This document shows positions 1 to 64,000 of a DNA stretch of 64,000 nt, one piece after another. Numbering within the stretch: position 1 is the stretch's first letter; each line of letters begins with the position of its first letter. The stretch covers positions 62,001 through 126,000 of the forward strand of contig RAYY01000003.1 of the NCBI GenBank assembly GCA_003611875.1, written 5' to 3'. This DNA comes from a bacterium D16-56. GTDB lineage: Bacteria; Bacillota; Clostridia; Lachnospirales; Lachnospiraceae. The translations under genes were made by a program, and so were the position numbers. The notes beneath the pieces were generated by a model, which saw only the letters and a program-made list of their open reading frames with translations, had not been told where the DNA came from and searched no databases.

Positions 1-266
1 ACAAAATATTTACACGAATTTATCTTTTTTGTTACGCTTTAAAAACGCTTATTTCACCATTTTATCTATTATATCCCGCTATTTTCATTCTTTATAATTC
101 AATTTTATTTACTTGAATTTATAAATTCGGACAGAATTTTATCATAACACGGTCGTCACCCCTCTTACCGGATCAGGCTTTACATTACAAAAATCCATGG
201 CGCGCAAAAAAAGAAGCTGTCCCCAGCTTCTCCTCTCTGTCTGCCAAAATCTCTCTCCATCTCTTT
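1..266. other. AT-rich intergenic stretch at left edge
   Basis: No coding sequence is visible. The first ~150 bases are very AT-rich and hold a perfect 14-bp palindrome (GAATTTATAAATTC, 115-128). This may be the promoter or operator region of a gene lying left of the window. The right part holds the terminator of the regulator gene described next. Confidence 0.5.
204..231 (-). terminator. Rho-independent terminator of the LacI-type regulator
   Basis: On the minus strand an 8-bp perfect stem (212-219 with 224-231) with a CCCC-containing 4-nt loop is followed by a run of seven T. It lies 36 bases after the regulator's stop codon. Confidence 0.85.
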
Positions 267-1265
267 CTATGTACTTCCCCGGATAATCAGCTTTCCTTTG
301 TACAAACGGCTTTCCGGCTGCTTTCCGTTCACCATCTGAATTAACGCCTTCGACAGCTCCTGAGCAAAAAAACCAATCTCCGTATCAATCGTTGTAAGCT
401 CCGGCGTCGTGATATAGGAGCTGGCAATATTGCCCCATCCTACCATGGCCACATCCTCCGGAACCCGCAGACTGCACTTTTTCACATACTGCATCACCTG
501 AGCTGCCATATGGTCGTCACTGGCAAAAAAGGCAGTGGGCCTTTCCTCTGCCGGATAAGCTGTCAGCATATTACACACATCATCCAGGATACTCTGCTCG
601 TTCTGTGTATGAACACAGAAAAAATCCGGATTTACCGGAATCCCATTTGCCTTCAGTGTATCTGTATAAGCCTGAGCGCGGAAATCATCGCCGCCCACGC
701 CTCCGGTCTTATATTTTAAAGGCGGAATACAGGCAATCCGCCTATGGCCTTTCAAAATCAGATAATTGATGGTTTTCCTGACACCGTCATAAAGATCAGG
801 TGCCCGCACTACGATCCTGGGGTCTAATCCCTCATAGCTGCGGCTCTGGTATAAGATAAGAGGGATCCCGCTGTCTACAATCCGGTTTAACTGTTCTGCC
901 GAGAATCCGTTGCTTGCCATAAACATAGCATCAAACCGGCCTTCAATCAGCTTTCCTATAAAGGCATCCTCTTTTCTGCTGAAAAAAAGACTGGGATAGT
1001 AACCCTGATCAAAAAGCTCGGAAGAAAGGGTTCCATACAGCTCGTCCTGCAGTGTATCCCCCACCAGAGCAATCTGGCTGGAGCGATTGGTTCTAAGACC
1101 CTTTGCAAATATATTCGGCGTGTAATTCAACTCCTCCACAGCCTTTAAAACAGCCTTCCGCTTCTGTTCGCTTACATAGTTGGAATTGTTCATGACATAA
1201 GAGACAACCGCCGGGGACACTCCAGCTTTTTTGGCAACATCATTGCGGGTTACTTTCCGATTCAT
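267..1265 (-). CDS. LacI/PurR-family transcriptional regulator
   Basis: DNA-binding repressor of sugar or metabolite genes. The N-terminal helix-turn-helix (about residues 1-50, with VTRNDVAKKAGVSPAVVSYV) and hinge helix are typical of LacI, followed by a periplasmic-binding-protein-like effector domain to residue ~332. The ATG at 1265 is preferred because a GUGAG motif lies 7 bases upstream; a GTG at 1277 would add four residues. It is a single-gene unit with its own terminator and has no obvious sugar genes beside it, so the target regulon is unknown; it may act on genes left of the window. The family call is firm, the effector unknown. Confidence 0.9.
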   Translation of the reverse strand: MNRKVTRNDVAKKAGVSPAVVSYVMNNSNYVSEQKRKAVLKAVEELNYTPNIFAKGLRTNRSSQIALVGDTLQDELYGTLSSELFDQGYYPSLFFSRKEDAFIGKLIEGRFDAMFMASNGFSAEQLNRIVDSGIPLILYQSRSYEGLDPRIVVRAPDLYDGVRKTINYLILKGHRRIACIPPLKYKTGGVGGDDFRAQAYTDTLKANGIPVNPDFFCVHTQNEQSILDDVCNMLTAYPAEERPTAFFASDDHMAAQVMQYVKKCSLRVPEDVAMVGWGNIASSYITTPELTTIDTEIGFFAQELSKALIQMVNGKQPESRLYKGKLIIRGST

Positions 1266-1387
1266 TCCTGATCTCACTTTCTTTCTGGCAATACCTTTCT
1301 TCTTTAAATCTTGTCAACCAGAACTGTTATCATTTTACCAGATGAAAGTCAGAAAATCAAATGGTTACACTTCTTTTTTACAGCAGT

Positions 1388-2209
1388 TCAGACACCCTCT
1401 GAGCGATTACTTTTTTTCAAATATACATACCAATATACCGCCCCCACAAAGCCAGCCCCTCCTGCCATATTTCCCAAAGTAACCGGAAGCAGATTTCGAA
1501 TCAAAAAGCTTCCCCACGTCAGGCCAGACACATCCAAGGCAGCAAGCGCCTTATAGGCAGGATCCGCCATGGCAAAAAGTCCTGCCGGGCAATAAAACAT
1601 ATTAGCCACACTGTGCTCAAAGCCGCAGACCACAAACACCACAATGGGATAAAACAGCACAATCACCTTCCCTGCCGCGTCTTTCGCAGAAAAGCTTGTC
1701 CACACAGCCAGGCAAACTAAAAGATTACAGAGAATCCCCTTCAAAAAGGCGTCCAGAAAAGGCATGGAAGCCTTTGCCGCCGCCGTCTCAATGACCATTG
1801 CCGCCAACTGTCCATGATATAGGCTAAGCTGGTGGCTGGCTGCCGCCATCCAGGCAACGAGTACGCTTCCCACAAAATTCCCCAAATATACGATCACCCA
1901 GTTTTTCACCATGGCGGCACCTGTAATCTCCTTTTCCAGCGCCGGGATAATCAACAGGCAGTTGCCGGTAAACAGCTCGCTGCCAGCCAAAAGCACCAGG
2001 GTAAGCCCTGCGGGAAAAACGCAGGCCCCCACCAGCTTTCCCGCCGAACCGCCGATGGTGCAGGATGCCGCCAAAGCCCCGCATCCTGCCAGAGCAATAA
2101 ACATCCCGGCCATAACCGCCAGCACAAAAACCCGGTCCAGGCTCATTGCCGTTTTCTTTTTCCCAATACTGATATAGTTCTTCGCGATCTCTCCCGGTAG
2201 ATTTATCAT
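1388..2209 (-). CDS. Formate/nitrite transporter (FNT) family channel
   Basis: Predicted pentameric membrane channel for small monovalent anions such as formate, nitrite or hydrosulfide. About six hydrophobic segments are visible, and the conserved pore-histidine region appears as GFEHSVANMF near residue ~200. The preferred start (2209, MINLPGEIAKNY) has GGAGG 8 bases upstream; an ATG at 2230 overlaps the stop of the upstream PHP gene but has no proper ribosome site. It is the last gene of the sensory-hydrogenase operon, which suggests a role in formate or related anion flux linked to H2 metabolism. The substrate cannot be read from the sequence. Confidence 0.88.
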   Translation of the reverse strand: MINLPGEIAKNYISIGKKKTAMSLDRVFVLAVMAGMFIALAGCGALAASCTIGGSAGKLVGACVFPAGLTLVLLAGSELFTGNCLLIIPALEKEITGAAMVKNWVIVYLGNFVGSVLVAWMAAASHQLSLYHGQLAAMVIETAAAKASMPFLDAFLKGILCNLLVCLAVWTSFSAKDAAGKVIVLFYPIVVFVVCGFEHSVANMFYCPAGLFAMADPAYKALAALDVSGLTWGSFLIRNLLPVTLGNMAGGAGFVGAVYWYVYLKKSNRSEGV

Positions 2210-2226
2210 GGGCTTTTCCTCCTGTG

Positions 2227-2943
2227 TCATTCTCCCATCAGCGCCTCCAAAACTCCCCTGATGCTTCTCTCCTTAACCAAAATCGTCAGATCCGGCTCAT
2301 GTATGTGCTCCAGATAATGAGCATCCGAATTGCTGATAATCCTGCATCCCTCCAGGTAAGGGTTCATTTTCTTTACCTTATGCAGCTTCTTCAAATCCTT
2401 CAGCTCTGCTGTCCTGAATTGGCTGTCCGGCGGCACAAATCCCAAATTGGCAATCAGGCTGTTGGCGCTTTTCTCAATGTGGGCAGGAAACATGACACCA
2501 TCGTAGGAACGCACCAAGTCCCAAAGCTGATCAAATGAAATATCCACACTGTTGATCAGAAGATTGGGTTCTGTTCCCACCACCTCATCTTCCTCGCTGC
2601 AGATCTGCTGCTTTCCAAAAACAGTTTCTTTATTTGGGAATTTCATCAGCCTGTCATAGACATAACCGTCAAAGGCAAGAGCCTGCTTTAGTGCAGGAAA
2701 CAGACAAACCGCATGAACCTCCTCTGATGTATTGATCTCCATGCCAGGAATCGCCAGCACTCCAAACTGCTCTGCCAGCTTCATCACCGCCGGACAGTTG
2801 CGGCAGGAATTATGGTCTGTGACTGCGATTACATCCAAGCCCTTAATAGCAGCCATACCCACAATATTCCCCGGCGTCATATCATCATCCCCGCATGGGG
2901 AAAGGCAGGAATGGATATGCAGATCATAGGTAAGACTGATCAT
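2227..2943 (-). CDS. PHP-domain phosphoesterase-like protein
   Basis: PHP proteins are metal-dependent phosphoesterases. Metal-binding motifs are visible in order: DLHIHSCLSPCGDD at the N-terminus, VTDHNS near residue 42, a mid-protein HIEKS segment, and a C-terminal NSDAH motif. At 238 residues it is a stand-alone PHP domain. It shares the ATGA stop/start overlap with the upstream DRTGG gene, so translation is probably coupled. Such PHP genes recur next to clostridial hydrogenase regulators. The substrate is unknown; possible targets are a phosphorylated nucleotide or a cofactor of the sensory module (inference). Confidence 0.85.
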   Translation of the reverse strand: MISLTYDLHIHSCLSPCGDDDMTPGNIVGMAAIKGLDVIAVTDHNSCRNCPAVMKLAEQFGVLAIPGMEINTSEEVHAVCLFPALKQALAFDGYVYDRLMKFPNKETVFGKQQICSEEDEVVGTEPNLLINSVDISFDQLWDLVRSYDGVMFPAHIEKSANSLIANLGFVPPDSQFRTAELKDLKKLHKVKKMNPYLEGCRIISNSDAHYLEHIHEPDLTILVKERSIRGVLEALMGE

Positions 2944-3284
2944 GTCTGGTTCCCTGAAAGCCTCTCGTGGATCTTCAGTGCAGCATCAAAAATCGGAAGC
3001 TCTGTCCCCATTACCGTGATCTCCTGTTCTTTTGCCTTTTTCATGGCAGCCTCATCCAGCACAGCGCCTTCTGCCATAATAATACATGCTGCGTCCGCCA
3101 GCGCTGCCACTGCCAGCGTGTTCATATTCCCCATAACCGTCACCCATGCGCAGCCTGCCGGGGCACGGCCCATGGCAATACTCAGAAGATCACAGCAAAA
3201 AGGCACGGTAATCTCCCTCCCAGGGTCCTCCCCCACATTCACCACCGTAAATATCCCGCTGTCCAGCAATTCCTGTACTGTCAT
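2940..3284 (-). CDS. DRTGG-domain-like small protein
   Basis: A 114-residue alpha/beta protein resembling the stand-alone DRTGG domain, a putative ligand-binding domain named from a motif beside CBS domains and in phosphotransacetylase-like proteins. It has alternating hydrophobic strands and glycines but no catalytic motif. A second DRTGG-like gene opens the same operon (5294-5641), so the two may form a hetero-oligomer or bind the same small molecule. The ATG at 3284 has GGAG about 8 bases upstream. The role is inferred only from its place between the sensory hydrogenase and PHP genes. Confidence 0.75.
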   Translation of the reverse strand: MTVQELLDSGIFTVVNVGEDPGREITVPFCCDLLSIAMGRAPAGCAWVTVMGNMNTLAVAALADAACIIMAEGAVLDEAAMKKAKEQEITVMGTELPIFDAALKIHERLSGNQT

Positions 3285-3378
3285 ACCATCCTCTCCTTTA
3301 CTTTAAAATCAGAGATGCCAAATGCGCCCGCCAGACTTTCATGTGTGGTGGCGCGTCCGCCGCCGGGCGCATGAAGGT

Positions 3379-4785
3379 TTACTTTCCATCTTCCTCCTCC
3401 GCCTCCTGGTTATCCAGAAGGGACATCTCGTCTGAAATTCTCTGGATATATTCCTTCAAAATCCGCAGGGTCTCCTGTCCTCCTTTATTCCCCTCATGAA
3501 GATCGTCTGCCAGAACAGAGACTTCCTCCGACAGCTTGTGCAGATTCTCCCGCAGATAGTATACACAATCATTTTCACTGGCCTGCCCACGCACAATATC
3601 CTCTGCCAATGCCTTACAGGTAGGCGCCCCGCAGGATCCGCAGTCCAATCCCGGCAGCTTTTTACATAACCGCTCCACCTGGTTTAACCGGGCAAAGCTT
3701 TCCATGAGATTGCCCCCTAAGCTGAACACCGGCTCATACTGAACTCCCGTAGTCCAGGGAACAAGCCTTTCTGCATTGTCCTCCATATCCATGTGGCTTC
3801 TGGCTACCGGCATATATTTGCGCAGCCTCTTCAGCTTTACCTCAGCCACATAGGGGTTCTCCACGGTCAGAACCCCGCCTACACACCCTCCGTTACACGC
3901 ATTCAGCTCCACAAATTTCAGATTGGAAAATTTCTGATCCTCCAGATCCTCCAGCACCCGGATCACGTTCTCAATGCCGTCTGCAGCCAGATAATCATCC
4001 GTAAACAAACCGCTGGCTTCGCCGCCGCTGCGCCCCCAGCTTATCCCGATCTTGCCGGAAGTTACCAGGTCCCATGCCTCCTCCCCCACAGCCTTCATAT
4101 GGGACAAAAGCTGAGGATACATATCCTTTATAGCTAATACATGGTCTACCTGGCTTTTCTCTGTCCCCAAGGGTGACTTGGCATATGTGACCTTGGACGG
4201 GCACGGTGAAATAAAGCAGACCCCAATCTCCTTTCTCTCCAGCCCGGTTTTCTTCATGGCCCGCTGGGCCGCTAAAGCCGCCGCAACCTCCACCGGAGGA
4301 TTAAGAGGCAGCAGGTGGGAAATCAGGTTAGGAAAACGAACCCGGATCAGACGCACTACCGAAGGGCATGCCGTACTGATAATCGGCAGATTGTCCTCAT
4401 GATGGGTTAAATATTCCCGGGTTGCCTCTGAAACCAGCTCCGCCCCGGCGCTGACCTCAAACACATCGTTAAATCCCATAAGAAGCAATGCGTTCAGTAC
4501 AATATTCACATCGTCCAGATTGTTAAACTGACTGTACAGAGACGGAGCCGGCAAGGCTACGGTATACCGGTACTGCTTCATCACATCCATCTTATCATAG
4601 GTGGCATGTTTTGCATGATGAGGACAGACCCGGATACATTCTCCGCAGTCAATGCAGAATTTGGCGTTGATCTGCGCCTTGCCGTTTCTGACCCGGATCG
4701 CCTGGGTCGGACAGCGTTTGATGCAGTTAATGCAGCCCTTGCACAATTCCGGATCCAATCGCACGGAATGGTAAAATTTATCCAT
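3379..4785 (-). CDS. Sensory-type [FeFe]-hydrogenase homologue (group C/D-like)
   Basis: Putative H2 or redox sensor. Two N-terminal 4Fe-4S ferredoxin motifs (about residues 15-25 and 44-54) precede a hydrogenase core with all three H-cluster motifs: L1 STACPS (~137-142), L2 SPCPSK (~193-198) and L3 ELNACNGGCVGG (~293-304). A further 4-Cys motif (DCGSCGAPTC, ~381-390) and a helical, acidic C-terminal tail follow. The position that is Cys in the active-enzyme TSCCP motif is Ala here, as I recall for characterised sensory HydS proteins. No kinase or PAS domain is fused, so output probably goes through the adjacent RsbW-like ATPase. The start has AGGAGG about 10 bases upstream. Confidence 0.85.
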   Translation of the reverse strand: MDKFYHSVRLDPELCKGCINCIKRCPTQAIRVRNGKAQINAKFCIDCGECIRVCPHHAKHATYDKMDVMKQYRYTVALPAPSLYSQFNNLDDVNIVLNALLLMGFNDVFEVSAGAELVSEATREYLTHHEDNLPIISTACPSVVRLIRVRFPNLISHLLPLNPPVEVAAALAAQRAMKKTGLERKEIGVCFISPCPSKVTYAKSPLGTEKSQVDHVLAIKDMYPQLLSHMKAVGEEAWDLVTSGKIGISWGRSGGEASGLFTDDYLAADGIENVIRVLEDLEDQKFSNLKFVELNACNGGCVGGVLTVENPYVAEVKLKRLRKYMPVARSHMDMEDNAERLVPWTTGVQYEPVFSLGGNLMESFARLNQVERLCKKLPGLDCGSCGAPTCKALAEDIVRGQASENDCVYYLRENLHKLSEEVSVLADDLHEGNKGGQETLRILKEYIQRISDEMSLLDNQEAEEEDGK

Positions 4786-4871
4786 AATCTGCTTCCTCCT
4801 GTCCTTTTTCTAAACTTCCTTTCAATCATGGCAGCGCCGCGGGGTCCATTCTTCCCCAACGTCCTGCTGTC

Positions 4872-5294
4872 CTACAGCTTTACGGTCATAGTAATGGTTG
4901 TTCCCACTCCGATGACCGTGTCAATGGTCATGCTGTCCGTATATTTTTTCATATTAGGCAGTCCCATGCCTGCCCCAAAGCCTAAGCTTCTCACCTCATC
5001 CGGCGCTGTGGAATATCCTGCCTTCATAGCCTGGTCCACATCCGGAATGCCCGGTCCCACATCTGCCAGAATCATCTTGATCCGGGCCGGGGTGATCTCC
5101 ACGGTGATCTCGCCTCCTTTTGCATGGATTACCATGTTGATCTCCCCCTCATACATGGCAATGGCAACCTTGCGGATCGCTTCCGGGCTGACCCCAAGCT
5201 GCTTTAATTTGCCTTTCACATCACTGCTGGCCTCTCCTGCCCTGGTAAAATCATCCGGAGATATTTCGTATTTTAATACAATCGCCTCATCCAT
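4872..5294 (-). CDS. RsbW/SpoIIAB-like ATP-binding protein (anti-sigma-factor type)
   Basis: A 140-residue stand-alone GHKL ATPase domain. The N-box (AIAMYEGEINMVIHA, ~65-79), G1 box (LADVGPGIPD) and G2 region (GFGAGMGLPNMKKY) are clear. Proteins of this type phosphorylate anti-anti-sigma partners or hold sigma factors. Its ATG shares one base with the stop codon of the upstream DRTGG gene, indicating coupled translation, and the sensory hydrogenase follows. No STAS-domain partner or sigma factor is encoded nearby, so the target must be elsewhere or unconventional. It is the likely signal-output component of the module (inference). Confidence 0.85.
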   Translation of the reverse strand: MDEAIVLKYEISPDDFTRAGEASSDVKGKLKQLGVSPEAIRKVAIAMYEGEINMVIHAKGGEITVEITPARIKMILADVGPGIPDVDQAMKAGYSTAPDEVRSLGFGAGMGLPNMKKYTDSMTIDTVIGVGTTITMTVKL

Positions 5295-5641
5295 CAGATC
5301 GCACCCCCTCCCAGGCCGGCTTTATAAAGCATCCCGCAGGAAGAGAACATCCTGTGTCCGGTCTCCAGAACAATAATATCCCGCTCCTTTGCCATCTCCA
5401 CAATCGTAGCATCTGGCTTTTTCCCCCGTACAAACACCAGGCAGACAATGTCTAGCATCTCTGCCGTGCGGATCACCTGAGGATTGCACAGCCCGGTCAG
5501 CAGCACGGAATGATCCTTGGAAAACGCCAGCACATCACTCATCATATCGGATCCGCATGCACTTCTCACTTCCCGGTCTAAAAACTCCTCCCCTGTCAGA
5601 ACCCTTGCTCCCAGAATATTCTGAACATCCTTTACTGTCAT
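5294..5641 (-). CDS. DRTGG-domain protein, first gene of sensory operon
   Basis: A 115-residue protein beginning MTVKDVQNILGARVLTGEE, typical of the stand-alone DRTGG family of presumed ligand-binding domains. It opens the minus-strand operon running to 1388 and overlaps the ATPase gene by one base. The ribosome site is GGAGG about 12 bases before the ATG. A paralogous small gene lies at 2940-3284. The duplicated DRTGG units around a HydS-type protein suggest ligand input in addition to H2 sensing, but no ligand residues can be identified from sequence alone. Confidence 0.8.
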   Translation of the reverse strand: MTVKDVQNILGARVLTGEEFLDREVRSACGSDMMSDVLAFSKDHSVLLTGLCNPQVIRTAEMLDIVCLVFVRGKKPDATIVEMAKERDIIVLETGHRMFSSCGMLYKAGLGGGAI

Positions 5642-5754
5642 CTTTTCCGTTCCTCCTCCATATAAAATTTGTTGAATCAGTATGTATCCCCTTAAGCTGC
5701 TGCAAATCCGGATTCTTTTGTCATAAATAGTCCCCCGTTATTCTGCCTACCATA

Positions 5755-5783
5755 AGAATACCATCGAAAAAGTGAATTATCAA
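5755..5783 (-). promoter_or_regulatory. Sigma-A-type promoter of the sensory-hydrogenase operon
   Basis: On the minus strand -35 TTGATA (5778-5783), a 17-nt spacer and -10 TATTCT (5755-5760) point toward the DRTGG gene. It lies in the 264-bp AT-rich divergent region shared with hydC, so one regulator could act on both operons. Confidence 0.55.
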
Positions 5784-5905
5784 CATTTTTCATCAATATG
5801 TTTTTAACAGGTATGATAACTATTTATTTACTATGGATTTTTTATCACTTTCATGTTAGAATATTGTTACATTTCACAAAAAGCATTACAGAAGGAGGAT
5901 GAGAC

Positions 5906-6400
5906 ATGGCTTGCAAAAAAGAAGGAGTTCCCTTCAGCGGGACCCCGGAGCAGGAAGCCGCTTTAAAGAAGGTCATCGCCGAGCTGAAGGACACCAAGGG
6001 CGCCTTGATGCCGATCATGCAGCAGGCACAGGAGATTTACGGCTATCTCCCCATTGAAGTCCAGACCATGATCTCCGATGAGACGGGTATCCCGCTGGAG
6101 AAAATCTATGGCATTGCAACCTTTTACGCCCAGTTCGCCCTGCAGCCAAAGGGCAAATACCAGATTTCCGTATGCCTGGGCACCGCGTGCTATGTAAAGG
6201 GCTCTGCGGCGATTTTCAGCAAATTGGAGGAGCTTTTAGGCATTACCAACGGTCAGTGTACTCCGGACGGCAAGTTTTCCCTGGATTCCTGCCGCTGTGT
6301 AGGAGCCTGCGGCCTTGCCCCCGTCATGATGATCAATGACGAGGTATACGGACGGCTGGTGCCGGATGATATTCCGGGCATTCTTGCCAAATATCAGTAA
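5906..6400 (+). CDS. hydC: HydC/NuoE-like 2Fe-2S subunit of NAD-linked [FeFe]-hydrogenase
   Basis: Electron-transfer subunit of the HydABC complex. It has a helical N-terminus and a thioredoxin-fold [2Fe-2S] domain with the C-x4-C (CLGTAC, ~92-97) and C-x3-C (CVGAC) ligand pairs. The length of 164 residues is normal for NuoE-like proteins. A strong GGAGG site precedes the ATG. It is the first gene of the plus-strand operon hydC-HATPase-ferredoxin-hydB-hydA, divergent from the sensory operon. In the family it passes electrons between the NADH/FMN subunit HydB and the other clusters of the complex. Confidence 0.93.
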   Translation: MACKKEGVPFSGTPEQEAALKKVIAELKDTKGALMPIMQQAQEIYGYLPIEVQTMISDETGIPLEKIYGIATFYAQFALQPKGKYQISVCLGTACYVKGSAAIFSKLEELLGITNGQCTPDGKFSLDSCRCVGACGLAPVMMINDEVYGRLVPDDIPGILAKYQ

Positions 6401-6406
6401 GCGCCT

Positions 6407-6964
6407 ATGATGACCGAGCTTTCCTTAAACGTATTGGATGTGGCGGAAAATTCAACCCGTGCAGGAGCGTCCCTGGTTCAGATCACCATTGATGCAGACA
6501 CCTTATCGGATCAGCTTACCATTACCATAGCCGACGATGGCTGCGGCATGACCCCTGAGCAGACTGCACAAGTGACGGATCCGTTTTTCACCAGCAGAAC
6601 CACCCGCAAGGTTGGTCTGGGAGTCCCGTTTTTTAAATATGCGGCAGAAGCGGCCGGCGGTTCTTTTTCCATCGAATCCCAGCTAGGCATCGGTACCACG
6701 GTAAAGGCAGTATTCGTTTTGTCCCACATTGACCGGATGCCTCTTGGGGATATTACAAGTACCATACATACGCTGGTAGTCTACCATCCTGAGACCGATT
6801 TTCTCTATGAGTATTGCTATAATGGGCAGTCTTTTACTCTGGATACCAGGGAATTTAAAGAGGTTTTGGAAGGAGCTCCCTTTGACACCCCGGAGATTTC
6901 CCAATATATTAAAGACTATCTGACAGAAAACAAGCTGGAAGCTGACAAAGGCGCCGTATACTAA
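6407..6964 (+). CDS. Histidine-kinase-like ATPase domain protein within the hydABC operon
   Basis: An orphan GHKL ATPase domain: N-box LNVLDVAENSTRAGA (~5-19), G1 DDGCGM, F-box DPFFTSRTTRKVGLGVPFFK and a G2-like region near residue 90. No dimerisation/phosphoacceptor domain is present; the last ~80 residues have no recognised fold. The ATG lies 4 bases after hydC's stop, so it is made with the hydrogenase subunits. It resembles the kinase domain of two-component sensors rather than RsbW, and may be a regulatory partner of the sensory hydrogenase across the divergent promoter (inference). Confidence 0.85.
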   Translation: MMTELSLNVLDVAENSTRAGASLVQITIDADTLSDQLTITIADDGCGMTPEQTAQVTDPFFTSRTTRKVGLGVPFFKYAAEAAGGSFSIESQLGIGTTVKAVFVLSHIDRMPLGDITSTIHTLVVYHPETDFLYEYCYNGQSFTLDTREFKEVLEGAPFDTPEISQYIKDYLTENKLEADKGAVY

Positions 6965-7016
6965 AAGGAACGTAACGGATTGATTGCTCAATATTTCTTA
7001 AATTTTGGAGGATACT

Positions 7017-7394
7017 ATGAAAAGCCTTGAAGAATTAAAAGCCATCCGCAACAAAATGCAGGGCCAGGTGGGTCTGCGTGCGGAGGATCATAACCATACC
7101 CGCGTGGTTGTCGGCATGGCCACCTGCGGAATTGCAAGCGGCGCAAGACCTGTCTTAAATGCCCTGTCCACCCTGGTCCAGGAAAAGGGTCTTACAGGCA
7201 AGGTAGCCGTCACTCAGACCGGCTGTATTGGCCTGTGCCAGTACGAGCCCATTGTAGAGGTCATGGAGCCAGGCAAGCAAAAGATCACCTACATCAAGAT
7301 GAATGCCGATAAAGCTGCTGAGATCGTGGAACGTCACCTGATCGGGGGACATGTGGTAGAAGAATATACTCTGAATTCAGCAGACATCAAATAA
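7017..7394 (+). CDS. Thioredoxin-like [2Fe-2S] ferredoxin-domain protein
   Basis: A 125-residue NuoE-like C-terminal domain without the N-terminal helices. The second ligand pair is present (TGCIGLC), but the first pair is reduced: ATCGIASGA has one Cys where NuoE has C-x4-C. Cluster binding therefore needs another ligand or has been altered. The ATG at 7017 is chosen because GGAGG lies 6 bases before it; a TTG at 7005 would overlap that site. It sits between the ATPase and hydB genes and is conserved in many clostridial hyd operons as an accessory electron carrier (family knowledge, recalled). Confidence 0.85.
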   Translation: MKSLEELKAIRNKMQGQVGLRAEDHNHTRVVVGMATCGIASGARPVLNALSTLVQEKGLTGKVAVTQTGCIGLCQYEPIVEVMEPGKQKITYIKMNADKAAEIVERHLIGGHVVEEYTLNSADIK

Positions 7395-7405
7395 GGAGGA
7401 CCAAA

Positions 7406-9193
7406 ATGTATCGTTCACATGTATTAGTCTGCGGCGGAACAGGATGTACATCCTCCGGCAGCCAGCAGATAATGGAAGCATTAAGAACAGAGATCGAGAA
7501 AGCAGGTCTGCAGGACGAGGTATCGGTTGTCCAGACCGGCTGTCATGGTCTTTGTGCATTAGGGCCGATTATGATTGTGTATCCGGATGCCAGCTTCTAC
7601 TCTATGGTCAAGGTAGAGGATATTCCGGAGATCGTTTCCGAACATTTATTAAAGGGCCGTGTAGTGACCCGCCTTCTGTATCAGGAGACCGTAACCCAAT
7701 CAGGCGTCAAAGCGTTGGTGGATACGGACTTTTATAAAAAACAGCACCGGATCGCCCTGCGCAACTGCGGCATTATTAATCCGGAAGTTATTGAGGAATA
7801 CATTGGAACCGGCGGCTATGCTGCTTTGGGTAAGGTTCTGACAGAGATGACCCCTGACCAGGTGATCCAGTGCCTGATGGATTCCGGCCTTAGAGGAAGA
7901 GGCGGCGGCGGCTTCCCCACTGGCCTTAAATGGAAGCTTGCCAAACAAAATGAAGCGGATCAGAAGTATGTTTGCTGCAACGCCGATGAAGGTGATCCCG
8001 GCGCATTTATGGACCGTTCTGTACTGGAAGGAGATCCTCATGCCGTGCTGGAGGCCATGGCCATTGCCGGCTATGCCATCGGAGCCAACCAGGGCTACAT
8101 ATATGTTCGTGCCGAGTATCCTATTGCGGTAGAGCGTCTCAAGATTGCCATCAGACAGGCAAGAGAGATGGAGCTTTTAGGCAAGGATATTTTTGGAACC
8201 GGATTTGATTTTGATATTGATCTGCGTCTTGGCGCCGGGGCATTTGTCTGCGGTGAAGAAACTGCCCTGATGCACTCCATTGAGGGCAACCGGGGCGAAC
8301 CCAAACCCAGACCTCCGTTCCCGGCTCAGAAGGGCCTGTTCGGCAAGCCCACGATTTTGAATAATGTGGAAACCTACGCCAACATTCCTCAGATTATCCT
8401 GAATGGTCCAGAGTGGTTTGCCTCCATGGGTACAGAAAAATCCAAAGGAACCAAGGTGTTTGCTTTAGGCGGCAAGATCCACAACACCGGCCTGGTGGAG
8501 ATTCCCATGGGCACCACTTTAAGGGAAGTAATCGAAGAAATCGGCGGCGGTATTCCCAATGGAAAGAAGTTTAAGGCTGCCCAGACCGGTGGTCCTTCCG
8601 GCGGATGCATCCCTTACGAGCACTTTGATATTCCCATTGACTACGACAACCTGGTTGCTATCGGATCCATGATGGGCTCCGGCGGTCTGATCGTCATGGA
8701 CGAGGATGACTGTATGGTAGATATCGCCAAGTTCTTCCTGGAGTTTACTGTGGAGGAGTCCTGCGGAAAATGTACTCCCTGCCGTGTAGGCACTAAGCGC
8801 CTTCTGGAGATGCTTACCAAGATCACCAAGGGGCAGGCTACCATGGAGGATCTGGATAAGCTGGAGGAGCTTTGCTATTATATCAAAGAGAACTCTGCCT
8901 GTGCCTTAGGCCAGACCGCCCCCAATCCGGTGCTTTCCACGCTTCGCTATTTCCGCGACGAGTATGAAGCCCATGTCAAAGAAAAAAGATGTCCGGCCGG
9001 AGTATGTAAGGCGCTTCTCTCCTACCATATCAATGCTGATAAGTGCCGCGGCTGTACCTTGTGTGCGCGGAACTGTCCCAACAACGCCATCAGCGGCTCT
9101 GTACGGAACCCGCACATTATTGACCAGGATAAGTGTATCAAGTGCGGCGCTTGTATGGAGAAGTGTAAATTCGGCGCTATCTACAAACAGTAA
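7406..9193 (+). CDS. hydB: HydB/NuoF-like NADH-binding flavoprotein subunit of bifurcating hydrogenase
   Basis: Carries FMN and NAD(H) sites of the electron-bifurcating HydABC hydrogenase. Domains in order: N-terminal thioredoxin-like [2Fe-2S] domain (CGGTGC, then TGCHGLC), FMN/NADH fold with GRGGGGFPTGLKW and GDPGAFMDRS, SLBB region, 4Fe-4S site ESCGKCTPCRVG, and a C-terminal pair of 4Fe-4S ferredoxin motifs (CRGCTLCARNC, CIKCGACMEKC). The length of 595 residues is normal for HydB, longer than NuoF because of the extra cluster domains. AAGGAGG precedes the ATG, and hydA follows after 16 bases. Confidence 0.95.
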   Translation: MYRSHVLVCGGTGCTSSGSQQIMEALRTEIEKAGLQDEVSVVQTGCHGLCALGPIMIVYPDASFYSMVKVEDIPEIVSEHLLKGRVVTRLLYQETVTQSGVKALVDTDFYKKQHRIALRNCGIINPEVIEEYIGTGGYAALGKVLTEMTPDQVIQCLMDSGLRGRGGGGFPTGLKWKLAKQNEADQKYVCCNADEGDPGAFMDRSVLEGDPHAVLEAMAIAGYAIGANQGYIYVRAEYPIAVERLKIAIRQAREMELLGKDIFGTGFDFDIDLRLGAGAFVCGEETALMHSIEGNRGEPKPRPPFPAQKGLFGKPTILNNVETYANIPQIILNGPEWFASMGTEKSKGTKVFALGGKIHNTGLVEIPMGTTLREVIEEIGGGIPNGKKFKAAQTGGPSGGCIPYEHFDIPIDYDNLVAIGSMMGSGGLIVMDEDDCMVDIAKFFLEFTVEESCGKCTPCRVGTKRLLEMLTKITKGQATMEDLDKLEELCYYIKENSACALGQTAPNPVLSTLRYFRDEYEAHVKEKRCPAGVCKALLSYHINADKCRGCTLCARNCPNNAISGSVRNPHIIDQDKCIKCGACMEKCKFGAIYKQ

Positions 9194-9209
9194 CTGAAGG
9201 AGAATGGAT

Positions 9210-10958
9210 ATGGAGAATATTACAATTAAAATAAACGGCATAGAAGTAAGTGCTCCAAAAGGCTCCACCATACTGGAAGCCGCCAGACTGGCCCATATCG
9301 AGATCCCTACCCTATGCTATTTAAAGGAGATCAATGAGATCGCTGCCTGCCGGATGTGTGTGGTAGAGGTCAAAGGTGCCAGAAGCCTGGTAGCCGCCTG
9401 CGTCTATCCTATCAATGATAATATGGAGGTGTGGACCAACACCCCCAAGGTGCTGGAATCCCGCAAAAAAACCTTGCAGCTTTTGTTATCGAACCATGAC
9501 CGCAAGTGCTTATCCTGCGTCCGCAGCGGCAATTGTGAGCTGCAGCAGCTTGCCAAGGAGCTGGGTGTAGATGATGAGGGCAAGTATGACGGAGAACGCA
9601 CTCCGTCCTGCATTGACGACAGCGCCGCCCATATGATCCGTGACAACAGCAAATGTATTCTGTGCCGCCGCTGCTCCGCCGTCTGTGAAAGGGTGCAGGG
9701 TATCGGCGTTATCGGCCCCAATGAACGCGGTTTTGCCACCTTTATCGGCTCACCTTTTGAGATGGGCTTAGGGGAAACAAGCTGTGTATCCTGCGGCCAG
9801 TGTATTGCTGTCTGTCCCACCGGCGCTCTCCAGGAGAAATCCCAGATCGATGAGGTTCTGGCCGCCATTGCAGATCCGTCAAAGCATGTGATCGTGCAGA
9901 CTGCTCCTGCTGTCCGGGCCGGACTTGGGGAAGAATTCGGCTATCCTATCGGGACCAATGTAGAAGGAAAGATGGCTGCTGCCCTTAGGCGGATTGGCTT
10001 TGACAAGGTATTTGATACCGATTTCAGTGCAGATCTTACCATTATGGAGGAGGCAAATGAATTTATCGACCGTGTTCAGAACGGAGGCGTCCTTCCCATG
10101 ATCACCTCCTGCTCTCCGGGATGGATCAAGTACTGCGAACATTATTTCCCGGATATGACCGAGAATCTGTCAAGCTGCAAATCGCCGCAGCAAATGTTCG
10201 GTGCCATTGCCAAATCCTATTATGCCGAAAAGGCTGGCCTTGATCCCAAGGATATTGTATCTGTGTCCATTATGCCCTGTACGGCAAAGAAATTTGAAGT
10301 GCAGCGTCCGGACCAGGCTGCCAACGGTGTGCCGGATGTGGATATTTCTCTGACCACCCGTGAGCTTGCCCGCATGATCAAACGTGTGGGACTGCGGTTT
10401 TCAGAACTGCCGGATGAAGGATTTGACGCGCCTTTGGGTCTCGGTACCGGCGCTGCCGTAATCTTCGGCACTACGGGCGGCGTTATGGAGGCTGCCCTGC
10501 GTACCGCAGTGGAGACCTTAACCGGCCAGGAGCTGGCAAGCTTAGACTTTACGGATGTACGCGGCATGGAGGGCATCAAGGAAGCCTCTTACACGGTGGC
10601 TGGTATGGATGTAAAGGTTGCTGTAGCCTCTGGACTGGGCAATGCCAGAACCCTTCTGAATAAGGTGAAATCCGGTGAAGCCAATTACCATTTTATTGAG
10701 ATCATGGGCTGCCCGGGCGGATGTATCAACGGCGGCGGCCAACCCCAGCAGCCCGGCTATGTGCGCAATACCGTAGATATCCGCTCTCTGAGAGCCAAGG
10801 TATTGTATGATTCTGACAAAGATAACCCGATTCGTAAATCCCATGAGAATCCGGCTATCAAGGAGCTTTATGATACTTATCTCGGAAAACCGGGAAGCTC
10901 CAAAGCACACCATCTCCTTCACACAACCTATGTAAAAAGGAAAATCAATGAACTTTAA
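9210..10958 (+). CDS. hydA: Group A [FeFe]-hydrogenase catalytic subunit HydA
   Basis: Catalyses H2 formation or oxidation in the HydABC complex. It has an N-terminal [2Fe-2S] domain (Cys residues ~36-64), a His-Cys ligated 4Fe-4S domain (HDRKCLSCVRSGNC, ~96-109), a two-cluster ferredoxin domain (~149-202) and the H-cluster domain with L1 ITSCSPGW (~298-305), L2 MPCTAKKFE (~355-363) and L3 MGCPGGCINGGGQP (~499-512), ending in a small-subunit-like tail. L1 reads TSCSP rather than TSCCP. The ATG at 9210 is chosen since GAAGGAG lies 7 bases upstream; an in-frame ATG at 9204 is only 1 base from it. The maturases hydEFG are not in the window. Confidence 0.95.
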   Translation: MENITIKINGIEVSAPKGSTILEAARLAHIEIPTLCYLKEINEIAACRMCVVEVKGARSLVAACVYPINDNMEVWTNTPKVLESRKKTLQLLLSNHDRKCLSCVRSGNCELQQLAKELGVDDEGKYDGERTPSCIDDSAAHMIRDNSKCILCRRCSAVCERVQGIGVIGPNERGFATFIGSPFEMGLGETSCVSCGQCIAVCPTGALQEKSQIDEVLAAIADPSKHVIVQTAPAVRAGLGEEFGYPIGTNVEGKMAAALRRIGFDKVFDTDFSADLTIMEEANEFIDRVQNGGVLPMITSCSPGWIKYCEHYFPDMTENLSSCKSPQQMFGAIAKSYYAEKAGLDPKDIVSVSIMPCTAKKFEVQRPDQAANGVPDVDISLTTRELARMIKRVGLRFSELPDEGFDAPLGLGTGAAVIFGTTGGVMEAALRTAVETLTGQELASLDFTDVRGMEGIKEASYTVAGMDVKVAVASGLGNARTLLNKVKSGEANYHFIEIMGCPGGCINGGGQPQQPGYVRNTVDIRSLRAKVLYDSDKDNPIRKSHENPAIKELYDTYLGKPGSSKAHHLLHTTYVKRKINEL

Positions 10959-10982
10959 GTCATTGCTGACAACATAAGAAGA

Positions 10983-11018
10983 TCCCTGCCGGAGCCATTC
11001 CGGCAGGGACCTTTTCTT
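10983..11018 (+). terminator. Terminator of the hydCBA operon
   Basis: A perfect 10-bp GC-rich stem (10983-10992 with 11000-11009), a 7-nt loop and a T-rich tail, 25 bases after the hydA stop codon. Confidence 0.88.
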
Positions 11019-11054
11019 AATCATTTCTTTTTCCAAGCAATATTTAAACTTTTA

Positions 11055-11555
11055 TCAGACAATTCCTACAACTTCCTTAACCCGCAGCATATCAGACTCC
11101 AGCTTCAAAATATGTATCTCCATCCATTCATTTTTCACCTGCATTGACCTTGCCTCCTCTACTCCCATTTTGAGAAAATCATGGCCCTCTCCTGTTACCT
11201 TAATTGCTTTCCATATCTTATTTTCAATGGTGGTATCCAGCCTTACAACAGCGCCTTCCACATTTTCCATTCTGCTGTTTAACTGAGTAACTTGTTCTTT
11301 CAGGACGTCCACTTCTTTCCTCAAAACCTTGACTTCCTTCTTTAAAATTCTGACATCTTCCTTTAGTACCGTTACATCTTCCTTCAGTACCGCTACATCT
11401 TCTTTCAGTACCGCTACATCTTCTTTCAGTACCGCTACATCTTCCTTCAGTACCACTACATCTTCCTTCAACTCCTTGATATCCTGCTTCATCTCCCTGA
11501 TGTCTTCCTGCATATTATCTAACTTTTCTAATATAAGCCTGGTTTCTTCACTCAT
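11055..11555 (-). CDS. Coiled-coil protein with heptad repeats
   Basis: A 166-residue, highly charged helical protein. Residues ~27-95 are near-perfect heptads of the type VLKEDVA, predicting a long coiled coil; a C-terminal region with fewer repeats follows. No signal peptide or membrane segment is seen. The heptads are encoded by 21-bp tandem DNA repeats, so copy number can change in frame. It stands alone between the hyd terminator and a gene-poor stretch. The function is unknown. It resembles small coiled-coil proteins scattered in Lachnospiraceae genomes (recalled impression). Confidence 0.75.
   Translation of the reverse strand: MSEETRLILEKLDNMQEDIREMKQDIKELKEDVVVLKEDVAVLKEDVAVLKEDVAVLKEDVTVLKEDVRILKKEVKVLRKEVDVLKEQVTQLNSRMENVEGAVVRLDTTIENKIWKAIKVTGEGHDFLKMGVEEARSMQVKNEWMEIHILKLESDMLRVKEVVGIV
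11357..11461 (-). repeat. Five tandem 21-bp repeats in the coiled-coil gene
   Basis: Units start at 11357, 11378, 11399, 11420 and 11441 and differ by only one to three bases; a sixth, degenerate unit follows at 11462. Each unit encodes one heptad. The third and fourth units are identical, which suggests recent duplication. Confidence 0.92.
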
Positions 11556-12024
11556 ATTGTTTTCTCATCTTCCTTTCATATTCTTTTCCGTCCATCTTTT
11601 TTCTGTTATTATTTTACCACTATTCCTTACACACCGTCAATACACTTCCCTTTAAACTCCCCTCCCTCCGCGCCGATGCTGTATACCGGTTATTAAAACA
11701 AGCCTGCAAAAACACATTCATCATGAGCTTTTCATAATACTACGTAACTGCTCCGTAACAGCTACAAGCAAAAATCCATTTAAAATCGCCTGCAGCGATG
11801 AGAGCTCTGCGTGTTATTCTGCGTATTCTTACAGTCAGCGCAATGAACACGCAAGCCTACTGAACCATTCAGATTTGCTAACTAACACAAAAACGGAATC
11901 TCCGACCGATATAGCCGGTATAAGGATGGCTTTCACCACCAGAATCATCCAGAAAAAAGATTTCCTTTGATAAGTGCTATCAGTATAACACATAACAGAT
12001 CAAAACGCAAACAGTTTTGATTGC
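11556..12024. other. Gene-poor intergenic region
   Basis: About 470 bases without a credible gene on either strand: only short reading frames and no good ribosome sites. Some inverted and near-repeat patches occur around 11720-11840, but I recognise no RNA family. It may be a decayed gene or a non-coding RNA locus. Confidence 0.4.
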
Positions 12025-12067
12025 AAAAGCAGACAGAACCCTCTCTCCAAACGCTCTGTCTGCTTTT
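12025..12067 (-). terminator. Terminator after yajC
   Basis: A perfect 13-bp inverted repeat (12025-12037 with 12055-12067) whose arms begin and end in AAAA/TTTT, so it could work in both directions. It ends the minus-strand secDF-tgt-yajC run. Confidence 0.88.
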
Positions 12068-12091
12068 CTCTCCACTATTTATACAAATCGC

Positions 12092-12388
12092 CTACTGAGG
12101 CTTCTCTACCTGCACAATAGCTGCCTTCTGCATAGGAATCCGGCAATGGCGGTCACTTCCAAACTCTACAATCACCGTATCGTCTGTCATATCAATAATA
12201 ACGCCATAAAATCCGCTGCTGGTCAACACCGTATCCCCAATCGCCACGCTGGACATCAGCTCCTCTCTTTTCTTCTTCTCCTTCTGCTGAGGACGAATCG
12301 CCATAAAATACATTAATACAACAAAAAAGATAATGTAGCCGAATAATAGGGAGACTGGCATTCCGCCGGTTTGTGCTGCTGCTAACAT
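12092..12388 (-). CDS. yajC: YajC, Sec translocase accessory subunit
   Basis: Small membrane protein of the SecDF-YajC complex that assists protein export. It has one N-terminal membrane helix (~12-32, LLFGYIIFFVVLMYFMAIRP), then a basic QQKEKKKREEL stretch and a small beta domain (GDTVLTSSGFYGVI). The 98-residue length is normal. It follows tgt by 85 bases in the classic order secDF-tgt-yajC on the minus strand, and GGAGG precedes the ATG. Confidence 0.95.
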   Translation of the reverse strand: MLAAAQTGGMPVSLLFGYIIFFVVLMYFMAIRPQQKEKKKREELMSSVAIGDTVLTSSGFYGVIIDMTDDTVIVEFGSDRHCRIPMQKAAIVQVEKPQ

Positions 12389-12473
12389 ACGCTTCCTCCT
12401 TACAGACTATCCCGCCGCCTTGCCGGGGGTCTGCATTTTCTTTCTTTTATAATATTTTCTCCTGACAAGAGCT

Positions 12474-13607
12474 TTAAGACTCTGCCTCCATTCCGCTAAG
12501 CTTCCTGGCTTTATAGTCCGCATAACGGTGTTTTTCGATTGCATCGCGGATCTCTTTCATCATTGTATTATAAAAATACAAATTGTGCAAGACACATAAT
12601 CGCATTCCCAGCATTTCTTTTGCTTTAAAAAGATGACGGATATATGCCCGGCTGTAGGAACGACATGCCGGACACTGGCATCCCTCCTCAATAGGCCGGG
12701 AATCCAGCTCATATTTCTGATTCAGCAGGTTTAATTTGCCCTGATTCGTATAGACATGACTATGACGCCCGTTTCGAGACGGATAAACACAGTCAAAGAA
12801 ATCCACGCCCCTGTCCACTGCCTCCAAAATATTGGCCGGAGTGCCTACCCCCATCAAATAAGTAGGTTTATTCTGAGGGAGATGAGGCACTGTCACATCT
12901 AAAATCCGATACATCTCCTCATGGCTTTCGCCTACTGCCAAGCCTCCCACTGCGTATCCGTCCAAATCCATATCCGCAATGGTTTTTGCATGTTCAATGC
13001 GGATCGACTCTACTACGCCTCCCTGATTGATTCCAAACAAAAGCTGTTCCCGATTAATGGTATCTGATAGGGAATTTAGCCGCGCCATCTCCTTTTTACA
13101 GCGCTCCAGCCACCGTGTTGTCCTTTCCACAGAGCTTTTTATATATTCAGAATCCGCCCGGCTGGAAGGGCATTCGTCAAAAGCCATGGCAATGGTCGAC
13201 CCTAAATTGGACTGTATCTGCATACTTTCTTCTGGTCCCATGAAAATCTTTCTTCCGTCAATGTGAGAATTGAAGTAAACACCTTCCTCCCGAATCCTGC
13301 GCAGCCCTGCCAAAGAAAACACCTGAAAACCGCCAGAATCCGTAAGAATCGGCCTGTCCCAGTTCATAAACCGATGAAGCCCGCCAAACTGACGAATCAG
13401 CTTATCCCCTGTCCGCACATGCAGATGGTAAGTATTTGAAAGCTCTACCTGGGTACCGATCTGCCGCAGATCATCCGTAGACACTGCACCTTTAATGGCA
13501 GCCACTGTACCCACATTCATGAAAACCGGCGTTTGAATCGTGCCATGGACGGTCTGAACCTCCGCCCGCTTGGCACGTCCGTCTGTTGCAATTAATTGAT
13601 ATCTCAT
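12474..13607 (-). CDS. tgt: Queuine tRNA-ribosyltransferase
   Basis: Exchanges guanine 34 for preQ1 in the anticodon of GUN tRNAs, the first step on tRNA in queuosine synthesis. Visible are the substrate pocket DSGGFQVFSLAGLRRI (~90-105), the nucleophile region VDFFDCVYPSRNGRH (~270-284) and the zinc site CQCPACRSYSRAYIRHLF (~310-327) with its distal His in the C-terminal part. The length of 377 residues is standard. GGAG sits 6 bases before the ATG. Its place between secDF and yajC is common in bacteria. Confidence 0.96.
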   Translation of the reverse strand: MRYQLIATDGRAKRAEVQTVHGTIQTPVFMNVGTVAAIKGAVSTDDLRQIGTQVELSNTYHLHVRTGDKLIRQFGGLHRFMNWDRPILTDSGGFQVFSLAGLRRIREEGVYFNSHIDGRKIFMGPEESMQIQSNLGSTIAMAFDECPSSRADSEYIKSSVERTTRWLERCKKEMARLNSLSDTINREQLLFGINQGGVVESIRIEHAKTIADMDLDGYAVGGLAVGESHEEMYRILDVTVPHLPQNKPTYLMGVGTPANILEAVDRGVDFFDCVYPSRNGRHSHVYTNQGKLNLLNQKYELDSRPIEEGCQCPACRSYSRAYIRHLFKAKEMLGMRLCVLHNLYFYNTMMKEIRDAIEKHRYADYKARKLSGMEAES

Positions 13608-13709
13608 CCGCTCTCCTTTTTTGGCAGATTCCCTGTAACTGTCTGGTACTCTTACTGTTTTGATTCCTTTTTTTGTGCGGCTATTCCGACAGCATATAAC
13701 AAAAGCCTG

Positions 13710-15854
13710 TTACGGATTCTCTGCCTTTCCCCCTAAATCTTTCTTTCCCTTGGCAGATGTCATCACATACCACAAAGCTCCAGTCACACACACAGAAGAA
13801 TACGTTCCGCAGACAATTCCGGCCATCAAGGGAAGTGCAAATTCCCGGATAGAGGAAACCCCCATTATAAACAGCACAAACACCATAATAAAGGTGGTCA
13901 GCGATGTATTAATGCTACGGGTAAAGGTCTGGGTAATACTCTGATCAACCAAATCATCTAACTGCTGCTTTGGTGTCCTGGCTGCCAGATTTTCCCGAAT
14001 ACGGTCAAAAATAACAATCGTCGCATTAATAGAATAGCCTACAATCGTCAGCATACATGCAATGAACGTGGATCCCACTGACCATTTTGCCACTGCATAA
14101 AAGGTAAGAACTACCAGCACGTCATGTACCAAAGCCAAAATTGCACTGGTGGCAAACCGGATATCCTTAAACCGGAACCAAATATACAAAAGCATCAGCA
14201 CAGTAGCAATCACAACTGCTGCCACCGCATCCTGCTTCATCTCCTTGCTGACTGCTGCAGAAATGCTCTCCGCTGTAATCTTTTCTGCCTCCACCCCAAA
14301 GCTTTCTACCATGGCATTTGACAATGCCTGCCTTTGATCTACACTCAGGGTCTTTGTCTTAATGATTACCTCATTGGTGCCTTCCACCTTCTGGGTCTGC
14401 ACATCTGCATCACCTGTAATCTGAGAAACCACCGGAACCACACGGCTGGAAATATCCTCCAGAGAAAGATTTTCATTAAAGGTTACATTTGTGGAAGTAC
14501 CTCCGGTAAAGTCCATGCCATAATTCAGCGCTTTTCCTGTCTGGCTGTTATTAAGCAGCATTGCCCCCCATCCCACAACAATCATTACAATGGAGACAGC
14601 AAAGCAAAACCGCCTCTTTCCCAGAAAATGAATCTGTTTTCCGTCCTTCTTCACCCCGTAAAACTTGGGATCCTCAAGTCCTAAGCTGAATAAGCTGTAA
14701 AGTGCAAACCGGGTCACAAAAAGCGCGGTAAACATGGACAAAATAATACCGATAGCCAGGGTTGTGGCAAACCCCTTCACAGTACCGGAACCGCGGAAAT
14801 ACAGCACAGCCGCTGCAATCAAGGTTGTCACATTGCCGTCTACAATGGCAGACAAAGCCTTGCTGAAGCCTGTCTTAATGGCAGATTTCACGACCTTGCC
14901 ATGTCCCAGCTCCTCCTTGATTCTAGTAAAAATAATTACATTGGCATCCACTGCCATACCTACGGAAAGAATAATTCCGGCAATACCCGGCAGGGTCAAA
15001 GTCACCTCAAAGGCAGCCAGCAGAATCAAAATCAGACCCACATAAAGCGCCAAAGCCAGGACAGCCGCCACACCCGGCACCAGATAAGCTACTGCCATAA
15101 ACACCGCCACTACGGCAAATCCAATGACTCCTGCCTTCAGGCTGGTAGAGATAGCTTCCTCCCCCAGCTTTGCGCCTACCACATTGGAACGCAGTTCTTC
15201 TAGCTCCAGGGATAAAGAGCCAATCCGAATGGTAGAGGCCAGATTGTTGGCTTCCTCATATCCTTCCATACCGTCAATCTGACACTGTCCTCCTGTGATC
15301 GCCTCCCGGACCACTGGGCTGGACTTCACCTCTCCATCATAAATAATAGCAATCTGTTTCCCCACATTTTTTGTAGTAGCTTCGGCAAAACTTGTAGTCC
15401 CCTCCGGAGTAAAGGTCAGGCTGACCACATAAGACCGTATCCCGTTCTGCTCGGTCTGACCTACCTTGGCTGTTGCAACCTGATCCCCTGTCAGAATCAC
15501 CTGGCCGGTCTCATCAATAAACATCAGAGAGCCTGGTTTTCCCAGATCCTGCAGGATTGCATTGGCATCTGACACACCGGGAATATCAATATTGATCCGG
15601 TTAGCCCCTTCCCGGTAAACCTCTGCTTCCGTACTGTAATTCTGCACCCTCTGCTGAAGCTTGTAAACCGTGTCTGCCATATCCTCATCAGAGGGATTGG
15701 CCTCCACGGCCTGATAGGTAATGCTGACGCCGCCTGCCAGGTCAAGTCCCAGCTTGATGCTGTCCATGGTATCATATCCCAGGAATCCAAACAAGCCCAC
15801 TGCAAACAGCAGAATCAACAGGCCTAAGAATCCTTTTCCCTTACTGTTGTTCAT
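13710..15854 (-). CDS. secDF: Fused SecD-SecF protein translocase subunit
   Basis: Proton-driven membrane complex that pulls proteins through SecYEG. The SecD half begins with a membrane helix and KLGLDLAGGVSITYQ, followed by a large extracellular domain and membrane helices. The SecF half starts near residue ~430 with NYGMDFTGGTS and ends with a second helix bundle, giving about 12 helices in a 714-residue fusion. The ATG at 15854 is preferred: GGAGG lies 5 bases upstream, inside the codons following an upstream ATG at 15866. It is co-oriented with scfAB upstream and tgt-yajC downstream. Confidence 0.95.
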   Translation of the reverse strand: MNNSKGKGFLGLLILLFAVGLFGFLGYDTMDSIKLGLDLAGGVSITYQAVEANPSDEDMADTVYKLQQRVQNYSTEAEVYREGANRINIDIPGVSDANAILQDLGKPGSLMFIDETGQVILTGDQVATAKVGQTEQNGIRSYVVSLTFTPEGTTSFAEATTKNVGKQIAIIYDGEVKSSPVVREAITGGQCQIDGMEGYEEANNLASTIRIGSLSLELEELRSNVVGAKLGEEAISTSLKAGVIGFAVVAVFMAVAYLVPGVAAVLALALYVGLILILLAAFEVTLTLPGIAGIILSVGMAVDANVIIFTRIKEELGHGKVVKSAIKTGFSKALSAIVDGNVTTLIAAAVLYFRGSGTVKGFATTLAIGIILSMFTALFVTRFALYSLFSLGLEDPKFYGVKKDGKQIHFLGKRRFCFAVSIVMIVVGWGAMLLNNSQTGKALNYGMDFTGGTSTNVTFNENLSLEDISSRVVPVVSQITGDADVQTQKVEGTNEVIIKTKTLSVDQRQALSNAMVESFGVEAEKITAESISAAVSKEMKQDAVAAVVIATVLMLLYIWFRFKDIRFATSAILALVHDVLVVLTFYAVAKWSVGSTFIACMLTIVGYSINATIVIFDRIRENLAARTPKQQLDDLVDQSITQTFTRSINTSLTTFIMVFVLFIMGVSSIREFALPLMAGIVCGTYSSVCVTGALWYVMTSAKGKKDLGGKAENP

Positions 15855-15908
15855 TCTTTCCTCCATTCTGTGCGTGTTTCACAGCACAAACAGGTATGGG
15901 TGAAATGC

Positions 15909-16015
15909 TTTTCTTTCACCCTTTTTCTCCTTACTCCTGTAGCTAATTCATAGATTGGTATCTCCGCCGACGCTGTTCCCTGAAAAACCGGGAAATAACA
16001 GCCTTTTTCATGCCT
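15909..16015 (-). other. Two hairpins in the scfB-secDF spacer
   Basis: The spacer holds one stem-loop (GGGTGAAA...TTTCACCC, about 15898-15924) and another (GCTGTTCCC...GGGAA-ACAGC, about 15972-15999). T-runs follow them on the plus strand, not on the strand of the genes, so they are not clean terminators for scfB. A leader structure for secDF is possible. Confidence 0.3.
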
Positions 16016-16040
16016 TGTCCTCTCACTGCCATTCTAAAGC

Positions 16041-17450
16041 TCACGGATTTGCCTCGTCAGTCAGAGCTGCCTGAATCATAATCGAACACTCGATCCGCTT
16101 TTTCTGCATCTCACAGCCGATATCATAGGCATCCGTAATCCGTCCATGAAATTGATAGGAATTGGCCGCACAGCCGCCGCTGCAATAAAATCGTGCAAAA
16201 CAATCTCTGCATTTTTCCTTTGCATATACATTACATAGCTTAAATTCATCCTGGATATCCGTGCGGATAATCCCCTCATCCACACTTCCCATGCAAAATT
16301 CCTCTCTGCCTACAAACTGATGACATGGATAAAAATCTCCCCATGGCGTCACTGCCAAATACTCTGTACCAGAGCCACAGCCTGCGAGTCGTTTCGCCAC
16401 ACAGGGTCCCTGGCTCAAATCGATATTAAAATGGAAAAAATGAAAGCCTTGCCCTTCTTTCTTTCTCTTAATATACTCCAAAGCCAGCTTATCATACTCT
16501 TCCATGATCTGCGGCAGGTCTTCTTCTCTAATGGCATAAGGCTCATCGGAAGAAGCCACCACCGGCTCCATGGACATCTGGTCAAATCCCAGATCTGCAA
16601 AATGCTTCACATCCTGTAAAAAATCCAGGTTATGCCTGGTAAAGGTCCCTCTTATATAATAATCCTTCCCCTTACGGGACTTGGCAAACTTCTGAAATTT
16701 AGGGACGATCCTGTCATAGCTGCTGCCCTTTCCTCCTCGGGTAGGCCGCATGAAATCGTTGATCTCTCTGCGTCCGTCCAGGCTTAAAACCACATTGCTC
16801 ATCTCCTGGTTACAGAACTCCATGATCTCGTCATTCAGCAGCATCCCGTTGGTCGTCAGGGTAAACCGGAATTTTTTCCCATGAAGCCCCTCCTGAGATC
16901 TTCCATACTCTACAAGCCTTTGCACGACCTCCCAATTCATCAGCGGTTCCCCGCCGAAAAAATCCACTTCCAGATTTCGGCGGTTTCCGGAATTAAGAAT
17001 CAGAAAATCCAGCGCCTTTTTTCCCACCTCAAAGCTCATGAGGGCACGCCTGCCATGGTATTCCCCCTCCTCGGCAAAGCAATATTTACATCCCAGATTG
17101 CAGTCATGGGCAATGTGAAGGCACAAGGCTTTCACCACAGTCTTCCGCTTTTTAAAATCCGCTACATATTCCTGATAAATATCCTTGGTAAAAAGCTCCT
17201 CTTCATCAATCAGCATCTGGATTTCATCAAGAGCCTCCTGCGCTTCCTCGGCCCCGTAGGATGCCAAAATCAGTTCATCCACCGCCCGGCGCCGCAGTTC
17301 ATCCTGCAGCTTTTCCGGTTTTTCCAGGTCGTTCTGGGACTTTTTTAAAATGGCAACCGCATCATATACCACATCGTCCACCACATGTACGGAACCACTG
17401 GCAACATCCATAACAATATTATAACCGTTATTTTTATATTGATGAATCAC
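16041..17450 (-). CDS. scfB: SCIFF maturase, radical SAM/SPASM thioether-forming enzyme
   Basis: Installs thioether cross-links in the SCIFF peptide. It has an N-terminal peptide-binding region (IHQYKNNGYNIVMDVASG), a radical SAM CX3CX2C motif (CNLGCKYC, ~114-121) and a SPASM/twitch C-terminal half with many Cys (CGSGTEY, CHQFVGREEFCMG, CNVYAKEKCRDC, CSGGC) for auxiliary 4Fe-4S clusters. The GTG at 17450 is chosen because AAGGAGG lies 6 bases upstream and the protein then starts as other family members do; an upstream GTG at 17498 adds 16 residues. It follows scfA. Confidence 0.93.
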   Translation of the reverse strand: MIHQYKNNGYNIVMDVASGSVHVVDDVVYDAVAILKKSQNDLEKPEKLQDELRRRAVDELILASYGAEEAQEALDEIQMLIDEEELFTKDIYQEYVADFKKRKTVVKALCLHIAHDCNLGCKYCFAEEGEYHGRRALMSFEVGKKALDFLILNSGNRRNLEVDFFGGEPLMNWEVVQRLVEYGRSQEGLHGKKFRFTLTTNGMLLNDEIMEFCNQEMSNVVLSLDGRREINDFMRPTRGGKGSSYDRIVPKFQKFAKSRKGKDYYIRGTFTRHNLDFLQDVKHFADLGFDQMSMEPVVASSDEPYAIREEDLPQIMEEYDKLALEYIKRKKEGQGFHFFHFNIDLSQGPCVAKRLAGCGSGTEYLAVTPWGDFYPCHQFVGREEFCMGSVDEGIIRTDIQDEFKLCNVYAKEKCRDCFARFYCSGGCAANSYQFHGRITDAYDIGCEMQKKRIECSIMIQAALTDEANP

Positions 17451-17518
17451 GGATTCCCTCCTTATTTCCTCCCAAAAAACAATTTCATTCCTGTTCACAG
17501 CAAACCCCGCTCATGACG

Positions 17519-17556
17519 AAAAACCCCTACAAGCTTTAAACTATAGGGGTCTTTTC
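17519..17556 (-). terminator. Hairpin between scfA and scfB
   Basis: A 7-bp stem (17523-17529 with 17544-17550) whose loop holds AAGCTTT, followed on the minus strand by five T. It lies between the peptide and maturase genes, so it may act as a partial terminator that gives more peptide than enzyme transcript. Confidence 0.6.
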
Positions 17557-17601
17557 ATTCTCTCCATATCTTCGTCTGATGACGGATATCTGTGCTAAGG
17601 A

Positions 17602-17748
17602 TTACCGATTTGTATTCTCACAGCTCTGATTGCCCACAGTGCAGGAAGTCTTGCATGCTGACTGGCACGAAGTCTGGCACTCGCCGCAGCCGCCCTTCTT
17701 CATGGACTCCTTCAGAGTTTTGTTATTTAAAGTTTTTACATGCTTCAT
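17602..17748 (-). CDS. scfA: SCIFF ribosomal peptide precursor (six cysteines in forty-five residues)
   Basis: A 48-residue peptide starting MKHVKTLNNKTLKESMKKGG, with six Cys at 21, 24, 28, 32, 36 and 43 in a short C-terminal core (GCGECQTSCQSACKTSC). This matches the SCIFF family, a conserved clostridial RiPP whose Cys residues receive thioether links from ScfB. An AGGAGG site lies 10 bases before the ATG. It is directly upstream of scfB, and the secDF-tgt-yajC neighbourhood is the usual one. No dedicated exporter or peptidase is visible beside it. The biological role of SCIFF is not established. Confidence 0.93.
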   Translation of the reverse strand: MKHVKTLNNKTLKESMKKGGCGECQTSCQSACKTSCTVGNQSCENTNR

Positions 17749-17837
17749 AGGGTTATCTCCTCCTGAATGTTAATTTTTCGCACAGTCGTCACTGCCAGCT
17801 ATCCAGTTTTGACTGAACATAAACCACAAGTGTTCCC

Positions 17838-17866
17838 ATTATATCATGCTTCCTGATTTCCCGCAA
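17838..17866 (-). promoter_or_regulatory. Promoter of scfAB
   Basis: Minus-strand -35 TTGCGG (17861-17866), a 17-nt spacer and a perfect -10 TATAAT (17838-17843). The -35 lies inside the end of cca. It leaves an ~85-base leader before scfA. Confidence 0.6.
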
Positions 17867-19046
17867 GATTTTGTTTCAGAAAATATTCCAGCAAAACCTC
17901 CTTCTGATTCCTTTCCGGGTTCTCCAAAACCCGGTCCAAAAGTTCCTCCAAGGCTCTTCCCATCTCTTTTCCTGGACGGATTCCCACGGCAATCAGATCC
18001 TGACCGTTCACGGCAAGGTGCTTTAAATCCAGGCAGTCGCCTCTATCTCGTATTTCTTCTGTCAGGCATCTGACCCTTTCTCCATATCCGTTTAGCTCCG
18101 CCAGCACGTCCCAAACCTCCGGAAGCATCCTGCTCATAGCACGGCGCACTTCTTCTGCTTCTGCCTTTACCTCTCTGTCCGCCCAGGCTGCCAGAACCCT
18201 TACCCGGCTGATGGTATCAAGATCCATTTTCAATTCCTTCAAAACCTGTACCGCCATATCCGGTCCGGCCATGCGCAGAAATGCTCCCCAGCGCACATAT
18301 TTTTCTGACGAAAGGCTGTCCGGAACCTGAAAGCTCTGCCAAGGAACCTGTGAAAATGCCGGAGAAATATATTGACTGATTCCCATTTCATAGACCTTCT
18401 TAATCTTCTCCGGATGGCCGGACTGAAGGAGGCTTGTCAGCTCTGCCTGAATCCGTTCTTTGCTGACCTTTGACAGATTCGGCGCAATCCTCATCACCGC
18501 ACTGCAGGTTTCCTTTTCAATGGAAAAATCCAACTGGGCTGAAAACCGAATGGCCCGCAAAATCCGCAGAGCATCCTCCTCAAACCGTTCCACAGGATTT
18601 CCCACACAGCGAATCAGCCGCCCATCCAGATCCTTCGTGCCTCCAAAGGCATCTACAATACCTGTCTTATGGCTGTATGCCATGGCATTTATGGTAAAAT
18701 CCCGACGCTTCAGATCTTCCAGAAGATCCGGGGTAAAAACCACCTGCTTAGGATGACGCCCGTCTGCATACTCCCCATCTACCCGGTAAGTAGTCACCTC
18801 ATATCCGGCTCCGTCCAGCATGACTGTGACGGTTCCATGGAGAATCCCGGTATCAATCGTTCTTCGAAACAAAGATTTTACTTGTTCCGGACGAGCCGAG
18901 GTCGTAATATCCCAGTCCTTTGGCTGCCGTCCTAAAAGACTGTCCCGAACACAGCCGCCTACAGCATAGGCTTCAAACCCCTTTTCATTCAGTTTTTCTA
19001 AAATCCGCTCCACCTGAGGCGGCATCCATATCCTCATGTCTCTCAT
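17844..19046 (-). CDS. cca: CCA tRNA nucleotidyltransferase
   Basis: Adds or repairs the 3' CCA end of tRNAs; class II nucleotidyltransferase. Motifs near the N-terminus: GGCVRDSLLG (~28-37), the metal-binding DWD in KDWDITTSA, an RVDGEYADGRHP loop and RRDFTINAMA (~118-127). The C-terminal part is helical and lacks an HD phosphohydrolase motif, fitting the shorter Gram-positive type. The length is 400 residues. It shares strand and probably transcript with proS, whose stop is 122 bases upstream. The start codon has only a weak ribosome site; an in-frame ATG lies three codons on. Confidence 0.93.
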   Translation of the reverse strand: MRDMRIWMPPQVERILEKLNEKGFEAYAVGGCVRDSLLGRQPKDWDITTSARPEQVKSLFRRTIDTGILHGTVTVMLDGAGYEVTTYRVDGEYADGRHPKQVVFTPDLLEDLKRRDFTINAMAYSHKTGIVDAFGGTKDLDGRLIRCVGNPVERFEEDALRILRAIRFSAQLDFSIEKETCSAVMRIAPNLSKVSKERIQAELTSLLQSGHPEKIKKVYEMGISQYISPAFSQVPWQSFQVPDSLSSEKYVRWGAFLRMAGPDMAVQVLKELKMDLDTISRVRVLAAWADREVKAEAEEVRRAMSRMLPEVWDVLAELNGYGERVRCLTEEIRDRGDCLDLKHLAVNGQDLIAVGIRPGKEMGRALEELLDRVLENPERNQKEVLLEYFLKQNLAGNQEA

Positions 19047-19168
19047 TTCTCTGAAATCCCCCTGACGCTCCTGTCATACCTTTCCCAAGTCTGTTTCCCT
19101 TTTTGAAAAATACAACAAAATACCGTCCGTCCATTGTTCCCCGGCAAAGGAAATCCGAAACCGCTGCT

Positions 19169-20602
19169 TTAATATGCCCTGCCCCAATACACCATCTTCA
19201 CCGCAGGCTTTCCACAGCAGACACAGGTATCGGCAAGCTTCTCCTGAACAAAGGGCATACACCGGGAAGTCGCGCCTGTCAGCTCCTTGATCTTGTCCTC
19301 ACATTCCCGGCAGCCGCACCACATTGCCTTCACAAAACCCGGCTTTTCCTCCACGGTCCGTTTAAAGACATCAAAATCCTCTGCCGTATAGGTATGGGCA
19401 TCTCTATGTTCTCTGGCACGCTCCAGCATTTCCCTCTGAATCTGTACTAACAGCTCTCCTATTTTTTCCTGGATCCTATCCAGCGGCACGATCTGCTTTT
19501 CACGGGTGTCCCTGCGCACCAGCACTGCCTGATTCTGAGCCATGTCCTTAGGTCCGATCTCTACCCGCACCGGAATCCCCCGCATCTCTGACTCACTGAA
19601 CTTCCACCCTGGACTTTTATCCGAATCATCTACCTTTACCCGGAATCCTGACAGTGCTTCTTTTATCTCAAACGCCTTGTCAAGAACTCCTTCCTTTTTC
19701 TGCTGAATCGGAACAATAACCACCTGGACAGGCGCAATCATTGGAGGCAGCACCAGTCCGCTGTCATCTCCATGAACCATAATAATCGCACCGATAATCC
19801 GGGTAGACATCCCCCAGGAGGTCTGATGGACGTACTGGAGAGAGTTGTCTTTGGCCGCATACTGAATCTCAAAAGCTTTGGCAAACCCGTCGCCGAAATT
19901 ATGGCTGGTGCCGGACTGAAGCGCCTTTCCGTCATGCATTAGTGCTTCTATCGTGTAGGTAGCCTCTGCTCCGGCAAACTTCTCCTTGTCTGTCTTCTGC
20001 CCCCTGATAACCGGAATTGCCAGAACCTCCTCACAAAAATCTGCATATACGTTCAGCATCTGCTCCGTGCGCTCCTGCGCCTCCTGGGCCGTGGCATGGG
20101 CCGTATGTCCCTCCTGCCACAAAAATTCCCTGGAGCGAAGGAAAGGACGGGTAGTTTTCTCCCACCGTACCACAGAGCACCACTGATTATAGACTTTTGG
20201 CAAATCCCGGTAGGAATGAATATCCCTGGCATAAAAATCACAGAACAAGGTTTCTGAGGTGGGACGCACACACATTCTTTCCTGCAGCTCTTCCATGCCT
20301 CCGTGAGTCACCCAGGCCACCTCCGGTGCAAACCCCTCTACATGGTCCTTTTCCTTCTGCAAAAGCCCCTCCGGGATAAACAGAGGCATATACACATTCT
20401 CCACGCCGGTCTCTTTAAACCGCCGGTCCAGCTCCTTCTGAATATTCTCCCACAGGGCATATCCTGCCGGCTTAATCACCATACATCCCTTTACGCTGGC
20501 ATAATCGCACAGCTCTGCCTTTTTCACCACATCTGTATACCACTGGGCAAAATCCTCCTCCATGGATGTGATGGCCTCCACCAGTTTCTTCTCACTAGCC
20601 AT
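19169..20602 (-). CDS. proS: Prolyl-tRNA synthetase, archaeal/eukaryotic type
   Basis: Charges tRNA-Pro. Class II core motifs are visible ([22 protein letters not shown] and [15 protein letters not shown], ~95-145), followed by an anticodon domain and a C-terminal zinc-type extension with [13 protein letters not shown] and CVCCGKP. The 477-residue length and absence of the INS editing insertion indicate the archaeal-like ProS used by many Firmicutes. AGGAGG precedes the ATG. No T-box leader fits in the short (~75-base) upstream spacer. Confidence 0.96.
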
Positions 20603-20677
20603 AATGCTCCTCCTTTATTTTTCTTCCTGTCCTCCATAATGAAATCTGGTTGATTCTACGCCATTTCCCGGCATTTG

Positions 20678-21445
20678 TCAAGCGCTGCCGTCTGAGCTGT
20701 ATCCCCCATAACATTCCAGATACCGGAAAAAAATATACTCACATATTAAATGCATCTGCAGACGGGATCGGATCTCAATCCCTGACTTTACAAAAAATGT
20801 GGAATTTACATAAATATTTTCATCTGCCATATCACATAAGGTGTTGCTGCCTAAATCAGTAACCGACACAATGGCAGCCCCTCTGCTTTTCGCCATATTA
20901 GCGGCAGCAATCACTAAACTGGTCTCCCCGGAAACCGAAATAACAATGACCAGATCTTCCTTTGCGATTTGTTTCGCACTGATATTCATCATGGAACTGT
21001 CATCGTACCAAAAGGCCGGCTTCCCTATAATCTGCAGTCTTTTGACAAATTCCGCTGCCACCACCCGACTGCTTCCTGCCGCATAAAACTCCACTCGGCG
21101 GCTGCTGTGAATCCGCTCAATAAGCCAATCAATCGTCTCCTCCTGAATAAGCTGAATCGTCTTATGCACATCCTTTAAAAAATCTGTAGAGTGATATTCC
21201 TCTGTTTCTTCCTGACGCTGGAAAAGTTCCACCTTCAGAGCCGCCTTAAACTCCGAAAAACCACTGAATCCCAGCTTTTTGCAGAACCGGATCACCGAAG
21301 CAGGCGATGTATACAGTTCATCCGCTACCTGCTGCACCTTCATTTCAGAAATTTTCTTATTATTTCTGATGCAGTAGGATAAAATTTCATTGTCACTTTT
21401 GTTCAGCAGATGGGTATTTTCTGCAATCCGATTGTAAAATTCCAT
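20678..21445 (-). CDS. MurR/RpiR-family transcriptional regulator
   Basis: DNA-binding HTH-6 domain (~1-75; VQQVADELYTSPASVIRFCKKLGF) plus a C-terminal SIS sugar-phosphate-binding domain (~105-230; YAAGSSRVVAAEF and VISVSGETSLVIAAA). The ATG at 21445 has GGGAG 8 bases upstream; a GTG at 21472 would add nine residues. It is divergent from the GH4 and PTS genes, the usual arrangement of GlvR-like regulators that respond to sugar phosphates. The effector is probably a phosphorylated alpha-glucoside (inference). Confidence 0.9.
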   Translation of the reverse strand: MEFYNRIAENTHLLNKSDNEILSYCIRNNKKISEMKVQQVADELYTSPASVIRFCKKLGFSGFSEFKAALKVELFQRQEETEEYHSTDFLKDVHKTIQLIQEETIDWLIERIHSSRRVEFYAAGSSRVVAAEFVKRLQIIGKPAFWYDDSSMMNISAKQIAKEDLVIVISVSGETSLVIAAANMAKSRGAAIVSVTDLGSNTLCDMADENIYVNSTFFVKSGIEIRSRLQMHLICEYIFFRYLECYGGYSSDGSA

Positions 21446-21465
21446 GACACGATCTCCCAAAATTT

Positions 21466-21573
21466 TATTCACAAAATGAAATTATTTCAACCTCCGCACT
21501 TCCTTCCAAAAGCTTTCAAAGCTATTCACAAAATGGCGCGAAGAGTTTATGATGACGATAGTTATTATAACTA
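21466..21573. promoter_or_regulatory. Operator-like repeats between the RpiR regulator and GH4 gene
   Basis: A 13-bp direct repeat TATTCACAAAATG occurs at 21466-21478 and 21523-21535. Two palindromes flank them: TGAAATTATTTCA (21477-21489) and TAGTTATTATAACTA (21559-21573). TGAAA-N-TTTCA-like palindromes are common RpiR-family sites, so these are good candidates for the divergent operator. Confidence 0.5.
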
Positions 21574-21642
21574 ATACAAAATGCACGTGCAACAAAAATC
21601 CAAGAAAAAAGCAACAAAAAGCATCAGAAAGGGGAATTTATT

Positions 21643-22968
21643 ATGGTAGGTTTTAAAGTAGTAATCGTTGGCGGCGGCTCCAGTCATACTCCTGGTATTA
21701 TCCAGAGCCTGATCGGAAACCTGGACCGTTTTCCACTTCAAAAGCTGGTTCTTTATGACATTGATCCGGACCGTCTGGAGCTGGTAGACACCCTTTGTCA
21801 GTCCCTGATTAAAAAGCTGGATCCGGAATGTGTTTATTTTACCACTACAGAACCCAAGGAAGCCTTTACAGACATTGATTTTGCCTTCGCACAAATTCGC
21901 CAGGGCGGCCTGAAAATGCGCGAAAAGGACGAAAAGATTTCTCTGGAGTTCGGTGTTGTAGGCCAGGAAACCTGCGGACCCGGCGGAATGGCTTACGGTC
22001 TCCGTTCCATCCCTGGTGTTTTCAAAGTGATTGATGATATCCGAACCTATGCGCCGGAAGCATGGATCATCAATTACTCCAACCCGGCTGCTATCGTTGC
22101 AGAGGCTACCCGCCGCCAGTACCAAAATTACAAGATCCTGAATATCTGTGATATGCCGGTAGCCATCATGCTGTCCTTTGCCAAAATGCTGGGACTGGAA
22201 AAATACAATGATTTGGATCCTGTTTACTTTGGTTTGAACCACTTTGGATGGTGGACCAAGCTTTTCGACAAGACCGGCGTTGACCGGATGCCGGAGCTGA
22301 AGGACAAGATCATGCAGTTCGGGCTGGCGGCTTCTCATGACAAACACCACTCGGATCCGTCCTGGCGCCATACCTGGGAGAATTTCAAGGAAATCCTCAC
22401 GGACTTTCCGGAATTTCTGCCCAACACCTACCTGCAGTACTATCTGTATGCCAAAGAATGTGTGGAGACCAGCGATCCCAACTACACCAGAGCCAACATG
22501 GTTATGGACGGACGGGAAAAGGATATGTATGATCAGGTCCGCCTGATTAAGGAAAGCGGCGGTGCCCATGAAGTCAACTTAAACCTGTTTAATGCTTTCG
22601 GCGATTTCATCGTGGATGTGGCATGCTCCATTGCCTACAACAACGCAGACCGCTATCTGGTGATTGTAGAGAACAACGGCTCCATTCCCGCCCTTCCAAA
22701 TGACGCTATGGTTGAGGTTCCCTGCTATCTGCGCAAATGGGGACCGGAGCCGGTAGTCATCGGAAAGATTCCTCAGTTCCATTTAGGCATGATGCAGCAG
22801 CAGCTTGCGGCTGAGAAGCTGATCGTGGACGCTTATTTTGAAAATTCCTACCAGAAGGCTCTGGAGGCATTTACCATGAACAAGACCGTGCCTTCTGCCA
22901 AGGTAGCCAGAAAAATTCTTGACAAGATGATTGAGGCCAACAAAGGATTTTGGCCGGAACTGAGATAA
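21643..22968 (+). CDS. glvA: 6-phospho-alpha-glucosidase, glycoside hydrolase family 4
   Basis: NAD- and metal-dependent hydrolysis of phosphorylated alpha-glucosides (for example maltose 6-phosphate) in the cytoplasm. The N-terminal Rossmann fold shows VVIVGGGSSHTPG (~6-18), then NYSNPAAIVAEA and the metal-site motif NICDMP (~167-172). GH4 alpha-glucosidases carry CDMP at this site where beta-type enzymes have CN-P motifs, which supports alpha specificity. The 441-residue length is the family norm. A GGGG site precedes the ATG. The PTS permease follows by 13 bases, forming a two-gene uptake and hydrolysis operon. Confidence 0.92.
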   Translation: MVGFKVVIVGGGSSHTPGIIQSLIGNLDRFPLQKLVLYDIDPDRLELVDTLCQSLIKKLDPECVYFTTTEPKEAFTDIDFAFAQIRQGGLKMREKDEKISLEFGVVGQETCGPGGMAYGLRSIPGVFKVIDDIRTYAPEAWIINYSNPAAIVAEATRRQYQNYKILNICDMPVAIMLSFAKMLGLEKYNDLDPVYFGLNHFGWWTKLFDKTGVDRMPELKDKIMQFGLAASHDKHHSDPSWRHTWENFKEILTDFPEFLPNTYLQYYLYAKECVETSDPNYTRANMVMDGREKDMYDQVRLIKESGGAHEVNLNLFNAFGDFIVDVACSIAYNNADRYLVIVENNGSIPALPNDAMVEVPCYLRKWGPEPVVIGKIPQFHLGMMQQQLAAEKLIVDAYFENSYQKALEAFTMNKTVPSAKVARKILDKMIEANKGFWPELR

Positions 22969-22981
22969 GAAGGAGGTTTCA

Positions 22982-24544
22982 ATGAAAGAAAAATTTTCCT
23001 TTTCTCAATTCCAAAAGCTGGGCAAGGTGTTAATGACGCCAGTCATGATCATGCCAATTGCAGGAATCCTGGTGGGTGTTGGTTCTGCTTTTACAACCAA
23101 GAACATTGTGGAGATTATGCCTTTTCTGGGCCTTACCTATGTGCGTCTGTTCTTTAACCTTTTAAAAGCCATGGGAAACACGGTCAATTCCTATCTTCCC
23201 ATTATCTTCGCGGTATCAGTAGCCGTAGGATATGCTAAAAAGGAAAAAGGGATTGCCGCCCTGTGCAGCGTCATTGGCTTCCTTGCCATGAACAATGTAA
23301 TGAACGTGCTTTTAACCAGCCTTGGCAAGCTGGACCCGGCGGCCATGACCACCGGTCAGTCCATGGTCATGGGAATCGCCTCCCTGGATACAGGAGTATT
23401 CGGCGGTATTTTAGTAGGGCTTTTAGTCGCACGGCTTCACAATCAATATTATAATATCCAGCTTCCGCCGATTTTGGGAATCTTTTCGGGAACGAAATTC
23501 GTACCCATGGTTACTCTTCTTGGCTGTTCGGCTCTGGGTTTTGTAATGGCATTTATCTGGCCCATTGCACAGAATGGACTTACCTTAATGGGACAGCTTA
23601 TCTACAACACAGGTGCCGCCGGAAGCGTGATTTACGGATTAAGCGAACGTGCTCTGCTGCCCTTTGGCCTGCACCATTTTATTTACACACCGTTCTTTTT
23701 TACCAACCTGGGCGGTTCTATGACCATTGACGGAAATGTGGTAGAAGGGGCATTAAACATTTATAATGCCATTCTTGCTTCACCGGATACGATGTTTGAT
23801 ATCAACATTTCTCGTTTTGTAATGAACGGAAAGGTTATTTTCGCCATGTTTGGTATGCCCGGCGCAGCCCTGGCCATCTACCAGACTGCAAAGCCGGAGA
23901 AAAAGCAGCAAGTAAAGGCTCTGCTGATTGCTGCCGTGATTCCGTCTATTTTCACGGGTATCACGGAACCCATTGAGTATTCCTTCTTGTTTGTAGCGCC
24001 GCTTTTGTTCGTGGTCCATGCCGGCTTTGCCGGACTGGCCTACCTGCTGACTTACCTGTTTAAGGTCAATATTCCCGGCCCCAGCGCTTTCGGCGGACCG
24101 TTTTTAAGCACGATCTTTAACGGTATCATGCAGTCAGACAAAGGCTCCAACTGGATCTGGGTCTTTATCCTGGGTGTCATCTTCTTTGTGCTGTATTATG
24201 CAGCCTTCCGTTTTATGATCCTGAAGTTTGATTACAAAACTCCGGGACGGGAGGCGGATGAGGAAGAAGTCAAACCTTTAGGGGGCAAAAAGGTCAGCGA
24301 TGATATTCTGAATGTTATTATAGCCGGCTTAGGAGGCGCAGAGAACATTTTAAATGTAGATGCCTGCTTTACCCGCCTGAGAGTGAAGGTCAAGGACAAG
24401 GCCCTGGTCATGTCTGACAACGAATGGAAGGCTCAGACCGGAGCCAATGGGGTGGTTCGTGTCAATGACGGAGTCCAGATTATTTACGGCACAAAAGCAG
24501 ATATTTATAAAAACAATTTAAAAAACATTTTGGGGATGGAATAA
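22982..24544 (+). CDS. glvC: Alpha-glucoside-specific PTS permease, IICB fusion
   Basis: Imports and phosphorylates alpha-glucosides. Residues ~1-420 form the glucose-superfamily IIC membrane domain with ~10 helices (LMTPVMIMPIAGILVGVGSAF; GITEPIEYSFLFVAPLLF). A charged linker leads to a C-terminal IIB domain (~437-520) with the phosphocysteine motif DACFTRLRV. No IIA domain is present, so phosphate must come from a glucose-type IIA encoded elsewhere. GAAGGAGG precedes the ATG. It pairs with the GH4 enzyme, whose substrate it makes. Confidence 0.92.
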   Translation: MKEKFSFSQFQKLGKVLMTPVMIMPIAGILVGVGSAFTTKNIVEIMPFLGLTYVRLFFNLLKAMGNTVNSYLPIIFAVSVAVGYAKKEKGIAALCSVIGFLAMNNVMNVLLTSLGKLDPAAMTTGQSMVMGIASLDTGVFGGILVGLLVARLHNQYYNIQLPPILGIFSGTKFVPMVTLLGCSALGFVMAFIWPIAQNGLTLMGQLIYNTGAAGSVIYGLSERALLPFGLHHFIYTPFFFTNLGGSMTIDGNVVEGALNIYNAILASPDTMFDINISRFVMNGKVIFAMFGMPGAALAIYQTAKPEKKQQVKALLIAAVIPSIFTGITEPIEYSFLFVAPLLFVVHAGFAGLAYLLTYLFKVNIPGPSAFGGPFLSTIFNGIMQSDKGSNWIWVFILGVIFFVLYYAAFRFMILKFDYKTPGREADEEEVKPLGGKKVSDDILNVIIAGLGGAENILNVDACFTRLRVKVKDKALVMSDNEWKAQTGANGVVRVNDGVQIIYGTKADIYKNNLKNILGME

Positions 24545-24591
24545 TAAAAATAGATCTGCAGTGTAAGCCATTTATTACAATGCTTGCCTGC

Positions 24592-24638
24592 ATCAGGTCA
24601 CAGTCTTTGAAACGCTTAGGCTGTGACCTGATTATTTA
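24592..24638 (+). terminator. Terminator after the alpha-glucoside operon
   Basis: A perfect 12-bp stem (24592-24603 with 24621-24632), a 17-nt loop and an AT-rich tail, 48 bases past the permease stop. Confidence 0.65.
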
Positions 24639-24714
24639 TACCCGAAGTATCATTCTGCCTGCCCGATCCTGCAGCTGTTCAAAAGGTAAAAGATTCTTTA
24701 GCCAAGGCTGCTGT

Positions 24715-25920
24715 TTACAAAAACACATAGTTTTTCAACCGTTCCATTGCTTCTTTCACCCGTGATAAAGGCAGCGCCAGATTCACCCGAATGGCATTCG
24801 CGCCATGGAACATCCTGCCGTCCTGCCATGCTACCCCCACATTCCATCCTGCCTTTAAAAGTTCATCCATGGTCTTTCCATGTTCCCTCAGCCACTGGCT
24901 GCAGTCTAAAAACAACATATAGGTTCCCTCTGGCTTTGCCACCTGTACCCCTGAAAAATGCTCCTGAATGAACCTGCATGCATAATCCACATTTTCTGTG
25001 ATCACCTGACACAGCTCATCCACCCATAGGAATCCTTCCGGACTATATGCTCCTGTCAGGCCGTGCATACTGAGCACATTCATGGAATTATAATGGGATT
25101 TGCTGCTCTGGGCCTCCGCCCGCTCCCGCAGGTAGGGATTATAAATAATATGATAGGAGCCAATAAGTCCTGCCAGATTAAAGGTCTTTGACGGTGCATA
25201 CAAAGCAGCCGTCCGCTTCCTGGCATCCTCATTTACCATCTGCAGCGGAATATGACGCTTTCCGCCCAAAATAATATCAGACCAGATTTCGTCGGAAATC
25301 ACCACACAATCATTGGCTTTGTATACCTCAAGAGCCTTTTCCATCTCCCATTGCTCCCACACACGTCCGCAGGGATTATGGGGATTGCAGAAAACTGCCA
25401 CATGAATCTTATTTTCCCTGATCTTGGCGCTCATATCCTCAAAATCCATTCTCCAGACTCCTGCCTCATCCCGCTTTAACGGACTGTGTACAATCCTCCG
25501 GCCGCAGTTTGAAATACTTCCCGTAAATCCAATATAGGTGGGACTGTGAAGCAGCACAGGATCACCCGGTGCGGAAAATGCCTCCAGCACAGAGACCAGA
25601 CCTCCTAACACCCCGTTTTCATATCCAATGCATTCCCTTGTAAGACCGGTTACATGGTTACGCTTTTGATGCCAATTCATAATGGAATCAAAATAAGCGT
25701 CACTGGGATTAAAATAACCAAAAGCCGGATGCTTCACCCTTTCTATAATGGCTTCCTGAATCGCAGGCAGCACCGGAAAATTCATATCCGCCACCCACAT
25801 GGGAATCGCATCAAACCCCTCTTTCGGCCTGTCCGGCGCAGAGCCTCCGCCTCCCAGCCCGTCTACCGCAAGTGCATCCTTTCCACGGCGGTCAAGAATT
25901 GAAGTAAAATCGTATTTCAT
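24715..25920 (-). CDS. MalY/PatB-type PLP-dependent aminotransferase or C-S lyase
   Basis: Fold-type I PLP enzyme of the MalY/PatB family, many of which cleave cystathionine or cysteine conjugates. Typical features: PMWVADMNF (~40-48), a YENGVLGGLVSVLEAF cofactor-loop region, CNPHNPCGRVWE (~170-181), SDEIWSDI and the Schiff-base lysine in APSKTFNLAGL (~242-252). The length is 401 residues. It follows lacM on the same strand, so may be co-transcribed with lacLM, although a metabolic link is not obvious. In E. coli MalY also modulates a maltose regulator, an analogy that cannot be tested here. Confidence 0.88.
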   Translation of the reverse strand: MKYDFTSILDRRGKDALAVDGLGGGGSAPDRPKEGFDAIPMWVADMNFPVLPAIQEAIIERVKHPAFGYFNPSDAYFDSIMNWHQKRNHVTGLTRECIGYENGVLGGLVSVLEAFSAPGDPVLLHSPTYIGFTGSISNCGRRIVHSPLKRDEAGVWRMDFEDMSAKIRENKIHVAVFCNPHNPCGRVWEQWEMEKALEVYKANDCVVISDEIWSDIILGGKRHIPLQMVNEDARKRTAALYAPSKTFNLAGLIGSYHIIYNPYLRERAEAQSSKSHYNSMNVLSMHGLTGAYSPEGFLWVDELCQVITENVDYACRFIQEHFSGVQVAKPEGTYMLFLDCSQWLREHGKTMDELLKAGWNVGVAWQDGRMFHGANAIRVNLALPLSRVKEAMERLKNYVFL

Positions 25921-25962
25921 GCCACATTCCTCTTTTCGTATTATTAGGAATTGTTCAAAAAC

Positions 25963-29167
<3,205 letters not shown>

Positions 29168-29207
29168 GGATAAAAAGCCTGGCATCCCACAGCCAGGCTT
29201 TTTATCC
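29168..29207 (-). terminator. Terminator of glnB-amtB
   Basis: A perfect 16-bp stem (29168-29183 with 29192-29207) and an 8-nt loop. The arms contain A5/T5, so it can act on both strands. It begins 13 bases after the amtB stop. Confidence 0.92.
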
Positions 29208-29219
29208 TCCTGCCTTTCT

Positions 29220-30455
29220 CTATCTGTCAAACCGGAACCCTGCATAAGCATTCATCCCATGCTCATGGATATCCAGACCATCCATCTGCTCCTGATCAGT
29301 CACCCGAAGCCCCAGCACCTTATCAATCACCTTAAACACCAAAATCATGGTCACCCCGGTCCAGGCCAATACACTTATCACCCCCGTAAGCTGTTTTAAC
29401 AGCAGGGAAACACCGCCTCCATACAGCAATCCTACAGAATCATTTCCAGGAGCAGCAGCCGTGGCAAAAAGCCCTACAGCGATGGTCCCCCAGATTCCAT
29501 TACAGAAATGAACTGCCACAGCCCCCACCGGGTCGTCTACATGGATCACATAATCACAGAACCACACGCCAAATACAACCAAGATTCCAGACACAACTCC
29601 CACAAGAAGCGCTCCCATGGCATCCATCACATCACAGCCTGCAGTGATTCCCACCAGACCTGCCAGAGAAGCATTGAGACACATGGACACATCCGGTTTC
29701 CCATATTTCACCCAGGTTATCATCATGCAGACTACAGTTGCCACTGCAGGAGTAATAGTAGTAGTGGCAAATATGGACGCCAGCTGAGGCCCGCTTGTAG
29801 CTGCCGCCCCATTAAATCCATACCACCCAAACCAGAGAATAAAGCATCCCAAAGCGCCAATCACTACATTATGTCCAGGAATGGCATTGGGGCTTTTATC
29901 TTGATTATACTTTCCCAGACGCGGCCCCTCCAACCATGCTCCGATCAAAGCACTGAATCCTCCGACCATATGAATGGCGCAAGAACCGGCAAAATCATGA
30001 AAGCCTATAGCAGACAGCCACCCCCCGCCCCAAATCCAGTGAGCCTCTATAGGATAAACCACTGCCGATATAATGGCAGAATACACGCAGTAGGAAATAA
30101 ATTTTGTTCTCTCTGCCATAGCGCCTGACACAATAGTGGCGGTGGTGGCGCAAAACACCAGGTTGAACACAAAATCAGACCAATCAAAGTGTGCATAATC
30201 CGTGACAATCCCAAGTGTAGGCATTCCAATCAGCCCGCCTAAGGTATCCTCCCCCATCAAAATACCAAATCCTAAAAACATGAACACCACTGTGCCAATA
30301 CAAAAATCCATCAGATTCTTCATAATAATATTTCCGGCATTTTTTGCCCTAGTAAATCCGGTCTCCACCATAGCAAAACCAGCCTGCATAAAAAATACCA
30401 GAGATGCTCCGATCAGATACCAAATCCCAAATACTTCACTTAAAATATCTTCCAT
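29220..30455 (-). CDS. amtB: Ammonium transporter, Amt family
   Basis: Trimeric membrane channel for ammonium uptake with ~11 helices. Typical motifs: MQAGFAMVETGFTRAKN near the N-terminus, HDFAGSCAIHMVGG with the first pore His, and AVHFCNGIWGTIAVG with the second. The ATG at 30455 is chosen because GGAGGAT lies just upstream and the protein then starts at the first periplasmic helix; the reading frame is open a further 66 codons but that part is low-quality leader. The length is 411 residues. It lies downstream of glnB, whose product normally gates the channel. Confidence 0.94.
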   Translation of the reverse strand: MEDILSEVFGIWYLIGASLVFFMQAGFAMVETGFTRAKNAGNIIMKNLMDFCIGTVVFMFLGFGILMGEDTLGGLIGMPTLGIVTDYAHFDWSDFVFNLVFCATTATIVSGAMAERTKFISYCVYSAIISAVVYPIEAHWIWGGGWLSAIGFHDFAGSCAIHMVGGFSALIGAWLEGPRLGKYNQDKSPNAIPGHNVVIGALGCFILWFGWYGFNGAAATSGPQLASIFATTTITPAVATVVCMMITWVKYGKPDVSMCLNASLAGLVGITAGCDVMDAMGALLVGVVSGILVVFGVWFCDYVIHVDDPVGAVAVHFCNGIWGTIAVGLFATAAAPGNDSVGLLYGGGVSLLLKQLTGVISVLAWTGVTMILVFKVIDKVLGLRVTDQEQMDGLDIHEHGMNAYAGFRFDR

Positions 30456-30656
30456 AATTGTATCCTCCTGTTTTTCTGTTTTTCCGTTTTCCTTCCGGCA
30501 AATCCTTCTTCTACCCCCAGTTTTCCCCTGTCTGACGCCATTTCCTGGCAAACAAAAAAAGACGCTGCCATACTGGCTGCTATCTTCTTTGATAACCTTC
30601 ATCTTTATAAAAAATTTCATTCCTTTTACCGGATGCCGTCCGTTCTTTACCATACT

Positions 30657-30995
30657 CTACAATGCGCGCTCTCCCCGTTCACCGGTACGAATCCGAACCG
30701 CATCCTGAACATCATAAATAAAAATCTTACCATCTCCGTAATTACCGGTTGTAATCTCATGAACAACCCGATCTATGATTTGCTCTGCCGATTCTTCACA
30801 TACAACCGTCTCCACCTTTACCTTTGGCAGAAGATTAACGGTATATTCGGTTCCCCGGTACCGCTGCCTATAGCCCTTCTGATTACCATAACCCATAATG
30901 TTGCTGATCATAATCCCATTTGCCTTACATTCCTCCAAAATTCCTTTCAGGTCTTCCAGCTTTTCTGGTTTAATGATCATTTCCAGCTTTTTCAT
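30657..30995 (-). CDS. glnB: Nitrogen regulatory protein P-II (GlnB/GlnK)
   Basis: Trimeric sensor of 2-oxoglutarate and ATP/ADP that blocks AmtB. The length is exactly 112 residues from the ATG at 30995, which has AGGAGG 9 bases upstream; the alternative ATG at 31004 touches that site. The T-loop carries YRGTEYTVNL with Tyr51 at the usual modification site, and the B-loop and C-loop motifs (TTGNYGDGKIF, VRIRTGERG) are intact. Pairing with amtB on one transcript indicates the GlnK role. Its promoter is followed at once by a terminator hairpin, suggesting attenuation. Confidence 0.95.
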   Translation of the reverse strand: MKKLEMIIKPEKLEDLKGILEECKANGIMISNIMGYGNQKGYRQRYRGTEYTVNLLPKVKVETVVCEESAEQIIDRVVHEITTGNYGDGKIFIYDVQDAVRIRTGERGERAL

Positions 30996-31088
30996 ATGAT
31001 GCATCCTCCTTTTCCCGGATCTATCAGGGCGGCTTTCAAACAGCCTGCACAGCAATTCCCACAAGTCAATTTGTGCCGATGCCCTAAA

Positions 31089-31126
31089 CAAAAAAAACGA
31101 GAGAGCTTTCTAAAAAACTCCCTCGT
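31089..31126 (-). terminator. Leader terminator upstream of glnB
   Basis: A 9-bp stem with one G-U pair (31118-31126 with 31097-31105) followed on the minus strand by eight T. It lies roughly 10 bases after the predicted transcription start and ~95 bases before glnB. No minus-strand gene precedes it, so it should act as an attenuator of glnB-amtB or end a very short RNA. Confidence 0.8.
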
Positions 31127-31141
31127 CCTTCAACATGCTTT

Positions 31142-31169
31142 ATTATATTCTCTTTTTCCAAAAAGTCAA
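31142..31169 (-). promoter_or_regulatory. Sigma-A promoter of glnB-amtB
   Basis: Minus-strand -35 TTGACT (31164-31169), a 16-nt spacer and -10 TATAAT (31142-31147). The start would be near 31135. Confidence 0.75.
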
Positions 31170-31252
31170 ATACATTTTTTCCTCCAAACCTGATAAAAAT
31201 TTATGAAAAAGCGACAAACCCCTGCAATTTTCTCCAAAATTCGCAAAAACAC

Positions 31253-31280
31253 TTGCACATTTTCCTTTTATGTATATAAT
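31253..31280 (+). promoter_or_regulatory. Sigma-A promoter of ispE-gntR
   Basis: -35 TTGCAC (31253-31258), a 16-nt spacer and -10 TATAAT (31275-31280). Just downstream an inverted repeat GTATATTG (31286-31293) / CAATATAC (31305-31312) covers the likely start and could be an operator, perhaps for the GntR regulator encoded second in this operon. Confidence 0.72.
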
Positions 31281-31347
31281 ATACTGTATATTGTTTTTAT
31301 TATACAATATACAATGTGCATACAGATACAAAGGAGTGACAGATTCC

Positions 31348-32244
31348 ATGATCAAGCACTTAAGCTTAAAAGCATACGGAAAGATCAATCTCGGCCTGGA
31401 TGTACTGGGCAAACGGGATGATGGCTATCATGAGGTCCGCATGATCATGCAGACCATCGGTATTTTTGACCGCATTGATTTGATACGAGAAGACACCCCT
31501 GGCATCCGGATTGAGACCAATCTTTTCTATCTGCCCACCAATGAAAACAACCTGGTATACAAGGCTGCCCGGATGCTGATGGACGAGTTTTCCATTCCTG
31601 GAGGCATCTTTATTCGCCTGCGCAAGTTTATCCCTGTTTCTGCCGGTTTAGCAGGAGGCAGCAGTGACGCTGCGGCTGTGCTGTTCGGTATCAATAAAAT
31701 GTTTCGTCTGGAGCTGACCGCCTCCCAGCTAATGGAGCGCGGGGTTAAGATCGGCGCTGACGTTCCCTACTGTATCCTGCGCGGCACCGCACTCTCGGAA
31801 GGAATCGGAGAAGTTTTGACCCCCCTGCCCCCGGTTCCCCAGTGCCAGGTCCTGATTGCAAAACCGGGAATCAATGTCTCTACCCGTTTTGTATACACCA
31901 GCTTAAATGCCGATCAGCTAAAGCCGGAGCAGCATCCGGACATTGACGGCATCCTGGCCGGAATCCGCAGCCAGGACCTTTATCAGATTGCCGGCAAGCT
32001 GGGCAATGTACTGGAGACTGTCACGATTCAGGAATATCCGGTCATTCAGTCCATCAAGGATGCCATGCTGGAATATGGAGCCATTGGCTCCCTGATGAGC
32101 GGAAGCGGTCCCACCGTGTTCGGACTTTTCACCAATCCGGCAGCCGCACAGCATGCCTTTGAGGAACTTCGTTTTGGCTCTGCATGCCAGCTTGCCAAGC
32201 AGGTTTACCTGACCAGCTTTTACAATACCCAGAATCAGCCTTAA
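31348..32244 (+). CDS. ispE: 4-diphosphocytidyl-2-C-methyl-D-erythritol kinase
   Basis: GHMP kinase of the MEP isoprenoid pathway; phosphorylates CDP-methylerythritol. N-terminal KAYGKINLGLDVLGKRDDGYHEV, the ATP loop PVSAGLAGGSSDAAAVL (~97-113) and the late MSGSGPTVFGLF motif are present. The ATG at 31348 fits the family start and follows an AAGGAG 11 bases upstream; upstream in-frame codons lie over the promoter. The length is 298 residues. It is followed after 20 bases by a GntR regulator. Confidence 0.95.
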   Translation: MIKHLSLKAYGKINLGLDVLGKRDDGYHEVRMIMQTIGIFDRIDLIREDTPGIRIETNLFYLPTNENNLVYKAARMLMDEFSIPGGIFIRLRKFIPVSAGLAGGSSDAAAVLFGINKMFRLELTASQLMERGVKIGADVPYCILRGTALSEGIGEVLTPLPPVPQCQVLIAKPGINVSTRFVYTSLNADQLKPEQHPDIDGILAGIRSQDLYQIAGKLGNVLETVTIQEYPVIQSIKDAMLEYGAIGSLMSGSGPTVFGLFTNPAAAQHAFEELRFGSACQLAKQVYLTSFYNTQNQP

Positions 32245-32264
32245 TCTCAAAAAGGAGAATTTCC

Positions 32265-32939
32265 ATGACCCATGAACTGAAAGTGAACATGAACGAATAC
32301 CTTCCCCTGCGGGATGTGGTTTTCAACACACTCCGGCAGGCTATCCTGAAGGGCGAGCTGGAGCCAGGAGAACGCCTGATGGAGATCCAGCTTGCCGACC
32401 GTCTGGGGGTCAGCCGCACCCCGATCCGGGAAGCCATCCGCAAGCTGGAGCTGGAAGGATTGGTTCTTATGATTCCGCGGAAAGGCGCAGAGGTAGCCCG
32501 CATTTCCGAAAAAAGCCTGCGGGAGGTCTTAGAAGTGCGGCGTTCCTTAGAGGAGCTTGCCACAGAGCTTGCCTGCCAGCGTATGGAAGATGAAGCGCTG
32601 CTGGAATTAGAAGAAGCCCAGGAGAATTTCCGCAGCGCCGTCCAGAAGGGCGACCTGATGAATATCGCTGAGACTGATGAGCATTACCACGATGTGATCT
32701 ATCACGGCACCGGCAACTCCCGCTTAGTACAGATCCTGAATAATCTTCAGGAGCAGATGTATCGCTACCGCCTGGAATATATTAAAGACACCGCCAAGCA
32801 CCAGATCCTTTTGGTAGAGCATGACCACATACTCCGAGCCTTAAAAGAACACCGGGTGGCAGAAGCCAAAGCTGCCATACGAGAGCATATTGATAATCAG
32901 GAGATCACAGTCTCTAAAAATATCAAGGAGCAGCAATAA
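32265..32939 (+). CDS. GntR-family regulator, FadR/FCD subfamily
   Basis: Winged-helix DNA-binding domain (~10-80; LADRLGVSRTPIREAIRKLELEGL) followed by an all-helical FCD ligand domain (~90-220), which in this family binds small carboxylates through metal-ligating Asp/His residues (visible: DEHYHDVIYHGTGN and EHDHILRALKEH). AAAGGAG precedes the ATG at 32265. It is co-transcribed with ispE, a pairing I recall from related clostridia; the effector is unknown. Its stop codon lies in the loop of its own terminator. Confidence 0.9.
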   Translation: MTHELKVNMNEYLPLRDVVFNTLRQAILKGELEPGERLMEIQLADRLGVSRTPIREAIRKLELEGLVLMIPRKGAEVARISEKSLREVLEVRRSLEELATELACQRMEDEALLELEEAQENFRSAVQKGDLMNIAETDEHYHDVIYHGTGNSRLVQILNNLQEQMYRYRLEYIKDTAKHQILLVEHDHILRALKEHRVAEAKAAIREHIDNQEITVSKNIKEQQ

Positions 32940-32952
32940 GCTGCTCCTTTTT
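32925..32952 (+). terminator. Terminator overlapping the gntR stop codon
   Basis: A perfect 10-bp stem (32925-32934 with 32940-32949), a 5-nt loop AATAA that contains the stop codon, and a short T-tail. The last three codons of the gene form the 5' arm. Confidence 0.85.
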
Positions 32953-33028
32953 CGTCTTATTATCCCAAGATTATCTCAAACTCCCCTGCCGTCCGGATCA
33001 CAAGAATTGCTTACGAATTTCCGTTATT

Positions 33029-33331
33029 CTAATACAGCTCAATCAGCTCTCTCGCCAGAACCTTTGCCAGCTCAGTGCTGGCCATCTGATCCTCTGCATG
33101 CATTAAAATAAGAGCAAATTCTACCTTTTCTCCGGACGCCTCCTTCTGAAGTAGGGAACCATGCACCTCATGTGCCTGAGCATAAAAAGCATCCCCTTCC
33201 TGCATCAGTCTTTCCGCCTCCGCATAGTCTTTAGACTTAGCCTTCTGCAAGGCTTCAATATAACAGGACTTGGCGCTTCCGCTGTTGGAAATCATCTGTA
33301 CACAAGTTAATGCAAAATCCTCACTAATCAT
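33029..33331 (-). CDS. PTS lactose/cellobiose-type IIA subunit
   Basis: Soluble phosphocarrier that passes phosphate from HPr to the IIB protein. The 100-residue helical protein has the family phosphohistidine region in VEFALILMHAEDQMA (His ~78). Its start overlaps the end of the IIB gene (ATGA type), and it is the last gene of the GH1-IIC-IIB-IIA operon on the minus strand. This gene is intact although the IIC and GH1 genes upstream carry frameshifts. Confidence 0.92.
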   Translation of the reverse strand: MISEDFALTCVQMISNSGSAKSCYIEALQKAKSKDYAEAERLMQEGDAFYAQAHEVHGSLLQKEASGEKVEFALILMHAEDQMASTELAKVLARELIELY

Positions 33332-33630
33332 ACGCCCATCACCTCCATTGCATGCTCCAGAACCTTTTTCCCGTTCATCATCCCATAATCTTTCATGTCG
33401 ATCGCTTCCACAGGAACGCTTCCTGCCATCTTCTTCACATTTGCCAGCTCATAACGAATCTGCGGGCCAAGAAGCACAATATCCACGGCTGCAATCTCCT
33501 TTTTAGCCTCGGATAAGGATTTTGCCTCGATTTCCACCTCTGCATTTTTTTCTTCGGCCGCCTTCTTCATCTTTGCTACCAGCATACTTGTTGACATCCC
33601 CGCGTTGCAAACCAACAGAATCTTTTTCAT
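33328..33630 (-). CDS. PTS lactose/cellobiose-type IIB subunit
   Basis: A 100-residue soluble protein starting MKKILLVCNAGMSTSMLV. Cys8 in the P-loop-like segment is the phosphorylation site of the cellobiose-type IIB family. It also shows LLGPQIRYELANVKK typical of the family. It follows the IIC gene by 40 bases and overlaps the IIA gene by 4 bases. Substrate is a beta-linked disaccharide such as cellobiose or lactose (family level), consistent with the neighbouring GH1. Confidence 0.93.
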   Translation of the reverse strand: MKKILLVCNAGMSTSMLVAKMKKAAEEKNAEVEIEAKSLSEAKKEIAAVDIVLLGPQIRYELANVKKMAGSVPVEAIDMKDYGMMNGKKVLEHAMEVMGV

Positions 33631-33670
33631 ATTTCTTCTCCTTTACTTTTTGTTTTGCCTTTATTGCTTG

Positions 33671-34965
33671 TTATTCTGACGCCATGGTCTTTTCCATGAC
33701 AATGTCATTCATCTTTACAAACGGAATATAAAGCAGGATTCCTAATATCAAAATCACCAGCTGGACAACAATTGCCCGCACATCCCCGCCTGTAGCCAAA
33801 TATCCGCTTAAAAGCGGCGGTGTCGTCCACGGAATATACACGACACATTCGTTCATAAAATTCATGGCCGTTGCCGCATACCCAATCACAATACCGATTG
33901 CCGGCGTAAGTACAAAGGGAATAAGCATGCAAACGTTATACACAATGGAATATCCAAATATCACAGGCTCATTAATATTGAAAAGCCCTGGAACAAAAGC
34001 CATTTGGGACACTCCTCTTGTGGCCTTGTTCCTGCTTACCAGCAACGTGGCAATCAGCAGACAGATGGTTGAACCAGAACCGCCCATCATACCAAAAGCC
34101 GGAACAAAGGCCACATTGATAATATTGGGGATTGCCTCTCCCGCCGCATATGCTGCCATGTTCTGCGTCATGTTTACGATCAGCAGGGGCTCCAATATCG
34201 AGCTGTAAATGACAGACTGGTGAATTCCCAAAATCCAGAGAAAATTACCCAGACTATACAAAAGCACACATCCCAGCAGACCTGTGGTTGCCGTGCGAAG
34301 CGGCTCCTGAATCAGCATGGTAATAATATGTACCAGGTCCGTGTGAAACACATTATTCAACACTGCACTGATCAGCGCAAATCCGGACATAACCAGAATA
34401 AACCGGATCAATACATTAAAGGACTTGCCCACAGCCGGAGGGATACTGTCCCCCAGATTGATCTTCAGTCTCTTAATGCTGCTGATCCAGACAAAGATCT
34501 CTGTGGCTGCCAGACCGATAATTACGCCTGCAAACATAGCCCCTGTGCCGATGTTGCTAAAGCTTAGCGCTCCCTGTGCCAGCACTTCCCCGCTTCCGTC
34601 CAGCGGATCCCAATCACATTCGGCATCATCACCACCAGAGAGGCCAGGGATATGACTGCTGCAGCCAATGGATTCTCATATCCCTTATTCTGAGACAGCA
34701 TATATCCGATTACCGGAGCAATCAAAAGCGAGCTAATATTCAATGTTCCGTTGACAATCAATGTACCCCAATACTGGGCCCCTGTCAGAGCATCTCCGGA
34801 CAAAAGCCATTGAAACACCGTATTATTAATCAAAACCGCCAGACCGGCCAGAATATACAGCGGCATGATCGTTGCAAATGCATCCCTTAGCGACCGGAGA
34901 TGGATCTCATTGCCCAGCTTTGAGGCAAACATGGTAAACCTTTCCACAAACTTGGAATTACCCAT
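33671..34965 (-). pseudogene. PTS lactose/cellobiose-type IIC permease, -1 frameshift
   Basis: Membrane component of the beta-glucoside PTS. It is read in two frames: residues 1 to ~118 (34965 to ~34612) and the remaining ~310 residues (to 33671). The frame changes at a GGG run (complement of 34609-34611) where a fourth G would give the continuous reading VIGDPLDGSGEVLAQG, normal for this family. The joined product of about 430 residues has the full set of helices and TTPPLLSGYLATGGD near the end. The gene is either broken by a one-base loss or the base was missed in sequencing; no canonical slippery heptamer is present. Confidence 0.85.
34609..34611 (-). other. Frameshift position in the IIC gene
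   Basis: Minus-strand GGG. The upstream frame runs on only to a stop near 34564; the downstream frame is open from upstream of this point. One extra G restores a single frame. Confidence 0.75.
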
Positions 34966-35059
34966 TTTTTCTTCCTCCTAAGATTATTTTTGTGACTGTT
35001 CAAGCTTCCTTTTCCTGTAAATCCGATTCCTCTATACAGTTATTTTCTGCTGCTTTCCC

Positions 35060-36462
35060 TTAGCTGATTTCCTGCTCCCGCGCTCTGATCACCTCCTGTA
35101 TCCACGCCGCGGATTTCTTCCATCTCCGCTGATAGTTTCCTGCCAGATCTACCTCAACCATGCCATATCGGTTTTTAAAGGCATTGTTCCAGGACCAGTT
35201 ATCAATCAATCCCCAATAATGATAACCCATACACTTAGCTCCATCCTGAATCGCCTTTAAAATCCATTCTAAATGCTCCTTTACGAACTCAATCCGATAA
35301 TCATCCTGTATCTGCCCTTCTTTGTCACGGAATCGGTCTTCATGCTCTACGCCCATACCATTTTCTGAGATAAAGAACTTTAGATTCGGGTATTCCTCCT
35401 TCATCTTTATTCCAAAATCATAGATTCCTTTTGGGTAAATCTCCCATCCTCGGTAAATGTTCATCTTTGCCTCCGGCCATACATAAACGTCGGCATATTT
35501 CGGATATCCCTTCTGGTCAAACTTCTCCCTCGGCGCCTGAACACGGGAGGGATGATAATAATTAAAGCCCAGCCAGTCTACCCTTCCCATAGCCAGAATT
35601 TGCTCATCTCCTGGCCTCATATCCGGAAGAAGTCCGCTATCCTTTAAAGTCTCTAAAATATCCTTGGGAAGCCTTCCCTCTGCTACCAGATCCAGCCACC
35701 ACCGGTTCTTCACCCCGTCCTCCATTCGGAGCGCCTCCAGATCCTCCGGGCTTGGATCCTCCTTTGTATAAGGCGGAGCGAAACAGTTAATCAGGCCAAT
35801 CTTTGCCTCTGGGAGAAGGAAGCCCTCCTCCTTTGCTTTTTGAAACTCCCTTACTGCCAGACAGTGCGCCAGAGACAGATGATACTGCACGGCCATACCT
35901 CTCTTGGCGTCCTGAATAAAGGGATACCAAAGTCCGTCCCGATATCGCTGATCTGGTTCTACAATCGGTTCATTAAAGGTAAACCAATATGTAATTTCCT
36001 TTCCAAATTCCCGAAAGGCTGTCCTGGCATATGTTGCATATGCCTCTACCACCTCACGATTCTCCCAGCCGCCCTTCCTAAACAGATAAGCAGGCATATC
36101 AAAATGATACAGATTCATAAACAGCTCAATCCTCTGCTCCTTGGCACAGGCACAAACCTTGTGATAGAAATCAGCCCCCTCTGGATTCAGCTTCTGGTCC
36201 TGATCCATCAGTCTGCTCCACTGAATAGAGGTTCGGAAGGAGTCCAGTCCAAGACTCTTGAAAAGCTTAATGTCCTCCTCATATTTTTCATAAAAATTAT
36301 TTCCCACATAGCTTCCGACCTTATTGTAAAAATCGGAAATAGAAAGGTCTGACCAGGTATCCCAGATATTTCCAGCTTTCCTCCTGTCCGATAAGCGCCT
36401 TCCGTCTGCGGCCCGGACATCGCCGCCCCCATAAAAAAATCTTTTGGCAACCGAAGCTCCAT
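35060..36462 (-). pseudogene. 6-phospho-beta-glucosidase (GH1), -1 frameshift near N-terminus
   Basis: Cytoplasmic hydrolase for PTS-phosphorylated beta-glucosides. The first ~31 residues (MELRLPKDFFMGAAMSGPQT...) are in one frame and the remaining ~435 in another. An AAA run (complement of 36369-36371) would give a continuous KLENIWDTWSD reading if it were AAAA. Catalytic Glu motifs are intact: TFNEP (~170) and FFISENGMG (~360). Internal ATG codons, such as the one opening MGNNFYEKYEED, cannot give a functional barrel without the N-terminus. It is first in an operon with IIC, IIB and IIA. As in IIC, mutation and sequencing error are both possible. Confidence 0.85.
36369..36371 (-). other. 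Frameshift position in the GH1 gene
   Basis: Minus-strand AAA where one more A restores the family reading KLENIWDTW. It is the second homopolymer one-base deficit in this operon. Confidence 0.75.
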
Positions 36463-36504
36463 CCCTTCTCCTCCTTACATTATTTGTTATGTTTTAAAAA
36501 TAAA

Positions 36505-36544
36505 ATGTTATAACATATTTTTATTATATTTTAACTGTTGTCAA
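36505..36544 (-). promoter_or_regulatory. Operator-like palindrome and -35 box upstream of GH1
   Basis: A perfect 12-bp palindrome ATGTTATAACAT (36505-36516) lies just downstream of a minus-strand -35 TTGACA (36539-36544). It would cover the -10 region. HutC-type GntR regulators bind GT-N-TA-N-AC-like palindromes, which this resembles, so the adjacent GntR/UTRA protein is the likely ligand-responsive repressor. Confidence 0.5.
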
Positions 36545-36607
36545 GAGTTTTTTGGAAATTTTTATTGATTTTTTTCGTGAAAGATATAATCTTTTACAAG
36601 ATATTGT

Positions 36608-36643
36608 GAAAAAAGAAAAAAGGACTGTCAAATATGACAATCC
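36608..36643 (-). terminator. Terminator of the GntR/UTRA gene
   Basis: A 9-bp stem with one G-U pair (36635-36643 with 36622-36630), a 4-nt loop and a long T-rich tail on the minus strand. It separates the regulator from the GH1-PTS operon. Confidence 0.85.
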
Positions 36644-36669
36644 CTTATAATGGTTTTACCTGCCGGGCT

Positions 36670-37389
36670 TCAGCGCACGCTGACTGTCCTCAGCACAAAA
36701 CAATCCGCCCTGTGCCGCGATTTTGAATATTCAAAGATTCTTCCGTCATCCAGATATGCCGTCTGCTCTACCTCAAACACCGGCATGGTTTCTTCCCCTA
36801 TAGCCAGCCATTCCCGTTCCTCTTTTGTGGGCATATCTGCCCGGGCAGCCCGGTGTGCGCTTTTGATTTTCAGCTTGAGCTTATGCTCAATATATTCGTA
36901 GATGGAATTTTCCACCACCTCAGCCGTGATTCCGGTAATAAAATCTGTAGGCATATAAGTATATTCTACCACGTAAGGCTTTCCGTCTACAATCCGTGTG
37001 CGGCAGATATAGCAGACAAACGCAGTTTCCTCCACCTGAAGCTTCTCCGCCACATCCTTCGGCGCCTGCAGAAGTGAAAACTGATGTACCTCAGATTCCA
37101 CCTTTCTTCCCCGCATATCCCGGCTGAATCCTCCGAACTGCTGGGATTTGGCAAATCCATCCGAATCTGCGCCCTCCCCGATTATGGCTTTTACATAGGT
37201 TCCTGCTCCGCGTCTCCGTGTGATCAAGCCCCTGTATACCAGCAAGTCAAGAGCTTCCCGGATCGTAATCCGGGAAGCGTCATATTGTCTGCACAGCTCC
37301 ATCTCCTGAGGGAGCTTCTCATCTGCCAGATACTCTCCCTTCTGGATCTTATTCTGAATATCTTCTGCTATCCTTTCATATTTAAACAT
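36670..37389 (-). CDS. GntR-family regulator with UTRA domain (HutC subfamily)
   Basis: Winged-helix N-terminal domain (~5-72; DASRITIREALDLLVYRGLI and RRRGAGTYV) plus a C-terminal UTRA effector domain (~90-235). The ATG at 37389 is preferred to the adjacent GTG at 37392; GGAAAGG lies upstream. It sits just upstream of the GH1-PTS operon in the same direction, each with its own promoter. The probable effector is a phosphorylated beta-glucoside (inference from family and context). The gene is intact. Confidence 0.9.
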   Translation of the reverse strand: MFKYERIAEDIQNKIQKGEYLADEKLPQEMELCRQYDASRITIREALDLLVYRGLITRRRGAGTYVKAIIGEGADSDGFAKSQQFGGFSRDMRGRKVESEVHQFSLLQAPKDVAEKLQVEETAFVCYICRTRIVDGKPYVVEYTYMPTDFITGITAEVVENSIYEYIEHKLKLKIKSAHRAARADMPTKEEREWLAIGEETMPVFEVEQTAYLDDGRIFEYSKSRHRADCFVLRTVSVR

Positions 37390-37431
37390 CACTCTTTTGC
37401 CTTTCCTATTGTTATAAAGATTATCTATCTT

Positions 37432-37460
37432 GTTATATCATTTTACAATAGAAAAGTCAA
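37432..37460 (-). promoter_or_regulatory. Sigma-A promoter of the GntR/UTRA gene
   Basis: Minus-strand -35 TTGACT (37455-37460), a 17-nt spacer and -10 TATAAC (37432-37437). GTTATA half-sites here resemble the palindrome upstream of GH1, suggesting autoregulation. Confidence 0.7.
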
Positions 37461-37471
37461 AATATAATTCT

Positions 37472-38923
37472 TTAATGCCGGTGCATGGCCACCTCGCTGG
37501 CTCCAAGGTTTCTCAGGTTCTCATGTACCTCCCTGCTGTCCGCCTGCCCGATCAGAAGATCCCTGGCCTTTTTGGCCTCTGTCTCAGACTTATGCTTGCT
37601 GGGACCTCCGACACAGCCGCCCACACAAACCATGCCTTCCACAAAATCTGCCGGAAGCTTGCCTACCTTCATCAGAAGCAGCGCCTTCTTACATTCCGCA
37701 GCGCCGTTGCACCTCATCACATTGGGGCTGATATCCTCATTCATCTCCTTAAAGCACTGAACCACCGCCGCAGTCACACCGCCGGAATTGCCGAACCGCT
37801 TGCCGTATACAGAGCTGTCCTGATAGGTGTTCTCCTCTGGCTCCAGCTCCACGCCCTTGGCCCGCATCATGGCCCGAATCTCTCCAAAAGTCATGGCATA
37901 GTCAGCATTTCCCGTAATATTCAAGTCCAGTGTCTCGCTCTTTTTTGCAATACACGGCCCGATAAAGACCGTGATCGTCTCCGGATCACGCTCCTTTAGC
38001 ATACGGGAGACTCCGCACATAGGCGAAACGGTGGTAGACATGTTGTCAAGAAGCGTGGGAAAATGCTGCCGGATCATATTTACAAAAGCCGGACAGCAGG
38101 ATGTGGTCATCTTCTTCCCCTCTTTATATGCCTCCGCCCATTCCGCCGCCTCGGCCGCTGCCGTTAGGTCACCGCCAAGCCCCACCTCAATCATGTCGGC
38201 AAAACCGATTTTTTTCAGGGCAGTCTTCCAGCTTGCCATGGTGATCTCCGCTCCAAACTGCCCCTCCGTAGCAGGGGCAACCATGGCTACCACCCGTTTT
38301 CCGGCATTGATCAGGCGAATCACATCCACCATAAAAGTCTTGGTTCCGATAGCGCCGAAAGGACAGCTATGGATACAGGCGCCGCACTGAATACATTTCT
38401 TTTCATCGATCACACAGATTCCATATTCATCATAAGTAATGGCATCAACCGGGCATACCTTTTTACAGGGTCTCTCTAAGTGGGCAATGGCGCTGTAAGG
38501 ACATGCCTGCGCACACTTTCCGCACTCTTTGCATTTTCCCGGATCAATATGTGCCCGGCTGTCCCCAATGGTGATGGCTCCGAAATTACAGGAATTTTGG
38601 CATGCCTTTCCCATACAGTTCCGACAATTGTCCGTTACCACGTAAGAGGCAATGGGACACTCCTCGCAGGCAGCCTTAATAACCTGCACCACATTCATGG
38701 AATCCATTCCCACCGGACATTTTCCTTCTGCTAAGCGGACCCTCTGTTTAATTATCTCTCTCTCTTTATAAATACAGCAGCGGAACTGAGCCTGGGGACC
38801 CGGGAACATCTGATGGGGAAGCTCATCCCGCTTCTCCTCCAGTGTTCCCTCCCATGCCAGCTTTGCAACCTCACAGAGCACGTCATGCTTTATTTTTAAG
38901 ATTGTTGCGTCATTTGTTACCAT
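37472..38923 (-). CDS. Group B-type monomeric [FeFe]-hydrogenase
   Basis: Ferredoxin-linked hydrogenase of 483 residues. Its N-terminal half has several Fe-S Cys motifs (CRNCMGKACQNSC, CKECGKCAQACPYSA, CKKVCPVDA, CIQCGACIHSCPFGA). The H-cluster motifs are L1 TTSCCPAFV, L2 GPCIAKKSE and L3 VCVGGCVGGP; TSCCP is intact, so catalytic activity is plausible. Group B enzymes are poorly characterised. AGGAGG precedes the ATG. It is the last gene of an operon with a hydrogenase-type sensor and a SpoIIE phosphatase, so its expression or activity may be H2-responsive (inference). Confidence 0.9.
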   Translation of the reverse strand: MVTNDATILKIKHDVLCEVAKLAWEGTLEEKRDELPHQMFPGPQAQFRCCIYKEREIIKQRVRLAEGKCPVGMDSMNVVQVIKAACEECPIASYVVTDNCRNCMGKACQNSCNFGAITIGDSRAHIDPGKCKECGKCAQACPYSAIAHLERPCKKVCPVDAITYDEYGICVIDEKKCIQCGACIHSCPFGAIGTKTFMVDVIRLINAGKRVVAMVAPATEGQFGAEITMASWKTALKKIGFADMIEVGLGGDLTAAAEAAEWAEAYKEGKKMTTSCCPAFVNMIRQHFPTLLDNMSTTVSPMCGVSRMLKERDPETITVFIGPCIAKKSETLDLNITGNADYAMTFGEIRAMMRAKGVELEPEENTYQDSSVYGKRFGNSGGVTAAVVQCFKEMNEDISPNVMRCNGAAECKKALLLMKVGKLPADFVEGMVCVGGCVGGPSKHKSETEAKKARDLLIGQADSREVHENLRNLGASEVAMHRH

Positions 38924-38985
38924 AAGCCTTTAACCTCCTCGTTCTTGTAGACAAAGTGTAACCGTTCCGTTGACCAGATATCCTA

Positions 38986-40167
38986 TTAATAATACGTTAC
39001 CGTAACTGGTTTTCCCATTTCTTCCACGGTGTGCTTTAGCTGTTCCACCAGATTTTGCCGGATTCCCAAGTCAAAAGGCAGACCTGGATTTTGATAAGCG
39101 CTGTTAATGGCTTTTCCTACATACAGATGAAGCTCCGTGCAGTCTTCAATCAGCATCTTTGCCACCATGGATGCCCCGTTAGGCTTGTCAATCTCCAGAA
39201 AGAAATCCTCTGACACGGTTTCTTTCTTTGTGTATCGCTTTAATAGCTGAATCACCCGGTTTAAGGTCAGCACCCCTTCTGTTACCAAATCGATTCCATC
39301 CATATAAGCAATGGGCGGGATCTCCGGATCTACATAATCCAGGGACACATCTAAGGATTTTTTTAATACGCGGGATACAATGGTTGAACTGGTGCCGCCG
39401 CACACGATCCGCCTGGTCTCATCCCCGCCGCTCATCCAGCTGTTCACCATCTCCACATCCCGGGATGCATCCTGTGCCGGACCGGTCATAAGATGGACCG
39501 GCTTTGCATTGATCACCCGCATACAGGCAACGGTAGTATCATCGCCGGGGCGGTACTCATAAAGCTCGTCACATGCCTGACAGACCGCTGACGCCAGACG
39601 CATGGCAGATATGGTCTTTGAATACTGCTTTACCGCGTAATCTGCAATATCCTCCCACACCCATCCGAAGTTCAGAAGACGTCCTACCCCTGCATGGATG
39701 GTTCCGTCACTCATTAAAAGCAGCGCATCCCCTCTCTGCACCGTGAACCGGTATTCGTTGATCCTTTTGCCCTTAACTTCCCGGATATTCTGGGGTATGG
39801 TCATCAGCCTTCCGTTGCGGATAAAAATACAACCCGGATTGTCAAACTCCACCAGATACGCATCTCCGCTGTGAAACACCTGGAGAATACTGAACGTGGC
39901 ATAAGCCACCTGTCTTACCTGACAGATAGGCAGCGTCTCTACAATGGTCTCTACACACTCCTCTAAGGAAGCACCGTTTAAAAACATGGTTCCCAGGATC
40001 TTGGAAGTCAAAGTAGCCAGAATGTTGGCCTTTACGCCGCTTCCCATGCCGTCAGCCAAGATCATGATATTGGAATCCTCGGTCTTCAGGATCTCCACCT
40101 TATCCCCACACAAAATCTCGGTAAATTTATTGAGACTTTTATATGCAACATCTACGGAAACTCCCAT
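38986..40167 (-). CDS. SpoIIE-type PP2C serine phosphatase
   Basis: PPM/PP2C-like phosphatase domain (residues ~1-220) with metal-binding motifs ILADGMGSG (~32-40), LMSDGTIHAG (~150) and PGDDTTVACM (~205). SpoIIE-like enzymes dephosphorylate anti-anti-sigma factors. The C-terminal ~170 residues (CGGTSSTIVSRVLKKS onward) have no named domain that I recognise. The ATG immediately follows the stop of the hydrogenase-PAS sensor gene, so the two are translationally coupled. This pairing matches the phosphatase-linked sensory hydrogenase class (C3 in a published classification, as I recall). The target protein is not encoded nearby. Confidence 0.9.
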   Translation of the reverse strand: MGVSVDVAYKSLNKFTEILCGDKVEILKTEDSNIMILADGMGSGVKANILATLTSKILGTMFLNGASLEECVETIVETLPICQVRQVAYATFSILQVFHSGDAYLVEFDNPGCIFIRNGRLMTIPQNIREVKGKRINEYRFTVQRGDALLLMSDGTIHAGVGRLLNFGWVWEDIADYAVKQYSKTISAMRLASAVCQACDELYEYRPGDDTTVACMRVINAKPVHLMTGPAQDASRDVEMVNSWMSGGDETRRIVCGGTSSTIVSRVLKKSLDVSLDYVDPEIPPIAYMDGIDLVTEGVLTLNRVIQLLKRYTKKETVSEDFFLEIDKPNGASMVAKMLIEDCTELHLYVGKAINSAYQNPGLPFDLGIRQNLVEQLKHTVEEMGKPVTVTYY

Positions 40168-41898
40168 TTACACACCTCCGTTGTCGCCGTCCTCCAAAAG
40201 AGACTGGCAAAGCTTCGTCAGCGTGGTCTTGGTCTCTGCTGTCGTCTCGCCCAAAAGCCCTGCGATCTCCTGGGCCACCATCATCTGCTTGTGGATAACC
40301 TTCTGGGCCAGGTCAATGGTATCCAGCTTCTTCTCATAATCAGCCCGGGCCAGCTCCTCCTGCTGGGTAATATCAATAAAGGTGGCAAGGACTGCATTTT
40401 CCTTTTCTATGTAAACAATGTTCTGGAGTGTATCCAGCTGATACTCGGAATAAGTTACCTTCTTGCCGTGAATATTCTGATGTGTGTCAAACACCCACTG
40501 GAAATCTGCAGGATCGATAAATTCATACAGATACATTTTCAATGCCTCGGAGCGGGTTTTTCCAAAATACTTTTCCCCCACAGCAGAATACTCCAGAATC
40601 TTCATCTCCTCATCTACCAAAAGAACCATGTTGGGAGAGGTCTCCATAACCAGGTTGGCAAGAGATTCCGACTGTTCATACATATAAGGAATACACATAT
40701 TAAGCTCTGCCTTTTTCTGGAATACAGCAATGGCCTTTTCCCTACAGGTAGGATAACCGCAGGCGCCGCAGTTTAGCTCGTCCTCCGGCCTGTTTTTTCC
40801 TGTCTTGGCAAGGATTTCCCGAATCTGAGCCTCTGTGGGAACCGGATCCTTGGGCGAATGATCCTGGAAGGTCTTTGCCAGGGAAATGGATGCCCGCACA
40901 GGCGCCGTCTCCTCCTCCGGAACCGGATTTTTGGGGACTGCCTCCTCCATATCCAGCTTTACCTTAAAACGGGAAATGGATTTGTCTGTAACCGTGGGTC
41001 CCTTGATACATCCGCCATAACACATATTCATCTCAATAAAGCAGCCTGTGATCTCTCCCCGCAGCATACTGTCACACAGCTCCATACAGTTCTGTTCCCC
41101 ATGAATATAAAATTTGCGGTACGAATCCGTCTTATTCTGCGTGGCAACAACAGAGCTGATCACACCGCTGCTGACCGGATAGAGCCGGTTGATCCTGGGA
41201 TCCCTTTCAAACGGCAGATCCTCACAGTCCTCTATCACTATATCCTCATCCCGGAGCCAGCGGTTCAAATCATTAAAATTTAATACCGCATCAATACAAT
41301 CCTTATGGCGCTCATCCTGAGCCTCCTGCTTTTTTGCAATGCAGGGGCCAAGAAATACCACCTTTATATCCTTGCCCAGCTCCTGCTTTAAAAGCATTCC
41401 ATGGGCAATCATGGGAGATACCACCGGAGCCATGCATGGAATCAGCTGGGGATAATATTTTTCAATCAGATCATTGGCGCTGGGACAGCAGGTGGTGATA
41501 ATATTTTCCATGGTCCCATCTTCCAGCAATCTGGCATACTCTGCCGTTACCAAGGCTGCTCCTTCCGAGGTCTCACGAACATCAGAAAATCCCAGTTTTA
41601 AAAGAGCCGCCCGAACCTGGCCAATGGTATGGTATTTCAACAATCCCATGTAGGCGGGAGCTAAGGATACCACTACCTTCTCTCCTCTTGCTATGTAGCT
41701 TCTCACCTTGCCTAAATCGCTTATCAGAGTCTTGGCTGACTGGGGGCAGATCTGCAGGCACCGGCCGCACAAAACACAGTTTTCCGGCATGATCTCAGCT
41801 CGCCCGTCCTTCACCATGATCGCTTTGACCTCACAGTTGCGGACGCATTTATAACAATGTCGGCATTTGGTTGCTTTAAAGTCAATAATTGCCGCCAT
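40168..41898 (-). CDS. Sensory [FeFe]-hydrogenase with PAS domain (group C-like, HydS)
   Basis: Putative H2 sensor. Order: two 4Fe-4S motifs (CRHCYKCVRNC ~12-22, CVLCGRCLQIC ~41-51), H-cluster domain with L1 ITTCCPSAN (~134-142), L2 LGPCIAKKQE and L3 NMCYGGCIKGP (~291-301), a 4-Cys domain (NCGACGYPTC, ~376-385), a PAS domain (~415-515; MVLLVDEEMKILEYS) and a helical tail. L1 keeps both Cys, unlike the sensor at 3379-4785. Signal output is likely through the coupled SpoIIE phosphatase. The preceding ferredoxin-like gene ends 2 bases upstream. Confidence 0.9.
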   Translation of the reverse strand: MAAIIDFKATKCRHCYKCVRNCEVKAIMVKDGRAEIMPENCVLCGRCLQICPQSAKTLISDLGKVRSYIARGEKVVVSLAPAYMGLLKYHTIGQVRAALLKLGFSDVRETSEGAALVTAEYARLLEDGTMENIITTCCPSANDLIEKYYPQLIPCMAPVVSPMIAHGMLLKQELGKDIKVVFLGPCIAKKQEAQDERHKDCIDAVLNFNDLNRWLRDEDIVIEDCEDLPFERDPRINRLYPVSSGVISSVVATQNKTDSYRKFYIHGEQNCMELCDSMLRGEITGCFIEMNMCYGGCIKGPTVTDKSISRFKVKLDMEEAVPKNPVPEEETAPVRASISLAKTFQDHSPKDPVPTEAQIREILAKTGKNRPEDELNCGACGYPTCREKAIAVFQKKAELNMCIPYMYEQSESLANLVMETSPNMVLLVDEEMKILEYSAVGEKYFGKTRSEALKMYLYEFIDPADFQWVFDTHQNIHGKKVTYSEYQLDTLQNIVYIEKENAVLATFIDITQQEELARADYEKKLDTIDLAQKVIHKQMMVAQEIAGLLGETTAETKTTLTKLCQSLLEDGDNGGV

Positions 41899-41900
41899 AT

Positions 41901-42140
41901 TTACAGCCTCCCCATGATTTCCTTATTAAAAAATTCTTCGGTGGTTTCCGGCGACAAGGAAAACAATTCTCCGTCTATAGTTACACATACACCGTTCACA
42001 CAATTCCCACTGCAGAACGCACCGTTTAAATCTACCTTGTCCGCAACATTGTGATTTTTCACCAGCGTCTGCAGCTTCTGAATGATTTCTCTTGACCCTC
42101 TTAAATGACATGCACTTCCAATACAAATTGATACTCTCAT
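41901..42140 (-). CDS. Small thioredoxin-like [2Fe-2S] protein (NuoE C-terminal type)
   Basis: A 79-residue [2Fe-2S] domain with both ligand pairs, CIGSAC (~6-11) and CSGNC (~44-48). The ATG at 42140 is preferred: GGGAG lies 5 bases upstream, while a TTG at 42155 would include that site in the gene. It is the first gene of the operon with the PAS-hydrogenase, phosphatase and group B hydrogenase. It could carry electrons to the sensor or to the group B enzyme (inference). Confidence 0.88.
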   Translation of the reverse strand: MRVSICIGSACHLRGSREIIQKLQTLVKNHNVADKVDLNGAFCSGNCVNGVCVTIDGELFSLSPETTEEFFNKEIMGRL

Positions 42141-42184
42141 GACTTCTCCCTTCAAAATGAAATGAACTGTGAGCCTACCAAAAC

Positions 42185-42214
42185 ATTATCTCACATTGAT
42201 ATATCTTTATCAAT
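42185..42214 (-). promoter_or_regulatory. Promoter with overlapping palindrome for the HydS operon
   Basis: Minus-strand -35 TTGATA (42208-42213), a 17-nt spacer and -10 GATAAT (42185-42190). A 20-bp inverted repeat with 7-bp arms (ATTGATA, 6 bases, TATCAAT; 42195-42214) covers the -35 and spacer. Its 18-bp core has the same size and half-site geometry as Rex sites, but two bases per half differ from the consensus I know. Confidence 0.6.
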
Positions 42215-42282
42215 ATCATTTTTTTCAAAAAATATGGATTTTTGTCCGGTTTCCTCTTATTTTGACAAAATCAGCCAATTCT

Positions 42283-44193
42283 TCACGTCCCGTCTTTTTC
42301 CGGTACACTTTCTGCTCTGAAATCTTTCCCATCTTCCAGCTGTTTCGACGCCTCGCCTTCCTCCGGCATTTCCTCTCCTCTGCCCCCCTTCATTCCTTCT
42401 GGTGGTTTCGGCGCTTCCCCTTCTTCTGGCATCCCCTTTCCTCTGAAATCCCTTCTCCCTTCCGGTGATTGAAACGGCTCCCCATCCTCCGGCATTTCCC
42501 TTTCTCTGAAATCCTGCATCCCTTCTGGTGGTTTGGGCGGCTCATCCCCTTCCCAGAGGCCGTCTTCCGAGCTTCTTCTTCCTCCATGGCCTCCCATCCT
42601 GCCTGCAGACGTTCCATAAACCGTCTCCACGCCAGCCACCTCAATTTCAACCGTCTCATTTTCTCCCTGGCTGCTTTCTGTCTGCACCTGATACACACTG
42701 CCGCTTTCAAGGCCAGGCACACTGATAATAGCAGCATCAAAATCCTTTTCCGGAGCATATTCTCCCAACACCTCTCCCTTTTGATCTGTCAGACGAATCA
42801 CATCTCCTGCTTTCTTTCCCTCCTCCCAATGTACCACCAGATAATTTTGAACCGAATCCGAACCAAAGGTCTGCATCATTCCGGAAGTCCCTGCTGCAAA
42901 CACAATCCCGCCTGTAATCCGGGCATTTCCGTTATAATCCAAAATTCCGTCTCCACGGCTTACCGGTCCGCTTACATACAGATCCCCGCCTTCCACATAC
43001 AGATCCCCGTTGGAATCAATTCCGTCTGCCCTGGCATTCAGCCACACCTGTCCTCCTGCAATCCGGGTATACACGCCTTCCTGATCCTGCATTTTTTCCG
43101 TTTCTGTATCCACGGAAGCTGCAGAATTAATTCCGTCATCCTGTGTCACAGCCTTTATCTGGCCGCCCAGAATATCCACGGTTTTCCCCGCCAGCCCTTC
43201 CTGGCTTTCCCTCACGTCAATCTGGCCGCCGCACACAATAAGCCTGGTCTCTGCCTGAATCCCGTCATCCTCTGCCTCTATCGTAATCCGTCCTCCGTCT
43301 ATCCAGACAAATCCTTTCTCCGGGTCCTGGTCATGGTTAGACTTTATTCCGTCCTGCACTGCCTGAATATTCAGCTCCCCGTCCCGAATGATCACACAGT
43401 CTCTGCCTTTCAGCCCATCGTCTGCAGCCTTTATATCGATCGTTCCTGACATTACCTTCAGATTGTCCTTGCTGCGGACGCCGCTTTTGTAATTCCCATA
43501 AACCTCCAGCTCTCCAAGACCATTGATTGTCAGATCCCCATTTACAAAAACCGGCGCATCCGGTTCATCCTGGCTGCTGTCCTCATACTGATATGTACTG
43601 CTGTCCCCGATCACATTTTGTGTACCTTCCGCCAAAGTCAGCACCACCTTACTCTTCCCTTCTCCATAAATCGGTGCTGTAGTTTTCCCCCACAGCTCTG
43701 CACCATTTAACACCAGCCGCACTATCTCCCCATCTTTTGCCTCAATTCGGATCTGTCCGTCTGTCATGCTTCCGGAAACCACATAGGTTCCCTGCTTCTG
43801 GATCACCGCCACACTGCCAGATACGGCAACTCCCGTCCCTTCTGCCGTGATTCCTTCATCAGAAAGTATCAATTTTCCTGCAGACTCCTGATCCCATCCT
43901 GTCTCCAGATCCTCCGGCTCATAAGAGATCTGTTTTCTTCCCTCCTCTCCCAGCACAGCAGTTACCACAATCTCTCCATTCTCCTTTACTTCCTCGCTGC
44001 GCAGCTGCTCTGTCACATTCCCTGAAGTCTGCAGAGCTTCCTCACTTCCTTTGCTAAGTTCATCCTGATTTTTTCCGGTTCTGTCATCCGCCTTCACACT
44101 GGCCTGCCCGCATCCTGCAGTCTGGCTCACTGCCAAGCCTGCCATAAGACAAAGCATTGCACTGCACTTTCTCAATCTGTTTCTTTTCCTCAT
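42283..44193 (-). CDS. Surface beta-helix protein, carbohydrate-binding Cthe_2159-like
   Basis: Exported protein of 636 residues. The N-terminus has a basic region, a hydrophobic stretch (~12-24) and a Cys in QTAGCGQ that resembles a weak lipobox. The middle (~130-480) has repeated short strands with many IDS-, DDGI- and GGD-type turns (TAVTQDDGINSAAS, ADGIDSNGDLYVEGG), typical of a right-handed beta-helix of the Cthe_2159 family known to bind acidic polysaccharide. The last ~95 residues are Pro/Glu/Gly-rich imperfect repeats. It lies in one run with DUF4956 and VTC-domain genes. The ATG at 44193 follows AAAGGAG by 11 bases. Confidence 0.8.
   Translation of the reverse strand: MRKRNRLRKCSAMLCLMAGLAVSQTAGCGQASVKADDRTGKNQDELSKGSEEALQTSGNVTEQLRSEEVKENGEIVVTAVLGEEGRKQISYEPEDLETGWDQESAGKLILSDEGITAEGTGVAVSGSVAVIQKQGTYVVSGSMTDGQIRIEAKDGEIVRLVLNGAELWGKTTAPIYGEGKSKVVLTLAEGTQNVIGDSSTYQYEDSSQDEPDAPVFVNGDLTINGLGELEVYGNYKSGVRSKDNLKVMSGTIDIKAADDGLKGRDCVIIRDGELNIQAVQDGIKSNHDQDPEKGFVWIDGGRITIEAEDDGIQAETRLIVCGGQIDVRESQEGLAGKTVDILGGQIKAVTQDDGINSAASVDTETEKMQDQEGVYTRIAGGQVWLNARADGIDSNGDLYVEGGDLYVSGPVSRGDGILDYNGNARITGGIVFAAGTSGMMQTFGSDSVQNYLVVHWEEGKKAGDVIRLTDQKGEVLGEYAPEKDFDAAIISVPGLESGSVYQVQTESSQGENETVEIEVAGVETVYGTSAGRMGGHGGRRSSEDGLWEGDEPPKPPEGMQDFREREMPEDGEPFQSPEGRRDFRGKGMPEEGEAPKPPEGMKGGRGEEMPEEGEASKQLEDGKDFRAESVPEKDGT
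42300..42560 (-). repeat. Imperfect repeats encoding the C-terminal tail
   Basis: About four degenerate ~70-75-bp units encode tail repeats of the pattern GMPEEGEAPKPPEG followed by a short basic/acidic stretch such as RDFRGK. The units have diverged at many positions. Confidence 0.65.
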
Positions 44194-44349
44194 TGTAAAA
44201 TCCACTCCTTTCCTATCCGTTGTTTTCCCGCAGAATTCGGTATTCCTTTACAGCCTTCCCGGTCCTTCTGCTGTCCTTGTCTGACGCTTCCCTCATCCAC
44301 TCCCAAGTCCGCAGCCTCTCAGAGAGCCTCGCCCAAGCAATCCGCTCCC

Positions 44350-45039
44350 TTAAAGTTCTTCTCTGCTTGACGCAAATCTTCCGCAAACTAATGGAAGATT
44401 CCCATTCCGGCACCGCACCTCATCCAAAAACTCCTTCTCCATCTTTTCATCCCGCAGCCATATATGATACTGCAGCTCATACAAGCTTCCCATATTTACG
44501 GTTCTGACCCGCATCAGATCTGCCTGATCCGTATACCGGCAGAACAAATCATCAAAAATCCCTCTATAATCCAGATCCTCCGAAATCGTTATCTTCAGTT
44601 CCCTCCCCCTGCTTCCTCCCTTTCCCAACGGCAGCCAGATTACGAAAAACGTCATGCCTCCTGACACTGCCAACAGCACGATGGCTGCTCCTAAATATCC
44701 CATTCCGTCTGCCAGTCCTATGGCCATTGCCAGGAAAATACTGCTGATCTCACGGGAATTTCCCGGTGCCGACCGAAACCGCACAAGGCTAAATGCTCCC
44801 ATAACAGCCACGCCTGTTCCCAGATTACCATTGACCATCATAATTACAGTCTGGACGATCACCGGAAGCAGCGCCAGGGTTAGGATAAAGTTTCTCGTCA
44901 CCTGATTTTTATATGTATGAATCCATGCCAGCAAAATTCCCATAATCAAGGCTGCTCCCATACAAACCATAAACTCCTCCGGCGCCACGGCAGACGCCAA
45001 ACTATCTGATAAAATACTGTTAAGCACAGATTCCTTCAC
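44350..45039 (-). CDS. DUF4956-family membrane protein
   Basis: A 229-residue protein with four or five membrane helices in the first ~130 residues (FMVCMGAALIMGILLAWIHTY, NFILTLALLPVIVQTVIMMV, YLGAAIVLLAVSGGMTFFVI) and a cytosolic C-terminal domain (~145-229). A conserved loop GAFSLVRFRSAPGNSREI fits DUF4956. The start is a GTG at 45039, overlapping the end of the VTC gene by 20 bases; a GTG four codons on is an alternative. DUF4956 next to a VTC polyphosphate-polymerase-like gene recurs in Firmicutes. Function is unknown. Confidence 0.85.
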   Translation of the reverse strand: MKESVLNSILSDSLASAVAPEEFMVCMGAALIMGILLAWIHTYKNQVTRNFILTLALLPVIVQTVIMMVNGNLGTGVAVMGAFSLVRFRSAPGNSREISSIFLAMAIGLADGMGYLGAAIVLLAVSGGMTFFVIWLPLGKGGSRGRELKITISEDLDYRGIFDDLFCRYTDQADLMRVRTVNMGSLYELQYHIWLRDEKMEKEFLDEVRCRNGNLPLVCGRFASSREEL

Positions 45040-45829
45040 CTCCTCCTACAGCTCCTTCCCCTCTGTCCTTTGCTGATCTCACAGCCGGATTTTCTGCAGC
45101 ATTCCCATCTAAAGCTCTTTTTGTCATATTGCTCCCTTCCAAACTTCTAACCATATATTCCTGATAAAAGGTTCCGTATTTGGAATAAGACTCTGGATAA
45201 ATCTTCAGCTCAGAAAAAATCCTGCTCAGCCATACCGGCATGGCCCCCGGAATTTTCACCTTCATCAAAAGCATTCCCTTGTCCAAAAACACGGTCCCAA
45301 AGCTTCCCTTTCCTAATTCCACTGCATACCTCCGTGCCCGGATATCCATGTCAAAGGTAATCCTAAGCTCTGGATTTTCCTTTCCCCCAAAAGCGATCCT
45401 CTCATATGCCAGGTACACGGCAGGCTGCGCCTGATAACACCTAACGGCATAGTCAATCTCCTTTAACACCTGGCTGTGATCCTTTGGACAGATTCCGTCA
45501 TACAAGTATTTCTGTGCGTCTTCATATTTCATGGATACCCGGCGTTTGTACACCACCCCGTCAAACTTTTTCTTCAGCTCCAGATACACCATATCCCCAT
45601 TCCTCGGCGTTCCATAACTGCGCAGCCGCAGCTTCTCCTTATAAACCGGCTTCTCCAGAGAATGCCGAATCATGGCATAGTCTTTGGTATCAAAATACAC
45701 ATTGCAGATCGTATGCTTTCCATAAGGCTCCGGACAAATCCGTGTGATAATCCGGCTGATCAGCTCCTGATACTGCTCTCTGTTTATCCTGTATTTTTTC
45801 TCATAACGTCTAAAGCTTTCCTGTGCCAT
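45020..45829 (-). CDS. VTC-domain protein, polyphosphate polymerase-like
   Basis: The VTC tunnel domain (~5-225) belongs to the CYTH-like superfamily that handles triphosphate or polyphosphate. Basic and acidic residues line the expected strands: RYEKKYRI, CNVYFDTKDY, EKLRLRSYG, YLELKKKFDG, YKRRVSM, RITFDMDIRAR and a late KYGTFYQEYM. The C-terminal ~40 residues are low-complexity. GGAG lies 8 bases before the ATG. It is the first gene of the trio with DUF4956 and a surface beta-helix protein. Whether it makes polyphosphate or acts on another polyanion is unknown. Confidence 0.88.
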   Translation of the reverse strand: MAQESFRRYEKKYRINREQYQELISRIITRICPEPYGKHTICNVYFDTKDYAMIRHSLEKPVYKEKLRLRSYGTPRNGDMVYLELKKKFDGVVYKRRVSMKYEDAQKYLYDGICPKDHSQVLKEIDYAVRCYQAQPAVYLAYERIAFGGKENPELRITFDMDIRARRYAVELGKGSFGTVFLDKGMLLMKVKIPGAMPVWLSRIFSELKIYPESYSKYGTFYQEYMVRSLEGSNMTKRALDGNAAENPAVRSAKDRGEGAVGGGEGICA

Positions 45830-45971
45830 CTACACATCTCCTCTCTCATTCCATCCGATTCTCTCTCTCGGAAGCTTCCCTTCAGACATACCTTCCAGGA
45901 TTTTCCGAATCCTCACCTAGAATATAAAATAAATGTGTTTGGACTTTGATAAGAGTGTGAGAAATTTATGA

Positions 45972-46012
45972 AAAAGAAAAACCGCAGGACAAGACATCTC
46001 TCCCTGCGATTT
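45972..46012 (-). terminator. Terminator of the YgjP-type peptidase gene
   Basis: The core stem CGCAGG/CCTGCG (45983-45988 with 46003-46008) is extended by A/T pairs and followed on the minus strand by TTTTTCTTTTTC. Confidence 0.75.
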
Positions 46013-46031
46013 TGATAACATCCGCTTCCCT

Positions 46032-46598
46032 TCACCGCTCCATCAGCGCTTCCCCATTTTCCTTCAGCCACCTGCGCCGCCTCTCATAATCCGGCAAAAC
46101 CATTTCTACCAGACTCCAGAACCGCTTTGAATGGTTCATCTCCCTCCTGTGGGCAAGCTCATGGACCACCACATAATCCAACACCTCTCCAGGCGCCAGA
46201 ATCAGTCTCCAGTTAAAATTCAGATTCCCTTTGGCACTGCAGCTTCCCCACCGGGTCCTCTGATCACGAACCGTAATTCTCCCATAATCCACCCCCATGA
46301 TCTCCGCAAAAAAAGCTGTCCTTTCCTGCAGCGCCTGCCCTGCGGCTATCTGATAACTCCTGTAGTCCTCCTGACTCCACCTTGGCAGCTTTTTTCTTCT
46401 TTCCTCCCTCTCCCTGGACTTTCTTTCCATTTCGATCATCTTCCGGACGATCCACCCTTTATGCTCCCCGACAAAGTCCTCAATCACCGCCCTGCTGCAG
46501 CGCTTAGGGGCCCTTACGGTCACGGATCCGTCCAGCCCCACCTGGATGGCAATGGTTTTCCTTGTGCTGCGGATCACTTCATATTCTAATCCTTCCAC
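46032..46598 (-). CDS. YgjP/SprT-like zinc metallopeptidase (DUF45)
   Basis: A 188-residue protein with the zinc motif VVHELAHRREMNHSKRFW (~143-160), preceded by RWGSCSAKGNLNFNWRL, both diagnostic of the YgjP family. The N-terminus is a small beta domain (IAIQVGLDGSVTVRAPK) and a basic helix. The start is a GTG with GGAGG 6 bases upstream. It is monocistronic with its own terminator. The substrate is unknown. Confidence 0.9.
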   Translation of the reverse strand: MEGLEYEVIRSTRKTIAIQVGLDGSVTVRAPKRCSRAVIEDFVGEHKGWIVRKMIEMERKSREREERRKKLPRWSQEDYRSYQIAAGQALQERTAFFAEIMGVDYGRITVRDQRTRWGSCSAKGNLNFNWRLILAPGEVLDYVVVHELAHRREMNHSKRFWSLVEMVLPDYERRRRWLKENGEALMER

Positions 46599-46774
46599 AC
46601 TTTCCCTCCCTTATGATATCTGTCAGATTATTCCCAACATCATACTCCCTTTTTTCTTAGGCGTCAACCCGTCTCTTTGCCGCCATTCATGGATTTTCGA
46701 CAGACCTCATCGCATCTTCCCCTCCCATTAACGAAATTTTAATAAAATTCTCCTTATATTTCACAATTCTCCAC

Positions 46775-46802
46775 TTGCTTTCCCTTCTCAATTTGTTATA
46801 CT
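46775..46802 (+). promoter_or_regulatory. Promoter of the alarmone synthetase-like gene
   Basis: -35 TTGCTT (46775-46780), a 16-nt spacer and -10 TATACT (46797-46802), about 43 bases before the ATG. Confidence 0.6.
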
Positions 46803-46844
46803 TAAATACAATGCATTTTAAAAGGCTCTAAAAGGAGAAGTACC

Positions 46845-48095
46845 ATGGACTTAGTCAATCAGTTTATTGAAAATTATAAAAAGAAAATACCATTTTATGA
46901 AGCCGCAGGCCGCTTAGCAGCATCCCAGCTGGAATCTGCCCTCCAGTCTGCCGGTATCCGCGCCATGGTAACTTCCCGCGCCAAGAATCCTGACCGCCTG
47001 AAAGTCAAGGTCATACGCCGGAATGCCAAACGCCAGACCCCTTATAAAAATATGCGGGAGATCTATGATGATATTGCCGACCTGTGCGGCATCCGGGTAT
47101 CTCTGTACTTTCCCGGAGATCGGAACAAGACCGGCGACCTGATTGCCGATCAGTTTGAAATTCAGGATATCCGTCATTTCCCGGAGCAGTCCAGCCCGCC
47201 CACCTACAACCGGCGCTTTTCCGGCTATTGGGCCACCCATTACCGGGCTCTTTTAAAAGAAGATACCCTGACTCCGGCCCAAAAGCGGTATACCTCCGCA
47301 CGTCTGGAAATTCAGGTGGCATCCCTGCTGATGCATGCCTGGTCTGAGGTAGAGCATGACCTGGTCTACAAGCCTCTCCAGGGCAGTCTTTCTGATGAGG
47401 AGCTTGCCATTATTGACGAGCTCAACGGCCTGGTCCTGACCGGCGAGATCGCCCTGGAACGTCTCCAGAGCGCCGGAGACAAACGTATCCTCAACAAAAA
47501 GTCCTCCTTTGACAGCCAGTATGACCTGGCCTCCTATCTGTATAACTACTTAAGCAGCAATTTTCGCAAGGAGGATGTGGAGCTTCGCATGGGAGATGTA
47601 GAGCTGTTATACCGTCTGATCAGCCGTCTTGAGATGAACAGTGTAAAAGCCATTGAGCCTGTCATGAAATCCGTTAAATTTGAAAAGGACAAACGAAACA
47701 TTTCCCAACAGATCATTGACCAGATCATTACCGGGAATGAAATGCACTACCAGACTTACCAGGACCTGCGCACCGTCAATCATGAGGTTGATGAAGAAGC
47801 ATCCCTTGCCATCCGCTGCTTTCTGGAATGCTGGGTTCCTTTGGAAAATCTGTTAAACCAGATCACCTACCACAACTCTCCCAAGCAGAGAGGTGCCTTT
47901 CATATCAATACCTTAAAGCGCATGAATATGTTCAGCCAGGAATGTATCGGTGCCATTATCTCCCTGCGCAAGCTCCGCAATATGCTGATTCACGATATTG
48001 AGATTCCTGAGACCGATATTATCTGCAAGCGTGCCAAAGAAGCCCAGGAGCTTTTCCAAAAGCTGCAGGCACAATTTCCTATGGAAACGGTTTGA
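46845..48095 (+). CDS. RelA/SpoT-type (p)ppGpp synthetase domain with C-terminal HEPN-like domain
   Basis: Residues ~20-180 form a small-alarmone-synthetase nucleotidyltransferase: VTSRAKNPDRLKVKV (~42-56), YDDIADLCGIRVSLYF (~74-89), FSGYWATHYRALL (~125-137) and EIQVASLLMHAWSEVEHDLVYK (shown in part; ~155-176). The enzyme class transfers pyrophosphate from ATP to GDP/GTP, or in toxic relatives to tRNA. A helical middle is followed by residues ~315-412, where LRKLRNMLIHDIEIP (~374-388) has the R-X4-H motif (Arg378, His383) of HEPN ribonucleases. AAAGGAG precedes the ATG. No hydrolase domain, antitoxin gene or RelA TGS/ACT region is present. The 3' end overlaps the convergent YtvI gene by 17 bases. 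Confidence 0.82.
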   Translation: MDLVNQFIENYKKKIPFYEAAGRLAASQLESALQSAGIRAMVTSRAKNPDRLKVKVIRRNAKRQTPYKNMREIYDDIADLCGIRVSLYFPGDRNKTGDLIADQFEIQDIRHFPEQSSPPTYNRRFSGYWATHYRALLKEDTLTPAQKRYTSARLEIQVASLLMHAWSEVEHDLVYKPLQGSLSDEELAIIDELNGLVLTGEIALERLQSAGDKRILNKKSSFDSQYDLASYLYNYLSSNFRKEDVELRMGDVELLYRLISRLEMNSVKAIEPVMKSVKFEKDKRNISQQIIDQIITGNEMHYQTYQDLRTVNHEVDEEASLAIRCFLECWVPLENLLNQITYHNSPKQRGAFHINTLKRMNMFSQECIGAIISLRKLRNMLIHDIEIPETDIICKRAKEAQELFQKLQAQFPMETV

Positions 48096-49209
48096 GGGGC
48101 TGCTCCTCTCCCGTTTCCCCCTCCTCCTGCCTGCCCCAGCTCTCCCACGCCTTCACCATATCCCCGATCAAAAGAATCCCTACCGGTCCAAGAATCAGAC
48201 CCAGGATTCCGAACAGCCGAAGTCCCACATACATGGATATCAGCGTTTCTAAGGGAGACAAGCCCACCCTGCTTCCCATCAGCTTTGCCTCCAAAAGCTC
48301 CCTCAGAAAGTAGCAGGCCAGATAAATAGCCAGCATCAGAATCCCTGCCCCCCATTTTCCCTGAAAAAAACGGATCACGGCCCAGGGAATCAATACGGTT
48401 CCGGTTCCGAAGACCGGAAGTGCATCCAGGACTCCAAGGCTGATACCTGCCAAAATATAATATGGATTTTTTAAAATCCAGAAGCCTGCCGTACAGATCA
48501 CGGTTGTCAGCAGCATAATAATTCCCTGAGTCTTTAAATATGCATTGGCTGTAATTGCCAGACGGCAAAAAATCAGTGCAAATTCGCGGCGAAACAAGGA
48601 GTGGTCACAACGCTGCTTCCAACGGTCCATCTCTTGCAAAATCAGGCCCACAGACACCAAGAGAATCACCGACACGACCATAAGCTCCATTCCCTTCTGA
48701 AACAAGGTCATGGAATTGGCCACCAGATAAGGCATGGCGCCGTATTTTAGGTTGTCCATCAATCCCTTCAGCATCTCTCTCATAATCAGAACCAGACAGT
48801 TGGGGCTCAGGCACAGACAATCCTCAATCAGATGACACATTTTTGTCAGCCACATATCCAATGCATCCACCCACACCGGAATCTGTTCCAGAAACATCCC
48901 CGTTTCCATGCACAGCTTATAGCTTCCCAAATAAAGCGCCAGTGACAAGAAAAATACCAATGCCATAAGCTCTGCCGCCCCAATGATTCCCACCGGAACA
49001 GCCAATACCTTTTCTCTGCCTTTTATGTTCACAGTCATACGACAGCGTTTTGCCAGCCAGACAGAAGTCGGCCTCAGCATCAGCGCCAATCCCCATGCAA
49101 GCAAAAAAGGAACCACAAGAGGCAGCAGATAACGGAATACCCCGTATACTGCCCCTGTAATTCCTATAATCAATAAAATTCTCTTCAGTTTCTTATCTGG
49201 CTTACCCAT
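48079..49209 (-). CDS. YtvI-like permease, AI-2E transporter superfamily
   Basis: Polytopic membrane protein with about eight helices: two at the N-terminus (LILIIGITGAVYGVF-type region and a second), an amphipathic central part, and a conserved C-terminal bundle with GISLGVLDALPVFGTGTVLIPW and GLRLFGILGLILGPVGILLI. In sporulating Firmicutes such proteins are annotated as sporulation permease YtvI. The ATG at 49209 gives the family N-terminus (MGKPDKKLKRILL); an in-frame ATG at 49263 would add 18 residues but has no ribosome site. It follows the GH13 gene on the minus strand. Confidence 0.82.
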   Translation of the reverse strand: MGKPDKKLKRILLIIGITGAVYGVFRYLLPLVVPFLLAWGLALMLRPTSVWLAKRCRMTVNIKGREKVLAVPVGIIGAAELMALVFFLSLALYLGSYKLCMETGMFLEQIPVWVDALDMWLTKMCHLIEDCLCLSPNCLVLIMREMLKGLMDNLKYGAMPYLVANSMTLFQKGMELMVVSVILLVSVGLILQEMDRWKQRCDHSLFRREFALIFCRLAITANAYLKTQGIIMLLTTVICTAGFWILKNPYYILAGISLGVLDALPVFGTGTVLIPWAVIRFFQGKWGAGILMLAIYLACYFLRELLEAKLMGSRVGLSPLETLISMYVGLRLFGILGLILGPVGILLIGDMVKAWESWGRQEEGETGEEQPLKPFP

Positions 49210-49278
49210 GGACTCACCCGTTTCTGTTTTGTACTTCTTTTGTACACAGAGTATTTTGTCCATGACGCCGGGAAATAT

Positions 49279-51228
49279 TCAGGACTCCCGCTTCATCCAG
49301 AAAAATCCATGTCCATTTACCCACACGCCGGATGCCTCCATCTCATTTCCAGACAGCAGGTCCCGATAAAGGCCATCATCCTCATGAATCCAGGCGATTC
49401 TGGGCTCATCGCTGAAATTGAAAAGACCGATCAGCTTCCCATCCTCACTTTCCCTCACCAGTCCCAGGATTCCGTCGTCCCAGGTCTCCAGGATCCGAAA
49501 ATCTGCAGAGGCATCAAATACCTTCTCCCTGCCCCGAATTGTTTCCAGCTCTGCCAGACGGGCAAAAAGCCTGCCCTGAACCGTCTCAGGCTTTCCGATA
49601 TTTTCCACCAGATCCCACTGGAATTTTCCTCGGTGAATGTACCGGGAATCTGCAGCCTTATTGGGATCCTCCTTATAGGTGTAATCATTCACCTGCCCGA
49701 TTTCATCCCCGCTGTATAACATGGGAATCCCGGACAAGAACAGCATATAGGCGTGAAGCATCACATCCACCTGGATTGCCGCACCCATGGCATATTCATC
49801 CTGTTCAAATCCTGCCTTTTCCACGCCGCACATGGAAGCCGTTGTAGCACAGAACCGGGCATCGCCGGTAACAAAATCCTCATTATAAAGCTCACCCCGG
49901 CTGACGCTGCCCTCCAGCCTTCCGGTAAAATGATCATTCAGATACTTCTTATGAGGCACCTGAAGCATTCCCCACTGCTCCAGAAGCGGATAATCCAGCC
50001 CCCATCCGATATCATCATGACACCGCAGATAATTCAGGAACGTATAATCCGACGGCAGGCTGCTGACAATCTCCATCTGGCGCTTTAAAAGCCTTACATC
50101 CCTGGTTGCCACGGTATGCCAGGTGGTGGCCATGGTAGTTACATTATAGAGCATATGGCATTCCGGCTTTTCCACTGTTCCAAAATAGGGGGCTACCTTG
50201 TCCGGCTCCATGACAACCTCTCCCAGCAGCACAATCCCCGGACACACAATCTCCCCAATCATCCGCATCATCCGCACAATGGTATGCACCTGAGGCAGAT
50301 TCCGGCAGTTGGTTCCAATCTGTTTCCAAATATAGGGCACTGCGTCAATCCGCAGCACGTCAATCCCCTGATTGGCCAGATAGAGGAAATTGTACATCAT
50401 CTCATTGAATACCACCGGATTGCGGTAATTCAAATCCCACTGATAGGGGTAAAAGGTGGTCATCACAAACTCCTGCCTGTCAGGCAGCCAGGTAAAATTC
50501 CCCGGCGCTGTGGTTGGGAACACCTGCGGCACGGTCTTTTCGTACATGGCCGGCATAGAATAGTTGTCAAAAAAGAAATACCGGTCCTGATACTCCTTCT
50601 CACCTGCCCTGGCACGCTTTGCCCACTCATGATCCTCCGAGGTGTGGTTCATGACAAAATCCAGGCACAGACTGATCCCGTCCCTGTGGCATTCATCCGC
50701 CAGCCTTTCTAAGTCTTCCATGGTTCCCAGCTTTTCCTGGACCTTCCGGAAATCCGCCACCGCATAGCCGCCGTCAGAGCGGCCCTCCACAGTATCCAGA
50801 AGGGGCATCAGATGAACATAATTTACGTTGCACCTTTTAATATATTCCAGCTTTTCCCTGACCCCGTTTAAAGTTCCGGCAAATTGATCCACATACAGCA
50901 TCATTCCCAGCATACCGTTTTTGCGGTACCAGCCCGGCTCCTTTTCTCTTGCCTGATCCAAGGCCTTTAAAGGTGCCTTCCTTTCTTCATAAAACTGCTT
51001 CAGATTCTTAAGAAGGTCCTGAAAATGCTCCTGGCTGTCATACAGCTCCATGTACAGCCACTTCAGCTCGTCCATATGACGCCCTAGACGAGTCTCGTAA
51101 GACAGATCTGCTTTCTCCGTCCTCTGAGCTGTCTCTGCTTTTTCAGCTATCTGCATCCTATTCTCCTTTTTAAGCTTTTCCGTCCCCTTCGTATTTTCCG
51201 TTCTTTTCACTTTATCTGTTTTCCCCAT
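49279..51228 (-). CDS. Amylosucrase-like glycoside hydrolase family 13 protein
   Basis: Alpha-amylase superfamily enzyme close to the amylosucrase/sucrose hydrolase group. A helical N-terminal domain (~45-110) is followed by a TIM barrel with YVHLMPLLDTVEG, LDFVMNHTSEDHEWA, the nucleophile Asp in GIDVLRIDAVPYIW (~293-306), the acid Glu in VLLGEVVMEP and the third acid in RCHDDIGWG; a C-terminal beta domain ends near 649. The first ~40 residues are a Lys/Glu/Thr-rich tail without a signal peptide, so it is cytoplasmic. GGAGG precedes the ATG. The reaction (glucan synthesis from sucrose or hydrolysis) cannot be decided. Confidence 0.86.
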   Translation of the reverse strand: MGKTDKVKRTENTKGTEKLKKENRMQIAEKAETAQRTEKADLSYETRLGRHMDELKWLYMELYDSQEHFQDLLKNLKQFYEERKAPLKALDQAREKEPGWYRKNGMLGMMLYVDQFAGTLNGVREKLEYIKRCNVNYVHLMPLLDTVEGRSDGGYAVADFRKVQEKLGTMEDLERLADECHRDGISLCLDFVMNHTSEDHEWAKRARAGEKEYQDRYFFFDNYSMPAMYEKTVPQVFPTTAPGNFTWLPDRQEFVMTTFYPYQWDLNYRNPVVFNEMMYNFLYLANQGIDVLRIDAVPYIWKQIGTNCRNLPQVHTIVRMMRMIGEIVCPGIVLLGEVVMEPDKVAPYFGTVEKPECHMLYNVTTMATTWHTVATRDVRLLKRQMEIVSSLPSDYTFLNYLRCHDDIGWGLDYPLLEQWGMLQVPHKKYLNDHFTGRLEGSVSRGELYNEDFVTGDARFCATTASMCGVEKAGFEQDEYAMGAAIQVDVMLHAYMLFLSGIPMLYSGDEIGQVNDYTYKEDPNKAADSRYIHRGKFQWDLVENIGKPETVQGRLFARLAELETIRGREKVFDASADFRILETWDDGILGLVRESEDGKLIGLFNFSDEPRIAWIHEDDGLYRDLLSGNEMEASGVWVNGHGFFWMKRES

Positions 51229-51438
51229 GCCTTTTACTCCTCCGGCTTTTTGTCTTTGCAGATACTATATCATTTATTTTCCCCCACGTAAATGTAAAAA
51301 TCCGATGCCCCATATGTCAAATACAACTATGGCTGTTTTCTTCTGCACAATTTTCCAGAAATTTAAGATTACCTTCATTTTTTCCTTCCAATTCATTGCT
51401 ATAATAGTCCTAATAACCAATTCCAAGGAGGCATTTTT

Positions 51439-52068
51439 ATGCGGCGAATCTCTCTATTTTTCATCCTGGCTGCCATGCTTCTTATTGGCTGCGGCACCAA
51501 CATCATAACAAAGCCCGCCGTGTCCGGCGCTGATTCCTCTGACGCAGATACCCTTGCGGATCCACAATCCGGCACACCTGCCGGCAGTGACGAGTCTATA
51601 GAATTTAACGGCATTACAAAAATGAAAAGTGAGCTTTCGGAAGACACCCTGAAATGGCTGGAATGGTATCATACTCTGTCAGAAGATTATCGAAACGCCT
51701 TATCCTTTGTTCCCAGCGAATTTACCCATCCCGGAACGGTACATACCCTGGAGACAGAAGACGAAACACCCCCAGCCTACACAGCCGCTCTGACAGAAGC
51801 AGAGCTTTTAGAAACCCAGGAGCTGGCCCATTATTACTTTACAGAAGCCTCAACCGGCTTTGAGGGCGTGGAAGAAATCTATCTTGCCAAAGACAGTGAT
51901 CCCCTTTATCAAAACATTGGTATCGAAGCAGAATATGATCCAGGCAATATTATTATCTACATGGTTCTTACCGGGAAGGACAAGGCTGCAGGCAATCCCA
52001 TCCGTTCTATCAGTATTGCCCGCAGATCCAAATCCGATAGCTGGAAAGTCATTAACACCGGCTTTTAG
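51439..52068 (+). CDS. Predicted lipoprotein of unknown function
   Basis: A 209-residue protein with a lipoprotein signal (MRRISLFFILAAMLLIGC; lipobox LIGC, Cys18), a Ser/Asp-rich linker (~28-52) and a C-terminal domain I do not recognise. An extended -10 (TGCTATAAT, ending near 51405) lies ~34 bases upstream, and AAGGAGG precedes the ATG. It is convergent with the two-component genes. Its neighbours give no functional clue beyond possible envelope sensing. Confidence 0.82.
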   Translation: MRRISLFFILAAMLLIGCGTNIITKPAVSGADSSDADTLADPQSGTPAGSDESIEFNGITKMKSELSEDTLKWLEWYHTLSEDYRNALSFVPSEFTHPGTVHTLETEDETPPAYTAALTEAELLETQELAHYYFTEASTGFEGVEEIYLAKDSDPLYQNIGIEAEYDPGNIIIYMVLTGKDKAAGNPIRSISIARRSKSDSWKVINTGF

Positions 52069-52085
52069 CACTGCAGCATCCATTG

Positions 52086-52781
52086 TCATTCCAGCATCCG
52101 GTATCCCACACCGATCTCAGTGAATATAAAATGCGGTTCCGCAGGATTCGCCTCCAGCTTCCTGCGGATATTTGCCATATTGACTCGAAGAATCTGATTG
52201 TCCGTATCAGCATAAGGTCCCCATATTTCTTTCAATATAAAATCATACGTCAATACCCGCCCTGCATTCTGAGCTAACAGAGATACCAGCTTATACTCAA
52301 TCTGGGTCAAATGAATAGGTTTTCCCTGAAGCGTCACCAGACGTCTTTCAAAATCAATCACCAAACCATCCTTCGAATAAACCGGCTCCTGGGACTGGGA
52401 CTGCCCTGTGTGAAGCCGATGGCGAAGAGCCGTGCGGATTCTGGCCAGCAGCTCTTCTGCCCCAAAAGGCTTGGTAATATAATCATCCGCTCCGCCGTCT
52501 AATGCCTCCACCTTTTCTCTTTCCTGTGTACGGGCTGAAATCACAATGACCGGCACAGAGGAAAACTCCCGGATCTGCTGCAGCACCTCCATGCCGTCAA
52601 TATCCGGAAGTCCCAGATCCAACAGGATCACCTCCGGATGATGGGAGGTACAGAGCGACAAACCCGTTTTGCCGTTCATGGCACGAAGCACCTTATACTC
52701 CTTTGAGCTTAAAATCGTGTCAATGTAATTTCCAATATTTCTCTCATCCTCAATCACCAGGATGGTCTGTTTATTCGCCAT
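52086..52781 (-). CDS. kdpE: KdpE-like OmpR-family response regulator
   Basis: Receiver domain (~1-120) with the phosphoacceptor Asp in ILLDLGLPDIDG (~55), the switch Thr/Ser region VIVISART and the Lys in YITKPFGAEELLAR. A winged-helix DNA-binding domain (~130-230; QIEYKLVSLLAQNAGRVL) follows. It overlaps the histidine kinase gene by 11 bases. The similarity is to KdpE, but no kdpFABC potassium pump genes are in the window, so the target may be different or distant. Confidence 0.9.
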   Translation of the reverse strand: MANKQTILVIEDERNIGNYIDTILSSKEYKVLRAMNGKTGLSLCTSHHPEVILLDLGLPDIDGMEVLQQIREFSSVPVIVISARTQEREKVEALDGGADDYITKPFGAEELLARIRTALRHRLHTGQSQSQEPVYSKDGLVIDFERRLVTLQGKPIHLTQIEYKLVSLLAQNAGRVLTYDFILKEIWGPYADTDNQILRVNMANIRRKLEANPAEPHFIFTEIGVGYRMLE

Positions 52782-53865
52782 GGCCTATCTTCTCTCCTAA
52801 TGGTAATGTAAAAATAAATTCTGCTCCCTGCTGCTGATTTCTCGCACAGATCGTCCCCTGATGAGCATGGATAATCGTCTTACAGATCGTCAGCCCAATT
52901 CCCATTCCTCTGTGGGAATCCCCGCTTTTGTTGCTGTCCACACCGCCGCCGTCAAAAATCGTGGGCAGCCGTTCCGGGTCAATGCCCTTCCCCTGATCAA
53001 CAATGTGGAACTCCACCGCATCCTCTGCTTTCTTCACATACAAATCAATGGAATCTGTCCCGGAATAATATACTCCGTTTTCCAGCAGATTGATAATCAC
53101 CTGCTCAATCAAAACCGCATCCATGGGAACCATCAAAAGCTCCTCCGGCACCTGCACCTTGATCTTTGCCTGAGGAAGCCGCTTCCTTAAGCGCTGTACT
53201 GCCTCTGACACTACCTCCTCCAAAGGCTCCGGACTTGTATTCACCCGTGTTTCCCCTACCCGGATCCGGGTTACGGACAAAAGGTTCTCCACCATGTTCA
53301 AAAGCCAGTTAGCATCCTCGCTGATACTCTTAACCATATACGATTTTTCCCCTTCTGTCAACCTGCCGTTGTCCGCCAAATACGTATCCGCCATCCCGAT
53401 AATACTGGTAAGAGGCGTACGCAGGTCATGGGATACAGCCCGAAGCAGGTTTGCCCGCATGGTCTCCTTCTCCGCCTCCATCAAAAGCTTTTCCCGCTCA
53501 TTTAAAATCTCATTCTGCTTCTTAAACTGGGTGGTCAAAGCACTGGTCAGTCCAGATATCACTGCCATGACTACAAATGTCACCGGATATCCGTCAATAC
53601 TGAAATTCAGCGTCATAAAAGGATAGGTAAATACATAATTGACACAAATAACGCCAAAAAAAGTGGCGACAATTCCCGGTACATATCCTGTGGTATATCT
53701 TGCCACCAGCATAACCGCCAAAACATAGATAATGGCAACACTGGTAGAATTAAGACTATAGTGAAAAAAAGCAATGGCCAGCACAGTGGCAACAATAAAA
53801 ATCCCGGCGGTAATAAGAATATTTTCCAGCAGGGTATTAAAGTCCATTTGTTCTTTATTCTGCAT
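52771..53865 (-). CDS. KdpD-like histidine kinase lacking the N-terminal KdpD/Usp domains
   Basis: Sensor kinase with four closely spaced membrane helices (~18-105; the DUF4118 type found in KdpD), a dimerisation/phosphoacceptor helix with the His in LLRAVSHDLRTPLTSIIG (~145-162), and an ATPase domain (NLLENGVYYSG, DQGKGIDPE, GMGIGLTICKTI). It is about 365 residues, against roughly 900 in full KdpD: the cytosolic KdpD and Usp-like N-terminus is absent. The ATG at 53865 is preferred; an upstream codon at 53913 adds 16 residues. Paired with the KdpE-like regulator. Confidence 0.88.
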   Translation of the reverse strand: MQNKEQMDFNTLLENILITAGIFIVATVLAIAFFHYSLNSTSVAIIYVLAVMLVARYTTGYVPGIVATFFGVICVNYVFTYPFMTLNFSIDGYPVTFVVMAVISGLTSALTTQFKKQNEILNEREKLLMEAEKETMRANLLRAVSHDLRTPLTSIIGMADTYLADNGRLTEGEKSYMVKSISEDANWLLNMVENLLSVTRIRVGETRVNTSPEPLEEVVSEAVQRLRKRLPQAKIKVQVPEELLMVPMDAVLIEQVIINLLENGVYYSGTDSIDLYVKKAEDAVEFHIVDQGKGIDPERLPTIFDGGGVDSNKSGDSHRGMGIGLTICKTIIHAHQGTICARNQQQGAEFIFTLPLGEKIGHGE

Positions 53866-53980
53866 TTTCCCGATTCCTTTTTCGTTCAAAAATGTGTAAG
53901 AAAGGGATATCAAAGGACTGCATTTCCCTTGATACCCCTGTTTTACTGCATTTTCCTACTATCAGATTTTTAATAAAATC

Positions 53981-54733
53981 TTATTTGTTGTAATTGACAA
54001 TTTTTCCAAAATCCGGCTTTAAGGAAGCGCCGCCTACCAGACCGCCGTCAATGTCCGGCTGTGCAAACAGCTCCGGCGCACTGGCGCCCGATACGGAACC
54101 GCCATACTGGATACGGATCGCTGCTGCCGTAGCCTCGTCGTACAGCTCTCCGATACACACACGGATCGCCGCACATACTTCCTGTGCCTGCTCGGTAGTT
54201 GCCACCTTGCCTGTGCCGATGGCCCAAATAGGTTCATAGGCAATTACAGCACTCTTTGCCTGATCTGCCGTCACATTTAAAAATGCGATTTTGATCTGCT
54301 GACGGATCCAGTCAATGGTAATTCCCTGCTCTCTCTGGGTCAGAGACTCACCACAGCAGATGATCGGAGTAATATTGTGCTCAAAAGCCTTCAAAACCTT
54401 TTTATTGACGGTCTCATCTGTCTCGGCAAAATATTCTCTTCTCTCAGAATGGCCAATAATTACGTACTTTACCCCAGCGTCATTTAACATGGCAGGAGAA
54501 ATCTCACCGGTGTAGGCCCCTTTCTCCTCATAGTACATGTTCTCGGCTCCAATGTGAATATTTGTACCCTTGGCAGCCTCCATGGCCGGAATAATGTCAA
54601 TGGCCGGTACACAGAATACCACATCCACCTCATCATTCACTACCAATGGCTTTAATGTGTTCACCAGATCAACTGCCTCCGTAGGAGTCATATTCATCTT
54701 CCAGTTGCCTGCAATGATCTTTTTTCTGGACAT
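53981..54733 (-). CDS. tpiA: Triosephosphate isomerase
   Basis: Interconverts dihydroxyacetone phosphate and glyceraldehyde 3-phosphate. It shows the N-terminal IIAGNWKMN with the catalytic Lys, [11 protein letters not shown] with the catalytic His (~95), [15 protein letters not shown] with the catalytic Glu (~167) and the phosphate-gripping loop, and IQYGGSVSG near the end. The length is 250 residues. It follows pgk by 28 bases in the gap-pgk-tpiA run. Confidence 0.98.
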
Positions 54734-54761
54734 TTCTTATTCTCCCTTGATCCTTCTCTTT

Positions 54762-55985
54762 TTATTTGTTGTCAGCCGCTGCTACGCCCGGAAGCACCTT
54801 GCCCTCCAAAAACTCTAAGGAAGCGCCGCCGCCGGTAGAAATATGGCTCACCTTATCTGCAAAGCCCAGCTGATTCATGGCCGCTGCCGAATCGCCGCCG
54901 CCGATAATGGTCGTAGCCTCTGTCTCAGCCAATGCTTTCGCCACTGCAATGGTGCCTGCTGCCAGGGTCGGATTCTCAAACACACCCATGGGTCCGTTCC
55001 ACACAACCGTCTTGGCAGTCTTCACTGCTTCTGCGTACATTTCAGCAGTCTTCGGTCCGATATCAAGACCTTCCATATCTGCCGGAATCTCGTCTGCAGA
55101 AACTACCTTCACCTCAACCGGTCCGTCAATCGGATTGGGGAATGCAGCCGCAATGGTGGTGTCCACCGGAAGAAGAAGCTTCTTGCCCAGCTTCTCGGCC
55201 TTTTCCATCATTTCCTTACAGTAATCAATCTTGCTGTCATCTACCAGGGAATTACCCACGCCCTTGCCCTGTGCCTTTAGGAAGGTAAAGGCCATGCCGC
55301 CGCCAATGATCAGGGTGTCGCATTTCTCTAACAGGTTGGAAATCACATTCAGCTTGTCCGCAACCTTTGCGCCGCCTAAAATCGCCACAAACGGCCTTAC
55401 CGGATTCTCTACCGCATTGCCTAAGAAATCAATCTCCTTCTGCATCAGATAACCTACTGCGTTCTCTCCGCCCTTGGCTGTAATGAACTTGGTCACGCCC
55501 TCTACAGACGCATGTGCCCGATGGGAGGAACCGAAAGCATCGCACACATAAACATCTGCCAGGTCTGCCAGCTCCTTGCTGAACTCCTCACCGTTCTTGG
55601 TTTCTTCCTTGCCACGGAAACGGGTATTCTGGAGCAGAACCACATCGCCTTCGCCCATAGCCTCCACTGCCTTTGCGGCAGCTTCCCCGGTCACATTGTA
55701 ATCTGACACAAAGACAACCTCTTTTCCCAGCTTTTCCGTAAGCCGTGCAGCAACCGGAGCCAAAGACTCTCCTTCGTTGGGGCCGTTTTTCACCTTGCCT
55801 AAATGAGAGCACAAAATCACCTTTGCCCCTTCCCCGATCAGCTTATTGATGGTGGGCAGAGCAGCCACAATACGGGTTTCGTCAGAGATCACGCCGCCCT
55901 TTAAAGGCACATTAAAATCACAGCGCACCAAAACTCTCTTACCCTTTAAATCCTTTAAATCATCCACGGTCTTTTTATTCAGCAT
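54762..55985 (-). CDS. pgk: Phosphoglycerate kinase
   Basis: Transfers phosphate from 1,3-bisphosphoglycerate to ADP. Signature elements: [16 protein letters not shown] (~15-30), [39 protein letters not shown] and the nucleotide loop [12 protein letters not shown] near the C-terminus. The length of 407 residues is normal. GGGG lies ~10 bases before the ATG. Separated from gap by a spacer with two hairpins, which may set gap above pgk expression. Confidence 0.98.
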
Positions 55986-56016
55986 ATTAAAAAATCCCCT
56001 TTCTTAATTATAAACA

Positions 56017-56102
56017 GCAGCAGTCCAGACAGCCTGAACTGCTGCCATACATATACTTCCCTCACATAAAAGAAGGTCCGGTCCTTTTCACAAGACCGGA
56101 CC
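56017..56102 (-). terminator. Two hairpins in the gap-pgk spacer
   Basis: The first on the transcript is a perfect 9-bp stem (56094-56102 with 56075-56083) followed by CTTCTTTTAT, a terminator-like tail. The second is a 12-bp stem with one mismatch or wobble (56034-56045 with 56017-56028). They probably cause partial termination or act as a processing or stability element between gap and pgk. Confidence 0.65.
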
Positions 56103-56134
56103 CGTCGCTTGTCCTGTTTTCCCTAAGCTTTTGA

Positions 56135-57163
56135 TTACAGCTCAGCGAAGTACTTAATGGTCCTTACCATCTGGCTGGTGTAGGAATTCTCATTGTCATA
56201 CCATGAAACAACCTGAACCTCATACAGATCGTCTGCAATCTTTGCAACCATAGTCTGAGTTGCATCAAACAGAGAACCATACTTCATGCCGATTACATCA
56301 GAAGATACAATCGGATCCTCGTTGTAGCCATAAGACTGAGAAGCAGCAGCCTTCATCGCAGCATTGATCCCTTCCTTGGTCACGTCAGCACCCTTGACAA
56401 CTGCCGTCAGAATGGTGGTGGAACCGGTAGTAACCGGAACACGCTGTGCAGAACCGATCAGCTTGCCGTTCAGCTCCGGAATAACCAGGCCGATTGCCTT
56501 GGCAGCGCCGGTGGAGTTGGGAACAATGTTGGCAGCGCCAGCTCTTGCTCTTCTCAAATCACCCTTTCTGTGGGGGCCGTCCAGGATCATCTGATCACCG
56601 GTATAGGCATGAATGGTGCTCATGATACCAGACTGAATGGGAGCATAATCATTCAGAGCCTTTGCCATGGGAGCCAGACAGTTGGTGGTGCAGGAAGCTG
56701 CAGAAATAATGGTGTCGTCCTTGGTCAGGGTGCCTTCATTTACACTGAACACGATGGTCGGCAGATCATTGCCGGCCGGTGCGGAGATAACAACCTTTTT
56801 AGCGCCGGCATCGATATGAGCCTGGGATTTCGCCTTGGAGGTATAGAAACCGGTACACTCCAGAACTACGTCAACGCCAATCTCGCCCCACGGAAGATTC
56901 GCAGCATCCTTCTCTGCGTAAATCCGGATGGTCTTTCCGTCTACGGTTATGGAATCTTCTCCGGCCTCAACGGTATGCTTACCCTCGCCGATATGGCCAG
57001 CATATCCGCCCTGGGCAGTATCATACTTAAGCAAATGTGCCAGCATCTTCGGGTCGGTCAGATCATTGATTGCCACAACCTCGTACCCTTCAGCTCCGAA
57101 CATCTGTCTGAATGCCAGACGGCCAATACGGCCAAAACCATTGATTGCTACTTTTACTGCCAT
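56135..57163 (-). CDS. gap: Glyceraldehyde-3-phosphate dehydrogenase, NAD type
   Basis: Oxidises glyceraldehyde 3-phosphate to 1,3-bisphosphoglycerate. Rossmann start [18 protein letters not shown], active-site Cys in [16 protein letters not shown] (~152-167), later [17 protein letters not shown] and [12 protein letters not shown]. The start is the ATG at 57163 with GGAGG 8 bases upstream; a TTG two codons earlier is not needed. The length is 342 residues. First gene of the minus-strand glycolytic run. Confidence 0.98.
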
Positions 57164-57178
57164 GTTCAATTCCTCCTA

Positions 57179-57207
57179 GATTGTTAAAAAATTGTTGATT
57201 GTTAAAA
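57179..57207 (-). promoter_or_regulatory. Direct repeats in the gap leader
   Basis: GATTGTTAAAA occurs twice (57179-57189 and 57197-57207), 18 bases apart, between the promoter and the gap ribosome site. TTGTTAA is the half-site of Rex-type redox repressors, but the two copies are direct, not inverted, so assignment is tentative. Confidence 0.35.
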
Positions 57208-57227
57208 TATAATCAACCTTGGTTCCT

Positions 57228-57256
57228 ATTTTACCCAATAATGGACAAAAGTGCAA
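57228..57256 (-). promoter_or_regulatory. Sigma-A promoter of gap
   Basis: Minus-strand -35 TTGCAC (57251-57256), a 17-nt spacer and -10 TAAAAT (57228-57233). Confidence 0.65.
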
Positions 57257-57307
57257 GAGGTAATTTGGCTTTTTTACTGTATTTATCGCTCTTTGTTGGC
57301 GATTTTC

Positions 57308-58975
57308 TTACATCTCATCCTTCACATAGCCTGCCAGATTATAGGCATGGTCAGAAACCCTCTCTAAATTACTGATAATGTCTAAAAATACCACCCCGGC
57401 CGAAGGAGCACACTCTCCGGCCGAAAGACGCTCAATATGCTTTTCCCTCAGCTCCTCCTCCTGATTATCCACATCATCCTCATATTGGCTGACCTTGCGA
57501 ACCGAATCCATATTGCCGGTTTGCCTGGCATCAATGGCATGCTGAAAGGCTTTGACCACGCTGCTGCTGATGGACTTTAAATCCTCCATGCCTGTGTCCG
57601 TAAAATCCAGTCCGTGCTCTGCCATATACTCTGCCTGTTCTGCCAGATTCTCCGCATGATCCCCGATCCTTTCAATATCGCTGACGCTGTAAAACAGATT
57701 GTTGACCACCCGCTTTTGACGCTCTGTCAGAGACAGGTTATCTACCTTGATCAAATATTCTGTCAGCATCTTTTCCATATTATCTATGGTTTTCTCCGTT
57801 TTATACACATCCTGTATTTCTTCCAGATTTCCGGTAAGGATCGCATCTAAGGCCCGCTTCACATTCTTCATGGTAATCTGGCCCATATGAACCACCTCCA
57901 GGGACGCGGTCTCCACCGCAAAGGCAGGAGACTCAAAAATCCTCTCATCCAAATGCTTCAAGGTGACTGCAGTTTCCTTATCCTCCACAGGCTCTTCGTT
58001 GTCCTCCTTCACTACCACTCCGGAAAGCTTTACCAGCCAGTCGCCAAAGGGGAAAAGCAAGGTGGTCATAGTCAGGTTAAATACGGTGTGGAACATGGAG
58101 ATCTGCACAGCCGTAATGTGGGAAGCTGCAAAAGCCGGAAGCAGGGAAAACACCGCAAACCCCAGTACGCCAAACACAATAGCCCCGATCAGATTAAAAG
58201 CCAGATGCATGACTGCCGCCCGCTTTGCCGTCCGGGATCCTCCTGCGCTGGAAAGCATGGCCGTGACACAGGAACCGATATTCTGTCCCAGGGTAATATA
58301 GATCGCCGCATTGGCAGTCACAACTCCATTCATAGCAAGGGTCTGCAGAATCCCTACCGATGCAGAGGAGCTCTGCAGGAGGGCTGTCACCAGTGCGCCA
58401 ATTCCCATTCCCAGCAGAGGATTCCCTCCCAGCAGTGCAAATGCACTTGCAAAGATCGGCGCATCCGTATAAGGGCTGATAGATCCGGACATAAAATCCA
58501 GCCCTGTAAACAAAAGCCCCAGGCCGATCAAAATCTCTCCCACTGTCTTCTTTTTTTGTCCCTTGGCAAAGACCAGCAAAAGCGCTCCCAGTCCAATGAT
58601 CAGGGGGGCATAAAAGCTGGGCTTCATGATCTCAAAGGCATCCCCCAGCTGGCTCATGGACACGATCCAGGCAGTGATGGTGGTGCCGATATTCGCCCCC
58701 ATGATCACCCCTACCGCCTGGGACAGATTCAGCACGCCTGCGCTGACAAACCCTACCACCATCACCGTAGTGGCCCCGCTGCTCTGGATGATGGCCGTGA
58801 TCAGCGCCCCCAGCACCACTGCCAGAAAACGGTTATTGGTCAGCATTCCAAGAAAGCTGCTCATCCGGCTTCCTGCCGTCTTCTGCATTCCGTCCGCCAT
58901 TATGCTCATACCATACAAAAACATTCCCAATCCGCCCAAAAAACCAAAAATGTTAGAAACGTCGCTTACTGACAT
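57308..58975 (-). CDS. Na/Pi cotransporter family protein with PhoU-like domain
   Basis: Membrane domain (~1-320) with the duplicated NptA/PNaS motif, AIIQSSGATTVMVVGF in repeat 1 and ALLQSSSASVGILQ in repeat 2, and ~8-10 helices. A cytosolic PhoU-like helical region (~345-555; NNLFYSVSDIERIGDHAENLAE and SNLERVSDHAYNLAGY, metal-binding E/D-rich motifs) follows. The ATG at 58975 is chosen, with GGAG 8 bases upstream; a GTG at 58984 overlaps that spacing. The length is 555 residues. Predicted sodium-dependent phosphate uptake; monocistronic. Confidence 0.92.
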   Translation of the reverse strand: MSVSDVSNIFGFLGGLGMFLYGMSIMADGMQKTAGSRMSSFLGMLTNNRFLAVVLGALITAIIQSSGATTVMVVGFVSAGVLNLSQAVGVIMGANIGTTITAWIVSMSQLGDAFEIMKPSFYAPLIIGLGALLLVFAKGQKKKTVGEILIGLGLLFTGLDFMSGSISPYTDAPIFASAFALLGGNPLLGMGIGALVTALLQSSSASVGILQTLAMNGVVTANAAIYITLGQNIGSCVTAMLSSAGGSRTAKRAAVMHLAFNLIGAIVFGVLGFAVFSLLPAFAASHITAVQISMFHTVFNLTMTTLLFPFGDWLVKLSGVVVKEDNEEPVEDKETAVTLKHLDERIFESPAFAVETASLEVVHMGQITMKNVKRALDAILTGNLEEIQDVYKTEKTIDNMEKMLTEYLIKVDNLSLTERQKRVVNNLFYSVSDIERIGDHAENLAEQAEYMAEHGLDFTDTGMEDLKSISSSVVKAFQHAIDARQTGNMDSVRKVSQYEDDVDNQEEELREKHIERLSAGECAPSAGVVFLDIISNLERVSDHAYNLAGYVKDEM

Positions 58976-59080
58976 TTTCTTCACTCCATTCCTTCTTCTT
59001 TGCTGTTGCTTCCTTTCAGCCCATTATACCTAATGATACCATAGAAGCCTTTGTTATTTCAACCTGTTTTAAAATTCCCG

Positions 59081-59109
59081 TTGCACTGCCTCCTAAAATC
59101 GATTATAAT
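59081..59109 (+). promoter_or_regulatory. Promoter of the hisJ-like gene
   Basis: -35 TTGCAC (59081-59086), a 17-nt spacer and a perfect -10 TATAAT (59104-59109), 42 bases before the ATG. Confidence 0.75.
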
Positions 59110-59151
59110 CAATCTCAGTTTTTTCAAAAATATCCACGGAGGAATCTGCTT

Positions 59152-59952
59152 ATGCTTCCCGATTCACATATCCACACAAATTTTTCCCAGGACAGCAGCG
59201 CTTTGCCGGAAACCCAGATTGACCAATGCCTTCTTTTGGGTATGAAGGAGCTGTGTATCACAGATCATCATGATTATGAAGGAGATGCCAAGGAGGATTC
59301 CTTTGTGCTGGATTTTGACGCTTATCTGCCCTATATGCGCCGTCTCAGCCGAAAATACGCAGATCGCATCCGGATTAACATTGGTGTCGAGCTGGGTCTG
59401 CAGCTTCATATTCAGGAATATCTGGAAAAGCTGGCTCAGAATTTAGAGGTCGACTTTATCATCGGCTCCAGCCATTTTATTGATAAAAAAGATCCTTACT
59501 TTCCCGATTTTTTTGAGGGAAAAAGCGAACGGGAAGTGTATGAGCATTACTTTGAAGTCACCTTGAACCGAATCCGCACTTTGGACTGCTTTGATTCCTT
59601 CGGGCATTTAGATTACATTGTTCGCTACGGCCCCTCTGCCAACCGGCATTACTCCTTCCAAGCCTATCAGGACCATATTGACCCGATCTTAAAGGCCCTC
59701 GTGGAAAAGGGAAAATCCTTGGAGTGCAACACTGCCGGCTTTCGCTATGGCTTAAACCATCCCAATCCTTCCGAGGATATCCTTAAACGCTACCATGAAC
59801 TGGGAGGCGAACTGATTACCCTTGGCTCTGACGCCCACTCCCCAAACGCTATCGCCTGTGAATTCGGCCGGATGCAGGCCATTCTAAAGGACTGCGGCTT
59901 CCGCTATATTATGGTATATCGTCAGAGAAAACCGCACCCTATCCCCCTTTAA
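59152..59952 (+). CDS. hisJ: Histidinol-phosphatase-like PHP protein
   Basis: PHP-family phosphatase that in this class removes phosphate from histidinol phosphate. Metal ligands are in PDSHIHTNFSQD (~3-14), CITDHHDYEG (~36-45), NIGVELGLQ (~76-84), GSSHFID, FGHLDYIVRYG and the C-terminal LGSDAHSPN (~223-231). The length is 266 residues. AGGAGG precedes the ATG. No other histidine genes are adjacent, so the enzymatic assignment rests on family resemblance; a different phosphomonoester substrate is possible. Confidence 0.85.
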   Translation: MLPDSHIHTNFSQDSSALPETQIDQCLLLGMKELCITDHHDYEGDAKEDSFVLDFDAYLPYMRRLSRKYADRIRINIGVELGLQLHIQEYLEKLAQNLEVDFIIGSSHFIDKKDPYFPDFFEGKSEREVYEHYFEVTLNRIRTLDCFDSFGHLDYIVRYGPSANRHYSFQAYQDHIDPILKALVEKGKSLECNTAGFRYGLNHPNPSEDILKRYHELGGELITLGSDAHSPNAIACEFGRMQAILKDCGFRYIMVYRQRKPHPIPL

Positions 59953-59956
59953 TCCT

Positions 59957-60006
59957 CAAAAGGCGCAGAGGCTGTTCTTCTTCTCAAACAGCTCCTGCGC
60001 CTTTTT
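59957..60006. terminator. Bidirectional terminator between hisJ and the M14 peptidase gene
   Basis: A long stem: AAAAGGCGCAG (59958-59968) with CTGCGCCTTTT (59995-60005), extended by GGCTGTT/AACAGC-type pairing inside. A-rich and T-rich ends serve both convergent genes. Confidence 0.88.
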
Positions 60007-60010
60007 ACAA

Positions 60011-61423
60011 TCAATGATCCATGGCGTATCGTGCAACCAGCGCCCATACCATCTTGTTCCGGTTCCAGATATCCTCATATTGCGACAGCGGCAGCGGACA
60101 CGCAACGCTTCCCGTCTCAATGGTAACTCCCGGAATTGGGTCCTCCTTAATCTGGGTCCAGTCCTTAAATCCTCCATGGCTGTTGCCGCTGCTTGCCGCC
60201 CGATATTGCGTACAGACCTCAAGCAATGCGGTCAGCTCTCCGGATGCCTGCTGAACACGATTCCCTACATAATCCCAATAAATCAGATTTCCCATGCTGT
60301 GATAGCTGACGGTTGCCGACCATTTTCTTGAATTTACCAGCCTTTCAAGAGCCTGGGACTCCGGCTCGGAAAATGGTTCCGTCCCTTTATAGGTAGTATA
60401 GGACGGATTCGGAGAGCTTCCTGTCAGATCCCAGTTTGCCGGAAAGTTATGATTTAAATCCACCCCTCTTGCATTGGCCTTCCAATAAATCAAATACCGG
60501 TCAAAAGCTGCCGAGGTCCTTCCCTGTGCCGTGTCGTCTGCATAGCATTGCTGGATCGCCTGACGCAGCTCCTCTGAGCGGATCGCCTCAATCCCAAATT
60601 GGCTGAGCGCCGTCCCATCAGGATTAGCCATGGGTACAAAATGCACAGCCACCTGCTGTAAAATTACCGATAAAGGCTGGCCGGCATAGCTTCCCCGGTC
60701 ATAAAACTCTAAACCATATTCCAGCTGCTTCATCACAAGAAGAGGCGTCATATACTCTCTTGCGTGAATACCGGCATGAATCAGTATATGTTTTCCTGCA
60801 TTGGGATTGCCCAAAACAGCCTCATACAAATTTCTGCCGTCTAAGGAGGTTCCGATCACATTGATCTGAAGCCGCTCGCTGCCATATCGGGCCTGAAGCT
60901 TCTCCAAGTCGGAAACCATGGTCTCATAGCTGTATTTTTCTACCGGTATCACCGTAGGATCTGCCACCGGCTCCGAAAAATAGTCGATCCGTTCCAGAGT
61001 CATGGAATTGCCGGTCGGATCAGTCATTGGCTGTTCCGGCACATTCTCGGAAGGTACACCTGGCCCTGCTCCGGGGCCTGCGGTGGTTCCGGGGCCGATG
61101 ACCGGCGAACTGCCGGAACCGGTACTGCCGCTTCCGACTGTCAGCACCGGCGAACCGGCGGAAGTTTCCGCTTCTGTACTTTCTGCCAGAGAGGACGTCT
61201 CCGACGACTCCTGATTTCCAGCCTCCACTACAGGAGATTGTTGATTTTCACTGCTTTCCTGTGTATTTTCTGTTCCGTTATCAATATCCATCTCCTGGCC
61301 CTGGCCTGCCTCTGCCGTCATATCCAAAGCCGGCACCTCCATGACAGCCAGAGCAGTGGCTGGATTCGCGGCTGCAATCGCTAAGGTCATCACCCCTGCC
61401 GCCCATCTTTTATATCTCATCAT
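60011..61423 (-). CDS. Exported M14-family zinc carboxypeptidase-like protein
   Basis: A 470-residue secreted or surface peptidase. N-terminal signal (~1-28, VMTLAIAAANPATALA), a Ser/Glu/Gly-rich low-complexity linker to ~150, then the M14 domain with zinc motif HAGIHAREYMTPLL (~216-229), substrate motif GVDLNHNFPANWD (~323-335), the third ligand in SYHSMGNLIYW, and catalytic Glu in VTIETGS. Where pancreatic carboxypeptidases have LNRNF, this has LNHNF. It may cut peptidoglycan stem peptides (inference from bacterial relatives). It starts 5 bases after pnp ends and is probably co-transcribed. Confidence 0.88.
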   Translation of the reverse strand: MMRYKRWAAGVMTLAIAAANPATALAVMEVPALDMTAEAGQGQEMDIDNGTENTQESSENQQSPVVEAGNQESSETSSLAESTEAETSAGSPVLTVGSGSTGSGSSPVIGPGTTAGPGAGPGVPSENVPEQPMTDPTGNSMTLERIDYFSEPVADPTVIPVEKYSYETMVSDLEKLQARYGSERLQINVIGTSLDGRNLYEAVLGNPNAGKHILIHAGIHAREYMTPLLVMKQLEYGLEFYDRGSYAGQPLSVILQQVAVHFVPMANPDGTALSQFGIEAIRSEELRQAIQQCYADDTAQGRTSAAFDRYLIYWKANARGVDLNHNFPANWDLTGSSPNPSYTTYKGTEPFSEPESQALERLVNSRKWSATVSYHSMGNLIYWDYVGNRVQQASGELTALLEVCTQYRAASSGNSHGGFKDWTQIKEDPIPGVTIETGSVACPLPLSQYEDIWNRNKMVWALVARYAMDH

Positions 61424-61428
61424 AAGTC

Positions 61429-63537
61429 TTATTTCTCACTATTCTTCTTGCCCAGATCGCCCGGTCTCATGCTCAGGCTGATCTTTCCCATCTTGTCAAT
61501 ATCCAGTACCTTTACTGTTACCGTATCACCGATATTTACCACATCCTCTACCTTTTCCACCCGCTTGTCAGACAGCCTGGAAATATGCACCATACCATCC
61601 TTCTTGGGCTTAAGCTCCACAAACGCCCCAAACGGCATGATCCGAACCACTTTTCCGGTAAGGATCTGACCTGGCTCCACATCCGTCACGATCCCCTGAA
61701 TGATCTCCTTGGCCTTCTCGATCATCTCCCTGTCCGCACCGCAGATATCCACTCTCCCGTCTTCAGAAATGTCGATCTTCACCCCGGTATCCTCAATGAT
61801 CTTGTTGATCACACTGCCCTGTTTTCCTACCACATCCCCGATCTTCTGAGGGTCAATGGTAATCTGATCAATCTTTGGAGCATATCTGCCCACCTCTTTT
61901 CGAGGCTCAGAAATCACGGGAGCCATCACCTCATCCAAAATGTACAATCTGGCTTCACGGGTTCTGGCAATGGCTTCCTCGATAATGGGACGAGTCAAGC
62001 CATGGATCTTAATGTCCATCTGAATGGCCGTAATTCCCTTATGAGTACCGCCCACCTTAAAATCCATATCTCCAAAGAAATCCTCTAATCCCTGAATATC
62101 CGTCAGAACAATATAATCGTCATCACTGTCTCCCGTCACCAGGCCGCAGGAAATACCAGCTACCATAGCCTTAATCGGCACACCTGCCGCCATCAGAGAC
62201 AGGGTAGAGGCACAGATGCTGGCCTGGGATGTGGAACCGTTGGACTCCATGGTCTCTGATACGGTACGGATTGCATAAGGGAACTCTGCCTCTGTCGGCA
62301 GCACCGGAACCAGAGCCCTTTCTGCCAGCGCCCCATGACCGATCTCACGGCGTCCCGGTCCTCTTGACGGTTTGGTCTCCCCTACAGAATAGGAAGGGAA
62401 ATTATAATGATGCATATATCTCTTGGAAGTCTCATTCTCATCCAGTCCGTCTAACCGCTGGGCCTCTGACATAGGAGCCAGGGTGCATACATTCAGAATC
62501 TGGGTCTGTCCGCGGGTAAACATGCCTGAGCCATGAACTCTGGGAAGCAGATCAATCTCTGCCGCCAAAGGACGGATCTCCGTAACTGCACGGCCATCCG
62601 GACGCTTATGGTCTCTCAAAATCATCTTTCGAACCGTCTTTTTCTGATACTGATAAACGGCTTCTCCCAAACCAGCCAGCCATTCTTCCTTATCTGCAAA
62701 AGCAGCCTCCAGCTTCTCCGTGATACGACGGATATTCTCCTCCCGGGTCTGCTTGTCGTCGGTAAAGACTGCATTTTCCATCTCTGCAGACGGAACGATC
62801 TCCTGGATTGCGCTTAAAAGCTCTGGAGAAACGGCACAGCTCTCATAGGAATGCTTTGGCTTTCCGCATTCCGCCACGATCCTGTCAATAAATTTGATAA
62901 TCTCCTGATTCACCTCATGAGCCTTAAAAATGGCTTCGATCATCACCTGTTCCGGTATTTCTTTGGCTCCGGCCTCAATCATGATCACCTTTTCCCTGGT
63001 GGATGCAACCGTCAGGGCCAGATCAGAATCTGTCTTCTGGCTGTTGGTGGGATTGACAATAAACTCACCGCCGATCATACCGATCTGCGTAGTAGCGCAG
63101 GGCCCGTCAAAGGGAATATCCGAGATACAGGTTGCAATGGCAGAACCCAGCATGGCCGTATATTCCGGACTGCAGTCCGGATCTACGGACATCACCAGGT
63201 TGCTTAAGGTCACGTCATTGCGGTAATCCTTTGGAAACAGAGGACGCATGGGCCGGTCAATAACCCGGGCAGTCAGCACCGCATTCTCCGACGCCTTCCC
63301 CTCTCTCCGGTTAAATCCCCCCGGAATCTTACCCACAGAATAAAGCTTTTCTTCAAATTCCACACTCAAAGGGAAGAAGTCAATTCCCTCCCTGGGCTTG
63401 TCTGACGCAGTAGCCGTAGATAATACCACCGTGTCCCCATAATGCATAAACGCGGCCCCGTTTGCCTGCCCTGCTACCCTGCCTACATCCACGGTCAGGG
63501 TTCTCCCGGCCAGCTCCATACTAAAACTTTTGTACAT
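61429..63537 (-). CDS. pnp: Polynucleotide phosphorylase
   Basis: Phosphorolytic 3'-5' exoribonuclease. Two RNase PH domains flank a helical domain; the second holds KGITAIQMDIKIHGLT with catalytic Asp. A KH domain (~550-615; KIGDVVGKQGSVINKI) and an S1 domain (~620-690; PGQILTGKVVRIMPFGAFVEL, in part) follow. The ATG at 63537 is chosen by GGAG ~10 bases upstream and by the family start MYKSFSMELAGRTL; the frame is open 33 codons upstream. The length is 701 residues. It follows rpsO, the classical order. Confidence 0.97.
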   Translation of the reverse strand: MYKSFSMELAGRTLTVDVGRVAGQANGAAFMHYGDTVVLSTATASDKPREGIDFFPLSVEFEEKLYSVGKIPGGFNRREGKASENAVLTARVIDRPMRPLFPKDYRNDVTLSNLVMSVDPDCSPEYTAMLGSAIATCISDIPFDGPCATTQIGMIGGEFIVNPTNSQKTDSDLALTVASTREKVIMIEAGAKEIPEQVMIEAIFKAHEVNQEIIKFIDRIVAECGKPKHSYESCAVSPELLSAIQEIVPSAEMENAVFTDDKQTREENIRRITEKLEAAFADKEEWLAGLGEAVYQYQKKTVRKMILRDHKRPDGRAVTEIRPLAAEIDLLPRVHGSGMFTRGQTQILNVCTLAPMSEAQRLDGLDENETSKRYMHHYNFPSYSVGETKPSRGPGRREIGHGALAERALVPVLPTEAEFPYAIRTVSETMESNGSTSQASICASTLSLMAAGVPIKAMVAGISCGLVTGDSDDDYIVLTDIQGLEDFFGDMDFKVGGTHKGITAIQMDIKIHGLTRPIIEEAIARTREARLYILDEVMAPVISEPRKEVGRYAPKIDQITIDPQKIGDVVGKQGSVINKIIEDTGVKIDISEDGRVDICGADREMIEKAKEIIQGIVTDVEPGQILTGKVVRIMPFGAFVELKPKKDGMVHISRLSDKRVEKVEDVVNIGDTVTVKVLDIDKMGKISLSMRPGDLGKKNSEK

Positions 63538-63712
63538 AAATTTCGTCTCCTTTTCCCAATATTTTAAAATATTTATATTTAATTCAGAAGACTCCGAAAC
63601 TACTGCTCTGCACGAAAATACCCCTGTCAAAACCAATCCTGCCTTTCGTGTACAGCAGTCGTCTCGGTCTCGCCCTCCGAAAAATATCTATGATTTGCTT
63701 TAAACAACGATA

Positions 63713-63735
63713 GGGTGGAGAACACTTCTCCACCC
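63713..63735 (-). terminator. Hairpin between rpsO and pnp
   Basis: A perfect 10-bp stem (63713-63722 with 63726-63735) with a 3-nt loop, 17 bases past the rpsO stop. The tail is only moderately T-rich, so readthrough into pnp is likely. Confidence 0.6.
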
Positions 63736-63752
63736 CCAACTCTGTCCTGTCC

Positions 63753-64000
63753 TTACTTTCTGATCCCCAGCTTCTCAATCAATGCACGATAACCATCCAG
63801 ATCCGTCTTCTTGAGATAATCCAGCAGACCACGCCTGCGTCCTACCATCTTCAAAAGTCCCCGTCTGGAATGATGATCCTTCTTATTCTCCTGCAGATGC
63901 TCGGTAAGCTCTGCAATTCTTGCAGTCAGAATCGCAATCTGCACCTCCGGTGAGCCGGTATCTCCAGGCTTTCTCCCATACTGCTCAATAATCGCTGCTT
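63753..64000 (-). CDS. rpsO: 30S ribosomal protein S15, 5' end cut by window edge
   Basis: Small-subunit protein binding 16S rRNA. The visible reading frame continues to the window edge ([20 protein letters not shown] near the start) and lacks only about the first seven residues. The core [20 protein letters not shown] and the C-terminus [12 protein letters not shown] are canonical. Shorter internal starts should be ignored. It precedes pnp on the same strand. Confidence 0.97.

Follow-up and report, generated by a model that had tools for sequence, protein, structure and literature searches.

Does the group of four genes between positions 37472 and 42214 of the window, by which I mean the whole 64-kb stretch of DNA that was analysed, tie a hydrogen sensor to a phosphatase, and does the hydrogenase gene next to them belong to the same system? 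The four open reading frames encode, along the operon, a thioredoxin-like [2Fe-2S] protein (TrxFd), the putative sensor HydS, a phosphatase and a group B1 [FeFe]-hydrogenase. An earlier note, made from the sequence alone, had placed four tightly spaced genes here, and this holds: all four are real, lie on the minus strand at the places given there, and are separated by 2 bp, 0 bp and 62 bp. The contact which it described between the sensor's stop and the phosphatase's start is equally real, as the phosphatase ATG abuts the HydS TAA, in frame. Domain matches (PF02906, PAS, PF07228) likewise bear out its description of a sensor gene with H-cluster and PAS followed by a gene for a SpoIIE-type phosphatase.

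Judged by gene order and domains, this locus of an anaerobic gut-type bacterium has the hfsABCD layout found in Thermoanaerobacterium and is related to the Ruminococcus albus hydS cluster; fermenting bacteria with such an arrangement have been described before. A PAS-[FeFe]-hydrogenase directly precedes a Ser phosphatase, the fourth gene encodes a group B [FeFe]-hydrogenase according to TIGR04105, and a Rex site is predicted upstream, the published site being a prediction as well (PMC5886521). The hfs operon of T. saccharolyticum and relatives has the same succession of a small gene, a PAS-hydrogenase, a Ser phosphatase and a group B hydrogenase (PMC11837493, PMC8924675). However, HfsA, for which PMC5707799 gives the accession ACU11594.1, has been described as aligning poorly with known proteins, whereas the first gene in the window encodes a clear TrxFd, and the hfsABCD hosts are thermophiles, while the window comes from a genome of the Lachnospiraceae type. 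In R. albus, the hydS-hydA2 cluster likewise brings together a PAS-bearing HydS of group C, a Ser/Thr phosphatase and a ferredoxin hydrogenase, but its catalytic enzyme is assigned to group A1, and an alcohol dehydrogenase and other regulators are present (PMC6776011). Among the loci compared here, the cassette can stand beside HydABC or behind rex-adhE-kinase, as in L026 (rex-adhE-kinase-TrxFd-HydS-phosphatase). The idea that an H2 sensor steers a hydrogenase is already published, control of the neighbouring hydrogenase having been inferred in several papers (PMC5707799, PMC11837493, PMC6776011). What is added here to the known type is a nearly inseparable pair, a conserved HydS tail, a phosphatase C-terminal domain outside the Pfam families and a site in the promoter that follows the Rex rule.

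HydS (40168..41898, minus strand; hfsB-like) consists of an N-terminal 4Fe-4S domain, the H-cluster domain PF02906, PF04060 (residues 375-404), a PAS domain (residues 417-471) and a C-terminal helix. This is the layout of group C, which is defined by a C-terminal 4Fe-4S cluster followed by PAS (PMC13104023). In an alignment of 140 HydS, chosen for their adjoining phosphatase, the H-cluster ligands Cys 138, 186, 293 and 297 are invariant (140/140), as is appropriate for group C. Against TIGR04105, the model for group B1, HydS scores 213.2 bits, below the cut-off of 450. TmHydS from Thermotoga maritima, also of group C, resembles it in H-domain, C-terminal 4Fe-4S cluster and PAS (PMC13104023), a likeness by the domains and residues described. 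In a tree in which no named reference enzymes were included, the HydS clade has a support of 0.182, and HydS together with the group D-type proteins 0.902.

The pairing of HydS with the phosphatase is far from chance. HydS lies directly upstream of the phosphatase in all 74 testable loci of the order set (75 loci) and in 79 of 79 in the named set, which comprises the best 80 of 581 loci; these sets and the class set of 291 genomes overlap (e.g. L010/L118, L012/L121) and are not independent. The pair is nearly obligate, with two exceptions seen elsewhere: in G338 the two genes are approximately 16 kb apart, and in G362 TrxFd is followed by the phosphatase with no HydS in between. A zero gap as in the window occurs in 4/74 loci of the order set and in 6/79 of the named set (best 80 of 581), and the commonest junction is an out-of-frame overlap of 4 bases (27 in the order set, 18 among the best 80 of 581 named loci). 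As the zero gap is rare and the commonest overlap is out of frame, programmed readthrough from HydS into the phosphatase is unlikely. Fused HydS-phosphatase proteins, which would be Rosetta-stone evidence, were found in none of the 75 order-set loci and the 80 named loci (best 80 of 581).

The conserved C-terminal helix of HydS, residues 530-564 (40207..40311, minus strand), is the 35-residue stretch with the highest information in the 140 sequences, above the PAS domain. A search with the last 60 residues returned 83 matches in the 291 genomes, 80 of them directly upstream of the phosphatase, which suggests that residues 530-564 are probably the output helix linking sensor and phosphatase, with the phosphatase as the proposed contact. 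As the 140 HydS were selected beside a phosphatase, they cannot show that the tail is missing from HydS lacking one, and the tail search in the 291 genomes speaks to such proteins only in part. A limited literature search, with subscription papers mostly outside it, found no description of this tail, and I do not claim its novelty in print. The signal output of [FeFe] H2 sensors has been raised as an open question (PMC8163306), which the pair and the tail make experimentally approachable.

The phosphatase (38986..40167, minus strand; 393 aa, hfsC-like) is a PPM phosphatase of the SpoIIE type: PF07228 matches residues 34-218 with 51.0 bits (cut-off 25), the metal-site residues D39, D154, D209 and D210 do not vary among 30 or among 60 aligned sequences, and the predicted fold matches 3pu9 (Z 25.9) and SpoIIE 5ucg (Z 24.9). 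A culturable relative, [Clostridium] clostridioforme, encodes a phosphatase 80% identical to it. PPM fold and invariant metal-site Asp are shared with SpoIIE and RsbU, but here the fold begins at residue 1, the protein itself lacks any sensor or membrane part, some 170 further residues form an additional C-terminal domain, and the score against the sporulation SpoIIE equivalog TIGR02865 is far under its cut-off (24.7 vs 490.8 bits). The extra domain (residues 222-393; 38989..39504, minus strand) is conserved and, modelled alone, reaches a pLDDT of 90.3. It has no Pfam match in the window's member and weak ones in some of 60 members, and a Foldseek search with its model returned nothing at E <=0.001. 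In a second structural comparison the top eight chains were molybdopterin-type oxidoreductases or relatives, with 6s6y_F at Z 9.1 (3.0 A over 116), 7nz1_G NuoG at Z 8.5 (3.1 A over 121) and 8rja_B at Z 8.1 (3.7 A over 124). The structural likeness is weak, and as E. coli NuoG came out at a probability of 0.2% when profiles were compared, no homology is claimed.

Fused SpoIIE/RsbU phosphatases are switched by a linker helix. I consider it rather likely that the locus is best explained as an hfsABCD-type operon in which HydS signals through its C-terminal helix to the phosphatase. The H-cluster would read H2, or a redox poise that H2 determines, and the signal could pass by way of the C-terminal 4Fe-4S cluster and PAS to the C-terminal helix, which, by analogy with the fused proteins, may dock on the separate PPM phosphatase and switch it. 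The phosphatase would strip phosphate from a Ser/Thr protein, and this dephosphorylation could set how H2 production by the group B hydrogenase, a ferredoxin-type enzyme, is balanced against pathways that consume NADH, e.g. ethanol formation. In T. saccharolyticum, ethanol and adhE go up when hfsA or hfsB is deleted, but not after loss of C and/or D (PMC5707799). Expression of hfsD alone in an hfsABCD deletion gives high ethanol too (PMC11837493), so that the published phenotype could arise independently of the phosphatase. When R. albus is grown together with an H2 consumer, its cluster of group C hydrogenase, ferredoxin hydrogenase and alcohol dehydrogenase goes down 111-fold (PMC6776011).

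Alternatively, HydS may read the poise of an electron carrier (ferredoxin/NADH) instead of H2, with TrxFd as the input to its FeS chain; this is conceivable, though I rather doubt it. The first gene (41901..42140, minus strand), in the position of hfsA, matches PF01257 with 32.9 bits (cut-off 24.8). It probably starts at ATG 42140, after AAGGGAG, and not at TTG 42155, which gives 79 aa, the same length as in the close relatives L005 and L006. In the main reading, too, this NuoE-like [2Fe-2S] protein probably passes electrons to or from the hydrogenases. FeS domains flank the H-cluster of HydS on both sides, as an input of electrons would suggest. TrxFd lies upstream of HydS in 57/71 loci of the order set and in 46/72 of the named set (best 80 of 581), directly so, which fits this reading; however, it was not found in 14/71 and 26/72 (best 80 of 581), respectively, and HydS and the phosphatase remain there. 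The invariance of the four H-cluster Cys, needless for a pure redox relay, also speaks against it.

A Rex-type operator predicted at the promoter counts in favour of carrier poise as the signal. The best promoter-like site of the region is a predicted sigma-70 promoter, TTGATA-17-GATAAT (42185..42213, minus strand; 10 of 12 matches), both hexamers of which are visible in an alignment of eight upstream regions, although promoter-like sites are about as frequent here (7) as in shuffled sequence (mean 6.2). Its -35 hexamer and spacer are overlapped by a predicted Rex-type palindrome, TTGATAAAGATATATCAA (42196..42213, minus strand). In its strict form the Rex-site rule comprises a 5-bp inverted repeat and 8 AT-rich bases, <=1 of them G/C (PMC5886521), and TTGATAAAGATATATCAA is the sole site in the 64-kb window that follows it, with 0.045 expected. 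With <=1 mismatch, the rule finds a site within 250 bp upstream in 18/142 relatives, against 1.6 +/- 1.4 in resampled regions; the resampling was used because a control region at -1000..-750, with sites in 0/139, was not matched in composition. Among the named loci, the eleven nearest (L080-L090) include five with such a site (L080, L081, L085, L086, L090) and six without one, and the upstream regions of L005 and L006 show none by this rule. A longer Rex consensus is TTGTTAANNNNTTAACAA; with 3 matches in the window vs 2.5 expected it is not significant and does not support the site, which only the shorter published rule singles out. The predicted operator would add control by NADH/NAD+ to the operon.

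A further reading, conceivable but less likely than not, is that the phosphatase has a kinase counterpart, the two being the arms of one phospho-switch with two hydrogen sensors. The candidate kinase, an RsbW-like ATPase (4872..5294, minus strand; PF13581, 40.3 bits, cut-off 27.4), lies outside the operon, 34 kb from the phosphatase in the same window. It stands beside a second putative sensory [FeFe]-hydrogenase (3379..4785, minus strand) of group D layout, with a C-terminal 4Fe-4S domain, no PAS match and an L1 motif, TACPSVV, without the proton-transfer Cys; the group D-type proteins form a separate clade (support 1.0, 4 members), and the ATPase is directly upstream of them in 132/139 places in the 291 genomes. 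Besides one SpoIIE-domain protein and a likely SpoIIAB, the two are the genome's sole members of PF07228 and PF13581 above cut-off. In G338 the phosphatase gene heads a run of kinase, group D sensor and HydABC, in L095 kinase, group D sensor, PHP, TrxFd, HydS, phosphatase and group B follow each other on one strand, in L097 kinase, group D sensor, PHP, HydS and phosphatase share a strand within 6 kb, and both modules flank HydABC in L085-L087, L110 and L128. Because of the joint clusters in G338, L095 and L097 a kinase-phosphatase pair is possible, though it is not an obligate unit: the 291 genomes hold 49 with both phosphatase and group D sensor, 37 with the phosphatase only, 89 with the group D sensor only and 116 with neither, a weak co-occurrence (odds ratio 1.7, p 0.04, uncorrected for kinship). 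A PF01740 search of the genome (97.5% complete) found only one STAS protein, beside the SpoIIAB-like ATPase, which makes a dedicated sigma-B-type switch less likely. A switch with no dedicated STAS protein is more speculative again: HydS would work the phosphatase via its C-terminal helix and the group D sensor the RsbW-like kinase, their shared substrate would be an unrecognised regulator of hydrogenase or fermentation, and the phosphatase C-terminal domain, faintly NuoG/FwdB-like, would read a second redox-linked ligand.

It is unlikely that HydS is a working redox subunit instead of a sensor, forming one complex with TrxFd and the group B enzyme and with the phosphatase as a side regulator. 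The proton-transfer Cys next to the H-cluster is kept in 100/140 HydS, including that of the window, while it is present in only 17% of sensory hydrogenases and TmHydS has Ala there (PMC10055695), so that some catalysis by HydS is possible. It has been suggested that HfsABC could work as a hydrogenase when HfsD is absent (PMC13277313), and TrxFd and the group B gene tend to occur together (order set: both in 38 loci, TrxFd alone in 17, group B alone in 4, neither in 10; best 80 of 581 named loci: 31, 14, 2 and 23, respectively). However, HydS carries PAS, and its tail is tied to the phosphatase and not to the group B gene. The position matching CpI M497 by motif spacing is Asn or Ser in 127/140 HydS, and TmHydS carries Ser there (PMC8163306). 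The change of M353 to Gly in HydS is less telling, because the group B protein also reads GPC. Finally, deletion of hfsB raised hydrogenase activity in T. saccharolyticum (PMC5707799), which favours HydS as a sensor.

The fourth gene (37472..38923, minus strand; 483 aa, hfsD-like) was correctly assigned to group B by the earlier note: it matches TIGR04105 with 591.6 bits (cut-off 450), and the group B clade has a support of 0.991. The "unknown physiological role" given there is out of date, as T. saccharolyticum may owe most of its H2 to HfsD (PMC8924675) and group B hydrogenases are described as the chief driver of human gut H2 (PMC12578642). The proposed linkage of sensor and group B gene stands in part: the H-cluster/PAS protein and its dedicated phosphatase form a conserved pair, and the group B gene comes directly after the phosphatase in 43/73 loci of the order set and in 36/78 of the named set (best 80 of 581), but it is not a fixed part of the operon; it is the variable one. 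The operon shows one plausible way in which some group B hydrogenases are regulated. In the 291 genomes, part of the scoring, including that of group-B-type matches, took up to 5 candidates per genome, and these counts are lower bounds: at least 39 of at least 119 such matches lie directly behind the phosphatase, and 61 of the 116 genomes with a match show no such phosphatase. That the group B gene is merely a neighbour, not regulated together with the cassette, as the 62-bp gap and the 39 of 119 might suggest, seems to me quite improbable, since the scan of this gap found no terminator-like or promoter-like site on the operon strand, the T. saccharolyticum papers treat the four hfs genes as one operon, and phosphatase and group B occur together across genomes (both in 55 genomes, the phosphatase alone in 31, group B alone in 61, neither in 144; odds ratio 4.2, uncorrected for kinship).

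The operon at 37472-42214 on the minus strand encodes, in order, a thioredoxin-like [2Fe-2S] protein (TrxFd, 41901-42140), a PAS-containing, putatively sensory hydrogenase (HydS, 40168-41898), a SpoIIE/PPM-type phosphatase (38986-40167) and a group B hydrogenase (37472-38923), with gaps of 2, 0 and 62 bases between the genes. It is flanked upstream by a gene for a Cthe_2159-type carbohydrate-binding protein and downstream by one for a GntR/UTRA regulator. The phosphatase is present in 74 of the 246 genomes searched in the order, at 77 places (75 loci without the window's own copy and the broken copy in genome G148), and in 86 of the 291 genomes of the class, at 88 places; relatives are also encoded in 581 genome_contigs stretches, of which the best 80 were analysed as named loci. 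Where the stretch is long enough, HydS lies immediately 5' of the phosphatase in all 74 order loci and in all 79 named loci (best 80 of 581). TrxFd is present upstream in 57/71 and 46/72 of these loci, respectively, and group B is the next gene in 43/73 and 36/78. The cassette is found upstream of the HydABC genes in loci L030, L031, L033, L036, L038 and others, downstream of them in L039, L070 and L071, and in L026 behind a rex-adhE-APH-kinase block, the putative rex gene being read from PF06971 plus CoA_binding. As HydS lies upstream in all the loci of both sets where this can be seen, while group B varies and other neighbours occur in some loci, sensor and phosphatase together make up the constant core of the cassette, and its catalytic hydrogenase is exchangeable. 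With at most five candidates scored per genome, so that the counts are lower bounds, 39 of at least 119 group-B-type matches in the 291 genomes lie immediately behind the phosphatase; phosphatase and group B occur together in 55 genomes, the phosphatase without group B in 31, group B without the phosphatase in 61, and 144 have neither, kinship being ignored. HydS is split into several frames in L007 and L083, as are the group B and HydA genes of L086, by assembly errors or decay, and L159 and L165 carry a tandem HydS pair with TrxFd in between and one phosphatase.

Across 140 HydS sequences, all from phosphatase-adjacent genes, conservation along the full protein peaks in the 35-residue window that begins at residue 530, C-terminal of the PAS domain (mean 3.53 bits). 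In this set, residues 532-566 average 3.47 bits, the C-terminal FeS domain 3.09, the hydrogenase domain 2.28 and PAS 1.95. When the last 60 residues of HydS served as the query, 82 of the 291 genomes yielded 83 matches, 78 of them in open frames of 559-599 residues and the rest in frames of 292, 479, 615, 635 and 765, and 80 of the 83 lie immediately 5' of the phosphatase. The exceptions are G338, with the phosphatase on the same contig about 16 kb away, G284, where the match falls in the leading gene of a tandem HydS pair, and G301, where it lies at a contig end. Conversely, 8 of the 88 phosphatase places have no tail match upstream: four are divergent (G384, G479, G306 and G402, 28-29% identity), two are incomplete genes, located where a contig ends or a record begins (G483 and G286), and the remaining two are G338 and G362. 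In G362 (L162:6496-7948), beside HydABC, TrxFd is followed 28 bp on by the phosphatase, and HydS is absent. In the window's group D-type protein the C-terminal end is different. The conservation and co-occurrence of the HydS tail suggest that it is probably the output helix, which would dock on the phosphatase.

The alignments were hand-picked: 30 of 76 phosphatases (A1), 28 of 75 HydS (A2), and 60 of 81 sequences from the window and the named loci, best 80 of 581 (A3 and A4). The metal-site Asp residues of the phosphatase are invariant. Its predicted model (mean pLDDT 88.8) matches the PPM phosphatase 3pu9 (Z 25.9, rmsd 3.2 over 226) and SpoIIE 5ucg (Z 24.9, rmsd 2.6 over 213), and as the modelled PPM fold fills residues 1-221, the protein has no N-terminal sensor of its own. 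The C-terminal domain, modelled separately (pLDDT 90.3), matches no Pfam family in the window's member, with scattered weak matches among 60 members; its model bears a faint structural resemblance to molybdopterin-type oxidoreductase domains, to which the sequence lends no support.

The fourth gene product scores above the curated group B1 cut-off and HydS below it. HydS consists of N-terminal 4Fe-4S motifs, the hydrogenase domain, a PF04060 4Fe-4S domain and PAS, a layout that PMC13104023 describes for group C (M2f). In a 97-sequence tree, made up of 31 each of HydA, group B and HydS (chosen from among 34, 68 and 137, to which those of the window were added) and of 4 group D-type proteins, clade support is 1.0 for HydA, 0.991 for group B, 1.0 for group D-type, 0.182 for HydS by itself and 0.902 for HydS with group D-type; as the tree holds no named references, classes C and D were assigned by domain layout.

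The layout is that of hfsABCD of Thermoanaerobacterium saccharolyticum, for which PMC11837493 and PMC8924675 describe HfsB as the PAS-hydrogenase, HfsC as a relative of Ser phosphatases and HfsD as group B. In that species, deletion of hfsA or hfsB raises ethanol about 1.8-fold and the adhE transcript as well, whereas deletions of hfsC and/or hfsD do not have this effect (PMC5707799). This pattern is consistent with the phosphatase working downstream of HydS; a counterpoint is that expression of hfsD by itself likewise leads to high ethanol (PMC11837493), so that either direction may apply. The HydS-less locus of G362 is a natural counterpart of the hfsB deletion. A related cluster of R. albus is strongly regulated in co-culture with an H2 consumer (PMC6776011). 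Given the shared layout, the published genetics and the R. albus cluster, this type of operon was therefore already known; this analysis adds counts of how consistently HydS and phosphatase are paired, the conserved tail of HydS, the extra C-terminal domain of the phosphatase and the finding that the catalytic partner can be exchanged.

The predicted operon promoter, TTGATA-17-GATAAT, is overlapped by the Rex-type palindrome TTGATAAAGATATATCAA (42196..42213, minus strand), the sole site in the 64-kb window of the strict form described in PMC5886521 (a 5-bp inverted repeat and 8 AT-rich bases, no more than one of them G/C); 9 of 200 simulated windows contained at least one. Table 5 of that paper has a predicted site upstream of hfsABCD. 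With one mismatch allowed, 18 of 142 upstream regions of relatives contain a Rex-type site, versus 1.6 +/- 1.4 after resampling; the predicted site is enriched among relatives and far from universal.

The genome of D16-56 (5.54 Mb, 97.5% complete) encodes four hydrogenase-domain proteins, all inside the window and spanning about 38 kb (3379-42140). They include HydA, within a HydABC operon of the electron-bifurcating type (5906-10958), and a group D-type, putatively sensory hydrogenase (3379-4785, minus), preceded by an RsbW-like ATPase (4872-5294, minus). Both belong to a second signalling cluster (2227-5294, minus), divergent from HydABC, together with a PHP protein and a putatively DRTGG-type protein of 114 aa (2940-3284). 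Besides the operon phosphatase, the genome encodes one other SpoIIE-domain protein. Over the PF13581 cut-off are the RsbW-like ATPase and one further protein, which adjoins the only STAS protein found in the genome; these two are probably SpoIIAB and SpoIIAA. As the sole STAS protein sits there, a dedicated STAS substrate for the phosphatase was not found in the genome at this search sensitivity.

The RsbW-like ATPase lies immediately 5' of the group D sensor at 132 of 139 places in the 291 genomes, and it co-occurs weakly with the phosphatase (49 genomes with both phosphatase and group D sensor, 37 with only the phosphatase, 89 with only the sensor, 116 with neither; kinship ignored). In a few cases the kinase-sensor and HydS-phosphatase genes form joint clusters. 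One strand of G338 (L160/L161) carries a run headed by the phosphatase, with a small protein, RsbW-like, the group D sensor, a small protein, PHP, HydC, HydD, HydB, HydA and HATPase after it; beyond three other genes come TrxFd, HydS and group B, with HydS directly before group B. L095:4104-11644 reads, on one strand, RsbW-like, group D sensor, small protein, PHP, TrxFd, HydS, phosphatase and group B; L097:4412-10179 is alike, also on one strand, minus TrxFd and group B. In L085-L087 (L086 being Lacrimispora xylanisolvens), the HydS cassette, group B, HydABC, RsbW-like and the group D gene, which is truncated there at the stretch end, all lie inside about 12 kb. The nearest named relatives by phosphatase identity (best 80 of 581) include [Clostridium] clostridioforme (80%) and L. 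xylanisolvens (79%).

Elsewhere on the minus strand, two genes (33671-34965 and 35060-36462), which by eye resemble genes for PTS IIC and for a glycosidase, are each split into two overlapping frames, possibly by frameshifts or sequencing errors. A LacZ-type beta-galactosidase (25963-28882, minus) is present as two ORFs of 644 and 333 aa, which match the model in its N-terminal and its C-terminal portion.
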